From Phycisphaeraceae bacterium (lineage in GTDB: Bacteria; Planctomycetota; Phycisphaerae; Phycisphaerales; UBA1924), in NCBI GenBank assembly GCA_021297895.1, contig JAJTHN010000048.1, forward strand, positions 1 to 44,527: a stretch of DNA of 44,527 bases. The letters are read 5' to 3'. Below, one piece after another: positions 1-44,527 of the stretch (position 1 is the first letter of the stretch; each line of letters opens with the position of its first letter). The notes below the pieces were generated by a model. It was not told the origin of the DNA and searched no databases. It worked only from the letters and a program-made list of their open reading frames with translations. Made by a program: the position numbers and the translations under genes.

Positions 1-60
1 CACCATCGCCGACACCAACGCCTCGCGCAGTTCCACGGTACACGTCTCCTTCCACGGCAT
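1..60 (-). CDS. Transposase N-terminus, IS481-like (partial)
   Basis: Twenty codons are visible before the window edge, starting MPWKETCTVELRE. The MPWKE opening followed by a short charged helix is characteristic of IS481-family DDE transposases, which then have an HTH and an integrase catalytic core. An AAAGGAG ribosome binding site lies about 7 bases upstream of ATG at 60. The catalytic domain is outside the window, so whether the copy is intact is unknown. The family call rests on the N-terminal motif alone. Confidence 0.55.
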   Translation of the reverse strand, partial: MPWKETCTVELREALVSAMV

Positions 61-89
61 CGGATCGCTCCTTTGCCTTGGATGTAGAC

Positions 90-128
90 CTGTTACCCAT
101 GTGCCCGGATGAAACTGTTACCCATGTG
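90..128. repeat. Two 14-bp direct repeats at the IS end
   Basis: The 14-mer CTGTTACCCATGTG occurs at 90-103 and again at 115-128, a spacing of 25 bases (start to start). The copies lie between the transposase start and the neighbouring prim-pol gene, where IS end sequences are expected. They are probably transposase recognition sites. Confidence 0.6.
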
Positions 129-134
129 GGTGGG

Positions 135-2174
135 TCATACAGTCCCCCCCACCCCCCCCGGTGCATCAGCACCGGGGGCGGGGGTCGCTCCGACTCTCCT
201 CCCCTCCCCGGGCTCGTGCAGGTTGTCGGGAGGATTGATGCTGAACCGGTGGGGTGCAGTCGGGCCGTCTTGGTGGCGATGGACCAGCCCGGCCTCGAGC
301 GCCCGCCTCAGCAGGGACTCGGCTTGGGTCTTGCCGAGCCCGCACGCCTTGCCCCGGGCGATCACTTCATCACGAATGGACCGCAATCGCCCCACAACGT
401 CGCCGGCGAAGAGTTCGGGCGTCCATTGGCGGATCGGCTCGAGCGCCGGCGATGCCGCCTTGGTGGAGTCCGCGGGCTTGCCGCGACGGGTGGGCTTCCG
501 CAACTGGGAAGGGTCCAGGTCCGGGGCCAGCGCCCAGCCCGGCTTGGTGGACCGGATCACGAATGAGTCCATCGGCGGGAACGATCGCACCACGGCATCG
601 ACCACCACCGCGTCGTCAACTTCGTGGGGCCGCAGGATCAGGTGCGTATCCGCCGCGCGGCTCTGCGAACCAGCGCCCGCGCCAACGTCCGTCACCGCCT
701 TCTCCGACTGGTTCCCCTTCGTCGCGTGATGCACCACCACGACCGACGCGCCCGAGCGCTTGGCGATCCCGTCCAGGGTGTTGTAGACGCGCGTCATCGT
801 TTCGTTGGCGTTCTCCTCCCCGTCCAGCGGGAGGAACCGGTACAGGGCATCGACCACGATCAGCCGGTATGTGCCCGCCGGCACGGCTTGCAACTCGGCC
901 TCGATCGCGTCGATCGTCTGGCGTTGTCCGCGCACCGGCCAGACTTTCAGGTCCGCCAGGTCCGATTCTGATACGCCCATCGCCTTCCCGGTCGCGTCCA
1001 ACCGGCTGGCGAGTGTTTCGCGGTGCAGTTCGCCGTCGATCAGCAGGACCCGCCCGCGCGTGGTCGCCTTGCCGAGCCACGTCCCGCCGGACACCGCGGC
1101 GACCGCCAGCGCGTGAACCAGCCACGACTTGCCCACCTTGGGGGCCGCCACCACGTTCATCGTTTCGCCCTCACGCAGCAGGTCGGCGATCACCACCGGA
1201 CGCAACCGCGGATACTCGCGGATGAGTTCGCCCGCCGCGATCGGTGCGAATGCGCGGGCCGGCTCGGGGCTTGCCGCGCCGGCGTCGCTCGTCCACCCGC
1301 CGGGGTGCGTCCCGGCGTTCGTGGCCGGGCGCTGCCGGGGGTGCATCGCACCCGACGCGATCCCCGACGCGATGGTGCGTCGGGCCTCATCCTCGGGCAG
1401 CCCGCACGATCGCGCGGCCGCCAGCAGTTCCGATTCCGCAACAGATCGCTCGACTTCGCCGCCGCCGATCAGCGTCCCGATGCTGAACGCCGCACGGTTG
1501 AGCGTGTCATTTCGCCCGCCTTCGGGTGCGTGGGCCACGGTCGCCGCTTCACGCCGCAGGGCCTCGCGCCCGTAGGTGCTTGCAGTCCCCGCCGGCGACG
1601 GGGAGCGCAACGCGGGTGCAGGTGCAGGGTCCGGGCGTTCGCCCAACTCGGCCCGCACCGCGCCGGCCAGTGCGTCCAGCGCCGCGATCAGGTCGGCGGG
1701 TTCGATCGTGGCGGGCTCGCCGTCGTCATCCCAACGTACCGGCTCGCCGCTCGGATGCACCGAGCCCGGGGCGATCGTCTGGCATCCGGTCGATCGCAGT
1801 TCCACGATCATCCCGGCGTTCTTGCTCGTCCACTTCCGCGTGTCGGCGGGGCTCGTCAGCCGGTACAGCCGGTGCGATCGGGGCTTGGATGTGCGCCCCC
1901 ACGTCATGCCCGTATGGGGCAGGAACGAATCGGCCAGGTCCACCGCGCGGGCGTGGTCCAGGTCAACATCCACGATCCACCCGGCGGAGGCACCCAGCAG
2001 CGTGCCGACGTTCGCGGGCGCGCCGTTGAAGTGTCGGGGAAGGTCGGCTGGCTCCAGCCGCAGGGCTTGCCAGCCGGCGAGCCGCGGTCCTTTCGACTTG
2101 TGCGGGACGGGGATCGGTGCCAGCCCCCGGGCGTGCAGGTCGCGGGCGTGGTCCAGTGCGGTTCGCTCGTTCAT
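135..2174 (-). CDS. Prim-pol primase fused to RepA-like helicase
   Basis: Probable replication protein of the integrated element, about 679 residues. The N-terminal 170 residues fit the bifunctional primase-polymerase (prim-pol) fold, with acidic motif DVDLD at about 69-73 and a downstream SH pair at about 100. The C-terminal half is a RecA-like AAA ATPase of the RepA/AAA_25 type: Walker A APKVGKSW at about 345-352, LLIDGE, LIVVDAL and the VVVVHH motif. A winged-helix-like tail follows. ATG at 2174 is preferred because GGGAG precedes it; an ATG at 2249 would overlap the upstream gene by 34 bases. The gene order (small HTH genes then prim-pol) resembles P4-like satellites and integrative plasmids. 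The extreme C-terminus is Gly/Pro-rich and abuts an IS end, so it may not be original. Confidence 0.85.
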   Translation of the reverse strand: MNERTALDHARDLHARGLAPIPVPHKSKGPRLAGWQALRLEPADLPRHFNGAPANVGTLLGASAGWIVDVDLDHARAVDLADSFLPHTGMTWGRTSKPRSHRLYRLTSPADTRKWTSKNAGMIVELRSTGCQTIAPGSVHPSGEPVRWDDDGEPATIEPADLIAALDALAGAVRAELGERPDPAPAPALRSPSPAGTASTYGREALRREAATVAHAPEGGRNDTLNRAAFSIGTLIGGGEVERSVAESELLAAARSCGLPEDEARRTIASGIASGAMHPRQRPATNAGTHPGGWTSDAGAASPEPARAFAPIAAGELIREYPRLRPVVIADLLREGETMNVVAAPKVGKSWLVHALAVAAVSGGTWLGKATTRGRVLLIDGELHRETLASRLDATGKAMGVSESDLADLKVWPVRGQRQTIDAIEAELQAVPAGTYRLIVVDALYRFLPLDGEENANETMTRVYNTLDGIAKRSGASVVVVHHATKGNQSEKAVTDVGAGAGSQSRAADTHLILRPHEVDDAVVVDAVVRSFPPMDSFVIRSTKPGWALAPDLDPSQLRKPTRRGKPADSTKAASPALEPIRQWTPELFAGDVVGRLRSIRDEVIARGKACGLGKTQAESLLRRALEAGLVHRHQDGPTAPHRFSINPPDNLHEPGEGRRVGATPAPGADAPGGVGGTV

Positions 2175-2215
2175 GTAGCACTCACTCCCGGCTTCGGCCC
2201 ATGGCGGCGTGTGCC

Positions 2216-2617
2216 CTAGACCGTCGTTGCGAGCGTTGCCGCCACCCATACCGACAGGGGGCGACCGCTTGACGTGTTCCGTCGACGTCCCGAATCGACC
2301 ACCAGCCCGAGGGCGACCAGTTCACCGCGTTGGGGCGTATAGATCTGGGGCTTGATCCCAAGCGCTGCCATGCCCTCGTCATCGGTCGCCCCGTTCGTGC
2401 CCTGGCCGATGATGAATCCCAGCACCGCCGCCCGAAGCGTCCGAGCGTGGCCGGCGATCCGATCCGCCTCGACGCACGATGTTGCCAGACGGGCTTTGTG
2501 GTGCACGGCTGGTGCAAAGTGCGGCCGCGGTAACGTAGATTCGGATGACCGGTTCTCACCGTTCACGCTCGCCCCGCCCGCCGGCGGGGCCGCGTCGTCT
2601 TTGAGGGGCGTGTTCAC
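2216..2617 (-). CDS. Small winged-helix-like protein of the island
   Basis: About 133 residues starting at GTG 2617, which overlaps the stop of the upstream HTH gene in a GTGA tetranucleotide, so translation is probably coupled. The C-terminal 75 residues look like a winged helix: a helix containing AVLGFIIGQ, then TDDEGMAALG, PQRGELVALGLVVDSG, and a basic hairpin ending in SVWVA. The same arrangement occurs in small phage and plasmid proteins that bind DNA near replication genes. The N-terminal 40 residues are low-complexity. A longer frame reaches to 2737, but the overlapping GTGA start is more economical. Exact role unknown; regulation or replication of the element is inferred from position. 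Confidence 0.6.
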   Translation of the reverse strand: MNTPLKDDAAPPAGGASVNGENRSSESTLPRPHFAPAVHHKARLATSCVEADRIAGHARTLRAAVLGFIIGQGTNGATDDEGMAALGIKPQIYTPQRGELVALGLVVDSGRRRNTSSGRPLSVWVAATLATTV

Positions 2618-2832
2618 TGGTCCACCGCCTTGCCGGCCTGCTCGGCAAGCCAGGCTTGCAGCAGGTGGTAGGGGTACAGCACGCAGCCCCGAGTGCGCAC
2701 GCAAGGGATCGGGCCACGCGGATGCGTCAGGTCCCACAACGTGCGTTCGCCGATTCCCAGCGCCTTGGCCGCGTCTTTGGGTCGAAGGGCGAGGGGCGAG
2801 CCGGAGTCCGGGTGGGGGGGATTACTTGGCAT
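2614..2832 (-). CDS. AlpA/excisionase-like HTH protein
   Basis: About 72 residues with a MerR-like/HTH_17 fold: LRPKDAAKALGIGERTLWDL is the helix-turn-helix, followed by a wing (RGPIPCVRTRGCVLYPYH) and the helix LLQAWLAEQ. This is the usual architecture of AlpA-type regulators and recombination directionality factors, which control excision or early transcription in satellites and prophages. ATG at 2832 overlaps the end of the preceding HTH gene by 11 bases. The stop overlaps the GTG of the next gene. An upstream ATG at 2844 is possible. No integrase is visible in the window. Confidence 0.75.
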   Translation of the reverse strand: MPSNPPHPDSGSPLALRPKDAAKALGIGERTLWDLTHPRGPIPCVRTRGCVLYPYHLLQAWLAEQAGKAVDQ

Positions 2833-3019
2833 GCGCCATCCCACCTTCCTGCCGCTCGGCCAGAGTCCTTAGTACCGCCGCGAGGTCAAACATGCGCAGC
2901 CGGCCCGCACGAATGCAGGGCAACCGCCCTGCGTCGGCTTCGCGCTTCAGCCATGCCGCAGGCAGCCGCGTGGCTCGTGCCAGTTCTTCAACTCGAATGT
3001 ACTTTGTGTCCATGCCCAC
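2822..3019 (-). CDS. Second small HTH_17-type DNA-binding protein
   Basis: Sixty-five residues, a compact excisionase-like HTH: YIRVEELARATRLPAAWLKR forms the helix-turn-helix, RLPCIRAGRLRMFDLAA the wing and the helix after it. It is the first of three overlapping small genes that lead into the prim-pol gene, suggesting one early operon read leftward. The 11-bp tandem repeats lie 64 bases or more upstream, in operator position, so this protein or the next is a candidate for binding them. Specific function unknown. Confidence 0.7.
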   Translation of the reverse strand: MGMDTKYIRVEELARATRLPAAWLKREADAGRLPCIRAGRLRMFDLAAVLRTLAERQEGGMAHAK

Positions 3020-3063
3020 AGTTTCGCAGGCGTGGTGCGGTTGTCAGCATCGACATGGTAGCG

Positions 3064-3115
3064 TGCGGCTTACTTGCGTGCGTGCGGCTTATCTGCGGCT
3101 TATCTGCGGCTTATC
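3064..3115. repeat. 11-bp tandem repeats (iteron-like)
   Basis: TGCGGCTTATC is repeated perfectly three times in tandem (3083-3093, 3094-3104, 3105-3115). There is a degenerate copy upstream at 3064-3074 and a weaker match after 3116. The period equals about one DNA helical turn, so a bound protein would sit on one face. The array lies upstream of the three-HTH/prim-pol operon and covers the last codons and stop of the 321-residue gene. Iterons or stacked operators are the likely explanations. Confidence 0.7.
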
Positions 3116-4054
3116 CGCGGTTTGGTTGCTTCCCCACCGCGCCCACTTTTCAGCCATCGCAGCTCGCTCGATGAAGTTCCCGGCGAGTGCCGCTGCGATC
3201 AGCCCATCAACCTCGCTCGGCACGTATCGCCGGCGCCTCGCTGCCGCACCCCTCTCCTTAACTTCGATTCCTGCCGCGTTACGGACACGGCGGAAGGTGT
3301 CATTGCTGACACCCGCCACGGCGGCAAGGTCTCCCGTCGTCGGATAGGTTGGTGTCGTGTTGTCTACTGCACCAGCGAATAGAGCCCTAGGCTTCGCGAC
3401 GCCGCTTTCGCCACCGCCCGACACGCGTGCGATCGCCTGGGGGTTCACTACCGCCGCGCGTTGCAGCGAGTCCAGCAAGTCGGGTGACACAAACACCGTG
3501 GGCGTTCGGGGCTGGACACCCGCCACGATGGCCGACTTCACTTCCTCCATGCGTTGAAAAACAGGCCTCGCGCATTCGCGCAGCGCGTCTGGCACGCCCG
3601 CCCGGATCAAGGGCAGCGCGGTGGGACGCGCCTGAGCCTTGAATCCAAGAACGATCGCACCCCGCAACTTCCGCAGGTGGCCGATCGTCCGAATGGTCCA
3701 GCGTTGCTCGATCGGCTGCGCCTCGCTGTCCATATAGGCCGAGACCTTGGAAACCGCCTCCATCGCGGAGTCCACCGCAGCCCGGAGCGCCAACGCCGCG
3801 TCGATCGCCTCCCGGCGGGGCCGACGCTCATGGGAGGGCGCGTGGTCCGTCCATTCCGGGTCTAGCGTGCGTCCCCAGGTGTTGTCAGGATCCGTCGGGA
3901 CGTAGAAGTAGCCGGGGTTCGGGGTCCCGGCTTTCGCGTACCGCGCTTCCAACCTTTCAACCGACTTCGCCAGCCGGTCGGCCTTTCGGGACGCATCAAG
4001 CAACGCATCCCGAGCGCAGGCCAGCGAGTCCTCACCGTTGGGTGTCTTTGCCAT
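3089..4054 (-). CDS. Island protein with C-terminal HTH, unknown function
   Basis: A 321-residue protein with no family I can name. The N-terminal third is charged and helical, probably coiled coil (DALLDASRKADRLAKSVERL). The middle is a hydrophobic/basic helical stretch. Near the C-terminus TTGDLAAVAGVSNDTFRRV looks like a helix-turn-helix, followed by basic RRRR and a final helix. It may be a regulator or replication accessory protein. It is transcribed leftward, away from the defence-like cassette, and its stop codon falls inside the 11-bp repeat array, so the repeats encode its last residues as well as lying upstream of the next operon. ATG at 4054 starts MAKTPNGEDS. Confidence 0.6.
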   Translation of the reverse strand: MAKTPNGEDSLACARDALLDASRKADRLAKSVERLEARYAKAGTPNPGYFYVPTDPDNTWGRTLDPEWTDHAPSHERRPRREAIDAALALRAAVDSAMEAVSKVSAYMDSEAQPIEQRWTIRTIGHLRKLRGAIVLGFKAQARPTALPLIRAGVPDALRECARPVFQRMEEVKSAIVAGVQPRTPTVFVSPDLLDSLQRAAVVNPQAIARVSGGGESGVAKPRALFAGAVDNTTPTYPTTGDLAAVAGVSNDTFRRVRNAAGIEVKERGAAARRRRYVPSEVDGLIAAALAGNFIERAAMAEKWARWGSNQTADKPQISRR

Positions 4055-4723
4055 GTTCCACCGTCCTTTGTCGGGCCGGAAGGGCGGGGCAGCGGGGACG
4101 GTGTGAACCGCCGCCGCCGCCCATTCCGTTCGCCGGGGATCAGCCAGCTACCCGAGCAACACTACGACACTGGCATCAGGCGCGGCAACTGACTAAGTGA
4201 TGAGTGCTGCCCGCACGCCTCACTGCCGCGTTCATCACCAGAACGCGGCCTCGGGTGAAGTCTTCCGCACTTGCGTTCCGCTGTCGCCTGGGAAGCGAGT
4301 TTTCTGGCGGTCGTCGTGTTGTGACTGCGAAGGTCCCGAGATTGACGAAGATGTCCACCGCGCCGTCATGACGCTGGTGACGGATGTGACACTTATGCCC
4401 CGATCGCACTGACAAGGTGTTGTCAGTTGCGGCGGAGAACTCCGGTCGCTCGCCCTGTACAGGGCCCCCTCGGAATAGCATCGAGCACGCAGAAACCGCT
4501 ACACTCGACCCATGCCACGAGTCGCTTGGGCACGAGAGCAACCAGTTGTTCCCCTGGTGTGCGGGAGAGCTTCTGGTCACGCGAAGAGCTTTGAGATTGC
4601 CATCGCTCAGCTCCGAAGGGTTGGGTATGGCGACACGGGACGTGGTGAGACATTAGGGGGTCACTTGAGGTTCCAAAAGACGGCAGCGATCGAGTGGCTT
4701 CGGGGAGGGGAAGGGCGCAAACC
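4055..4723. other. Divergent intergenic region
   Basis: About 670 bases separate the leftward island genes from the rightward helicase cassette. Short open frames exist on both strands but none shows a recognisable protein or convincing start. It must hold the promoters for both directions. The clearest element is a perfect 8-bp inverted repeat at 4408-4427. The stretch is visibly less GC-rich than the flanking coding sequence. I could not identify convincing -35/-10 boxes. Confidence 0.5.
4408..4427. promoter_or_regulatory. Perfect inverted repeat, possible operator
   Basis: ACTGACAA-GGTG-TTGTCAGT is a perfect 8-bp inverted repeat with a 4-base centre, in the non-coding region between the divergent transcription units. 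No T-run follows on either strand, so an operator for a dimeric repressor is more likely than a terminator. Confidence 0.4.
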
Positions 4724-7606
4724 TTGACATCCATATCCCCACACCAAGCCTGCTTTTACGCTCACGAACTCACACGCCTCGGTGCGGTCGGCGAAATGGA
4801 CCGTCTGTCCACCACGCTGTTCGACTCCAAAGTCGATCTCAACCCTCACCAAGTTGAGGCCGCGCTCTTCGCGATCTCCAATCCCCTTCAGAAGGGCGTC
4901 ATCCTCGCGGACGAAGTGGGTCTCGGAAAGACCATCGAGGCTGGCCTCGTGCTTTGCCAGCGGTGGGCCGAACGTCGACGCCGCCTCATCGTGGTGTCGC
5001 CCGCTCACATCCGAAAGCAGTGGCAGACGGAGCTCGCCGAGAAGTTCAATCTGCCTGCCATCGTGCTCGATCGCCGAGTATGGAACCAGTTACGCGCCGA
5101 GGGGCAACCGAATCCCCTCGACTGCGGGAAGATCATCGTTGTCTCCTACGGCTTCGCTGCCCGAATGAAGGACGATCTGCGCGCCATTCCCTTCGACCTC
5201 GTTGTGCTGGACGAAGCCCACAAGCTCCGCAATGCGTACCAACCCAGCCGTAGGGGTGGACAGGCTGTGCGATGGGCGTTCGAGCTGCGTCAGAAACTGC
5301 TGCTCACGGCGACGCCACTCCAGAACAGCCTGTTGGAGCTGTACGGTCTGGGCTGGCTGATCGACGATCACGTCTTCGGCGACAAGAGCTCTTTCCAGTC
5401 CCGCTATTGCAACGCCGGCGGCGATCTCGTCGGTCTTCGGACTCGCCTCGCACAGGTTTGTAAGCGCACGCTCCGCAAGGACTGCTCGTACATCAACTAC
5501 AAGAAACGCCAGGCAATGACCCATCCGTTCCCGCAGACGGATGAGGAGAAGTCGTTGCACCAGGACGTCATGGACTTCATGGCTCGCGAGATCAGCTTCG
5601 CCTTTCCCCAGCGGCAGCGACAGCTGATCGAGATGATCCTGTTCAAAACCCTGGCCTCCTCGCCGCAGGCGCTTGCCAGCACGCTCCGCACGATGCGGTC
5701 CCGCCTGATCGCCCTCCGCGATGGACTGCCCGAGGCGTCTGAAGAAGAGCTTCTCGACGCCTTGGCCGAGGAAGAGGACATCGACCTGGACGCGCTCGTG
5801 GAGCAGCTCGACAGCAGCGACGGTCTGATCCAGCCGGTTGAGCCGCTCGCTCAGGGGCGGCTATTGGCCAAGGAGCTGGCCGAGATCGACTTGCTCATCG
5901 CGCGCGCTGAGAGGATCGGCAGTGATAGCAAGTCGAGGGCGCTGCTAACGGCGCTCGACGCGGCCTTCATCCGGCTCAAGGAGCTCGGCGCAAAGCGAAA
6001 GGCGCTCATCTTCACAGAGAGCCGCAAGACACAGGCTTTCCTCGCTGGCTATCTCGAGGCCAACGGCTACGCGGGCAAAGTCGTCACGTTCAACGGCTCC
6101 AACACGCACCCGAGCGCCAAGCAGGCGTATGACCGGTTCGTGGCCAAGCACGCCGGCACGGACAATCTCACCGGCTCGAAGGCGGTCGACATGCGCTCGG
6201 CCCTGATCGAGGAGTTCCGCGACCGCGCGGAGATCCTGCTGGCGACCGAGGCCGCTGCGGAGGGCGTGAACCTCCAGTTCTGCTCGCTAGTCGTCAATTA
6301 CGACCTGCCCTGGAACCCCCAGAGGATCGAGCAGCGCATCGGCCGCTGCCATCGGTATGGACAGCTACATGACGTGGTGGTGGTCAACTTCCTATCCCAA
6401 GACAACCTCGCCGACAGGCGTGTCCAGGACCTGCTTCAACAGAAGTTCAGCCTCTTCGACGGCCTATTCGGCGCCAGCGACGAGGTTCTTGGAGCGATCG
6501 AGGAGGGCGTCGACTTCGAGAAGCGCGTGCTGGCGATCCTCAAGACCTGCCGCACTGACGAGGAGATCACCCGCGCGTTCGATGCCCTCCAGCGGGAGCT
6601 CGAGGAGACGATCACGCAGCGGATGACCCAGGCCCAGCAGCAACTTTTCGAGCACTTCGATGCGGACGTGCACGAGCGGCTGAAGATCAAGAGCCAGGAC
6701 GCGCAGGTCGCGCTGGACCGCGTCGGCGAGAGGTTCTGGAAACTCGCGCAGTGGGCCCTAGAGGATCGGGCCACCTTCGACGAGCGCTCGCTCGGCCTCG
6801 ACCTGCCCGAGCCGCCATCGCCCGACATTCCCGCCGGTCGTTACCGCCTCATCTCCGCCGTCCGCTCGGAGCAGGAGTTTGCCGCGACAGAGGCGCACCT
6901 GCTCCGGCTGTCGAGCCCACTGGGGCAGTGGATGCTTGAGCACGCCAAGTCCCGGGCGCTGCCCCCCTCGTCTGTGTGCTTCGACATCTCGGGCCACGAC
7001 AAGAAGATCAGCATGCTCAAGCCGCTCTTGGGCAAGCGCGGCTACATGCGGATGGACAAGCTCACGCTCGACAGCGACGCGAGGGAGGAATTCCTGCTGT
7101 TCACCGCCGTCACGGACGACGGCGAGAATGTCGACCAAGAGCAGATCCAGCGTCTGATGGACGTGCCCGCCACCGCCCGCGAGGCGTCCCCGCCTGAACC
7201 CGACGCCGTGCGACGCCTCGACGCTGACGCCGAGCGGCTGCACTCCGCCACGCTGGCTCGCGCCACCGAGGGGTCGAACAAGCGCTTCAAGCAGGCGCAG
7301 GACCAGATCAATCAGTGGGCGGAGGACAAAATCGCCGGCGCTGAGCTCGACTTGGACCGGCTGCGCCGCGAGATCCGTGAGGCCCGACGCCAGGCCGACC
7401 TGGCCGAGACGGTGCAACTCCGCCAAGAGGCGCAGGATCGTCTGGCCGAGCTCGAGCGTCGCCGTCGCCGCCAGCGGCAGGAGATCTTCGACTTGGAAGA
7501 CGAGATCGAGAAGAAGCGGCAGGGGCTGATCTCCCAGCTCCGCCAGCACGCCACCAAGACCTCGCGCATTGAGACGATCTTTGTCACGCGCTGGGAGGCT
7601 CGATGA
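4724..7606 (+). CDS. SNF2-family helicase of defence-like cassette
   Basis: About 960-residue SF2 ATPase of the SNF2/RapA-like class, expected to move along or remodel DNA. Counting from GTG 4694, motifs include Walker A DEVGLGKTIEAG (about 73-84), DEAH box VLDEAHKLRN (about 171), TATPLQN (about 206), and C-terminal motifs EAAAEGVNLQ and RIEQRIGRCHRYGQ (about 517-557). The last 120 residues form a long charged coiled coil. The start is either GTG 4694 or TTG 4724. TTG is preferred because GGGGAGGGGAAGGG lies 9 bases upstream and the protein then begins at the conserved SPHQACFYAHELTR segment. The stop overlaps the sigma gene start (ATGA). SNF2 helicases accompany methyltransferases in several phage-defence systems, for example DrmD in DISARM, but the other DISARM genes are absent. 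Confidence 0.85.
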   Translation: MTSISPHQACFYAHELTRLGAVGEMDRLSTTLFDSKVDLNPHQVEAALFAISNPLQKGVILADEVGLGKTIEAGLVLCQRWAERRRRLIVVSPAHIRKQWQTELAEKFNLPAIVLDRRVWNQLRAEGQPNPLDCGKIIVVSYGFAARMKDDLRAIPFDLVVLDEAHKLRNAYQPSRRGGQAVRWAFELRQKLLLTATPLQNSLLELYGLGWLIDDHVFGDKSSFQSRYCNAGGDLVGLRTRLAQVCKRTLRKDCSYINYKKRQAMTHPFPQTDEEKSLHQDVMDFMAREISFAFPQRQRQLIEMILFKTLASSPQALASTLRTMRSRLIALRDGLPEASEEELLDALAEEEDIDLDALVEQLDSSDGLIQPVEPLAQGRLLAKELAEIDLLIARAERIGSDSKSRALLTALDAAFIRLKELGAKRKALIFTESRKTQAFLAGYLEANGYAGKVVTFNGSNTHPSAKQAYDRFVAKHAGTDNLTGSKAVDMRSALIEEFRDRAEILLATEAAAEGVNLQFCSLVVNYDLPWNPQRIEQRIGRCHRYGQLHDVVVVNFLSQDNLADRRVQDLLQQKFSLFDGLFGASDEVLGAIEEGVDFEKRVLAILKTCRTDEEITRAFDALQRELEETITQRMTQAQQQLFEHFDADVHERLKIKSQDAQVALDRVGERFWKLAQWALEDRATFDERSLGLDLPEPPSPDIPAGRYRLISAVRSEQEFAATEAHLLRLSSPLGQWMLEHAKSRALPPSSVCFDISGHDKKISMLKPLLGKRGYMRMDKLTLDSDAREEFLLFTAVTDDGENVDQEQIQRLMDVPATAREASPPEPDAVRRLDADAERLHSATLARATEGSNKRFKQAQDQINQWAEDKIAGAELDLDRLRREIREARRQADLAETVQLRQEAQDRLAELERRRRRQRQEIFDLEDEIEKKRQGLISQLRQHATKTSRIETIFVTRWEAR

Positions 7607-8532
7607 GCGGTGTCGCCGCGCTCGCCACTTCCCTGCTCCCGGCCGCTCCGGTCGTCTTGCAGCCTCCCGCCCGCCCCGGCGTTCCGCTTCCGCTCACGCC
7701 GCGGCTGAGTCGACGGCGTCGCCGCTGCTTCTACGCCATCAAGGCCACGCGAGCCCAGATCCGCATGCCCGCCGCGGGTCGCCTTGGGTACCTTACCCAA
7801 TCCCGGCTCCTGCAGCGAGCCCAGGCCGGCGATCGCGACGCCTCCCGGCTCGTGTGGGCCGCCAACGCCAGGCTCGCGTACTCGGTAATCAACCGCTTCC
7901 GCGTCCGCCCCGACCTCATGGCAGACGCGTTCCAAGAGGTCCAGATCGGGCTCTGCAAGGCGATCCGCCGCTTCGAGGTCCAGCGGCTGCACGAGTTCTC
8001 CACCTACGCGTTCGCCGCGATGCGTAGCTTCGCCCTCCGGCACCGCAACTGCGTGGGCTATGCCGTCCGCCTGCCCGCCCACCTCGCCATCGCGTATTAC
8101 CGCTTCCGCGACCGCGTGGCCGAGGCGCCGACCCGGCCTCAGTGGTTCGATGCCCGCGAGGAGTACCTCGAGCGCAACGCGGACGAGTACCGGGCACTCC
8201 TCGCGCTGCACCGGCTCGCCTCGCCTTCGGCCCTGGACGCGGCGAGCGAGGAGCCGGCTCCTACGCTCAGCCCCGAGGATCGTGTTTTCGCCGCCGACGC
8301 GGCCGAAGCATTGCGCGCCTGCCTGCCTGACCTGGAGAAACGCCAGCAGATCGTCCTCGCACGCCGCTTCGGCCTCTGGGGCGGCCCGCCCGAGACCCTG
8401 GAGCAGATCGGCCCCTCCCTGGGCCTGACCAAGGAGCGGATCCGGCAGATCCAGAACCAGGCGCTCGCCGACCTGCGGGAGCTGCTTCAGGCACGTGGTT
8501 GGTCGGATCTTCCGCCGTCGCTCGTTCGTTAG
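7603..8532 (+). CDS. RNA polymerase sigma-70 family factor in the cassette
   Basis: A 309-residue sigma factor. Region 2 is clear: NARLAYSVINRF, then DAFQEVQIGLCKAIRRFE (about 107-125) and FSTYAFAAMRS, the core-binding and -10 recognition segment. Region 4 lies near the C-terminus: RQQIVLARRFGL, then TLEQIGPSLGLTKERIRQIQ, the -35-binding HTH. The first 60 residues are a Pro-rich and Arg-rich extension. It resembles group 2/3 sigma factors more than ECF factors because the linker between regions 2 and 4 is long. ATG overlaps the helicase stop (ATGA) and GGGAGG sits just upstream, so it is translated with the helicase. It probably directs transcription of the cassette or other genes; a replication or structural role cannot be excluded. 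Confidence 0.85.
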   Translation: MSGVAALATSLLPAAPVVLQPPARPGVPLPLTPRLSRRRRRCFYAIKATRAQIRMPAAGRLGYLTQSRLLQRAQAGDRDASRLVWAANARLAYSVINRFRVRPDLMADAFQEVQIGLCKAIRRFEVQRLHEFSTYAFAAMRSFALRHRNCVGYAVRLPAHLAIAYYRFRDRVAEAPTRPQWFDAREEYLERNADEYRALLALHRLASPSALDAASEEPAPTLSPEDRVFAADAAEALRACLPDLEKRQQIVLARRFGLWGGPPETLEQIGPSLGLTKERIRQIQNQALADLRELLQARGWSDLPPSLVR

Positions 8533-8574
8533 CCGCCCCCACCCATAGCAAGTCAACGCCCCGCTCGCCCCACC

Positions 8575-11500
8575 ATGCCCCCAGCAAACACAGCCATTAC
8601 GGACAGCAAGTTCAACGCTCTCAAGGCCAAGCTCCGCGAGCTCTTCGAGCTCGACAAGTCGGACCTGGACTTCGGCATCTACCGGATCATCGCCGCCAAG
8701 AACAAAGAGGTCACCGAGTTCCTCGACCGCCAGCTCAAGGACGTGGTGAAGGCCACGCTCGCGGCACACGGAGCAGGGGCCACCGATCAGGTCCAGGCCG
8801 AGCTCGACAAGGCGATCGACCAGGCTCGCACGCTCGGTGCTGACCCAGAAGCCCTACCGAAGGTGAAAGAGCTCCGCTCCCGCCTTGAATCCGCGGGCGG
8901 CGCGGCAGCCGCCGAACTCGAAGCCGACATCTATAACCACCTGCTCGCCTTCTTCGGCCGCTACTACGACGAGGGCGACTTCATCTCCCAGCGCCGGTAC
9001 AAGGGCGACACCTACGCCATCCCCTACAGCGGCGAGGAAGTGACGCTCCATTGGGCCAACAAGGACCAGTACTACATCAAGTCCGGCGAGTGGCACAAGG
9101 ACTACCGGTTCAAGGTTGGCGGCAGCAGCGACAAGACCGTCCGCTTCAAGCTCATCGAGGCCACGCAGGAGGTCGGCAACAACAAGGAGGCCGACGACGC
9201 TAAGCGTCGGTACATCCTCGCGATCGAGAACCCGGTCGAGGAAGCCCAAGGCACACTGACGCTGCGCTTCGAGTTCCGCGTGCCAACGCAGGCCGACAAG
9301 GACCGTGCCGCAGGTGGTGCGGTCGCCGTCTTTGGCGGCGATTACGCCAAGGCGTCCAACCCCAAGAAGGGCGATGAGCGCGAGCAGTTCTGCGCCGATG
9401 CCGAGAAGCGGGCCGTCGCGGCAATGCCCGAGGCGTGGAAGGCGCTCATCGCCGCCCCCGGAGCCGCCGCGACGGCGGACAAGCCCGCCCGCACGCTCCT
9501 CGGCAAGCACCTGGACCACTTCTCCGCCCGCAACACCTTCGACTACTTCATCCACAAGGATCTGGGGGGCTTCCTCCGCCGCGAACTGGACTTCTACATC
9601 AAGAACGAAGTCGTGCGGCTGGATGACCTCGAGTCTCTCCCGCCCGATCACCTTCAGCGCGTGCAGGGCAAGGTCAAGGCCATCCGCGCCGTGGCCAGCC
9701 GCCTGATCGCGTTCCTCGGCTCGCTCGAGGAATTTCAGAAGAAGATGTGGCTCAAGAAGAAGTTCGTGCTCAACACGAACTGGCTCGTGACCGTGGACCG
9801 TATCCCGCCCGCGCTCCGCGATGTGGTCGCGCAGAACGCCGAGCAGTGGGCCGAGTGGGAGCGACTGGGCTTCAAGCCGGAGAACACAGGCGACGCGGGG
9901 CTCTTCGGAGGTGCTGCGTGGGGCACTCGGGCGTATCTGGACGCGTGCGACAAGCTGGTAGTAAGCACACGTTTCTTCGACATGGCCTTTCAACAGACGC
10001 TGCTCGCCAGCGAGGAAGTATCACTTGGCACTCGCATGCTCGACGATGCGATCGCCGGAACGCTGATCAACGGCGACAATGAGCACGCTATCCGTCTGTT
10101 GTTGCATCGTCTCGCCGACCAAGTTGACTGTCTGTATCTCGATCCTCCGTACAACACCGATGGCGGACCGATCAACTACAAGAATGGCTTCAAGAGCTCG
10201 TCCTGGATGTCGATGATCCACTGCCGGCTGGCTACCTCGGACGCCTTTCTCCGGCGTGACGACGGCATCTTGTGCATGACAATTGATGATTTTCAGCAGA
10301 AAGAACTTCACGCCATCATCGAGAGTGTGTTCGGACGGAGATCACTCGCAGGAACGGTAGTCGTGAGAAGCAACCCGTCCGGACGGCCTGTTCCTTCCGG
10401 ATTTGCGCAGTCACACGAGTATGCCATCTTCGCGACCAAGGGGCCTGGTGCGAGTGTCGGGTTGCTCCCGCGTTCAGACGACCAAGCGGCTCGATACAAG
10501 GAGGAGGACGAACGAGGCCGCTTCATGTGGGAGCTATTCAGAAAGCGAGGCTCCGCTTCAGAACGGCGGGAGCGACCCTCAATGTACTTTCCGCTCTTCC
10601 TGCGTTCCGCTGAGAACGCTTTGCGAGTGCCCACGCTGGAGTGGGACAATAGCGGTAACGCATGGGTGCTGCAAGAACAGCCACATGCTGACGAGGTAGT
10701 TCTATGGCCCATCGATGAGAACGGCGTGGAGAGGCGTTGGAGATGGAGCCTAGAGCGCACTCGCGATGAGATTTGCCAACTGCGCGCTGAACGCAACGGC
10801 ACCGATTGGACAGTCTACTACCGCTACAGGCCGATGCTCGATGGCGTCCTTCCAACCACGGTTTGGTCAGACGCGAAGTACTCCGCGACTGAACACGGCA
10901 CGGGTGTTCTCAAGAAGCTGTTCGCGGACTTCAACGTGTTCTCATACCCCAAGTCAATATATGCGGTATCTGATTGCATAGCAGTCGCTGGGCTCGCGGA
11001 ACGCACGAACGGCCTCTGTCTGGACTACTTTGCGGGATCAGGGACAACAGGACACGCAGTGATTGATCTGAATCGGCGCGACGGCGGCCACCGTCGCTTC
11101 ATTCTGGTCGAGATGGGCGCTCACTATCACCGCGTGGTTGTCCCTCGCATAGCAAAGGTGATCTTTTGTCCGGAATGGAAGGATGGCAAGGCGCAATCGC
11201 ACCGCGATGGTCTCTCATCGCTTGTCAAGTGCTTGTCCCTCGAATCCTACGAAGACGCCCTGAACAACCTCCCCGCGCCCTCCGGCACGCTCCTCGACGG
11301 CCGTTCGGCAGCCGAGAAGGAAGCCCTGATCACCTACGGCCTCGATCTCGAACTCGGGCCGCACCTGCTCAACCTCGACGGGTTCCGCGATCCGTGGGGG
11401 TACACGATCAACGCTCAACTGGCCGGTGATGCCGAGATCAGGCGGCACCGCGTCGATCTGGTCGAGACCTTCAACTACCTGATCGGACTGAAGGTCCATG

Positions 11501-11934
11501 CGTACGGGCCACTGGAGCGGTACAGCGCCGATTTCGACCGTGCCGCGCATGCCGACGGGCTCGGTCGCATGAAGCTCACCGGCCGCCTGCGCCGCGACGC
11601 GCGGGGTGATGGCGAAGCTCCGTATGTCTTCCAGCGTGTCGAGGGCGAGTTGAACGACGGCAACGGCACGCGCGTGCTGGTCGTGTGGCGCAAGCTGACC
11701 GATGACCCGGAGAAGGACGCCGCCGTGCTCGACGCATGGATGGCTCGGCACCGCGAGAGCACCCGCGAGCGGATGGAGCACCGCGACTACCACCTGATCT
11801 ACATCAATGGCCCGGTGACCCTGCCCCAGCCGACAGCCGAGATTCGCACGGTGTGCCCGACGGAGGAGACGTTCAAGATCAAGATGTTCGAGGACACCGA
11901 CTCGGCATCCCAGGTGGGAGGCGGTCATGGCTAA
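8575..11934 (+). CDS. Adenine-specific DNA methyltransferase, type III Mod-like
   Basis: A 1,119-residue methyltransferase, far longer than a usual type III Mod (about 600). The catalytic motif LDPPYNTDG is at about 522-530 and the AdoMet motif FAGSGTTG at about 819-826, the beta-class order. The roughly 290 residues between hold the likely target recognition domain. The N-terminal 480 residues are an extra module beginning KFNALKAKLRELFELDKSDL, and a 240-residue C-terminal module follows the AdoMet site. Predicted product is N6-methyladenine in DNA, protecting self DNA. The central part (about 9,960-11,230) is less GC-rich and uses more A/T-ending codons than its flanks. No clear ribosome binding site precedes ATG 8575. 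The gene starts 42 bases after sigma and overlaps Res by 8 bases. Confidence 0.9.
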   Translation: MPPANTAITDSKFNALKAKLRELFELDKSDLDFGIYRIIAAKNKEVTEFLDRQLKDVVKATLAAHGAGATDQVQAELDKAIDQARTLGADPEALPKVKELRSRLESAGGAAAAELEADIYNHLLAFFGRYYDEGDFISQRRYKGDTYAIPYSGEEVTLHWANKDQYYIKSGEWHKDYRFKVGGSSDKTVRFKLIEATQEVGNNKEADDAKRRYILAIENPVEEAQGTLTLRFEFRVPTQADKDRAAGGAVAVFGGDYAKASNPKKGDEREQFCADAEKRAVAAMPEAWKALIAAPGAAATADKPARTLLGKHLDHFSARNTFDYFIHKDLGGFLRRELDFYIKNEVVRLDDLESLPPDHLQRVQGKVKAIRAVASRLIAFLGSLEEFQKKMWLKKKFVLNTNWLVTVDRIPPALRDVVAQNAEQWAEWERLGFKPENTGDAGLFGGAAWGTRAYLDACDKLVVSTRFFDMAFQQTLLASEEVSLGTRMLDDAIAGTLINGDNEHAIRLLLHRLADQVDCLYLDPPYNTDGGPINYKNGFKSSSWMSMIHCRLATSDAFLRRDDGILCMTIDDFQQKELHAIIESVFGRRSLAGTVVVRSNPSGRPVPSGFAQSHEYAIFATKGPGASVGLLPRSDDQAARYKEEDERGRFMWELFRKRGSASERRERPSMYFPLFLRSAENALRVPTLEWDNSGNAWVLQEQPHADEVVLWPIDENGVERRWRWSLERTRDEICQLRAERNGTDWTVYYRYRPMLDGVLPTTVWSDAKYSATEHGTGVLKKLFADFNVFSYPKSIYAVSDCIAVAGLAERTNGLCLDYFAGSGTTGHAVIDLNRRDGGHRRFILVEMGAHYHRVVVPRIAKVIFCPEWKDGKAQSHRDGLSSLVKCLSLESYEDALNNLPAPSGTLLDGRSAAEKEALITYGLDLELGPHLLNLDGFRDPWGYTINAQLAGDAEIRRHRVDLVETFNYLIGLKVHAYGPLERYSADFDRAAHADGLGRMKLTGRLRRDARGDGEAPYVFQRVEGELNDGNGTRVLVVWRKLTDDPEKDAAVLDAWMARHRESTRERMEHRDYHLIYINGPVTLPQPTAEIRTVCPTEETFKIKMFEDTDSASQVGGGHG

Positions 11935-14900
11935 GCGCCCCCCCGGTCGTCCACCGAAGGCGGTCGCCGCGGCCGTCACCGAGGCCGCAAACCCGGCTCA
12001 GGCCGCCACCGTGCCGCCTGCCGCCCCGCCCCGTCGTGGCCGGCCTGCGGGCAATGGTGCGGGGGGGCGGGTAAAGCCTGACTTTCACCGTCAGACGGTG
12101 CTGTTTCAATGGGCGCTCTCGAAGCTGGGCGTGCGTGATCTGAAGCAGTTCAAGGAGCGGTTTCAGGTCTCGCCCGACAGTGCGGAAGGCATCGACGAAC
12201 GAACCGGCCTGCACCGTTTCTTCGAAGCGATCGCCGGTGTACTGCCGACGGTGGCTGATGCCAACGTTGTGCCCGTGGACCGCTTGAGGGTGTACGAACA
12301 GAACATTCTGGAGCACACTCAAGCGATCAACACCTCGCGCATGCGGCACAACCAGCCTCGGATCGACTGGAAGTACCACCAGTACCTGGCGCTGCTGTTC
12401 ACGGAGATGTTCCTGGATCGGTACTTCCAGGACGCCGGAGCGCTACGCGGGGAGATCAACGCGAGGATCGCCGAGCACAACACGGAGTGTGGCGTGGATT
12501 CCCCGGACGCGGTTGCGCCGTTCTCGACCGAGGCACGCGACGGCGATGACGCCGACCCCAAACGTCAGTTGGCACGATTGGCGTTCTGGTGCGCCACAGG
12601 CAGCGGCAAGACGCTGCTGATGCATGTTCATGTACGCCAGTTCCGCCAGTATCACGCGACCGCGTTTGCCGCGGGGACATGGCCCAAGCTCGACCAGATC
12701 ATCCTCGTCACCCCCAATGACGGCCTCAGTGCTCAGCACGCCACGGAGTTCGCCCAGTCTGGGTTCGATGTCGTGACCGTCGGCGAGCAAGGCGTCGATG
12801 GGCTGTTCGCCGAGCAGGCCCAGCGGGCGATCAAGATCCTCTCGATCCACAAGTTCCAGGATGATCACGGCAAGGCGACCGTGGCGACCGAGGCGTTTGA
12901 AGGGTGCAACCTTGTTCTCGTGGACGAAGGGCATCGCGGCGCTGGTCGCGGCGAAGACGGCAAGTGGCTCGCCCGCCGCGATCAACTCGCCAAAGGTGGC
13001 TTCTGCATCGAATACTCTGCCACGTTCAAAGAGGCGATCGGCACCGACGAGGCGATGAAGAACAGGTACGCCCGGAGCGTGCTGTTCGACTACGCCTACC
13101 GGAGCTTCTACCGCGATGGGTACGGCAAAGATTTCACGATCCTGAATCTGGAAGACGACGACAAGCAGCGGCGATACCTCACCGCAGCGGTGCTCCTGTT
13201 CTATCAGCAGTTGCGGGTGTGGATGGACGGCGGCGACGCGATGAAGCCGTTCCAGATCGACAAGCCGCTGTGGGTGTTCGTCGGGCACACAGTGACGGGC
13301 GGCAAGGTATCGAGCACCGACGACAAGGAATCCGTCTCGGACGTGGTCGAGGTGCTCTTGTTCCTGAAGTCATTCCTCGCCGCGCCCGCTGAGGCGGTGG
13401 CGCTAATCCAGAGCCTGCTGGAGGAGGGGTTCAAGGACCAGAACGGGCGTGATCTGCTGGCGCACCGATTGCCGCACATCGATGTGTCCGGCGACAAGGC
13501 CGCGCAGGCCCGGGCGCTGCACGAGGGCATCCTGCGGGATGTGTTCCACGCTCCCGGCGGCGGTGTGCTGGCGGTGCAGATGCTCAGGGGGGCAACCGGT
13601 GAGTTGGCTCTCAAGGTCGGCGAGGCCGAACCGTTCGGTGTCGTCAATGTGGGCGAGCCGGGCGCGGTCGCGGAGGCTTGCGCGGCCAAGGGCGTCGTGC
13701 GGCTGGAGGACGATGCCAATCGCTCGTCTCTGTTCCAGGGCATCAACCGCGATGACAGCCCGATCAACCTCCTCGTTGGCTCCCGGAAGTTCACCGAGGG
13801 ATGGAACTCCTGGCGGGTGTCATCCATCGGGCTCATGCGCATGGGCAAGAGCGAAGGCACGCAGATCATCCAGTTGTTCGGGCGCGGCGTGCGGCTGCGG
13901 GGCTACCGGATGAGCCTGCGCCGCTCCTCTGTGTTGGCGGATAAGCCCGCGCCGCCCAGGAATCTGCGGCAGGTCGAGACGCTTCAGGTCTTTGGCGTCA
14001 AGGCCACCTACATGAACACCTTCCGGGATTGGATCTTCAGCGAGGTTCCCGAGGCCCAGGAGAAGCAAGTCTGGGACATCCCGGTCGTCAAGACGCTGCC
14101 AGAGCGGAAACTGAAGACGCTCCGCCTTCGCGCGGAGATCGATGGGGAGACCGTTGAACGCGGGCAAGCGTTCCGCAAGCTCGGGCCACTCGTGCAGCTC
14201 CGGCCCCCGCACGAGACCGCGCCCGAGGATGCGTGGCTCCGGCACCATCGCACGAAGCTGAACTGGCTGCCGCGCATTCGCGGCATCGCCGGCGCGAATC
14301 AGCAGATCACTGCTGCGATCGGGCAGGCCGCCGATCTGCCGAGGCAGACGCTCAAGTCCGTACCGTTGTTCCTGTTCGACCTCGACGGCCTGCTGTTCGG
14401 CCTGGAAGCCTTCAAGGCCACCCGCGGGCTGGACCGTCTGCACGTCGATCTCGCCGCCATCACCGCGATGTTGACACGCGATGACTGGTACGAGTTGCTG
14501 GCGACCGCCGACGACATGCGTCTAGACCGCTACGAGAATCGCTCGCACTGGCAGCGCATGGCACAGCAGTTGTTGAACGCCTACGCCGAGCGGTTCTACC
14601 GCTACATCCGGGGGCGCTGGGAAGCGCCGTACCTGGAGGTGGCCGAGCTGGCACCCGACGATCCCAACCTCGTGGACGGTTACAGCATCGAGACGACCGA
14701 TCTGGCCCAGACCGCCGAGCAGATCGAGCAGATTGCGACATTCATCGAAGGGCTCAAGACGGCGCTGGGGCAGAACCTCCTGGCCACATGGAGCCAGTGG
14801 GGCGGGCGTTGGCGCACGGTGCCGTTCGGCGGCCACCTGTATCAGCCCCTCCTCCACGTCGGGAAGAACGCGGAGATCCGGATCAGCCCGCTCGCCCTCG

Positions 14901-15388
14901 ACAAGTGGGAGGCAGAGTTCGTGCAGGACTTGGCCACATGGTGCATGGCTAACCCTGGACGCGAGGTCTACCTGCTGCGTAATCAGGCGGTGACCGGCCT
15001 CGGGTTCTTTCAGGCCGCGAACTTCTTCCCCGACTTCCTGCTGTGGGTCCAGGAGGGGGAACGCCAGCATCTGGCGTTCGTCGATCCGAAGGGCCTGCAC
15101 CACTTCGACCCGAGCGACCCGAAGGTGCAGTTTGCCACCCGCGAGGTGCCCCGGCTTCAGCAGATCGTGGAGCGACAGGCCCCCGACCTGCAACTGCACG
15201 CCTTCATCCTCTCCAACACGCCCTTCGCCAGCCTCGGCTGGTCACGTGGCGATGGTCAGTTGATGTCCAAGGCGGAGGTGGAGCAGTTGGGCGTTCTGTT
15301 TCAAGAGGATGATGCCACAACATATGTGGCACAGCTCTTGGATTCGATCTTGGGGGCTCAGTCAGACCGGGGCCCTCAGGAAGCCTGA
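11927..15388 (+). CDS. Type III restriction Res-like helicase-nuclease
   Basis: An 1,153-residue SF2 helicase with a C-terminal nuclease motif. After a basic Pro/Ala-rich N-terminus come Walker A ATGSGKTLL (about 222-230), a DEGH box in LVDEGHRGAG (about 331), SATFKEA, and motifs V/VI (VGSRKFTEGWNSW and IIQLFGRGVRL). Near the C-terminus NFFPDFLLW (about 1030-1038) and FVDPKGL (about 1050) fit a PD-(D/E)xK site with DPK as the second part. Type III Res subunits pair with Mod, translocate with ATP and cut DNA. The start overlaps the Mod stop by 8 bases and has GGGAGG upstream, so Mod and Res are coupled. All catalytic signatures look intact. Confidence 0.88.
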   Translation: MAKRPPGRPPKAVAAAVTEAANPAQAATVPPAAPPRRGRPAGNGAGGRVKPDFHRQTVLFQWALSKLGVRDLKQFKERFQVSPDSAEGIDERTGLHRFFEAIAGVLPTVADANVVPVDRLRVYEQNILEHTQAINTSRMRHNQPRIDWKYHQYLALLFTEMFLDRYFQDAGALRGEINARIAEHNTECGVDSPDAVAPFSTEARDGDDADPKRQLARLAFWCATGSGKTLLMHVHVRQFRQYHATAFAAGTWPKLDQIILVTPNDGLSAQHATEFAQSGFDVVTVGEQGVDGLFAEQAQRAIKILSIHKFQDDHGKATVATEAFEGCNLVLVDEGHRGAGRGEDGKWLARRDQLAKGGFCIEYSATFKEAIGTDEAMKNRYARSVLFDYAYRSFYRDGYGKDFTILNLEDDDKQRRYLTAAVLLFYQQLRVWMDGGDAMKPFQIDKPLWVFVGHTVTGGKVSSTDDKESVSDVVEVLLFLKSFLAAPAEAVALIQSLLEEGFKDQNGRDLLAHRLPHIDVSGDKAAQARALHEGILRDVFHAPGGGVLAVQMLRGATGELALKVGEAEPFGVVNVGEPGAVAEACAAKGVVRLEDDANRSSLFQGINRDDSPINLLVGSRKFTEGWNSWRVSSIGLMRMGKSEGTQIIQLFGRGVRLRGYRMSLRRSSVLADKPAPPRNLRQVETLQVFGVKATYMNTFRDWIFSEVPEAQEKQVWDIPVVKTLPERKLKTLRLRAEIDGETVERGQAFRKLGPLVQLRPPHETAPEDAWLRHHRTKLNWLPRIRGIAGANQQITAAIGQAADLPRQTLKSVPLFLFDLDGLLFGLEAFKATRGLDRLHVDLAAITAMLTRDDWYELLATADDMRLDRYENRSHWQRMAQQLLNAYAERFYRYIRGRWEAPYLEVAELAPDDPNLVDGYSIETTDLAQTAEQIEQIATFIEGLKTALGQNLLATWSQWGGRWRTVPFGGHLYQPLLHVGKNAEIRISPLALDKWEAEFVQDLATWCMANPGREVYLLRNQAVTGLGFFQAANFFPDFLLWVQEGERQHLAFVDPKGLHHFDPSDPKVQFATREVPRLQQIVERQAPDLQLHAFILSNTPFASLGWSRGDGQLMSKAEVEQLGVLFQEDDATTYVAQLLDSILGAQSDRGPQEA

Positions 15389-15706
15389 CATTCGTCCTGC
15401 TGCGTAGTGGCTGGTTTGCGCAAATCCCGCGGGCTTTCCGGACTCGTCGGTTTGAACTCGCACCGCTCGGGCAACAATGCGGACGTAGCTTCGATCCAGA
15501 GCCTCCACGATCAAGTGGAGCCTTTGGGCCTCATCGAGTCTGGTGGGAGCCGGACCTGTCGATGGATTAGATGTCGGGATCGCCAAACTTCTGGAACGCC
15601 GTGGTTTATGGAACTCTGAATCCAACTCATGTCGATCTCTCGGAGGATCGGGCTCATGACCCCAGAGCCGATCCGGCGTTGCCGCGATTTCTGAACGAGC
15701 CGGCGG
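15389..15706. other. Non-coding gap after the cassette
   Basis: About 320 bases between convergent genes. Small frames are present on both strands, but none has recognisable content. I see no strong hairpin with a T-run. Confidence 0.4.
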
Positions 15707-16153
15707 TCAAAGAACCCCTGCCCTCGCGGTGGCTTGGAGCGTCGCGAGTTGTTCCCTGATCTCCGGGGTGAGAAACTCGCTGCCATAGCGCGCGAGGAGC
15801 AACGGCAGATAGTGAAGAGCCAACCGCAACGCTCGCCGACGAATCGACGCCGATTTGCCGCGTTCACCGTGCTTGGTAGCGTTTGTGCGCGAAAGGGCCT
15901 TGCCGGTCGCGGATCGGGGGCCTGTGGAGTGTTCCCAAGGACGATTACGCTTGGCTGACGCCCGGAGTGACGCGAGGCCCTGCGGAGTGAGGCGATAGGC
16001 GCGGGGGGGGCGTGGGCGCGGGGATGGTGGGGGCGGGTTGATCGGGGTGTTTGGCGACTGGCGGGCTTGGTTGGCAGGGGTGGTGGGGGTAGTGGGGGTG
16101 TTCATGGGGTGCCGATCCTTGTTCGTTCGTCGCGTTTCTCGTTGTGTTTTCAT
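15707..16153 (-). CDS. Small basic protein with STGPRS...GK motif
   Basis: About 148 residues, with a possible shorter start at ATG 16105. The N-terminal third is Pro/Thr-rich. The core reads RLTPQGLASLRASAKRN, then STGPRSATGKALSRTNATKHG. This STGPR-x3-GK-x-xSRxNAxKHG pattern recurs in small bacterial proteins near mobile elements; I know of no established function. The C-terminal half is helical (LALHYLPLLLARYGSEFL). The 5' end overlaps the 3' end of the preceding gene by up to about 209 bases in another frame, and both encode Pro-rich sequence there. Confidence 0.55.
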   Translation of the reverse strand: MKTQRETRRTNKDRHPMNTPTTPTTPANQARQSPNTPINPPPPSPRPRPPRAYRLTPQGLASLRASAKRNRPWEHSTGPRSATGKALSRTNATKHGERGKSASIRRRALRLALHYLPLLLARYGSEFLTPEIREQLATLQATARAGVL

Positions 16154-16628
16154 GGTTCTGGATCACTTGCTGGCTCGCGATGTTCGCCTGCTTGACCACG
16201 GCGAAGGTGTCGCCGGTCCTGGGCGGCCTTCGGTACTCGGCCAGCGCCAGCATCAGCCGGCGGTACGTGTTGCTAGCGCGATCGGCGTACTCGTTGAGTA
16301 TCCGGAGCGACTCGGCAGCGGATGCCTGGTTTGCGAGGGTCGTCAGCCGCATCACCCGCGCGTGGGTGAGCAGCAACTGGACGATGAGCATCTCCTCCGC
16401 GGCGTCACGCGGGGCCATGCGGGTGATCGCGTCGCGGGCGTAGGTGATCGACTCGGCCTGGAACTCCTCTCCCAGCAAAGTCGTCAAGGCCGAGCCGTAG
16501 ATCGCACTGGGAACGGCCGCTCCGTGAACCGCCCGCGCGTGCGCGAGATCATCGGGGGACTTCGCGGCGGGTGGTGCCGTCAGGGGCTTAGCAGCGCGCA
16601 TTGATCGCTTCGAAGGCTTACCGGGCAT
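15945..16628 (-). CDS. Hypothetical helical protein at island end
   Basis: About 227 residues, family not recognised. Residues 30-150 are mostly helical and well behaved: GSALTTLLGEEFQAESITYARD, cut here into LTTLLGEEF and AESITYARD, then AAEEMLIVQLLLTHARVMRL and EYADRASNTYRRLMLALAEY. The C-terminal 70 residues are His/Pro-rich low complexity. It precedes the STGPRS-motif gene and overlaps it in another frame; pairs like this are seen together on bacterial mobile DNA. It is the last gene before the tRNA remnant. Confidence 0.55.
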   Translation of the reverse strand: MPGKPSKRSMRAAKPLTAPPAAKSPDDLAHARAVHGAAVPSAIYGSALTTLLGEEFQAESITYARDAITRMAPRDAAEEMLIVQLLLTHARVMRLTTLANQASAAESLRILNEYADRASNTYRRLMLALAEYRRPPRTGDTFAVVKQANIASQQVIQNHENTTRNATNEQGSAPHEHPHYPHHPCQPSPPVAKHPDQPAPTIPAPTPPPRLSPHSAGPRVTPGVSQA

Positions 16629-16831
16629 CTGTGCTCCTCGTTGTATGGCTTGCGGCCGTCACGATCGCAACGATCCCCGCTCGCACCGCCGCCGTCAGGT
16701 CTGGCCATGCTTCCACCACCGCCGCCAACTCGGGGTCGGCGGGGTCGGCGGGCGTCACCGGCATGGGGCTGGCATCGGGGCTGTCGCCAAGTGCGCCGCC
16801 TTTTGCGCCGCTTTCGTTCGAACCACCCAAA

Positions 16832-16873
16832 GCCGCCCCGTTTGGCGCGGGGGTTCGAATCCCTCCTCGCCCA
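16832..16873 (+). other. 3' fragment of a class II tRNA, candidate att site
   Basis: The stretch reads as the 3' part of a class II (Ser or Leu) tRNA. CGCC/GGCG (16834-16837 and 16844-16847) form a variable arm. GGGGG-TTCGAAT-CCCTC (16849-16865) forms the T arm. CTCGCCC (16866-16872) is the 3' acceptor strand with A as discriminator. No matching 5' acceptor GGGCGAG or D arm lies within 100 bases upstream, so the gene is incomplete. Integrases that use tRNA 3' ends leave such a fragment at the distal end of the inserted element. With the tRNA on the plus strand, the element would lie to the left, matching the island genes at 135-16,628. Confidence 0.6.
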
Positions 16874-16981
16874 CTTTCTCCTTTCCGCGGCTCTGGCCTT
16901 GGGACGCATCGGCGAGCCGCGAGGCTTGCCGCCGGCGTCCGGATGCAGCCAAGGCCACGCCGCGGGCGTGATGTCACCGGC

Positions 16982-17013
16982 AACGAAAACGCCCCCGGAG
17001 TCTCCGGGGGCGT
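16982..17013 (-). terminator. Rho-independent terminator
   Basis: ACGCCCCCGGA-GTC-TCCGGGGGCGT is a perfect 11-bp stem with a 3-base loop at 16989-17013. On the minus strand it is followed by TTTTCGTT. It lies about 50 bases beyond the stop of the 219-residue gene and would end that transcript. Confidence 0.75.
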
Positions 17014-17062
17014 GGGAGTTGGCGTGGGCCGATCGATCAGGCGGCCGCGGGGCCGCCCGGGC

Positions 17063-17722
17063 TCATGCGGCGATGGTGGCCTGCGCCTGCTCGCTCCACG
17101 GCCCGCGTTCGCCGGTCGGAGAGACCCACCGCATCCACACGTAGTTGGTTTTGCCGCCATCTGCCGAGTCGAAGTTCATGACATACGGCGCGTTGGTGTC
17201 GACCGCGACAAACCGCAGGTCGCCCTCGCCCGTCGGCGGCGTGGTGCCGACCTTGTTCCAGATCTCGACGCCCAGCGCACCCGGCGGCTTGGCCTTGCGT
17301 GTCGGCGTGGCCGAGTCCACGAAGCGCAGGGTCTGCTGCAGGCGGTTGCCGCACTCGATGGTGCAGATGGGCGCGGTCGTCGGCGGGCCGATGGGGGTCG
17401 GCGCCTGGGCCACGGTGATGCCCAGCGACGCCTTCTCCGCATCGCTGACCACGGCGGAGGCCTGCAGGCGGCGCACCAGCGGACGGATCGCGGCGACATA
17501 CGCGGCGCGGGCCTCATCCTTGGTCTGCTTGGCGGCCTTGGCGGCGTTGACGGCGGCCACGTGCGCGGGGAAGGCAGTGGCCCACGTCGCCTGCGCGGCG
17601 GTGATCGGCACCATGTCCGGCGCGGTCAGGCCGAGCGCGGCCAGGTTGGCGTTGGCGTAGGTCACGAAGTTGGATTGCCACGCCTGAAAGTTCGCATCGG
17701 GACCGGGGATGTAATCAGCCAT
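17063..17722 (-). CDS. Fn3-like C-terminal protein, paralogue A
   Basis: A 219-residue protein with no signal peptide. The N-terminal half is helical (DYIPGPDANFQAWQSNFV, then AAKAAKQTKDEARAAYVAAI). The C-terminal half is beta-rich, resembling a fibronectin-like fold and ending WVSPTGERGPWSEQAQATIAA, split as WVSPTGERGPWSE and QATIAA. The gene at 22598-23344 has the same layout: DYIP start, TKDARR helix, GITV segment, LGAEVW strand, WVGTRGDKGPWSE and TIAA ending. The two are paralogues. The function is unknown; such short proteins recur in planctomycete-like genomes. A strong terminator follows. Confidence 0.7.
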   Translation of the reverse strand: MADYIPGPDANFQAWQSNFVTYANANLAALGLTAPDMVPITAAQATWATAFPAHVAAVNAAKAAKQTKDEARAAYVAAIRPLVRRLQASAVVSDAEKASLGITVAQAPTPIGPPTTAPICTIECGNRLQQTLRFVDSATPTRKAKPPGALGVEIWNKVGTTPPTGEGDLRFVAVDTNAPYVMNFDSADGGKTNYVWMRWVSPTGERGPWSEQAQATIAA

Positions 17723-18176
17723 GAGTCAAGGTCTCCATCGAAGAAGTCCGCGGCTCGCTCGTGCCGCCCCGCGCACGCTGCGCCGGGTCCTCCATCCGCC
17801 GCCCGAGCCGTCGATCGGCGCGCGGTGAATACTCCGGGATGCATCGGCGATCGCGCGGGCGGACTTCACACGAGCGCACATAGTTCATTCGGTTTCCCGG
17901 TCGCTTGCGATCGTGCCGCATCTTCTTTGTATGACCCACCCGCTCAAGCACCCCCCTGCGTGGGTGGTCGCGTCGCGCAGATATGGCACCTCCGCATCTC
18001 ATGAGTACCTGCCGTGCACATCCAGCCGCATCCCCCGCGAAGGGGTCGGCAAGGCGGCAATCCCTTCAGCCAAGAATCCCGATCCCCGCCGCGATCGTCG
18101 CCCGCGTTGATGGCCGCACGTGTAGGCGCCGGGAAAGCAGGCCCGGTTGGTGGCAGATGCGGTACCATTCGACGCC
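17723..18176. other. Divergent intergenic region
   Basis: About 450 bases between paralogue A (leftward) and the OLD-type gene (rightward). No credible protein is seen in either direction. It must contain both promoters; I see no confident -35/-10 pair. Confidence 0.4.
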
Positions 18177-20126
18177 ATGGAAAACCCTCCTGATGCCCGC
18201 TCATGCCTTGTGAAGTTAAAGGTCTGCAACCTTGGTTGCATAGGCCCCGAGGGGCTTGAAGTGTGCTTGGACGAGATTGTGTGCCTTGTCGGTGCGAATA
18301 ACACCGGCAAGTCCACGGTGCTTCGTGCGTATGAGGCGGCGGTCACCAACTCTTCCCTTGAGCCGGAAGAGATATCTGAGAAGGCCAACGGCCAGCCAGC
18401 CACGGTTGAACTCTGGGTCCATATTCCGGAAGGCGCGGAGAACATTGATGCCAGGTGGAAGGTCGCCGAGAACGGCATGCTCTTGGTGCGCTCGAAATGG
18501 ACTTGGAGCAAGAAAGCGGGAAAGCCTGAAAAGCCTTTGTGGGACCCCGTCCGCACGACTTGGAATCCGGAGATAGACGCCTACTCGGATGACGACAAGG
18601 CATCGGGGCTGGATACGGTGTTCAACAGCCGCCTTCCGCGACCCTTCCGTATTGGTTCGCTGGACGACCCGACCGAGGAGCACAAGAAGCTCCTAGACTT
18701 GGTGCTCGAACCGATCAAGACGCGACTTGCCGACCTGATGAAGGAAGACGGATCGGAACTGCGCAAGAAGATCATCGCGTTGCAGGAAGAGGCTGAAAAG
18801 CCAGTCGCCGCTTTCAAGGCCGACCTCGACGGCGTCCAGACACGGGTCAACTCCTCGTACCGCCGAGTGTTCAGCACGGCAGAGATTCGTTTGTCCGTAT
18901 CGCTGGGCGAACTCACGGTGGACCCCGGCGCGGCGCTAGTCAAGTCCTCGCACGTCGGGGTAATCGAGTCACACGGCCAGACGCGCTGGAGCCAGCAGGG
19001 CACCGGCTCGCAGCGTGCCTTGTTCTGGTCGATGCTCGAAGTGCGGTCGGAGCTGAACCGCATCGCCGAAGAACGCAAACAGATGGAGAAGGTGGCGAAA
19101 GACAAGGAGAAGGAGCTGAAGAAGAAGGAGGGTGAACTCGCCAAAATCACGCAGGAAGCGGCAAAGACCAAGAAGCAGCAGGAAATTGACGCGATCAAGG
19201 CTGACCGTGCCGCGCTTCGCCCCGGCGGCGCAGCACCAGCAGCACCTGCACCCGCTCCCTTCTTGCCCGGCTACATGCTCCTGATTGACGAGCCGGAAAC
19301 TGCGCTCCATCCCGCCGCGATCCGGGCCGCCAAAGAACACCTCTACTCCCTGGCTGCCGAGTCCGGCTGGCAGGTCATGCTCTCGACGCATCACCCCGCC
19401 TTTATCGACCCGTTGAAGGACCACACCACGATCGTCCGCCTGCACCGCCCGGAGGCCAACGCTGCGCCAAACGTGTACCGCGCTGACTCGGCCAACTTCG
19501 ACGCGACCGAGAAGGACACGCTCAAAACGCTCCTCGCATTCGATCAGTCGGTCTCCGAAATGTTCTTCTCGAACAAGGTGATCATCGTCGAGGGTGACAC
19601 CGAGTTCGCGGCGTTCACGGTGGCGATGGACGCCGACGCGCAAGCCTTCCCACTCGACGTGCGACCGCTGTTGCTCCGTGCGCGCGGCAAATGGACTATT
19701 CCGCTCCTGCTGCGGATGCTCGCGCACTTCAAGGTGCCGTGCGCGGTGCTGCACGACATCGATTCACCGCGCACGAGGGAGGGCGGTGAACAGAACGCAG
19801 CTTATGCCGCCAACCAGGCCATCAGTGATGCCGTCGCAGCGGCTCGACAAGCGGGGGTGCCCATCATCCATTTGACTTCACTGCCGGAGTTCGAGAGGGA
19901 GCACGGAATGAACTTGCCAACGAAGGACAAGCCGTTCAACGCATGGCGGGTGACACGTGATAACGCGGTGATCGGGGCAAGCGTCCGTAGAGTTCTGGAC
20001 GAACTATGCTGTGTTCCGAACGCCGACGCGATAAACCACGCCAATGACGGTCGGCACTTCGAAGCGAAGTGCAGAGCATGGGCGGCGATCCACGCCGCTT
20101 CAGCACCGGAGTTTAACTTCACCTAA
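18177..20126 (+). CDS. OLD-family ATPase with Toprim nuclease domain
   Basis: About 649 residues. Walker A VGANNTGKST is at about 37-46, Walker B MLLIDEPETALHP at about 366-378, and an STHHP switch motif follows, as in SMC-like/OLD ATPases. A Toprim domain comes next, with VEGDTEF at about 470 and HDIDS at about 526; in OLD enzymes these bind metal for DNA cleavage. Between the ATPase halves is a Lys/Glu-rich coiled coil (about 290-350) ending in an Ala/Pro hinge. OLD proteins act in phage defence or exclusion. No UvrD-like partner follows, so this is not a Gabija pair; a stand-alone class 1 OLD is more likely. ATG 18177 is preferred; GTG 18147 is possible. Confidence 0.85.
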   Translation: MENPPDARSCLVKLKVCNLGCIGPEGLEVCLDEIVCLVGANNTGKSTVLRAYEAAVTNSSLEPEEISEKANGQPATVELWVHIPEGAENIDARWKVAENGMLLVRSKWTWSKKAGKPEKPLWDPVRTTWNPEIDAYSDDDKASGLDTVFNSRLPRPFRIGSLDDPTEEHKKLLDLVLEPIKTRLADLMKEDGSELRKKIIALQEEAEKPVAAFKADLDGVQTRVNSSYRRVFSTAEIRLSVSLGELTVDPGAALVKSSHVGVIESHGQTRWSQQGTGSQRALFWSMLEVRSELNRIAEERKQMEKVAKDKEKELKKKEGELAKITQEAAKTKKQQEIDAIKADRAALRPGGAAPAAPAPAPFLPGYMLLIDEPETALHPAAIRAAKEHLYSLAAESGWQVMLSTHHPAFIDPLKDHTTIVRLHRPEANAAPNVYRADSANFDATEKDTLKTLLAFDQSVSEMFFSNKVIIVEGDTEFAAFTVAMDADAQAFPLDVRPLLLRARGKWTIPLLLRMLAHFKVPCAVLHDIDSPRTREGGEQNAAYAANQAISDAVAAARQAGVPIIHLTSLPEFEREHGMNLPTKDKPFNAWRVTRDNAVIGASVRRVLDELCCVPNADAINHANDGRHFEAKCRAWAAIHAASAPEFNFT

Positions 20127-20395
20127 CCAAGCCGCTCCTCTGCCCCTCCGGGGCAGTCCCGCGCGAGCGGCGCGCCTTCCACGGGTTGCGCCCGCGAAGC
20201 GCGGGCTGCACCCGTGGCTACACGCCTGCGCCCCTCCGGGGCGAAGATGGCCGCGGCCGATTCGGCCCGCGCGCGAGGCCGCGTCCCGCTCGGACGGCGT
20301 GCCCGGCCTCTGCACGCCCCAACGGGGCGACGGGCTGTCGCCACGGGTGGGGCGAGCCCCGAGTCTTCGAGGGGTGAGCGCAACCCGTGGAGCGC
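20127..20395. repeat. Cluster of GC-rich hairpins (REP-like)
   Basis: The gap between two convergent genes is made of palindromes. The largest, 20179-20217, is a 39-base hairpin: CCACGGGT and ACCCGTGG outer arms around GCCCGCG-AAG-CGCGGGC. Three 15-base hairpins of the form (C/T)GCCCC-N3-GGGGC(G/A) lie at 20141-20155, 20229-20243 and 20314-20328. The sequence then repeats parts of these (ACGGGT and GGGGCGA). None has a T-run, so they look like dispersed REP-type elements. Confidence 0.6.
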
Positions 20396-22531
20396 TCACG
20401 CCGCCTTGGCCGTCCTCGCCGCGAACTCCGGCTTGCCATCGCGGTCGAACGTCACCGTCAGCACCGCGCTTTCCGGGCCCGGCGTGGTCAGGCGGGCGGG
20501 GTGGATGAGGTACTCGGCGGCCTCGCCGGTTTCGGCCAGTTCGGCGATGGGCACGGTCGAGTCGGTGAAGGTTGCCCGGCGGGCGTCGGCGGTGGTGCCG
20601 GGGGCGGTGCCGATGCGCAGGAACTCGCGCTGGCCGGGCAGGCGTCGGGAGATGGCGAAGGTCACCCCCGCGCTGGCCGCGGCGTTGGCGCTGCGCCAGG
20701 ACAGGACCACGCCGCCGTCGCCGCTGGCGGCCAGCTCGAACTCGCGGGGCCTGCCGGGCATTCGCGCGGCCGGGCCGCCCTCCCCGTCCAGCAGATCGGC
20801 GGGGGCCATGGGCGCGGCGGCGCTGGGCAGCTCGCCCGGACGCGGGAAGTTCACGCGGGCCTGAAGCCCCCAGACCTCCCGGGCGGCCTCATCGTACGCC
20901 TCGGCCGCGTCCTCCTCTTCATCGAACCTTCCGATCTTCTTTGGAACATCCTCCACACGGATGACCGCCAGCCACGACCCGTACTGATCGCTCCATTGCA
21001 CCCCTTTGAAGCGCGATGAGGTCGGGCGGCCGGATCGGTGGAGGATCTTGTACTGCGCCCGGGTCACCTGCGCCACGCCGCCCACGACCAGGTTGGCCCG
21101 GCGGCAGTCCAGCGGGTTCCCGTTGGCGTGGCCGATGCGCACGTTCGGCCCGGCATCGACCAGCCCCAGGATCAGGCGCTTGAGGTGCGTGGCGGGCGTG
21201 CCATCCGGGCCGGTCTGGATCACCACGCCGCGGTCCAGGCGGCTCCCGCCGTGCGTGGCGTACTGCCACTTGCACCCTTGCACGATCGGCATGTCCGCCT
21301 CATCGACCAGCGCCTCGACGTATCCGGCCAGCGTCCGCAGGGGCACGCGCCACACGCCGGCGCGGGCCGGGTGCGGATCGGGATACGGCTTGCCGACGTT
21401 CTCGAGCCTCTCGCGCAGGGCCCGGACATCCTCGGCGTCGTAGAGAATCGGCGTGCCGGTCGCGGCCCGGGCGCGGTAGCGGGGGATGGAGACCACCCCG
21501 TCGTTGATCCACTTGCCGAACGTCTCGCGGCTGACCTCCATCACCGCGGCGGCCTGATCCCGCGTGAGCATCGTGCGGCCGGGCGGCGGTGCGGGCAGGC
21601 GCGGCGTGACGGTGTACGGCACCTTCTCGCGCACGATCGTGCCATCGGGGGCCAGGAACGTCGGCTCGGGAACCTTGCCATCGGGAAAGTTCAGCGCCGC
21701 CGCGGGCCCGTGCAGCTCCCGCGCCGCCGCGTCGTAGGCCGCGGCGGCCTGGGCCTCATCGCGGAATCGCCCGAGGCCGCGGTGCTGCTCGCGCGAGCCG
21801 ATCTGCGCGATCCAGATCCGCCTCTTGGCGTCCCAGTGCACGCCCTTGTACGCCGATGTCGGCGCGCGGCCCGGCCGCGCCGAGAACTTGGGCCTTGCAA
21901 CAGTGACCTCCGCGCGCGAGCGGACGACGAGGTTGGACCTGCGAAGGTCCAGCGGATCCCCGTTGATGCAACACACGAGCCGATCCTTGTGTTCGATGCC
22001 GTCCACGCCCATGATGATGCGCTTCAGGGGCACGCGGCGGTGCCCCTTCATGCACAGGATCACCTCGTAGCTTTTCGGTTCGCCCCGATAGGCGTAGTTG
22101 AAGTTCCGGCCCTGGACTTTCGGCAGATCCTCCGCGTCGATGATCGCCACGCCCCCGGGGCAATCGCCGCTGACCGGCACGCGGATGACGCCCGGACGCT
22201 CCGGGTCGGGGTGGGGCTCGGAGCGTTTGCGGTGCTCCTCCTTGAACGCGGCGACATCCGCCGCGGCGTAGAGCACGGGATAGCCGCCGCCGGCGCCCTC
22301 GCGGTAACGCGGCAGTTTGGAGATCCCGCTGCGCTCCCAGGTGACCCAGGTCGTGTGCCCCACGCCCATGAACGCGGCGGCCTGATCGCGGTTCATCATG
22401 GGCACGCCCGGGGGCGGCGGCGGCAGAGGCCCGGTCGATGAGCTCCAGCGCTTGCGCTCGGCCGGCGCGGGGGCGGATGCGGAAGGCTCGCAGAAGGACC
22501 CGGGCTTGTTCGAAGCAATGTCGTGGTTCAT
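20396..22531 (-). CDS. Duplicated HTH-HNH-AP2 protein with Fn3-like tail
   Basis: A 711-residue protein made of two copies of one unit plus a tail. Each unit has an excisionase-like HTH (MNRDQAAAFMGVGHTTWV in copy 1, MLTRDQAAAVMEVSRETFG in copy 2), an HNH-endonuclease-like segment (INGDPLDLRRSNLVV; HANGNPLDCRRANLVV) and an AP2-type DNA-binding domain (SAYKGVHWDAKRRIWIA; SRFKGVQWSDQYGSWLA) with the AAYDAAARELHG helix. The first histidine of the HNH motif is Cys in copy 1 but His in copy 2, so only copy 2 looks potentially active. The last 110 residues form a beta-rich Fn3-like domain similar in style to the flanking paralogues. AP2/HNH proteins are usually homing-type nucleases or DNA binders. 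The duplication and tail are unusual. Confidence 0.8.
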   Translation of the reverse strand: MNHDIASNKPGSFCEPSASAPAPAERKRWSSSTGPLPPPPPGVPMMNRDQAAAFMGVGHTTWVTWERSGISKLPRYREGAGGGYPVLYAAADVAAFKEEHRKRSEPHPDPERPGVIRVPVSGDCPGGVAIIDAEDLPKVQGRNFNYAYRGEPKSYEVILCMKGHRRVPLKRIIMGVDGIEHKDRLVCCINGDPLDLRRSNLVVRSRAEVTVARPKFSARPGRAPTSAYKGVHWDAKRRIWIAQIGSREQHRGLGRFRDEAQAAAAYDAAARELHGPAAALNFPDGKVPEPTFLAPDGTIVREKVPYTVTPRLPAPPPGRTMLTRDQAAAVMEVSRETFGKWINDGVVSIPRYRARAATGTPILYDAEDVRALRERLENVGKPYPDPHPARAGVWRVPLRTLAGYVEALVDEADMPIVQGCKWQYATHGGSRLDRGVVIQTGPDGTPATHLKRLILGLVDAGPNVRIGHANGNPLDCRRANLVVGGVAQVTRAQYKILHRSGRPTSSRFKGVQWSDQYGSWLAVIRVEDVPKKIGRFDEEEDAAEAYDEAAREVWGLQARVNFPRPGELPSAAAPMAPADLLDGEGGPAARMPGRPREFELAASGDGGVVLSWRSANAAASAGVTFAISRRLPGQREFLRIGTAPGTTADARRATFTDSTVPIAELAETGEAAEYLIHPARLTTPGPESAVLTVTFDRDGKPEFAARTAKAA

Positions 22532-22597
22532 GGTCGTGTCTCGCAGGTCGGTGCCGGATGCAATGAACGATGGAGGCGGGGGTGTTCCCAGCGCGGC

Positions 22598-23344
22598 CTA
22601 CGCGGCGATGGTCGCCGAGGTCGGCTCGCTCCAGGGGCCTTTGTCCCCGCGGGTGCCGACCCAGCGGGTGATGTACACGGCGGTTTTTCCGGCCAGGTTC
22701 TGGGGGAAGTCCGTCCGCAGGACCGGGCGGGTGCTCAGGGTCAGGTAGGCGAACGGCCCCGGCGGCGCGCCGGTGGAGGCCGCATCGGCCGATGCAATGA
22801 CGGGGGCGGCGGGTTCGGTCCCGGGCGACCCGGCGATGCGCACCCAGACCTCCGCGCCGAGTGTCCCGCGCGGCTTGCCGCCGCGCGCGCGTCCGGAGGC
22901 CCCGGCATCGCGGGCGTTGATCAGCCGCAGGGTGTGGCTGAGGCGCGCGGGGATGTCGATGCGCAGCAGCGGGGCGGCATCGGGCAGCGGCGCGGGCGCG
23001 CCACGGGCCGGCGCGCGGCGGACGGTGATCCCGATCGCGGCCCGCTCGGCGTTGGTCGTGTCCGGATAGGCCTGCACGAAGGCGGCGATCGGCCGCAGGA
23101 GCCGCTCGACGAGTTCGCGGCGGGCATCCTTGGTCTCTCGGGCCGCCTCGGCGGCGGCGCGGGCGGCGATGTGCGCGGGATAGTCGGCGTTCCAGAGATC
23201 CAGGGCATCGCGGAGGGTGATCAGCGGCTTGTTGTCAAGGCCGCGGTCCTCGTAGAAGTTCCAGATCGAGGCGAAGCAATGATTGACCCACGCGGAGAAC
23301 TCCGGATCGCTGCGCGGGATATAATCATGGCGTGCGGAGGTCAT
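22598..23344 (-). CDS. Fn3-like C-terminal protein, paralogue B
   Basis: About 248 residues from ATG 23344 (MTSARHDYIPRSDPEFSAW). The layout matches paralogue A: an N-terminal helical half with AARETKDARRELVERLLRP, GITVRRAP, then a beta-rich half with GTLGAEVWVRIAG and an end of WVGTRGDKGPWSEP and TIAA. The open frame continues upstream to 23869 but runs straight through the 21-bp minisatellite, reading as Cys-Ser-Ser-Pro repeats, so the extra 175 residues are probably not natural coding. Function unknown. It lies 66 bases downstream of the AP2 gene in the same direction. Confidence 0.65.
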   Translation of the reverse strand: MTSARHDYIPRSDPEFSAWVNHCFASIWNFYEDRGLDNKPLITLRDALDLWNADYPAHIAARAAAEAARETKDARRELVERLLRPIAAFVQAYPDTTNAERAAIGITVRRAPARGAPAPLPDAAPLLRIDIPARLSHTLRLINARDAGASGRARGGKPRGTLGAEVWVRIAGSPGTEPAAPVIASADAASTGAPPGPFAYLTLSTRPVLRTDFPQNLAGKTAVYITRWVGTRGDKGPWSEPTSATIAA

Positions 23345-23405
23345 GGTGCGGTGTCCGGGTGCGATGGTCGAGCGCGATGCGGCGGCGGCGGCGGGGGAAG
23401 AACAG

Positions 23406-23594
23406 GCAGTGGGAGGGGAAGAGCACGCAGCGGGAGGGGAAGAACACGCAGCGGGAGGGGAAGAGCACGCAGCGGGAGGGGAAGAACACGCAGTGGCAGG
23501 GGAAGAGCACGCAGTGGCAGGGGAAGAGCACGCAGTGGCAGGGGAAGAGCACGCAGCGGGAGGGGAAGAACAAGCAGCCGCAAGGGAAGAACAA
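23406..23594. repeat. 21-bp minisatellite, nine copies
   Basis: Nine tandem 21-base units, consensus GCAGCGGGAGGGGAAGARCAC, run without gaps from 23406, with a degenerate tenth unit after 23594. The variant positions fall into a few classes (GCAGTGGCA in copies 5-7, GCAGCGGGA in most others), as expected of slippage or unequal exchange. The unit is a multiple of three, so all frames stay open through it and give artificial heptapeptide repeats on both strands. It lies just upstream of paralogue B's start. Confidence 0.85.
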
Positions 23595-23905
23595 GAAGCG
23601 GTGGAAGGCTGCGCGCACGCGGCGGTCGCGCGGCTCGCGCCCGCCCGGGGTTGATCGGCTCGCGCCGGCCCGCACTTGAGCGCCGCCCATCCGCAACCGG
23701 CCCGCGGCAGGCCGCCGACCGCTCGCGGCAGGCCCGCAATCGCCCGCGGCGGGCCGCAAATGTCTTGCGGCAAAGCCCGAGCGGCCCGCGGCAGAGCCCG
23801 AATCGCCCGCGGCCACCCCCGCGCAGGTCGTGCGCTCCCCCGCGCTGCGCGGAGGCTCCCCCGGCCCATCCGGACACGCCCCCGGATGATCCGGGGGCCA
23901 GCGAA

Positions 23906-24469
23906 TCACGCGGGCGCGGCCGCCGACATCGCCCCCGCCGGTGGACCTCTGGCCCCCGCCGGTGGACCTCTGGCCCCCGCCGGGGCCGATCTCGCGCGCG
24001 CTGCGTGACCCGGCAGCGATGAGGCCGCGCTGGTCACCGCCACCAGCGGCAGCACCTTGTCATGATCCCGCGGCGGCGGCAAGTCCCGCCACATCATCAG
24101 CGGGCCGCCGAATGGAAAGACCGATGGAAGCATGACCGGGTTCCCGGCCCGCGGATCCGGCCCCCAGACCCGCCCGGCGCGCGCGGCGACGAAGGCGTAT
24201 GCCGCATCGCTCACGGCCTCCGGCGGCTCGTCCATCATGACATCCACGCGACCCGGCCCCAGCGGCACCCGCGCCCACGCGTGCGCGTGCCGCGCCGCCT
24301 CCAGCCCGCCGCGCCACTCGGCCAGCCTGCGCCGCCACCCCCGCAGCCGCGCCGCCGGGTCGGCGAGATACGCAATGTTCCAGCAGACGATGCGGTCGTG
24401 CGGCCCGCCGGTCGCGGTCGCCGCGGCCCGGCAGCACGCGGCGATTCCGCCGCGAGCCCCGCGGCATGC
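23906..24469 (-). pseudogene. Degraded gene fragment, possibly glycosyltransferase
   Basis: An open frame of about 188 codons that begins immediately after the TGA of the TPR gene in the same frame and has no ATG; the only in-frame candidate start is GTG 24268. The sequence looks like genuine protein for about 140 residues: HDRIVCWNIAYLADPAARLR, RVDVMMDEPPEAVSDAAYAF, MLPSVFPFGGPLMMW, DHDKVLPLVAVTSAASSLPG. The KVLPLVAVTSA and HAARAR end recalls the central region of GT10/exostosin-like glycosyltransferases, where more residues should follow. Here it runs into 21-bp repeats. I infer a gene that lost both ends; the family call is weak. Confidence 0.35.
23931..23983. repeat. Second 21-bp tandem repeat (2.5 copies)
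   Basis: GCCCCCGCCGGTGGACCTCTG is repeated at 23931-23951 and 23952-23972, with a partial third copy to 23983. It forms the Gly/Ala/Pro-rich tail of the degraded frame at 23906-24469. Between the two arrays, about 23,690-23,830 holds a looser GC-rich repeat built on GCCCGCGGCA-like units. Confidence 0.7.
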
Positions 24470-27124
24470 TCAGCGGCCGCAGCCCGCCGCGCGCATCGAG
24501 GCCCGGATCTTCTCGATCACCTCCGCCCGCGCCTTGGCCAGTTCCGCCGGCTCCGGCTCGGTCCCCGCGGGGGCCGCCGCCGCCTTCTGCGTGGCCGCGA
24601 GCATCATCGCCAGCGCCCTGTTCCAGCTCTCGCAGGCCAGCGCATCATCGCCGCGCGCCTGCTGCAGGTCGCCCATGGCGGCGATCCTGTCCGCCAGCGC
24701 CGGATGCTCCGGCGGCCAGTGCTCGGCGGTGATCGCCACCGAACGCTCGATGTTGATCAGCGCGCGGTCGGTGTCGCCCATCCGCTGCTGCACCTCGGAC
24801 AGGGCCTGGTAGACCTCCGCCAGCCGCGGGTGGTCATCATCGAAGCGGGCGCGCAGCACCGCGACCGACTTCTCCATGCTCGCCACCGCCTCCTTGTTGA
24901 GCCCCTGATCGGCGCGGATCCTGCCCCCGAGAAGGTGCGTCAGGTAGAGCGTCGGATGGTCCTGGCCCAGGTGCTTGATCTCCAGCGCCAGGGCGCGGTC
25001 GATGTGCGCGCGGGCGGCGTCCGGGTCCTTCTGCACGTGCAGGATCATCGCCAGGACGAAGTGCTCCGCCGCGGCCCGGTGGTGCTCCGGTCCCAGGTGC
25101 TTGAGCGTCAGCTCCAGCGCCCGCTCGGCGCTGGCCCGGGCGGCGGCCGCTTCGCCCTGCCGCAGCCGCACCATCGCCAGCGTGCCGTGCCGATGGGCCA
25201 CGATCATCGAGTCCGCCGGATGGTGCCGGGCGTCGATCGCCATGGCCCGGTCGATGAGCTCGCGCGCGGCCGCGGGGTTCCCGTCCTCGAGCAGCATCAG
25301 CGCCCGCTCGGCGTACCAGTCGGCCATGACCCGGTGCTCGGCCCCCAGCACCCGGATGCTCTTGTCCACCGCCCGCGTGATCGCCGAGAGCGCCTCGGCC
25401 GACTCGCCCCGATCCTGATGGATCCGCGCCAGCTCCAGCAGCGGGATGCGCAGGGCCGTTGAGGTCGACCCCAGGTGCGCCGCCATGATCGCCAGCGCGC
25501 GATCGATCGTCTCCCGCGCCGAGTCCGAGTCGCCCTCCGCACGCTCGATCATCGCCCGCACGCGGAGCGGCTCGGCCCGCATGAGCCCGTCGACACCCCC
25601 GTTCGCCGCCGCGACATCCAGGGCCTTCTCGGCGTTGATCCGCGCGCCGACGATGTCGCCCTGCTCGAGCTGGATCAGCGCGAAGGTCGCCCAGATCACC
25701 GCGTACACCGGCGCGCCCGGCGGGGCGACCTTGGCGACAAAGTCCGCCACCGCCTCGATCGCCTCCCGGGCCTTGTCCGTCTCGCCAAGCCCAAGAAGCA
25801 GCCGGGCCTGCTCCAGCCGCAGCGACGCGGTCGGGAACGATGCGGCCCCCGTGTCGCGGGTGGAGATCTCGATCGCCTTGTCAAGGTGCGGACGGGCCGC
25901 CAGCCAGTCGCCCTGCTCGAGCATCACCCCGAAGAGGTTCTGACGCATCGACCCGATGAGCGTGTGATCCGCCGCCAGGTGCAGCGACGCGTACGCCACG
26001 GCCGTGTCGAGATTCTCCCGCGCCGCGGCCAGGTCCCCCAGCCGCTGCTGCACGAGGCCCTTGCAGTTGAGCAGCCCGGCCACCAGCACGCTCTCCCGCA
26101 CGATGAAACGCTCGGCGATCGCGATGCCCCGATCGGCGCTGGCCAGCGCATCCTGCGGTTTCTCGCGGTCCAGTTGCACCGCGCTGAGCATCATCAGCAC
26201 CGTCGCCGCGGCGATCGGCTCGCGGCCCGGCCTCCGGCTCAGGCTGCCCAGCGCCCGCTCCAGAGTCCGCTGGGCGTCCTCCAGGTCCCCCGAGGCCCGC
26301 TGGATCACCGCCAGACGGAACCGGTGGACCGCCATGCCCGGATCGTCCGCACCGATGATCTTGCCGAGCTGGGCGATCGCGTCGTCGATGTTCTTGCGGG
26401 CCTGATCGATGTTCCCGCGGTCCTCCTGGAACCACGCCAGACGCGAGAGCACCAGCGCCCGCATCCGCGGCGTGACCGTCCGCTCGGTCAGCACCGCCCG
26501 CAGAGCACGCTCCGCGGCCGCGTGATCGACCGCGGCGCCCAGAGTGGCCCGAGCGCCGGAACCGACCCCGAGCTTGTACAGCAGGTGCGCCGATGTCGGC
26601 ATCGCCCGGGCCGCGACCTGGTAGGCCTCCAGCGCGTTGATCCGCTGATCGCCCATGAGCGCCCGGTCCCCCCGCAGCGCCAGTGCACGCTCGGCATCGG
26701 ACGGGGACTTCCACAGCCCGCGCGCCCGGTCCGCATCCACCCGCGCAATCGCCGCATCGACCTCCTCCGCCGTCACCTTGGTACGCGGATCGGAGGCCAG
26801 GAGCACCGTCGCGCGGGCCTGTTGGATCGCGTTGCCCTCCGCCCGCACGCCCGTCAGAAGGGCGATCTGCTCGGCCGTCAGGGCGGGCGGGATGATCTCG
26901 ATCTCATCGGCAAAGGCCTCGCTCCTGTGAAGATCGAGCTCATCCAGTGCGCGATCGGTCTCCGCCGCGGGGCCCGCCGCCGCCGCGGGCCGCTCCCGGC
27001 TGTCGGGCGATCCCGCCGCCGCGGGCACGCCGCTCAGCAGCACCGCCACGGCCGCACCCGCCGCCACGGCCACCGCCACGCACCGCCGCCCGGCGAACCC
27101 CTCACCCTGTCCCTTGGTCATCAT
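24470..27124 (-). CDS. Secreted TPR-repeat protein
   Basis: About 884 residues from ATG 27124, which has GGGAG upstream. The N-terminus is a signal peptide or membrane anchor: GRRCVAVAVAAGAAVAVLLSG, given here as RRCVAVAVAAGAAVAVLL then SGVPAAAGS. The rest is a long run of tetratricopeptide repeats of the kinesin-light-chain/TPR_12 type, about 42 residues each. Recurrent elements include ALALEIKHLGQDHPTLYLTH, LELTLKHLGPEHHRAAAEH and INIERSVAITAEHWPPEHPA. No enzymatic domain is seen. It is probably an exported protein-protein interaction scaffold. A degraded frame continues in phase after the stop. Confidence 0.75.
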   Translation of the reverse strand: MMTKGQGEGFAGRRCVAVAVAAGAAVAVLLSGVPAAAGSPDSRERPAAAAGPAAETDRALDELDLHRSEAFADEIEIIPPALTAEQIALLTGVRAEGNAIQQARATVLLASDPRTKVTAEEVDAAIARVDADRARGLWKSPSDAERALALRGDRALMGDQRINALEAYQVAARAMPTSAHLLYKLGVGSGARATLGAAVDHAAAERALRAVLTERTVTPRMRALVLSRLAWFQEDRGNIDQARKNIDDAIAQLGKIIGADDPGMAVHRFRLAVIQRASGDLEDAQRTLERALGSLSRRPGREPIAAATVLMMLSAVQLDREKPQDALASADRGIAIAERFIVRESVLVAGLLNCKGLVQQRLGDLAAARENLDTAVAYASLHLAADHTLIGSMRQNLFGVMLEQGDWLAARPHLDKAIEISTRDTGAASFPTASLRLEQARLLLGLGETDKAREAIEAVADFVAKVAPPGAPVYAVIWATFALIQLEQGDIVGARINAEKALDVAAANGGVDGLMRAEPLRVRAMIERAEGDSDSARETIDRALAIMAAHLGSTSTALRIPLLELARIHQDRGESAEALSAITRAVDKSIRVLGAEHRVMADWYAERALMLLEDGNPAAARELIDRAMAIDARHHPADSMIVAHRHGTLAMVRLRQGEAAAARASAERALELTLKHLGPEHHRAAAEHFVLAMILHVQKDPDAARAHIDRALALEIKHLGQDHPTLYLTHLLGGRIRADQGLNKEAVASMEKSVAVLRARFDDDHPRLAEVYQALSEVQQRMGDTDRALINIERSVAITAEHWPPEHPALADRIAAMGDLQQARGDDALACESWNRALAMMLAATQKAAAAPAGTEPEPAELAKARAEVIEKIRASMRAAGCGR

Positions 27125-27397
27125 CGCAGACTCCCACAGGCCGGCCGCCGAGCGGGGCCCCGTGTTGCGTTGTCCCAATGACCTTGCTCCCGCCGCGACC
27201 GCGGCCGCCCGCTCCCGCGAAGCAAGATCGCAGCAATATTACGGGTGTTTCCGCTTGGCGGCAACCGGCGTGGGCCGGTGCCCGCCGATGCCGCCGGCGG
27301 CCCGGAACGGTCGGGGCGGGCCGGGATGCGCGGGCGAACGCGCCGCGCCGCCCGCACGGCGGTTGCCGCGGCGGTGGGGGGCCCTGGCCCCGGAGCG

Positions 27398-29032
27398 TCA
27401 GGAAGCGGCCGGATCGGCCCCGATGGTCCCGGTGGCGATGAGCGCCTCGATCGCGGCGATGTCGGCCGTGAGCGGGCGGTCATCGGTCAGCGGGGGGACG
27501 AGCGTGCGGATGACCGCCAGCGCCGCCTCCACGCCGCGGCCGCTGCGCAGGGGCCGGTGGGTCTCGATCCCCTGCGATGCAATGAGCAGCTCGATGGCCA
27601 CGACCGTGCGGGCAAGTTCCAGGATGCGGCGGGCCTTGGCCGCGCTGCGCGGACCGAAGGAATTGTAATCTTCCATGCCCGCGCAGGTGCCCACGTTCGC
27701 GACGCTCGCGGGCGTGCAGAGCCCGACGATCTCGTTGACGCAGGCCGCCGCGGTGTACTGGGCGATCATCAGCCCGCTCTGCAGCCCCGGCTGCGGGGCC
27801 AGAAAGGGCTTGAGCCTGCTCTCGGGCTCGAACGCGCCGGTCATCAGGTAGCTCCGCCGCTCGCTCGCCCCGGCGATGTGCGCCAGCGGGACCGCGACCG
27901 CATCCAGAGGGATGGCCAGCGGCATGCCGTGGAAGTTCGCGCCCGAGACGATGGAATCAGCGCGCGAGCCCAGCACGCCGCGGGCAAAGACCAGCGGGTT
28001 GTCCGTCACCGCCGAGAGCTCATCGATCACCGGACGGGCGAAACTCGCCAGCGCCGAGGCCACCGCGCCCAGGATCGTCGGGCCGGCGCGCAGCGAGTAG
28101 GGGTCCTGCACGCGCGGGTCGTTGTCGATGTGGCTGGTCACGATCGTGCTGCCGGCCAGAAGCCCGCGGAGGCTCGCCAGCACCGCGGCCTGGTCCGCGT
28201 GGTTGCGGGCCGCGGCCAGCCGGGCATCCAGGAACGAGTGGCTCGCCCGGCACGCGTCGATCGTCATGGCCAGGGCGACCCGCGCCGCCGCGAACAGGTT
28301 CGCCGCATCGGCGCGGATCAGGCAGGCCTGCGCGAGCATCAGGTGCGTGCCGTTGATCAGCGCCAGGCCCTCCTTGGCCGCCAGCTCCACCGGGGCCAGC
28401 CCCGCCTCGGCCAGCGCGACCGATGCGGGAACGACCCCGCCATCGCGCAGCACCGTGCCCTCGCCCGTCAGCGCCAGGGCGATATGCGCCAGCGGCGCGA
28501 GATCGCCCGATGCGCCCACCGAGCCGACGCTCGGCACCTCGGGCACCAATCCCGCGTTGAGCATCGCGACCAGCCCATGAGCCACCGCCGGTCGCACGCC
28601 CGACAAACCCCGGGAGAGCGACGCGGCCAGCAGCACCATCATCGCCCGGACCACCTCCGGCTCCAGCGCGGCGCCGGTTCCGGCCGAGTGCGAGCGGATC
28701 AGGTTCCGCTGGAGCGTGCGCAGGTCCGCATCGGCGATGCGCCGCTTGGCCAGCGAGCCGAAGCCCGTGTTGATGCCGTAGTACGGCCGGCCGGAGCGCA
28801 GCAGCGATTCCACGACGCCGCGCGAGCGGTCCATGGCCCTGATCGCCGCGGGATCGATCGACACCGGCACGCCGTCCCGGGCGACGGCGACGACCTGCTC
28901 GACGCTCAGCGGCCCGGGCCGGAGGATCACGCCCGCCGCCCCCGCGCCGAGCGCCGCCCGCGCGGACCGTGCTGATGAGGCGGCGCGCGGTGCGTTCGAT
29001 GATGATCCGGCTCGTCGCTTGCTCATGTCCAA
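27398..29032 (-). CDS. hutH: Histidine/aromatic amino-acid ammonia-lyase
   Basis: A 544-residue MIO-dependent ammonia-lyase, most likely histidine ammonia-lyase, which converts L-histidine to urocanate and ammonia. The cofactor-forming Ala-Ser-Gly lies in SVGASGDLAPLAH. The catalytic tyrosine lies in YYGINTGFGSL, the SHSAGTG segment contributes substrate selectivity, and MEDYNSFG replaces the QEDHVSM-like motif of typical HutH. That last difference leaves room for a related tyrosine/phenylalanine ammonia-lyase. No hutU, hutI or hutG is nearby, so a complete histidine-degradation operon is not present here. The N-terminus has about 30 extra Ala/Arg-rich residues, so the true start may be further in. 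Confidence 0.85.
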   Translation of the reverse strand: MDMSKRRAGSSSNAPRAASSARSARAALGAGAAGVILRPGPLSVEQVVAVARDGVPVSIDPAAIRAMDRSRGVVESLLRSGRPYYGINTGFGSLAKRRIADADLRTLQRNLIRSHSAGTGAALEPEVVRAMMVLLAASLSRGLSGVRPAVAHGLVAMLNAGLVPEVPSVGSVGASGDLAPLAHIALALTGEGTVLRDGGVVPASVALAEAGLAPVELAAKEGLALINGTHLMLAQACLIRADAANLFAAARVALAMTIDACRASHSFLDARLAAARNHADQAAVLASLRGLLAGSTIVTSHIDNDPRVQDPYSLRAGPTILGAVASALASFARPVIDELSAVTDNPLVFARGVLGSRADSIVSGANFHGMPLAIPLDAVAVPLAHIAGASERRSYLMTGAFEPESRLKPFLAPQPGLQSGLMIAQYTAAACVNEIVGLCTPASVANVGTCAGMEDYNSFGPRSAAKARRILELARTVVAIELLIASQGIETHRPLRSGRGVEAALAVIRTLVPPLTDDRPLTADIAAIEALIATGTIGADPAAS

Positions 29033-29401
29033 GTGTTGCCCCGCCGGGTGGCGCGAGCCAGCCGAGCCGCGATCGTGTCCGCCCGCGGCCGGCCGCGCCC
29101 GCCCGATCGCCGCGCCGGCCCGCGAAGGTCCGCGATCAACCGCCCGGGCCCGCCCGCCCGCGATGTGATCGGCCCACGCGCCATCCGGCGGCGAGCACGA
29201 GACGGTCGCCGATCATCGCACACCATCCGCCGCGGCCGCCGCCGATCCGGCCCGCACGTGCGTCGGCCCGGCCCCGCCAGCGGCCATTTGAGGCCTTCAC
29301 GGCTCAAAAAGCCGGCTTCAGCACGGTGATTTCGCCCGGGAAGCCAAAAGACCGATAATCCATGTTATGTTAACCGAGGCTCGCTGGATCGCGTTCGCTT
29401 G
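29033..29401. other. Intergenic region upstream of hutH
   Basis: About 370 bases between two leftward genes. Positions 29,050-29,280 are very GC-rich with no recognisable protein. The stretch about 29,350-29,385 is locally AT-rich (ATAATCCATGTTATGTTAA) and is the likeliest promoter site for hutH; I cannot assign boxes with confidence. Confidence 0.35.
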
Positions 29402-31162
29402 TCACCGTGTCACCCCCGCGATGACCATCAGTGTATCGGTCAGCCGCGCGGCAAAGCCCCGGCCGTCACAGAGCGGCGACGCCAGCAGCATCGGCCGCAG
29501 CGCCGACCGATAGCGCCGCAGTTCCGCGGCGTCGGTCGCGAGCCGCGCGGCGAGCTCGACGAACTCTCCGTCATCGCGCGCGACCAGCTCGCCGACGCCG
29601 ACGCTCCGAAGCAGCGACTCGCTGACGCGACCGGCGCTGGTGGTGCCAACCTTCGTGACCATCGGGACGCCCATGAGCAGCGACTCGCACACCGTGGTCG
29701 TGCCGTTGTACGGGAACGTGTCGAGCGACACATCCACCGCGGCGTACCGCGCCAGCACGGCAAGCGATGAATCCGAGGGCCGTTCGAGCACCAGCCGATC
29801 CTCCGTGATGCCCAGCGATGCCATGCGCTCACGCACGTCCGCGGCGACGCCGTCATCGCTGAGCGCGACATGCTTGAGCATCAGCCGCGAGCCCGGTACG
29901 CGATGCAAAACTCTGGCCCACACCGCCAGCAGCCCCGTATGGATCTTCATGAAAGCGCTGAACGAGCCGAACGTGATCGGCGCCCCGGCCAGGCTCGGCA
30001 CGGGCGCGACCTCCGGAACGCCCGCGGGCGGCGAATAACACAGAAACGGAGCATCGAGCCGGTGCAGCCTCTCGACGCAGCGTGGCTCGAATCCCGCCGG
30101 ATCCGTGATCGAGTCCACGAGGCGGACATCAACGCTCCGCACGCCGGTCGTGCTCGGGTAGCCGATGTACGTCGCTTGCACCGGTGCGGCACGCACGTGC
30201 AGGGCCGGGAGCGCGTTGCCGTCGGTCAGGCCGGCCAGTTCAAGGAGAACATCCAACCGATCGGCACGGATCATCGCCGCGGCGTCGCGGAACGAGCGGC
30301 CGTGCAAGTGCCGCCAGATGCTCGAGGCTTTCTCGAACCGTCGCGAGACATCGTCCGCCAATCGCCCGGTGTGGTAGCACGCGATCATCACGCGGGAGCG
30401 GTCGGCGTGCGTGACGAACGGCTCGATGAAGTACGCCGTCGCGTGCGCCCGCAGGTCGGGCGAGATGATGCCGACGCGCAGCGGCCGAGCACCCGCTCGC
30501 ACCTCCCCCACATCGGCCGCGATCGTCGCGGGCATGCCGTGCCTGGCCGCGATCAGATCGCCCAAACGCACGTGATGGGCGGTCGCGGCCTCGGGCGTCG
30601 CGTTCGGGGCGTAGTTGCTCGTGCTGGCCAGCGACATGGCGATCTCATCGCTCGCCGGATCGAGTTCCGCCGCTCGCCGAAGCGCGTCGTACGCCTCATC
30701 CGCGCGCCCGTGCATGTGCAGCGAGCTTCCGAGCTGCGCGTGCAAGAGCGCGTGCCCCGGCGCGAACTCGAGCCCCCGGCGTGCCACCGCGAGCGCTTCG
30801 CTCGCCCGGCCATTCCGCAGCAGCGCAATCGCGAGCCACGTGCGTGCGAGCGGGTCCTCCGGCAAGCCCTCGACCGCGCGCTGCAGATCCGCGATCGCGG
30901 CGTCAATCTTGCCGACACCCAGGCGGGCCGCACCGAGGTTCGCCAGCGCCCGGGGGTCTCCCGGCAGCATCGCCAGGGTCCGCTCGGCAAAGTGCTCCGC
31001 ACGCACGAAGTCCTTGCGCTTGAGCAGCACGTACGCCATCGCCGCGGTGTTCTCGACATCGCCCGGTTTCAACCGCAGGCTCGCGAGCAGGGCCTTCTCG
31101 GCCGCTTCCCACTGCTGCAGGTCGATCAGTTCCCCCACGCGTTTGCTACCGGCGCTGCTCAT
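29402..31162 (-). CDS. TPR + O-GlcNAc-transferase-like glycosyltransferase
   Basis: A 586-residue protein like eukaryotic and bacterial OGT/SPINDLY (GT41). The first 180 residues hold TPR repeats (AMAYVLLKRKDFVRAEHFAE, ALANLGAARLGVGKIDAAI). The catalytic half starts at about 210 with RPLRVGIISPDLRAHATAYF, followed by DVLLELAGLTDGNALPALH, QATYIGYPSTTGV, ITFGSFSAFMKI, RLMLKH, and the C-terminal donor-binding motif DTFPYNGTTTVCESLLMGVP. Such enzymes transfer a sugar from a nucleotide sugar to protein Ser/Thr. Key GT41 blocks are all visible. It is followed at some distance by hutH and preceded by the GNAT gene. Confidence 0.85.
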   Translation of the reverse strand: MSSAGSKRVGELIDLQQWEAAEKALLASLRLKPGDVENTAAMAYVLLKRKDFVRAEHFAERTLAMLPGDPRALANLGAARLGVGKIDAAIADLQRAVEGLPEDPLARTWLAIALLRNGRASEALAVARRGLEFAPGHALLHAQLGSSLHMHGRADEAYDALRRAAELDPASDEIAMSLASTSNYAPNATPEAATAHHVRLGDLIAARHGMPATIAADVGEVRAGARPLRVGIISPDLRAHATAYFIEPFVTHADRSRVMIACYHTGRLADDVSRRFEKASSIWRHLHGRSFRDAAAMIRADRLDVLLELAGLTDGNALPALHVRAAPVQATYIGYPSTTGVRSVDVRLVDSITDPAGFEPRCVERLHRLDAPFLCYSPPAGVPEVAPVPSLAGAPITFGSFSAFMKIHTGLLAVWARVLHRVPGSRLMLKHVALSDDGVAADVRERMASLGITEDRLVLERPSDSSLAVLARYAAVDVSLDTFPYNGTTTVCESLLMGVPMVTKVGTTSAGRVSESLLRSVGVGELVARDDGEFVELAARLATDAAELRRYRSALRPMLLASPLCDGRGFAARLTDTLMVIAGVTR

Positions 31163-31186
31163 CGTCGCTCCGCTGACCGCCGTGAC

Positions 31187-31705
31187 TCACAGAACCCTCT
31201 GAAAGTACAGCGTGTCGGGCATCGGGTCATCGTTGTAGCGCTCGCAGGGCGCGAATCCCATCGATCGGTACAGCGCGATCGCCGCATCCATGCTCCCCGA
31301 TGTGTCCAGCCGCATCAAGCGATAACCCGCCGCACGGGCATCGATCAGCACCCGCTCGACCAGAGCCCGCGCGACTCCGCGTCCGCGGCACTCCGGACGC
31401 ACGTACATCCGCTTGAGCTCGCACTCATCCGCCGGCGCAGCGGGGTCCACGCTCCGCATCGGCCTGAACGCGATGCACCCGACTGCCGCGTCCACGCCGT
31501 CCGCCCCCCACTGCCCCCACACGGCGATGTACATCCCGCCCGCGGGCGGCGCATAGGCCCCGGGCAGCCCGGCGAGTTCGTGCTCGAAGCCCTGATGGGC
31601 GAGGCTCTCGCCCGCCAGATGCGCGATCGACCGTGCGTACTCATCGAACAACGCCGCGCAGCGATGGAGACGATCACCCTCGCTGGCGGACTCAACCCGG
31701 ACCAT
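31187..31705 (-). CDS. GNAT-family acetyltransferase
   Basis: 172 residues with the GNAT fold. The acetyl-CoA motif is VRPECRGRGVARALVERVL (the R/Q-x-x-G-R/G-x-A loop), followed by GYRLMRLDT and a final strand-helix AIALYRSMGFAPCERY. The N-terminal strands include GMYIAVWGQWGADGVDAAVG and CIAFRP. The substrate cannot be predicted. It lies 33 bases downstream of proS in the same direction, so co-transcription is likely. Confidence 0.85.
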   Translation of the reverse strand: MVRVESASEGDRLHRCAALFDEYARSIAHLAGESLAHQGFEHELAGLPGAYAPPAGGMYIAVWGQWGADGVDAAVGCIAFRPMRSVDPAAPADECELKRMYVRPECRGRGVARALVERVLIDARAAGYRLMRLDTSGSMDAAIALYRSMGFAPCERYNDDPMPDTLYFQRVL

Positions 31706-31738
31706 CTCGCGGTTCCTCGCCGGCCTGGCTTGTCCGAT

Positions 31739-33592
31739 TCAGCTCTGCGCCGCATCGGATGGTCTGGCGTTGCGACCGTGCACGATCGCGCTGACGCACC
31801 AGTTCACCACCTCGCCCCGCGGCACCAGTTCACCCTTGTCGTCGGCGGTCCGCAGGCGGAACTCCACCGCGCCCGCCGCGAGCGACTTCTCGCCCAGCGT
31901 CAGGCGGATCGGTACGCCGATCAGGTCCGCATCCTTGAACTTCACGCCGGGACGCTCGTCGCGATCGTCGATGAGCACATCGATCCCGCGCTGGGCCAGT
32001 TCGCCCGCGATTGTCCGCGCAAGGTCGCGGTGCTCCTGGCTGTCGGCCTTCATCAGCGTGATGATCACGTGGTACGGCGCGATCGCCGCGGGCCAGATGA
32101 TGCCGTTGGCGTCGTGATTCTGCTCCACGCTCGACGCGAGCGTGCGAGAGACGCCGATGCCGTAGCACCCCATGATCACCGATCGCTTCTGCTGCTTGTC
32201 GTCGAGCACGCTCAGCCCCATCGCGTCGGAGTACTTCGTGCCGAGCTTGAAGATGTGCCCCACCTCGATGCCGCGGCCGGTCACCAGCGCCGCGCCCGCG
32301 GACCGGGGCGACGGATCACCCTCCAGCGCGTTGCGAACGTCGGCGATGCGCACCCGCGCGGCATCATCCAGCGTCGCGCCGATCTCGCGACGCAGGTTGA
32401 AGTGCTTGACGTGATAGTCGGCCCTGTCGCCCCCGCTCGCCCAGAAGCCGCCGGTGGTCACGTCCGGGTCCAGCAGCAGCAGCGTGCCCGGCACCGTGTT
32501 CACCGTCCGGGGTGAAACGTACCCGATCGCGAACCCCGCGGCGCGGGCCGCCTTTTCATCGGCGAGCACAACCTTCTTCGCGCCGCACGCGGCCTTGACC
32601 TTGCCCTCGTTGACCTCGTGATTGCCGCGGACCACCGCAACGACCCACGAGATGCCGGCGGAGCCCTCGCCGTGCTCGGCGATCTGGAAGACGATGCTCT
32701 TGAGCATCCGGTCCGGCTTGACCTTCATGAACTTGCCGACCTCGTCGATGCCCGGCAGTCCCGGCGTGTGCACCTCGGTCAGTTCGCCCGTGGGCGTCTC
32801 GGTGAGCGTTCCAAGTGCGCGCTGGCCGATCTCGCACTTCTCGACGTTCGCGGCGTACCCCGACACCGGACACTTGAGAATCGTGTCCTCGCCGCTGGGC
32901 GCGTTGACCATGAACTCGTGGCTGGCCGATCCGCCGATCGGACCGGACTCGGCCTCCACAGCCGTGAAGTCCAGACCGCAGCGCTTGAAAATGTTCGTGT
33001 ACGCCGCGTACATCCGGTCGTACGTCTCGTTGAGCCCGCCCGGCCCTTCCACGTTGAGGTGGAACGAGTAGGCGTCCTTCATCAGGAACTCGCGGCACCG
33101 AAGCAGCCCCGACCGCGGCCGTGCCTCATCGCGGAACTTGGTCTGGATCTGGTACAGGTTCACCGGCAACTGCTTGTAGCTGGTCACCGAGCCGCCGACG
33201 AGTTCGGTGATCGGCTCCTCGTGCGTCGGCCCCAGCGCGTACTGGGCATCCTTGCGGTCGCTGATCTTGAACAGCAACTCGCCGTAATCCTGGTCGCGCT
33301 TCGTGCCCTTGTACAGCTCGATCGGAAGCAGCACGGGCAGGTGCAACTCGTGTGCGCCCGCACCGTCCATCTCCTGCCGCACGATCTCGCTGATCTTCCT
33401 GAGCACGCGGAAGCCAAGCGGCAGAAAGTCGTAGATTCCCGCGCCCAGCTTGCGGATGAACCCGGCCCGCAGCAGCAGCACGTGCGACGGGCTCTCGGCC
33501 TCCGCCGGCGCCTCTCGCGTCGTGGGGATCAGCGTCTCAGACCAGCGATGAACCACACCCCGCGGGGCGACGGCGATGCTCTCGGTAGACAT
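31739..33592 (-). CDS. proS: Prolyl-tRNA synthetase (bacterial, with editing domain)
   Basis: 617 residues, the length of bacterial-type ProS, which charges tRNA-Pro with proline in the cytoplasm. Class II motif 1 is in GIYDFLPLGFRVLRKI, motif 2 in FRDEARPRSGLLRCREFLMK, motif 3 in YGIGVSRTLASSVEQNHD. The substrate segment GPTHEEPITELVGG is present. The INS editing domain occupies about residues 230-400 and includes MLKSIVFQ and LLLLDPDVTTGGFW. The C-terminal anticodon-binding domain contains IDVLIDDRDERPGVKFKDAD. A normal housekeeping gene with nothing unusual seen. Confidence 0.95.
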   Translation of the reverse strand: MSTESIAVAPRGVVHRWSETLIPTTREAPAEAESPSHVLLLRAGFIRKLGAGIYDFLPLGFRVLRKISEIVRQEMDGAGAHELHLPVLLPIELYKGTKRDQDYGELLFKISDRKDAQYALGPTHEEPITELVGGSVTSYKQLPVNLYQIQTKFRDEARPRSGLLRCREFLMKDAYSFHLNVEGPGGLNETYDRMYAAYTNIFKRCGLDFTAVEAESGPIGGSASHEFMVNAPSGEDTILKCPVSGYAANVEKCEIGQRALGTLTETPTGELTEVHTPGLPGIDEVGKFMKVKPDRMLKSIVFQIAEHGEGSAGISWVVAVVRGNHEVNEGKVKAACGAKKVVLADEKAARAAGFAIGYVSPRTVNTVPGTLLLLDPDVTTGGFWASGGDRADYHVKHFNLRREIGATLDDAARVRIADVRNALEGDPSPRSAGAALVTGRGIEVGHIFKLGTKYSDAMGLSVLDDKQQKRSVIMGCYGIGVSRTLASSVEQNHDANGIIWPAAIAPYHVIITLMKADSQEHRDLARTIAGELAQRGIDVLIDDRDERPGVKFKDADLIGVPIRLTLGEKSLAAGAVEFRLRTADDKGELVPRGEVVNWCVSAIVHGRNARPSDAAQS

Positions 33593-33650
33593 AGGCCGCG
33601 ATGGTAGCGCTGTTCGTGGGAATCCGACGTTCGGTCGCCGGGCCGATCGA

Positions 33651-34268
33651 TCAGCCGACGATCAGCCGCGCGGGCATGTCCATGTCCGCCGCCAACTGGC
33701 GAACCTGCGTCAGACTCAAGTCCAGGAACGGCGTCTCGATGGCGAACTCGCCCTTCGGGCAATCCAGCGCGATCAGTCGCGAGACCAGCAGCGCCCGGTC
33801 GCTCGCATCGGCGATGCGGTCGGCCGTCAATCCGCGCTCGACACTGCTCCGCGATGTTGACGACTCCACGCCCCGCCGCACGGGCCATACAACACGCCAG
33901 ATCCCGCGAGCAACCGCTTCGCGCGAGGCACTCAGGAGCATCCGGCTCATGTCCCACCCCTGCCCGGGCCTGCGGCCATGCTCCACGGCGGTCACGTCAT
34001 CGCCCGTTGCTACCTCAACACGCGCCCCCGGCAGCAACTCCGCCAGCCGCGACTCGTGCGCGGCACGATCCGCGGTCGAAAGGTCCGACGCCGACCAGAC
34101 CACCACGCCGAGCCCCTGTCCCGCCCCACCACCCGCTGCCCCGCCTGGTCCGGCACCTGGAGACGAGCGAACAAACTCCGTCCAGCACGCCGCGGCAGTG
34201 CAGAACTCGCCACTCTCCTGGTCCGCCAGAATGATCAGCACGTCGGCAACCCGTTCCATGCTGGACAT
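33651..34268 (-). CDS. Protein with QueC-like C-terminus, function uncertain
   Basis: 205 residues from ATG 34268 (MSSMERVADVLIILADQESG). The last 40 residues, ALDCPKGEFAIETPFLDLSL followed by TQVRQLAADMDMPARLI, resemble the C-terminal part of N-type ATP-pyrophosphatases such as QueC, where ETP...L-x-K/L-x-x-V marks the substrate side. The ATP-binding SGGxDS loop of such enzymes is absent; the N-terminus instead reads LIILADQESGEF. It may be a divergent family member or a non-catalytic derivative. It lies 58 bases downstream-facing from the proS start in the same direction. Family call is tentative. Confidence 0.4.
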   Translation of the reverse strand: MSSMERVADVLIILADQESGEFCTAAACWTEFVRSSPGAGPGGAAGGGAGQGLGVVVWSASDLSTADRAAHESRLAELLPGARVEVATGDDVTAVEHGRRPGQGWDMSRMLLSASREAVARGIWRVVWPVRRGVESSTSRSSVERGLTADRIADASDRALLVSRLIALDCPKGEFAIETPFLDLSLTQVRQLAADMDMPARLIVG

Positions 34269-34569
34269 TATCGGCCAACTTGACGATCGGCGCTGAGCAA
34301 CCGCCGGAACACTTGGGGGGCTGGAGTGTCCACCGCCCGCCCGGAAGTTCTGTGGCCTTTCGGTAGTGGCCGCTGGAGCTACCCGCTTCCGATCACACGT
34401 CACGGGGAAGCACTGGCACGGGGCGGCCACCATCGCTCTGAAGTAGAGATGACTTCCACCCGATTCAAGAGGAGTCAGATATCCGAGGAGTGCGACTCTG
34501 ATCAATGGAGACACGAAACTGCGCGCCGCGGCGACATGGTCGCTCCGGCTGCTGAACTCGCCTCGACCC
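34269..34569. other. Divergent intergenic region
   Basis: About 300 bases between the QueC-like gene and the sensor kinase. GAGTC at 34472 and GACTC at 34494 bracket a GATATC palindrome. The kinase frame is open back through part of this region, so its true start may lie here, for instance after GAGGAG at 34485. No confident promoter boxes seen. Confidence 0.35.
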
Positions 34570-36969
34570 GTGGGCGAGGCCATCGTGACCATGATCACCG
34601 TTCTGGTGATTGTGGGTATCGCATCGTTCGGCGCCGTTCGACGGAGTCTTGACGCTTTCTCCGATGAGCGTAGAACGCAGCTCGTGCAGATTGCCTCGAT
34701 CGCCGCGGCGTCGATCGATGCCGAACTTCACGACCGCGTTCTGCGCGCGGGCATCACCGACAGCGACGACTACCAGCGCGCGGTCGAGCCTCTGGCTCGC
34801 ATCAGGCGAGCCGTTGGCGATGTCAACTTCATCTACACGATCAGTCTTGTTGACGGTCGTCAGGTCTTCGTCCTTGACCCGACACCCGGCGGTGACAGCG
34901 ACGGTGATGGCATCGATGATCGTTCATACGTCGGGGATGTGTACAACACGCGCACTACGGATCTTGATATCGCTCTTGGTCGCGGTCCGGTTCCCGCGAC
35001 ACCCATCGCTTCAATCGAGCCCTTCACGTACCGGTGGGGAACGTTCATCAGCGGCTACGCACCGTTCCACGATGCCAGCGGCAACATCGCGGGCGTCGTC
35101 GGCGTGGACGTGACGATCGACCGCTACATGGCCGCGAGGAAAGCGGTCGTGATCGCCGCGATGATGGGCATGGTGCCCGGCCTGATCGCGACCGTTGGCG
35201 CGGGGCTTGCCGTGTTCGTGGTCCGCAAGCGCCACCGCAGACTCTTCGATCAGCACATCGAGCAGTCAGAGCGGATCATCCACAGCGAGTCGCAGCTGCG
35301 CATGCTCCTGAACAGCGAGCCGGACTTCGCCATCTACATGCTCGATACGCAGGGCCGCATCTCAACCTGGAACGACGCCGCCGAGCGACTCACGGGCTAT
35401 TCGACCGAGGAAGCAGTCGGCATGAACTTCGCGGTTCTTCACGGCAACACCCCGCAGGCGAAGCAGGAGGCCGCGAGAAACCTCGATCGCGCTGCCGCCC
35501 ATGGCCTGGTGCGCTCCGAAGGCCCACGTTTCCGTCGCGACGGCTCTTCGTTCATGGCCTCCGCCGTCATCACGCCGATTCGCACGAGCGACGGTCAGCT
35601 CGCCGGGTTCTGCAAGGTGACGCGCGACATCTCCGCTCAGCACGCGGCACAGCTGCGCGAACGCGAGGCGATGGAGTCGCTCCGCCAACTCGCATCGGAC
35701 CTGAGCAAGACCAAGGATTCGCTCGAAGAGCAGACCATCGCGCTGTCGATCCGCAACGAGGAACTCGTGCGCGCAAGAGAGGTCGCCGAGACGGCGCTCA
35801 AGGCCAAGTCCGCCTTCCTGGCCAATGTCAGCCACGAGCTCCGCACCCCGATGAGCGCGATTCTGGGCTTCACGGACCTCATCAGCGAGCCGAACTGCAC
35901 GCCCCAGGAGCGCCGCGAGTACGCACGGATCGTGCGCTCGGCGGGCGACCACTTCCTGTCGCTCATCAACGATCTTCTCGATCTGTCCAAGATCGACGCC
36001 GGCCGCATGAGCGTCGAGATGCTCGACTGCGACCACGTGACGCTCATCAGCGAGGTCTGCTCCCTGATGCGCAAACGCGCCGACGAAAAGGGCCTGATCC
36101 TCAACGCCGAGTGCGACGGCGAGCACCCCCTGACCATCCGCACCGACCCGACACGCCTGCGGCAGATCATCACGAACCTCGTAGGCAATGCCGTGAAGTT
36201 CACCGAGAACGGCGGAGTCCGCGTCCTGGCCCGCGTCGACGATCGCAACGGGGCCTCGTCGCTCGTCGTCGACGTCATCGACACCGGCATCGGCGTGTCG
36301 CCCGAGCAGCAGAAGAATCTCTTTGTCGCCTTCTCTCAGGCTGATGAGTCGACCACCCGCAAGTTCGGCGGCACCGGCCTGGGCCTTACCATCAGCCGCG
36401 CCTTCGCCCGCATGCTCGGCGGTGATGTCGAGGTCTACTCAACCCCCGGCGAAGGCAGCACCTTCCGCGTCCGCATCTCCTGCGGCGACATCAACGCGGT
36501 TCCACGCCGACGATTCGCCGGCGAACGCGCCGCAATCGCTGGCGCATCGGACATCGCCAGGCCCGAACCGGCGACGCTCCGCGGCCGGGTGCTTCTGGCC
36601 GAGGACGGCCCCGACAACCAGAGGCTCTTTCGTACCATTCTCACCAAGGCCGGCATCGACCTGACCATCGTCGGCAACGGACAAGAGGCTCTGGACGCGA
36701 TCACCAATGCGGCCCTCGGCGCCGCACCGTTCGATATGATCCTCATGGACATGCAGATGCCCGTGATGGACGGATACACGGCCACCGCCGCGATCCGCGC
36801 AGCGGGCTACTCCGGGCCGATCATCGCACTGACCGCGCACGCCCTGGCAACGGATCGCGCCAAGTGCATCGAAGCCGGCTGCAGCGAGTTCCTCACCAAG
36901 CCCGTCGACCGCAGGCGGCTGCTGGATGAACTGACGCGGTTCCTGCCCGGGATGCGCAACGCCGCGTGA
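34570..36969 (+). CDS. Membrane hybrid sensor histidine kinase
   Basis: About 799 residues. Order: transmembrane helix 1 (about 5-23), an extracytoplasmic sensor domain to about 195 that contains the calcium-loop-like DSDGDGIDD at about 113-121, transmembrane helix 2 (VIAAMMGMVPGLIATVGAGL), a PAS domain (LDTQGRISTWNDAAERLTGY), coiled coil, HisKA with phospho-His in FLANVSHELRTPMSA (about 421), HATPase_c (VIDTGIGV, GGTGLGLTISRA) and a C-terminal receiver (LMDMQMPVMDGYTA, Asp about 727). Signals pass from the envelope to the receiver; the output partner is not adjacent. GTG 34570 places helix 1 almost at the start. The frame continues upstream (LRAAATWSLRLLNSPRPVGE), so the true N-terminus may be about 25 residues longer. 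Confidence 0.9.
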   Translation: MGEAIVTMITVLVIVGIASFGAVRRSLDAFSDERRTQLVQIASIAAASIDAELHDRVLRAGITDSDDYQRAVEPLARIRRAVGDVNFIYTISLVDGRQVFVLDPTPGGDSDGDGIDDRSYVGDVYNTRTTDLDIALGRGPVPATPIASIEPFTYRWGTFISGYAPFHDASGNIAGVVGVDVTIDRYMAARKAVVIAAMMGMVPGLIATVGAGLAVFVVRKRHRRLFDQHIEQSERIIHSESQLRMLLNSEPDFAIYMLDTQGRISTWNDAAERLTGYSTEEAVGMNFAVLHGNTPQAKQEAARNLDRAAAHGLVRSEGPRFRRDGSSFMASAVITPIRTSDGQLAGFCKVTRDISAQHAAQLREREAMESLRQLASDLSKTKDSLEEQTIALSIRNEELVRAREVAETALKAKSAFLANVSHELRTPMSAILGFTDLISEPNCTPQERREYARIVRSAGDHFLSLINDLLDLSKIDAGRMSVEMLDCDHVTLISEVCSLMRKRADEKGLILNAECDGEHPLTIRTDPTRLRQIITNLVGNAVKFTENGGVRVLARVDDRNGASSLVVDVIDTGIGVSPEQQKNLFVAFSQADESTTRKFGGTGLGLTISRAFARMLGGDVEVYSTPGEGSTFRVRISCGDINAVPRRRFAGERAAIAGASDIARPEPATLRGRVLLAEDGPDNQRLFRTILTKAGIDLTIVGNGQEALDAITNAALGAAPFDMILMDMQMPVMDGYTATAAIRAAGYSGPIIALTAHALATDRAKCIEAGCSEFLTKPVDRRRLLDELTRFLPGMRNAA

Positions 36970-37015
36970 GACCTGCGCCGCGCGGCCAGCCGCGCAAACC
37001 CGCTAGGCTCAGGAC

Positions 37016-37831
37016 ATGAGTCCGTCGCCTTGGCGACTAACGCACGTTCCCGAGATCGACTCGACGAGCCTCCAGGCGCGGCGATTGATCAATACCGGCC
37101 GCGCCGGATCCGCGCACGAGCTGATCGTCGCCGACCGCCAGACCGGCGGCATCGGCCGCCTGTCCCGCCCGTGGGCCAGCCCCGCGGGGGGGCTCTGGTG
37201 CACCTTCATACTTCCCGCCGCTCCCGATGTCCAATCCGATGCGCCCGGGTCCAGCCCCCCACCGATCCACCCCTGGGCGTGGGACCGGCTCTTGAGCACG
37301 CTCGGCCTTCGGGCCGCGCTGGCGGTCCGCGCCGCGATCGTCGACACCATCCCCGATCTGGCCGACGGCCCGCGGCTGCGTATCAAGTGGCCCAACGACA
37401 CGCTCCTCGATGGCCGCAAGGTCTCCGGCGTGCTGTGCGAAGTCCTCCGCCGGCGCAACGGAGGCCCGGTCGCCCTCATCGGCGTGGGGATCAACGCCAA
37501 CTACGACATTTCGCAATTACCCGCGGACCTGCACGCCCGGGCGACGACGCTCCAGTCGGCGATCGGCCGCGCGGTGCCGCTCGATGCCCTGCGCGAGCAC
37601 CTGGGCGTGCGGCTGGCCGAGATGCTCGATCCGGACCTGCGCACGCCGCGGATCGCGCGGCTGGTCCGCGAGCATCTCGCCGGCGTGGGTGAAGCGGGGC
37701 CGATCACGCTCGATGATGGCACGCGCACGAGCGGCGTGCTGCAGGAGGTGAACGATGCGGGCGAGGCCATGTTCACGGTCGATGGCCGCATGATCACCGC
37801 CAGATCCGCCGCGATCGTCGATGATCACTGA
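37016..37831 (+). CDS. birA: Biotin-[acetyl-CoA-carboxylase] ligase
   Basis: 271 residues, the catalytic and C-terminal domains of biotin protein ligase, which makes biotinyl-AMP and transfers biotin to the carrier protein of acetyl-CoA carboxylase. EIDSTSLQARRL starts the domain. TGGIGRLSRPWASPAGGLW matches the GRGRxGR biotinyl-AMP loop in a slightly altered form, and IKWPNDTLLDGRKVSGVL is the conserved KWPND block. The N-terminal HTH found in repressor-type BirA is absent, so it is a non-regulatory class I ligase. It follows the sensor kinase by 46 bases. Confidence 0.9.
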   Translation: MSPSPWRLTHVPEIDSTSLQARRLINTGRAGSAHELIVADRQTGGIGRLSRPWASPAGGLWCTFILPAAPDVQSDAPGSSPPPIHPWAWDRLLSTLGLRAALAVRAAIVDTIPDLADGPRLRIKWPNDTLLDGRKVSGVLCEVLRRRNGGPVALIGVGINANYDISQLPADLHARATTLQSAIGRAVPLDALREHLGVRLAEMLDPDLRTPRIARLVREHLAGVGEAGPITLDDGTRTSGVLQEVNDAGEAMFTVDGRMITARSAAIVDDH

Positions 37832-37937
37832 TCCTGACGCTCTGCACCCCGCCCTCATTTCCCGCACCCGCCCCGCAGCCCCCGGCCCACCCACCGCTCC
37901 TTCTCGTGCCGACGGTGTCAACGCGACCCAAAACGCA

Positions 37938-37963
37938 ACAGGCCCCGCGTGTGCAGGGCCTGT
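37938..37963 (-). terminator. Probable terminator of the HU gene
   Basis: ACAGGCCC and GGGCCTGT form a perfect 8-bp stem around a 10-base loop. On the minus strand the stem is followed by TGCGTTTTGGG. It lies 40 bases beyond the HU gene's stop. The tail is only moderately T-rich. Confidence 0.5.
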
Positions 37964-38003
37964 GCAAGTCAGATCTTGTTCAGATCACCGGTCCGAGCGG
38001 GGC

Positions 38004-38363
38004 TCAGACCATCGACTTGAGGCCCTTGAGGGGGCGGATCTTGATGACGGTCTTGGCGGGCTTGGCCTTGACCTCCATCATCTCGCCCGGCTTGAAGGGG
38101 TTGGCCTTGGTGGTGGCCTTGGTGGCGGGCTTGAAGTTGCTGGTGACCTTCATCATCCCGGGGACGACGAAGACCTTGGGCTTGCCGGCGGTGGGCTTGG
38201 TCAGGTCGACGGCCATGACCTTGCCGAGGGTCTCGAAGATCCCGGCGATCTGCTTGCGGCTGAGGCCGTTGTGCTCGGCCAGCAGACGGAAGAGTTCGCT
38301 CTTGCCACGCGGCTTGGCGGAGGCGGTGAGCTTCGGGGGCTTGGGGGCGGACTTGGTTGCCAT
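38004..38363 (-). CDS. HU-family DNA-binding protein
   Basis: About 119 residues from ATG 38363, with GGGAG 8 bases upstream; a longer frame to 38471 lacks support. An N-terminal extension rich in Lys/Pro/Ala (ATKSAPKPPKLTASAKPRGK) precedes the HU core: SELFRLLAEHNGLSRKQIAG, IFETLGKVMAVDL, the beta arm region, and NPFKPGEMMEVKAKPAKTV then KIRPLKGLKSMV. HU proteins bend and compact the nucleoid. The extension is typical of planctomycete/actinobacterial-type HU variants and probably adds non-specific DNA contacts. Promoter and terminator candidates flank it. Confidence 0.85.
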   Translation of the reverse strand: MATKSAPKPPKLTASAKPRGKSELFRLLAEHNGLSRKQIAGIFETLGKVMAVDLTKPTAGKPKVFVVPGMMKVTSNFKPATKATTKANPFKPGEMMEVKAKPAKTVIKIRPLKGLKSMV

Positions 38364-38421
38364 ATTCGATACTCCCTGCAAAAAGGCGTTATTTGCCGCA
38401 GCTCCACTGCGGCCCACGCTC

Positions 38422-38450
38422 GTTGTAGCGGCTTTTGCCGCAGCAATCAA
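38422..38450 (-). promoter_or_regulatory. Candidate promoter of the HU gene
   Basis: On the minus strand TTGATT (38450-38445) and TACAAC (38427-38422) are separated by exactly 17 bases, a good sigma-70 match. The spacer contains the perfect palindrome GCGGC-AAAA-GCCGC, which could be an operator. The -10 box lies about 60 bases before the HU start. Confidence 0.5.
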
Positions 38451-38655
38451 GCGCTGGTGAGGTGTGGACATCGACTTTCTTGCTCAAAATACCGCAGTTT
38501 TTTGTCCGCGAATCGAAAATCACCCCGAAAGTCGATCGATCAACCCACCGATCCCGCTCACCCCGCCTCCGCCCCCACCCCCCGCCGCTCGCCCGCCGCG
38601 GCCATCGCGCCGAACCTCCGCCAGTCCGCCGCCGGCCCCGTTCCGCCCATGTTTT

Positions 38656-39981
38656 TCAGGCGTTTTCAGGCAGCCGCTTGATGATGATCGCGGTCTGGTC
38701 ATCATCGAACGGTCGGCCCTGGGCAAAGTCCAGCGTGCCCTTGGCCAGCGTCTCGAGAATGCCCTGCGCGGGCAGGGCGATGTTGGCCAGCACCGTCTCG
38801 ACGATGCGCTGCTCGCCGTAGTGCTCGTTCTCGTGGTTCATCGCCTCGTAGAACCCGTCGCTGAGCAGCACGAACACATCGCCGGGGGCAAGGTCGAAGG
38901 TCTCGACCTCCGAAAAGTCGCAGTCCGGATCGATGCCCATCGGCAGCGTCGTCGCGCCGCGGACCTCGCTGGTCCCATCGGCCCGAACGAGAATCAGCGG
39001 GGCCTGACCGGCCGAAACATAGCGGATCCTGCTCGCCCGCGGGTCGAGCAGCGCGATCATGTTGGTGATGAACCGCCCCGCGGGCAGGTCATCGCACAAC
39101 TGAATATTGATGTGCCGGGCGATCTGCGACACGCTCGCGTGCAGCCGCGCACCCATGCGGAGCATCGCGCGGAACTGGGCCACGCTCAGCGCCGGCCCGA
39201 TGCCGTGCCCCGTCGCATCGCCGAGGGCAAAGAGCATCCCCGAGCCCGACGGCGCCGCATCCGGCGCGGCCGGCGGCAGGCTCCGCAGGTCGATCAGGTC
39301 GTACGCATCGCCACCGGTCTCATCGGCCGGCAGGGCGCTGGCGGCGATATCGAACCCATCCATCTGCGGCACGCACTTGGGCCAGCTGTTCTGCTGGATG
39401 GTGCGGGCCACGGCCAGGTCGGCCTCGATCTTCTTCTTGCGGACCTCGCCGACGATGAACTTGGCCCGCCGCAGCGCGATCGCCGCCTGGCTGGCCAGGT
39501 ACCGCGCCAGGGCCTCATCGGTCGCATCGAAGGCGCTGCCGCGGGCGGGGTCCTTGTTGAGCACCTGCGCCACGCCCTCGAGCGACGCCCCGGCGCCGCC
39601 CGCGCCGGCCTCCGGCGAGAGCAGCGGGATCGTGAGCATGTTGCGGGTCTTGTACCCGGTCTTGCGGTCGATCTCGGGATTGAAGCGGCTGTCGGCGTAG
39701 CAGTCGGGAATGTTCAGGATGCGCCCGAGCCGCGCCGACTCGCCTGCGATGCCCTTGGTGATGGGGAACCGGATGGCCCCGACGCCGTGGGCCTGCGAGA
39801 TGAAGAGCTCCTGCGCCTGCGGGTCGAACTGGAACACGCTCGCCCGATCCGCACGCAGAACATCGCGCATGGCATCGATCACCAGCGCCAGCACCTCATC
39901 CAGGTCGTTGCTGGCGGCCAGCCGCTCGCCGACGGACAGCAGCCGCGCAAGCTGCGCGGGGTCGACGTTCAGAGCGGCCAT
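38656..39981 (-). CDS. GAF-domain PP2C/SpoIIE phosphatase
   Basis: About 441 residues from ATG 39981 (MAALNVDPAQLARLL), preceded by GAGGTGG; a 31-residue longer start exists at 40074. A GAF domain fills about 20-190 (LASNDLDEVLALVIDAM style start, then RADRASVFQFDPQAQELFIS, GIAGESARLGRILNIPD). The SpoIIE-type phosphatase follows: ARTIQQNSWP, DETGGDAYDLIDL, LFALGDATGHGIGPALSVAQ, VSAGQAPLILV, VLLSDGFYEAMN, DDDQTAIIIK. The metal-binding Asp residues of the family (GGDAYD, GDATGHG, SDG, DDQT) are all present. Such RsbU-like enzymes dephosphorylate anti-sigma-factor antagonists in partner-switching. No anti-sigma genes lie next to it. Confidence 0.9.
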   Translation of the reverse strand: MAALNVDPAQLARLLSVGERLAASNDLDEVLALVIDAMRDVLRADRASVFQFDPQAQELFISQAHGVGAIRFPITKGIAGESARLGRILNIPDCYADSRFNPEIDRKTGYKTRNMLTIPLLSPEAGAGGAGASLEGVAQVLNKDPARGSAFDATDEALARYLASQAAIALRRAKFIVGEVRKKKIEADLAVARTIQQNSWPKCVPQMDGFDIAASALPADETGGDAYDLIDLRSLPPAAPDAAPSGSGMLFALGDATGHGIGPALSVAQFRAMLRMGARLHASVSQIARHINIQLCDDLPAGRFITNMIALLDPRASRIRYVSAGQAPLILVRADGTSEVRGATTLPMGIDPDCDFSEVETFDLAPGDVFVLLSDGFYEAMNHENEHYGEQRIVETVLANIALPAQGILETLAKGTLDFAQGRPFDDDQTAIIIKRLPENA

Positions 39982-40110
39982 CGGCGGGGCCACCTCGACG
40001 GCATGTGCGGATCGCGTCGTCACCGGCTGGGAGTGTAGCGGACACACAACCGCCGCGTGCACCCCCGCACGCATCGTCCGCCGTCAACGCTCGCGCAAGC
40101 GCCGACGATC

Positions 40111-41064
40111 TCACCCCGGCAGCGTCGCCAGCCACACATCGACCGGATCCGCGATCATCACCCGTCGCTCGCCGGCCAGCGCCCCTCGGAGTTGCTCGAA
40201 GTTCGCCGCGATCGTCCGGTACACGTCCGCCGTCGACGTTGCCGAATCCGGCCCGATCGTCCGCGACAACTCGCGCTCGTACGCATCGACCTGCCAATCC
40301 GCGGCGATGATCGCCCGGCCGACCCGCTTGCCGATCAGCCCGGCAACCTGCGATACCGAGAGCACCCGCCCGCCAAGCACGGCGAACCAGTCCGGCGACC
40401 ACTCCGCGGCCAGCAGCACCGCCGCCGCGTGACGCCCCACCGCCTCGGCCGTCACCCACGCGATCCGCTCCCGCACGCCCAGCGGGTATCGCAGCACGCC
40501 CGGCTCGCTCTCGCGGCCCCCACCGACCCCGAGCACACGTTCGAGCGGGCTGGTGTCCAGCAAGTCCTCCAGGAACATCGTGGGCCGGAGCGTGAGCACC
40601 GTCGACCGCATCGACATCAGCACGCGCCCGAGCCGGATCGTCCCCGCGAACCCCCTCGCACGCTCATCATCGACGGGCACAATGCCGCTGGTGCTCACGA
40701 CCGTCCGGAAGAGCGCTCCCCGCGGGCCACGAAGCGAAGGATCGCCGATCACCTTCAGCAGCGAGATGATCGCATCGGCGTTCGACGGCCGCGGCGAGGC
40801 ACCGGCCGCGCCGCCGGCACCCTCCGGCGGACCGCCGGTCGGAATGTGCAGGAACGCGCCGTCGCAACCCGCCAGCGCCGATCGAACCGCCCCGGTGTCG
40901 TGCACATCCACAACCACCGGCGAGAACCCCTCGTGGGCAAGTTCCGCCGCCGCCGCCGCCGACCGCGTGGGCGTCACCACACGACACCCCGATGCGGCAA
41001 ACGCGCGCGCCACCGGCCGGCCCTGCACGCCCCTTGCACCAAGCACAAAAAAGGTTCCGTTCAT
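40111..41064 (-). CDS. NmrA-like NAD(P)-binding protein
   Basis: 317 residues of the atypical SDR/NmrA type. The Rossmann motif is FFVLGARGVQGRPVARAF (GxxGxxG), followed by VVVDVHDTGAVRSALAGCDG and AFLHIP, with VVSTSGIVPV in the centre and FLEDLLD later. These proteins bind NAD(P) and act as redox sensors or reductases; the Tyr-x-x-x-Lys catalytic pair of true SDR enzymes is not evident. Function cannot be narrowed further. Confidence 0.8.
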   Translation of the reverse strand: MNGTFFVLGARGVQGRPVARAFAASGCRVVTPTRSAAAAAELAHEGFSPVVVDVHDTGAVRSALAGCDGAFLHIPTGGPPEGAGGAAGASPRPSNADAIISLLKVIGDPSLRGPRGALFRTVVSTSGIVPVDDERARGFAGTIRLGRVLMSMRSTVLTLRPTMFLEDLLDTSPLERVLGVGGGRESEPGVLRYPLGVRERIAWVTAEAVGRHAAAVLLAAEWSPDWFAVLGGRVLSVSQVAGLIGKRVGRAIIAADWQVDAYERELSRTIGPDSATSTADVYRTIAANFEQLRGALAGERRVMIADPVDVWLATLPG

Positions 41065-41221
41065 CGCACACCCTCGATCGCAAAGACGCCCGGCGACCCA
41101 AACGCGCCGAAGGGAGCGTACGAGCAGTCCCGTCCCGACGAAGCCGCGGCTCCGGCCGACAGTGCGTCACATCGCTGGTTGCAATAAGCCGCGGCCAGAA
41201 CTGACCGCACCGGCGATGCTC

Positions 41222-41250
41222 TTGACACAAGCGTTCGGACCATGTATGTT
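41222..41250 (+). promoter_or_regulatory. Candidate sigma-70 promoter
   Basis: TTGACA (41222-41227), a 17-base spacer and TATGTT (41245-41250) match a housekeeping promoter well. It faces the DUF4190 gene. The remaining stretch to 41447 would be a leader of about 190 bases with several GC-rich inverted repeats, including GTCCGGCTT/AAGTCGGAC near 41,322-41,342. No gene is seen between 41,065 and 41,447. Confidence 0.5.
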
Positions 41251-41447
41251 GATTCGATAGAAAGTCTGTGGACAGCGGGGAATGCACAAGCTCAAGAGCG
41301 GCCGACAGGAGATCCGTCAGGGGTCCGGCTTGAAGTCGGACTTGGCACGCACCGGACAGCGCGTAGAGGGTTCGCGGCGCGTCCCGCCGAACCGGAGCAT
41401 TCATGTGCCGCGGCGGTTTCCGCGACACGGACTGAAGGAGGCAACGA

Positions 41448-41798
41448 GTGGACAATTGGTCATCCGGAACACCAGAAGCCTCATCATCGGGCGTGACGCC
41501 CGTGACGACGCATCGGGCCGTCGTGCTGCCACATCGCGGCGCGGTGATTCTCGCTCTGGGCATTCTGTCGCTGCTGCTCTGTTTCATCTGCGGGATCTTC
41601 GGTTGGATTATGGCCAACAACGACCTGCGCCAGATGAGTCGCGGGACAATGGACCCAACCGGCGTTCAGCTCACGCAGGCGGGAAAAATCCTCAGCATCG
41701 TGGGCGTCGTCCTGCAGTGTGCCGCACTTCTGCTGTGGTTCTGCATGTTCGGCTTTATGGTTCTGGTCGCGGGCGCGGGTGCTCGCGCTCTGCCCTGA
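41448..41798 (+). CDS. DUF4190 small membrane protein
   Basis: 116 residues starting at GTG 41448, with a strong AAGGAGG 7 bases upstream that decides the start. After a polar N-terminus, two hydrophobic helices follow: ILALGILSLLLCFICGIFGW and ILSIVGVVLQCAALLLWFCM, linked by NNDLRQMSRGTMDPTG with the following LTQAGK. This is the DUF4190 layout. Function unknown; such proteins often sit near DUF2752 genes, as here. Confidence 0.85.
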   Translation: MDNWSSGTPEASSSGVTPVTTHRAVVLPHRGAVILALGILSLLLCFICGIFGWIMANNDLRQMSRGTMDPTGVQLTQAGKILSIVGVVLQCAALLLWFCMFGFMVLVAGAGARALP

Positions 41799-41859
41799 GA
41801 CAACGCTCCCGGCAGCGTCGCGAAGCGTCCTTTGCATCGAGAACGGAGACCAGAGTCAT

Positions 41860-42405
41860 ATGCCCGAGTTTGTCAGGCTTCATTGGCTGCCCCTGCTGAT
41901 CCTGGGGCTCTGGAGCGCCGGCGTCGCGATCGTCGCGGTGCTCGCCGCCTCCGGCCAGTCCACGCCAACTCTCTGCCTCTTGGCCCGCAGCACCGGCCTG
42001 CCTTGCCCAACCTGCGGCGGAACGCGCGCCGTAATGGCGCTCGGGCGTGCAGATATCGCCGAGGCGCTGCGACTCAATCCACTGGTCACCTTCGCGCTGA
42101 TGCTTGGGCCGTTCGCTGCGGTTCTCGTGGCCAGTCCGCGTCGACGCTGCTCATCGGCAGCAACCGCGGCCCTCATCATCGTCTGCGTTGCATTGAACTG
42201 GACGTATCTGTTAATCGTGCGCCCGGTGCCGCGGACTCACACTCCGCCGCGCCAGCTCCAGCATCCACAAAGCCCGGCCCCCGCGGCAGACGGTCGCTCC
42301 GTAAGCGGGGTTGGGGGGGATTGGGGGGAATGGCGGTGCGTGGGTCCAGCCTCCACGAAGATCGCGCCAAATCCATCCCGTCGTACGTCGTCTCGATCGA
42401 CTTGA
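41860..42405 (+). CDS. DUF2752 membrane protein with run-on tail
   Basis: About 181 residues from ATG 41860, GGAGA upstream. The DUF2752 core spans about residues 1-120: CLLARSTGLPCPTCGGTRAV with the conserved C-P-x-C-G-x-T-R, the LNPLVTFALMLGPFAAVLV helix and a final helix ALIIVCVALNWTYLLIV. Members normally stop soon after this. The remaining 60 residues are Pro/Ser-rich and lie on the opposite strand of an Rhs fragment, so the original end of the gene seems to have been replaced by a junction at about 42,220-42,250. Confidence 0.7.
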   Translation: MPEFVRLHWLPLLILGLWSAGVAIVAVLAASGQSTPTLCLLARSTGLPCPTCGGTRAVMALGRADIAEALRLNPLVTFALMLGPFAAVLVASPRRRCSSAATAALIIVCVALNWTYLLIVRPVPRTHTPPRQLQHPQSPAPAADGRSVSGVGGDWGEWRCVGPASTKIAPNPSRRTSSRST

Positions 42406-42750
42406 CCGATGTGTCAAAGCCCGAAGCGAACGTGTGCACCTCGCGCAGCACCACCCGCCCGGCGGTGCTGTAGGTCGTGTCGATGCGGTTGCCCCCCCAC
42501 CCGCAGGGTCCGTTGACCGAATCACCTCGCCGAGGGCGTTGTAGCTCTGCTTGGATGTGCGGTCGGCGGCGGACTGGCCGGAAGACTGCGTCGGGTTGAT
42601 CGTCTCACGCAGCAGGTGCCCCGTCGCGATCGCGTTGCCGTCGGTGCCCTTGGTGGTGCCGAAGACGTGGCCCGTCACGATGTCGTTGGCCGATGACGGC
42701 ATTTTCTCCGTGGTCTTGGTCATCATCACCAGCGTGTAGAAATAGTTATC
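42340..42750 (-). pseudogene. Frameshifted Rhs/YD-repeat fragment
   Basis: Two adjacent frames on the minus strand together read as one Rhs-type protein. The first has VFGTTKGTDGNAIATGHLLR and SKQSYNALGEVIRSTDPAGG. The second has NRIDTTYSTAGRVVLREVHT and SIETTYDGMDL. The frame changes at a run of seven C (42492-42498), consistent with a one- or two-base indel. Rhs proteins are large secreted beta-cage toxin carriers; here only about 130 codons remain, with no start, no hyperconserved PxxxxDPxGL end and no toxin tip. A remnant, not a working gene. Confidence 0.65.
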
Positions 42751-43849
42751 TGATTGTGCCCCTGACTCGGGCCATATCCGCCGGTAACGCCGTCGACCAC
42801 AAGAGGCGACCATCAGTGATCCAGGCACGGTCGCCAGAGCCTATCGAAACACAGACGGACTGTGAGGACAGGCCGAGCGGCTCAGTCTGATGACTCCTTC
42901 CGGTCAGAAGATCGACAAGGATCACTCGCGGTTCCTCAGGCGTCGGCGACGAGTACGCCATGATTCCCCGCTCAACGAAAACGCGGTCGGGGCGTTGGAA
43001 TTCTGCCGGCAACGCGACGACCATCGCCGAACACACAACGACCCGATCTCGTGAAACCTCGAACGTAGATGCATTTGGCCGCACAAGCGATACCGCACAA
43101 AGCTGACGATCGCGCTGGCTCACGCCGATCAGCAGCGGTCCCAAGTCAGGGAGCGCAAGATCCTGCCAAGGCTCAACGAGACCGAGCTCGCCGCTCTCGG
43201 AGACAAGAAGAGAAGCTCGCCTCAACGACGCGGCGGCCTGATTGGACGAGAGTGTCGAGATCACAACGCTCTGCCCTCTCCCAGGAGTCAATCGGTAGTA
43301 CTGCTCCTCCACGGAAAGGACATCGCCGATCGCCTTGCCGCTCCGGGTGTCCAGCAGAACACCCCAGCCCTTGCGACCACTTGAAAGCTCAACATAGCCG
43401 TTGATGAATGCGATGCCGCTTGCGGCAAACTCAATCGAGCGTCGCTTTTCATCCGCATCGCGAACGACAACCTCGCTGCGAATTCGCTCGTGTTGGGATC
43501 CCTGTTCAATGGAGACAGGCTCGCCATACTTCATAGACAGCCGCGTCAGATCGAAGTGCGAGACAAACTCATCCGGATCACGTTCGACAGGCTTGACGGT
43601 CATGCCTTGCAGACAAACGGCGACGGTCTTCTCGGCAACGGATCCGCTCTCGAAGTTTACTTCTTGCACACGAACGAGCGCGTACGCATCGCTTACCTGC
43701 AGCCCGACAGGCACAACAGCGTCACCAGTCGTCCCCAGCGGCAGCAATGGCTTCAATGCCGAAGCCTCTCTCGAATGCACCCGATCGGCCGCGCATCCTG
43801 AAAGAAGCGTCATGGTGCAAAGTAGAGAGACAATGTATATGCCTTTCAT
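42746..43849 (-). CDS. Lipoprotein of unknown function
   Basis: 367 residues. The N-terminus is a lipoprotein signal peptide: MKGIYIVSLLCTMTLLSGCA with the lipobox LSGC, so the mature protein is expected to be anchored by lipidated Cys19. The rest is beta-rich with recurring short strands (GYVELSSGRKGWGVLLDTRSG, split GYVELSSGRK and GWGVLLDTRSG; RVILVDLLTGRSHQTEPLG; RAWITDGRLLWSTALP) suggesting a beta-propeller-like protein. AGGAG lies 10 bases before ATG 43849. It sits among Rhs debris, so an immunity or accessory role is possible but unsupported. GC content is lower than in the housekeeping region. Confidence 0.65.
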   Translation of the reverse strand: MKGIYIVSLLCTMTLLSGCAADRVHSREASALKPLLPLGTTGDAVVPVGLQVSDAYALVRVQEVNFESGSVAEKTVAVCLQGMTVKPVERDPDEFVSHFDLTRLSMKYGEPVSIEQGSQHERIRSEVVVRDADEKRRSIEFAASGIAFINGYVELSSGRKGWGVLLDTRSGKAIGDVLSVEEQYYRLTPGRGQSVVISTLSSNQAAASLRRASLLVSESGELGLVEPWQDLALPDLGPLLIGVSQRDRQLCAVSLVRPNASTFEVSRDRVVVCSAMVVALPAEFQRPDRVFVERGIMAYSSPTPEEPRVILVDLLTGRSHQTEPLGLSSQSVCVSIGSGDRAWITDGRLLWSTALPADMARVRGTIR

Positions 43850-43975
43850 GCCTGCTTGCTCCTAATACATTTCGTCGACTGACACAGCAGCAATCAACAA
43901 TCCTAGATCCATCGCTGAAAAAAATACGCCTAGTGTCAGCCATGGCATATTGCGGTGCCGCCGACCTCAGAAAAG

Positions 43976-44341
43976 TCATTGGGTAATGAATCGTCGCCAG
44001 AACTCGGGGTAGGGTGTGTTTGGTGGCCAAGGCGGACTGCTCAGTTGCCCGAAGTGCCTTTCATCACACGTAAAGTACGCGTCATCTCTCAGCATCAGTC
44101 GATCCCCATACTCTCCGCAACAAGTCTCGCATGCATATCTCTCGGCCTGAACGAGTCCTGCGCATTTTGCGAATGATCTTCCCTTGCTTAAGCACAAGAG
44201 AATGGCTTTGTAGTATCCAATTTGGCACTGCGTGAAGCAGTCCAAGGGCGGCTGCGGAGCAAGAGAAGGTACAAAATCGAAAACCTCAGTTGGGATGTCA
44301 ATTCCACACTGCCTGGCAGTTTTGGCCGCCTTGAGTAGAGC
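43976..44341 (-). pseudogene. Cysteine-rich gene truncated by an IS
   Basis: An open frame of about 121 codons with no proper start that reads LKAAKTARQCGIDIPTEVFD, then PPLDCFTQCQIGYYKAILLC, CAGLVQAERYACETCCGEYG and ends EFWRRFIT. Eight or more cysteines are spaced in CxxxC and CxxCC patterns. Upstream, the frame meets a TAG at 44342-44344 that lies in the terminal sequence of an insertion sequence, so the 5' part is lost. A TTG at 44245 could start a short 89-residue version. I do not recognise the family; given the neighbourhood it may be the C-terminal tip of an Rhs-type or other large secreted protein. Confidence 0.5.
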
Positions 44342-44527
44342 CTATCCGCAAACCGCGCAACCGGTGGGGATCGATGCGCGAATAGGCTTGCATGGCGATG
44401 CGACTTACGGATCTTCAACTGGACTGGCTGGCCGCGCGGTTGCCCGATGCGCCGGTGAACCCCAAGGGCGGCAGGCCCGCGATGGACAAGCGCAAGGCTC
44501 TGCGCGGCATCTTCTGGGTGCTGGACA
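44339..44527 (+). mobile_element. Left end of an IS5-like insertion sequence
   Basis: From about 44339 the sequence changes to an IS-like end (AGCCTATCCGCAAACC) followed at once by a transposase gene running off the window. GCCTAT (44340-44345) is mirrored by ATAGGC (44382-44387), perhaps part of a terminal binding site. The exact outermost base needs the other end. Confidence 0.65.
44392..44527 (+). CDS. IS5-family transposase N-terminus (partial)
   Basis: Begins at ATG 44392 or 44398 and continues past the edge. The visible 45 residues read MRLTDLQLDWLAARLPDAPV, then NPKGGRPAMDKRKALRGIFW and VLD. The L-T-D-x-Q-W/L...P-x-GRPx...R-x-x-L-x-GI-x-WVL pattern is that of the DUF4096 N-terminal domain of IS5-family transposases. 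The DDE core lies outside the window. Confidence 0.8.
   Translation, partial: MAMRLTDLQLDWLAARLPDAPVNPKGGRPAMDKRKALRGIFWVLD

Follow-up and report, generated by a model that had tools for sequence, protein, structure and literature searches.

The MZA anti-phage system includes a sigma-70-family protein, MzaA, in the account given of it (PMC9523054). Another defence-linked sigma factor, CalpS, is described for type III CRISPR, where the protease CalpL cuts the anti-sigma factor CalpT and frees CalpS, which drives a transcriptional response (PMC12751052). The DUF499 (BR/Hma) systems are described as a DUF499 ATPase with a methyltransferase and a helicase, and the BrxHII helicases have been paralleled with RapA (PMC12839542). 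The locus considered here lies in a 44,527-nucleotide stretch of contig JAJTHN010000048.1 of a Phycisphaeraceae bacterium, referred to below as the window. Its operon holds a sigma-70-type gene between an SNF2 helicase gene and the Mod and Res genes of a type III kind. The initial annotation treated the placing of a sigma factor within a defence locus as undescribed in itself, which the descriptions of MzaA and CalpS do not bear out. A further precedent is dCas12f, which guides transcription together with a sigma factor. Defence-linked sigma factors are known already; what is found here is a distinct sigma clade in the SNF2|Mod junction of four loci.

All four cassette genes are on the forward strand. 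The first encodes an SNF2/RapA-like helicase that is DrmD-like (4694..7606, start codon uncertain). Its stop codon TGA (7604-7606) and the ATG of the sigma gene (7603) fall in an ATGA common to both genes. A Shine-Dalgarno-like GGGAGG (7593..7598), found by reading the sequence, is located inside the SNF2 gene directly 5′ of the sigma start. The sigma gene is an intact open reading frame of 309 aa (7603..8532), and 42 bases separate its stop from the start of Mod (8575..11934), a DNA methyltransferase of type III kind with a DPPY motif read by eye. Res, a helicase-nuclease of type III kind (11927..15388), starts before the end of Mod at 11934, giving an overlap of 8 bases. The coordinates thus agree with the gene order and spacing first reported.

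The identities of the cassette proteins also stood when examined with Pfam and PADLOC. The SNF2 protein matches SNF2-rel_dom (8.1e-27), Helicase_C (7.9e-20) and PADLOC DrmD (1.3e-187). Mod matches N6_N4_Mtase (4.4e-18) and PADLOC MTase_III (8.5e-186), and Res matches ResIII (6.1e-9) and PADLOC REase_III (1.9e-165). By these strong profile matches Mod and Res belong to type III restriction-modification, to which the window cassette adds an upstream SNF2 helicase gene and the intervening sigma gene; the literature searched gave no account of a type III system that includes a sigma gene. Type III-like SNF2-Mod-Res cassettes are widespread in their own right, and many carry an additional gene at the SNF2|Mod junction. 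The helicase is related to DrmD of DISARM class 1, BrxHII of Type-3 BREX and HmaA of the DUF499 (BR/Hma) systems. DISARM class 1 is composed of DrmD, DrmMI, DrmA and DrmB; the window cassette, being SNF2, sigma, Mod and Res, lies outside that class, and its helicase scores 626.6 bits on the NCBIfam DISARM_DrmD_b model, under the cut-off of 950. Profile searches found no PglZ, BrxC, DUF499 or DrmB partner among the four cassette proteins, which, having no DUF499, also fall outside the DUF499 (BR/Hma) systems.

Like the window operon, MZA has a sigma-70-family gene within an anti-phage operon (MzaA, NCBIfam NF041931, PADLOC PDLC02203). The partner genes of MZA are mzaBCDE, in contrast to SNF2, Mod and Res in the window. 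The window sigma is not an MzaA, as it reaches about 84-87.2 bits on that model against a cut-off of 800 and is outscored by another sigma of its own genome, on contig C52 (340 bits). With Calp the window shares a defence-linked sigma factor; Pfam scans of 18 ORFs of the window, the cassette's own and ten further ones among them, gave no CalpL, CalpT, Lon-SAVED or CRISPR gene.

The sigma gene is not confined to this genome. A search for SNF2-sigma-Mod-Res synteny recovered the same kind of gene in the SNF2|Mod slot of three further planctomycete loci, L054, L037 and L103; two of the four loci come from each of two families. The three proteins are 31-41% identical to that of the window, and all are open reading frames. 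The gap from SNF2 to sigma is -4 bases in the window, +2 in L054, +4 in L037 and -1 in L103, and that from sigma to the first possible Mod start is 42, -4, -35 and 47 bases, respectively. The motif at the sigma start is GGGAGG in L054 and L103 and GGGAAG in L037. The tight spacing proposed from the window is therefore largely kept in more than one genome, and open reading frames maintained at this level of identity, in the same slot and closely spaced, imply retention under selection.

The survey does not support the sigma gene as a general feature of the cassette. Among planctomycete junctions it was present at 4 of 23, counting the window, and it was absent from all 46 of the others, where ‘planctomycete’ denotes a record so named or of the phylum of the window genome, so that a planctomycete such as that of L055 may sit among the 46. 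The survey covered 68 junctions besides the window, from L023-L116, and the Mod relatives examined were the best 80 of at least 588. Most of the SNF2-Mod-Res cassettes examined have no sigma gene, including close sisters of the window cassette.

Trees were built from stop-to-stop ORFs. The four cassette sigmas group together (99/98.7) to the exclusion of 31 other distinct sigma sequences of planctomycetes, and support for their clade is 100/96 once viral and G837 sigmas join. A profile made from the four gives each of them more than 420 bits, the best others among the listed matches having 142.6 and 153.4. No member of the clade was found outside the slot in the planctomycete genomes searched, with the best 4-10 candidates per genome scored and genome sets overlapping between searches. 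The clade members are all cassette-linked and do not fit the suggestion that the homologues might be unlinked housekeeping sigma factors. One sigma clade in an identical slot of four loci also rules out a chance neighbour. A chance neighbour does occur at L109, where a FliA/WhiG-like sigma (named by eye) lies 5′ of the SNF2 gene, outside the slot, and is preceded by a phosphoribosyltransferase-like gene (also by eye).

A general pairing of SNF2 with sigma was likewise ruled out. In G837 (L164), a helicase-like fragment with weak matches to PADLOC SNF2 models (best 1.1e-9) and no Pfam helicase match is closely followed by a sigma gene, but this sigma falls outside the cassette clade. A PDLC02193 search of G837 found nothing, and a sigma profile matched 0 of 12 loci with C3a139-type helicases, some of which end at contig ends. 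Sigma relatives occur in 11 viral loci; four of them, when placed in the tree, branch apart from the cassette clade, and a viral origin was rejected. There are 297 plasmid records with a sigma relative, the best listed being 29-32% identical.

The window protein belongs to the sigma-70 family by profile (TIGR02937, 70.6 bits, cut-off 42.9). Region 2 (residues 86-147, 7858..8043) and region 4 (residues 241-293, 8323..8481) match Sigma70_r2 (8.2e-9) and Sigma70_r4 (3.6e-12), each above the Pfam gathering score. RpoS chains are its top solved-structure relatives in a profile search (1.7e-23), and sigma-S and sigma-A chains are the top fold matches of its structural model (5ipl_F, E 2.6e-10). The model is modest, with a mean pLDDT of 63, and the whole-chain overlay is poor (TM 0.40) because the two domains are differently placed; the predicted fold is sigma-like. 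Regions 2 and 4 are common to these proteins and to RpoS/RpoD-type sigma-70 factors, from which the cassette sigmas differ in their separate clade, in an altered region 2.3/2.4 and, in L037 and L103, in a second region-4-like C-terminal domain.

Regions 2 and 4 had been called intact in the initial annotation. The description suits the domains as such and the -35 helix, which reads TKERIRQI in the window and T[KR]ER[IV]RQI in 4/4 cassette sigmas. It does not suit the residues in region 2.3/2.4 that serve -10 reading and melting, which residue tables show to be altered in the cassette sigmas, most of all in the window and L054. At the positions that we take to be equivalent to E. coli W433, W434, Q437 and T440, the window has A, A, S, L and L054 has A, A, R, Q, so that with A/A/S and A/A/R the two depart from the standard RpoD/RpoS-like -10-reading and melting residues. 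The second tryptophan is kept in 30/31 and the glutamine in 29/31 of the distinct other sigmas (33 rows, two own-genome genes being present twice), and L037 and L103 retain both. The loss of both melting tryptophans could leave the window and L054 proteins with poor or absent promoter opening.

The last 66 codons of the SNF2 gene (residues 905-970, 7406..7603) have an ancestry that tracks the sigma gene and not Mod or Res, as judged from alignment, trees and AU tests. Within this tract lie 12 of the 18 residues common to the window and L054 alone. The tail tree groups these two (96/91) and separates them from nine relatives that lack the sigma, contrary to the trees of Mod and Res. On the tail the AU test rejects window+L023+L031, with a p of 0.00064 that is optimistic given that the boundaries 905-970 were set post-alignment, and on the SNF2 body the window+L054 pair is not rejected (p 0.264). 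A single loss of sigma in clade A, the window/L054 side, is likewise not rejected on the SNF2 body (p 0.078, nine rows), but Mod (p 0.0029) and Res (p 0.0001) both reject it, the latter tests using eight rows with a junction known to be sigma-less and leaving out L032, whose junction is not visible. Clade B, the other large clade, holds L037 and L103. The clade-B likeness of the window's best tail segment was reached in 0/1000 shuffles, and that of L054 was weak (24/1000). Controls score equally elsewhere (L023 N-terminus 0/1000, L025 23/1000) and the tail tree places window+L054 beside sigma-less clade-A rows (94/92); for these reasons clade B is at most a candidate donor. The data suggest that the SNF2 tail and the sigma gene may travel between cassettes as one block.

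The reading favoured here, tentatively and at a little under an even chance, is that the window gene encodes a cassette-dedicated alternative sigma factor, co-translated with the SNF2 helicase, which would steer the polymerase of the host towards promoters whose -10 is non-standard, the cassette's own being the likeliest. We infer that the protein would bind host core RNA polymerase and that the promoters it chooses would have a -35 close to the standard and a non-standard -10. The initial annotation had proposed that the sigma could turn the system on in a single burst, let the island recruit host polymerase or sense a takeover of transcription by phage. With the cassette's own promoter as the most likely target, little expression would lead to more by positive feedback. 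The sigma would be one of several interchangeable genes of the SNF2|Mod junction, some of them regulators, and would move between cassettes jointly with the 3′ end of SNF2; any phage trigger we likewise infer. Regulator-like genes in the slot include HTH_3 with an ImmA/IrrE-type peptidase in L055 and L104, and an AlbA_2 and winged HTH gene in L091. Regulation cannot be read from the slot alone, because non-regulators (Fic, AAA ATPases and a 23S-IVP protein) also occupy it.

Upstream regions of the window and L054, compared by eye, gave no convincing common -35/-10 pair. They have a similar TACACT/TACAAT six bases 5′ of the upstream ORF start, and the sigma-less L071, L025 and L027 have TTGACA/TTGACG and TGAAAT at 17 bases. 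A claim of a cassette promoter class was dropped, as two versus three sequences are too few.

It is unlikely, if still worth weighing, that the sigma is an effector-type regulator which, on cassette expression or sensing of an invader, redirects polymerase to distant host or island genes. CalpS, a defence-linked sigma that remodels transcription after anti-sigma cleavage as described (PMC12751052), would be its precedent, and -10-reading residues unlike those of other planctomycete sigmas make a separate regulon possible. Against this, no anti-sigma gene adjoins the window sigma, whose junctions of -4 and 42 bases leave no room for one, and the Pfam scan of 18 window ORFs gave no Lon-SAVED or CRISPR gene.

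Similarly unlikely is that the sigma is interchangeable cargo at an SNF2|Mod exchange hotspot, alongside Fic, AAA/AbiEii-like, HTH-ImmA and other genes and not particularly bound to restriction. Extra sequence of 300 bases or more is present in 24/68 junctions (window left out), the inserts belong to many unrelated protein families, and sister cassettes do without sigma. Free cargo is harder to reconcile with a clade found nowhere but the slot among the best 4-10 candidates of each planctomycete genome searched and with an SNF2 tail that accompanies the sigma in the window and L054. The sigma trees also unite window+L054 firmly, matching the deep split of the cassettes, although L037+L103 join only weakly (91/79) in the tree with viral and G837 sigmas and do not resolve in the tree without them.

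Rather more doubtful is an adaptor that keeps polymerase and -35 binding, has lost melting and tethers a RapA-like SNF2 to RNA polymerase or DNA: alanine at the W433 and W434 equivalents in the window and L054, the SNF2 C-terminal tract that tracks the sigma gene in these two, the described BrxHII-RapA parallel (PMC12839542) and the window SNF2's place in the superfamily of polymerase-bound RapA (150 bits, 7.3e-44, under the NCBIfam cut-off of 576) favour it, but L037 and L103 retain the second tryptophan and the Q437 equivalent, and most such cassettes have SNF2 without any sigma. A more speculative and improbable scheme is one in which a RapA-type SNF2 and its co-translated sigma would act as a pair on polymerase at private promoters with a standard -35 and a new -10. 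Restriction would then depend on how transcription in the host is faring, for example being set off when a phage interferes with the housekeeping sigma, and the linkage of SNF2 tract and sigma would reflect physical contact.

The recurrence of the sigma clade suggests that some anti-virus systems carry their own transcription switch. How costly restriction systems are silenced and then expressed is an open question, for which repressors are the usual answer. The SNF2|Mod junction is a site of gene exchange between cassettes, and the cassette sigma clade, being recognisable, can be used to search for systems of this kind. A restriction operon with its own sigma factor would have a positive switch at the level of the polymerase, and one that is directly testable.

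The window is taken from contig C21, positions 1-44527, in a 3.48 Mb genome. Its cassette opens with the SNF2 gene (4694-7606, + strand). The sigma gene (7603-8532, +) lies between SNF2 and Mod (8575-11934, +), and Mod is overlapped by Res (11927-15388, +). The arrangement described in the initial annotation was borne out: the sigma ATG and the SNF2 stop codon share an ATGA, 42 bases separate sigma from Mod, and sigma regions 2 and 4 both score above threshold in the window protein (Pfam). Mod and Res match MTase_III and REase_III, respectively.

Before SNF2 there is a 71-codon ORF (4512-4727, +). Its start and end resemble a small regulator gene, assigned by eye to the HTH_17/excisionase type, that precedes SNF2 in four other cassette loci (L054, L071, L025 and L027). 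Its middle no longer resembles that regulator and the ORF has no Pfam match; it may be a regulator gene that has decayed or evolves quickly. TACACT in the window (4500-4511) and TACAAT in L054 (5945-5956) precede the upstream ORF's ATG by six bases, while three sigma-less relatives carry TTGACA/G-17-TGAAAT farther upstream; the transcript is possibly leaderless and the promoter a different one. Beside the cassette, 135-4054 (-) encodes a Prim-Pol and AAA_25 protein with small ORFs like excisionase-type HTH genes (by eye), and is probably a mobile element. The gene at 20396-22531 (-) encodes a single 711-aa chain that matches AP2, HTH_17 and HNH_3, an unusual multi-domain nuclease-like protein.

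Genome contigs yielded at least 588 relatives of Mod, and the top 80 of these were retained; among 294 planctomycete genomes, 16 have a relative at E 1e-60, the window's own included. Besides the window, 68 retrieved loci have SNF2 immediately 5′ of Mod in the same orientation, and in three a sigma gene separates the two: L054 (genome G1001, Phycisphaerales UBA7812), L037 (G466, Planctomyces sp. NAT128) and L103 (G137). The window's genome belongs to the same family as G1001, which marks it as a planctomycete; G466 and G137 belong to another. The gene had been proposed to be fixed in the operon; the SNF2-sigma-Mod-Res synteny does recur beyond this genome, but in only 4 of 23 planctomycete junctions (window counted) and in 0 of 46 others. 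Identity to the window sigma is 41% for L054, 32% for L037 and 31% for L103. Spacing from SNF2 to sigma is -4 in the window, +2 in L054, +4 in L037 and -1 in L103; from sigma to Mod it is 42, -4, -35 and 47.

The four cassette sigmas form one clade, with support of 99/98.7 in a tree that has 33 further rows (31 distinct) and of 100/96 in one whose 34 further rows take in viral and G837 sigmas. Long-branch attraction may contribute, because branches in the sigma tree are long. A four-protein profile was searched in overlapping sets of 392 phylum genomes, 170 from G137's family and order, 298 of the window's own class and 400 of its own order. Among the best 4-10 candidates scored per genome, only the window's genome (G000), G137, G466 and G1001 exceeded 420 bits. 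These are the same four loci, since L037 is the G466 contig in reverse complement, and L054 includes the 3-kb stretch tested from G1001. The next best scores were 142.6 bits (phylum) and 153.4 bits (G837, own order), a specificity that is partly circular because the profile was built from these sigmas. The window sigma alone retrieved L054 at 210, L037 at 122 and L013 (the same as L103) at 108 bits, and three other own-genome sigmas at 51-53. The G837 sigma, outside the clade, has a long, uncharacterised N-terminal part and a NERD-domain gene close by; at its locus (L164, 6581-8949, -) it closely follows a second helicase-like fragment with weak SNF2-model matches.

In the Mod tree (90 rows, junction visible in 66) the sigma-bearing cassettes split into two distant clades, A (window, L054) and B (L037, L103). 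Sigma presence needs at least three changes on this tree, and three on the SNF2 tree. The window is grouped with sigma-less L023 and L031 (99/98 for Mod, 100/100 for Res), and a single clade of the eight sigma-less clade-A rows is rejected (p 0.0029 and 0.0001, respectively).

The last 66 SNF2 residues set the window and L054 apart from nine sigma-less relatives. The two share 18 private residues, 12 of them at 905-970; when the window is paired instead with any one of the nine as a control, 1-9 are shared, at most one in the last 40. In a tree of this tail, the window pairs with L054 (96/91) and the other nine group together (97/90). The AU test on the tail rejects window, L023 and L031 together (p 0.00064); the tail boundaries were picked after viewing the alignment. 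The SNF2 body favours that same trio (93/97), yet does not reject window with L054 (p 0.264). No similar linked tract was seen in the first 90 Mod residues. The simplest reading of these alignments is that a block of the SNF2 3′ end and the sigma gene was exchanged among clade-A cassettes; alternatively, the tail may have co-adapted to sigma.

The nearest solved relatives of the window sigma are RpoS chains. Its AlphaFold2 model is modest (mean pLDDT 63); the PDB structures that it retrieves are sigma-S and sigma-A chains (best E 2.6e-10, TM 0.40 over the whole chain). A region 4.2 helix, T[KR]ER[IV]RQI, is conserved in all four cassette sigmas. At the region 2.3/2.4 positions that we take to be equivalent to E. 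coli W433, W434, Q437 and T440, the residues are A,A,S,L in the window, A,A,R,Q in L054, H,W,Q,M in L037 and Y,W,Q,A in L103. Among 31 other distinct sigmas, W occupies the first position in 19 and the second in 30, and Q the third in 29. From these residues the -35 preference would be near-standard and the -10 preference changed, to a greater degree in the window and L054. The L037 and L103 sigmas end in an extra domain, which hhalign aligns to sigma region 4 at probability 93 (pairwise E 3.5e-7); this C-terminal domain gave no match to region 2.

The reading favoured, tentatively, is that the window sigma is a dedicated alternative sigma factor. Made together with SNF2, it would guide host polymerase to promoters whose -10 is altered, the cassette's own being the first target. 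Binding to polymerase, the promoters used and any response to phage are presumptions.

That sigma is plain cargo is a rather doubtful reading, to be set beside the contents of the junctions. The SNF2-Mod gap reaches at least 300 bases in 24 of the 68 (window excluded). Among 20 scanned representatives, several without any match, this slot holds genes for Fic, HTH_3 with an ImmA/IrrE-type peptidase, an AAA/AbiEii-like ATPase, AlbA_2/Schlafen with winged HTH, a 23S-IVP protein and a weak PLD match; the Mod-Res junction holds RhuM, YhcG, AAA with DUF4276, and AbiJ-like genes. Both junctions therefore look like exchange points. Near the L037/L103 branch, the HTH_3 and ImmA/IrrE-type regulator fills the slot in L055 (3589-4818, +) and L104 (7736-8899, -), with no sigma there. 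L103 has an AAA_21 ATPase and a DUF4276 protein between Mod and Res (3608-5445, -), where relatives of both lie in other such cassettes; the pair resembles PARIS (AriA/AriB).

The initial annotation knew of no described arrangement with a dedicated sigma factor fixed in a defence operon by coupling. Defence-locus sigma factors as such are on record: PMC9523054 describes one, MzaA, and PMC12751052 another, CalpS. The window sigma was rejected as an MzaA (87 bits against a cut-off of 800); with the MzaA model, an own-genome sigma on contig C52 scores 340 bits and the window sigma 84. A CalpS-like remodeller of other genes is an unlikely role, and no Calp partner was seen among the cassette genes (Pfam). 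It is improbable that sigma is a polymerase-tethering adaptor for the RapA-like helicase. The window SNF2 matches DrmD, BrxHII, RapA and related models, all below NCBIfam cut-offs. No restriction operon encoding its own sigma came up in the open-access full texts searched or in passages of restriction-modification reviews. Sigma factors in defence loci are thus known, but a restriction operon with its own sigma is, within the open-access literature searched, a new form of a known thing.
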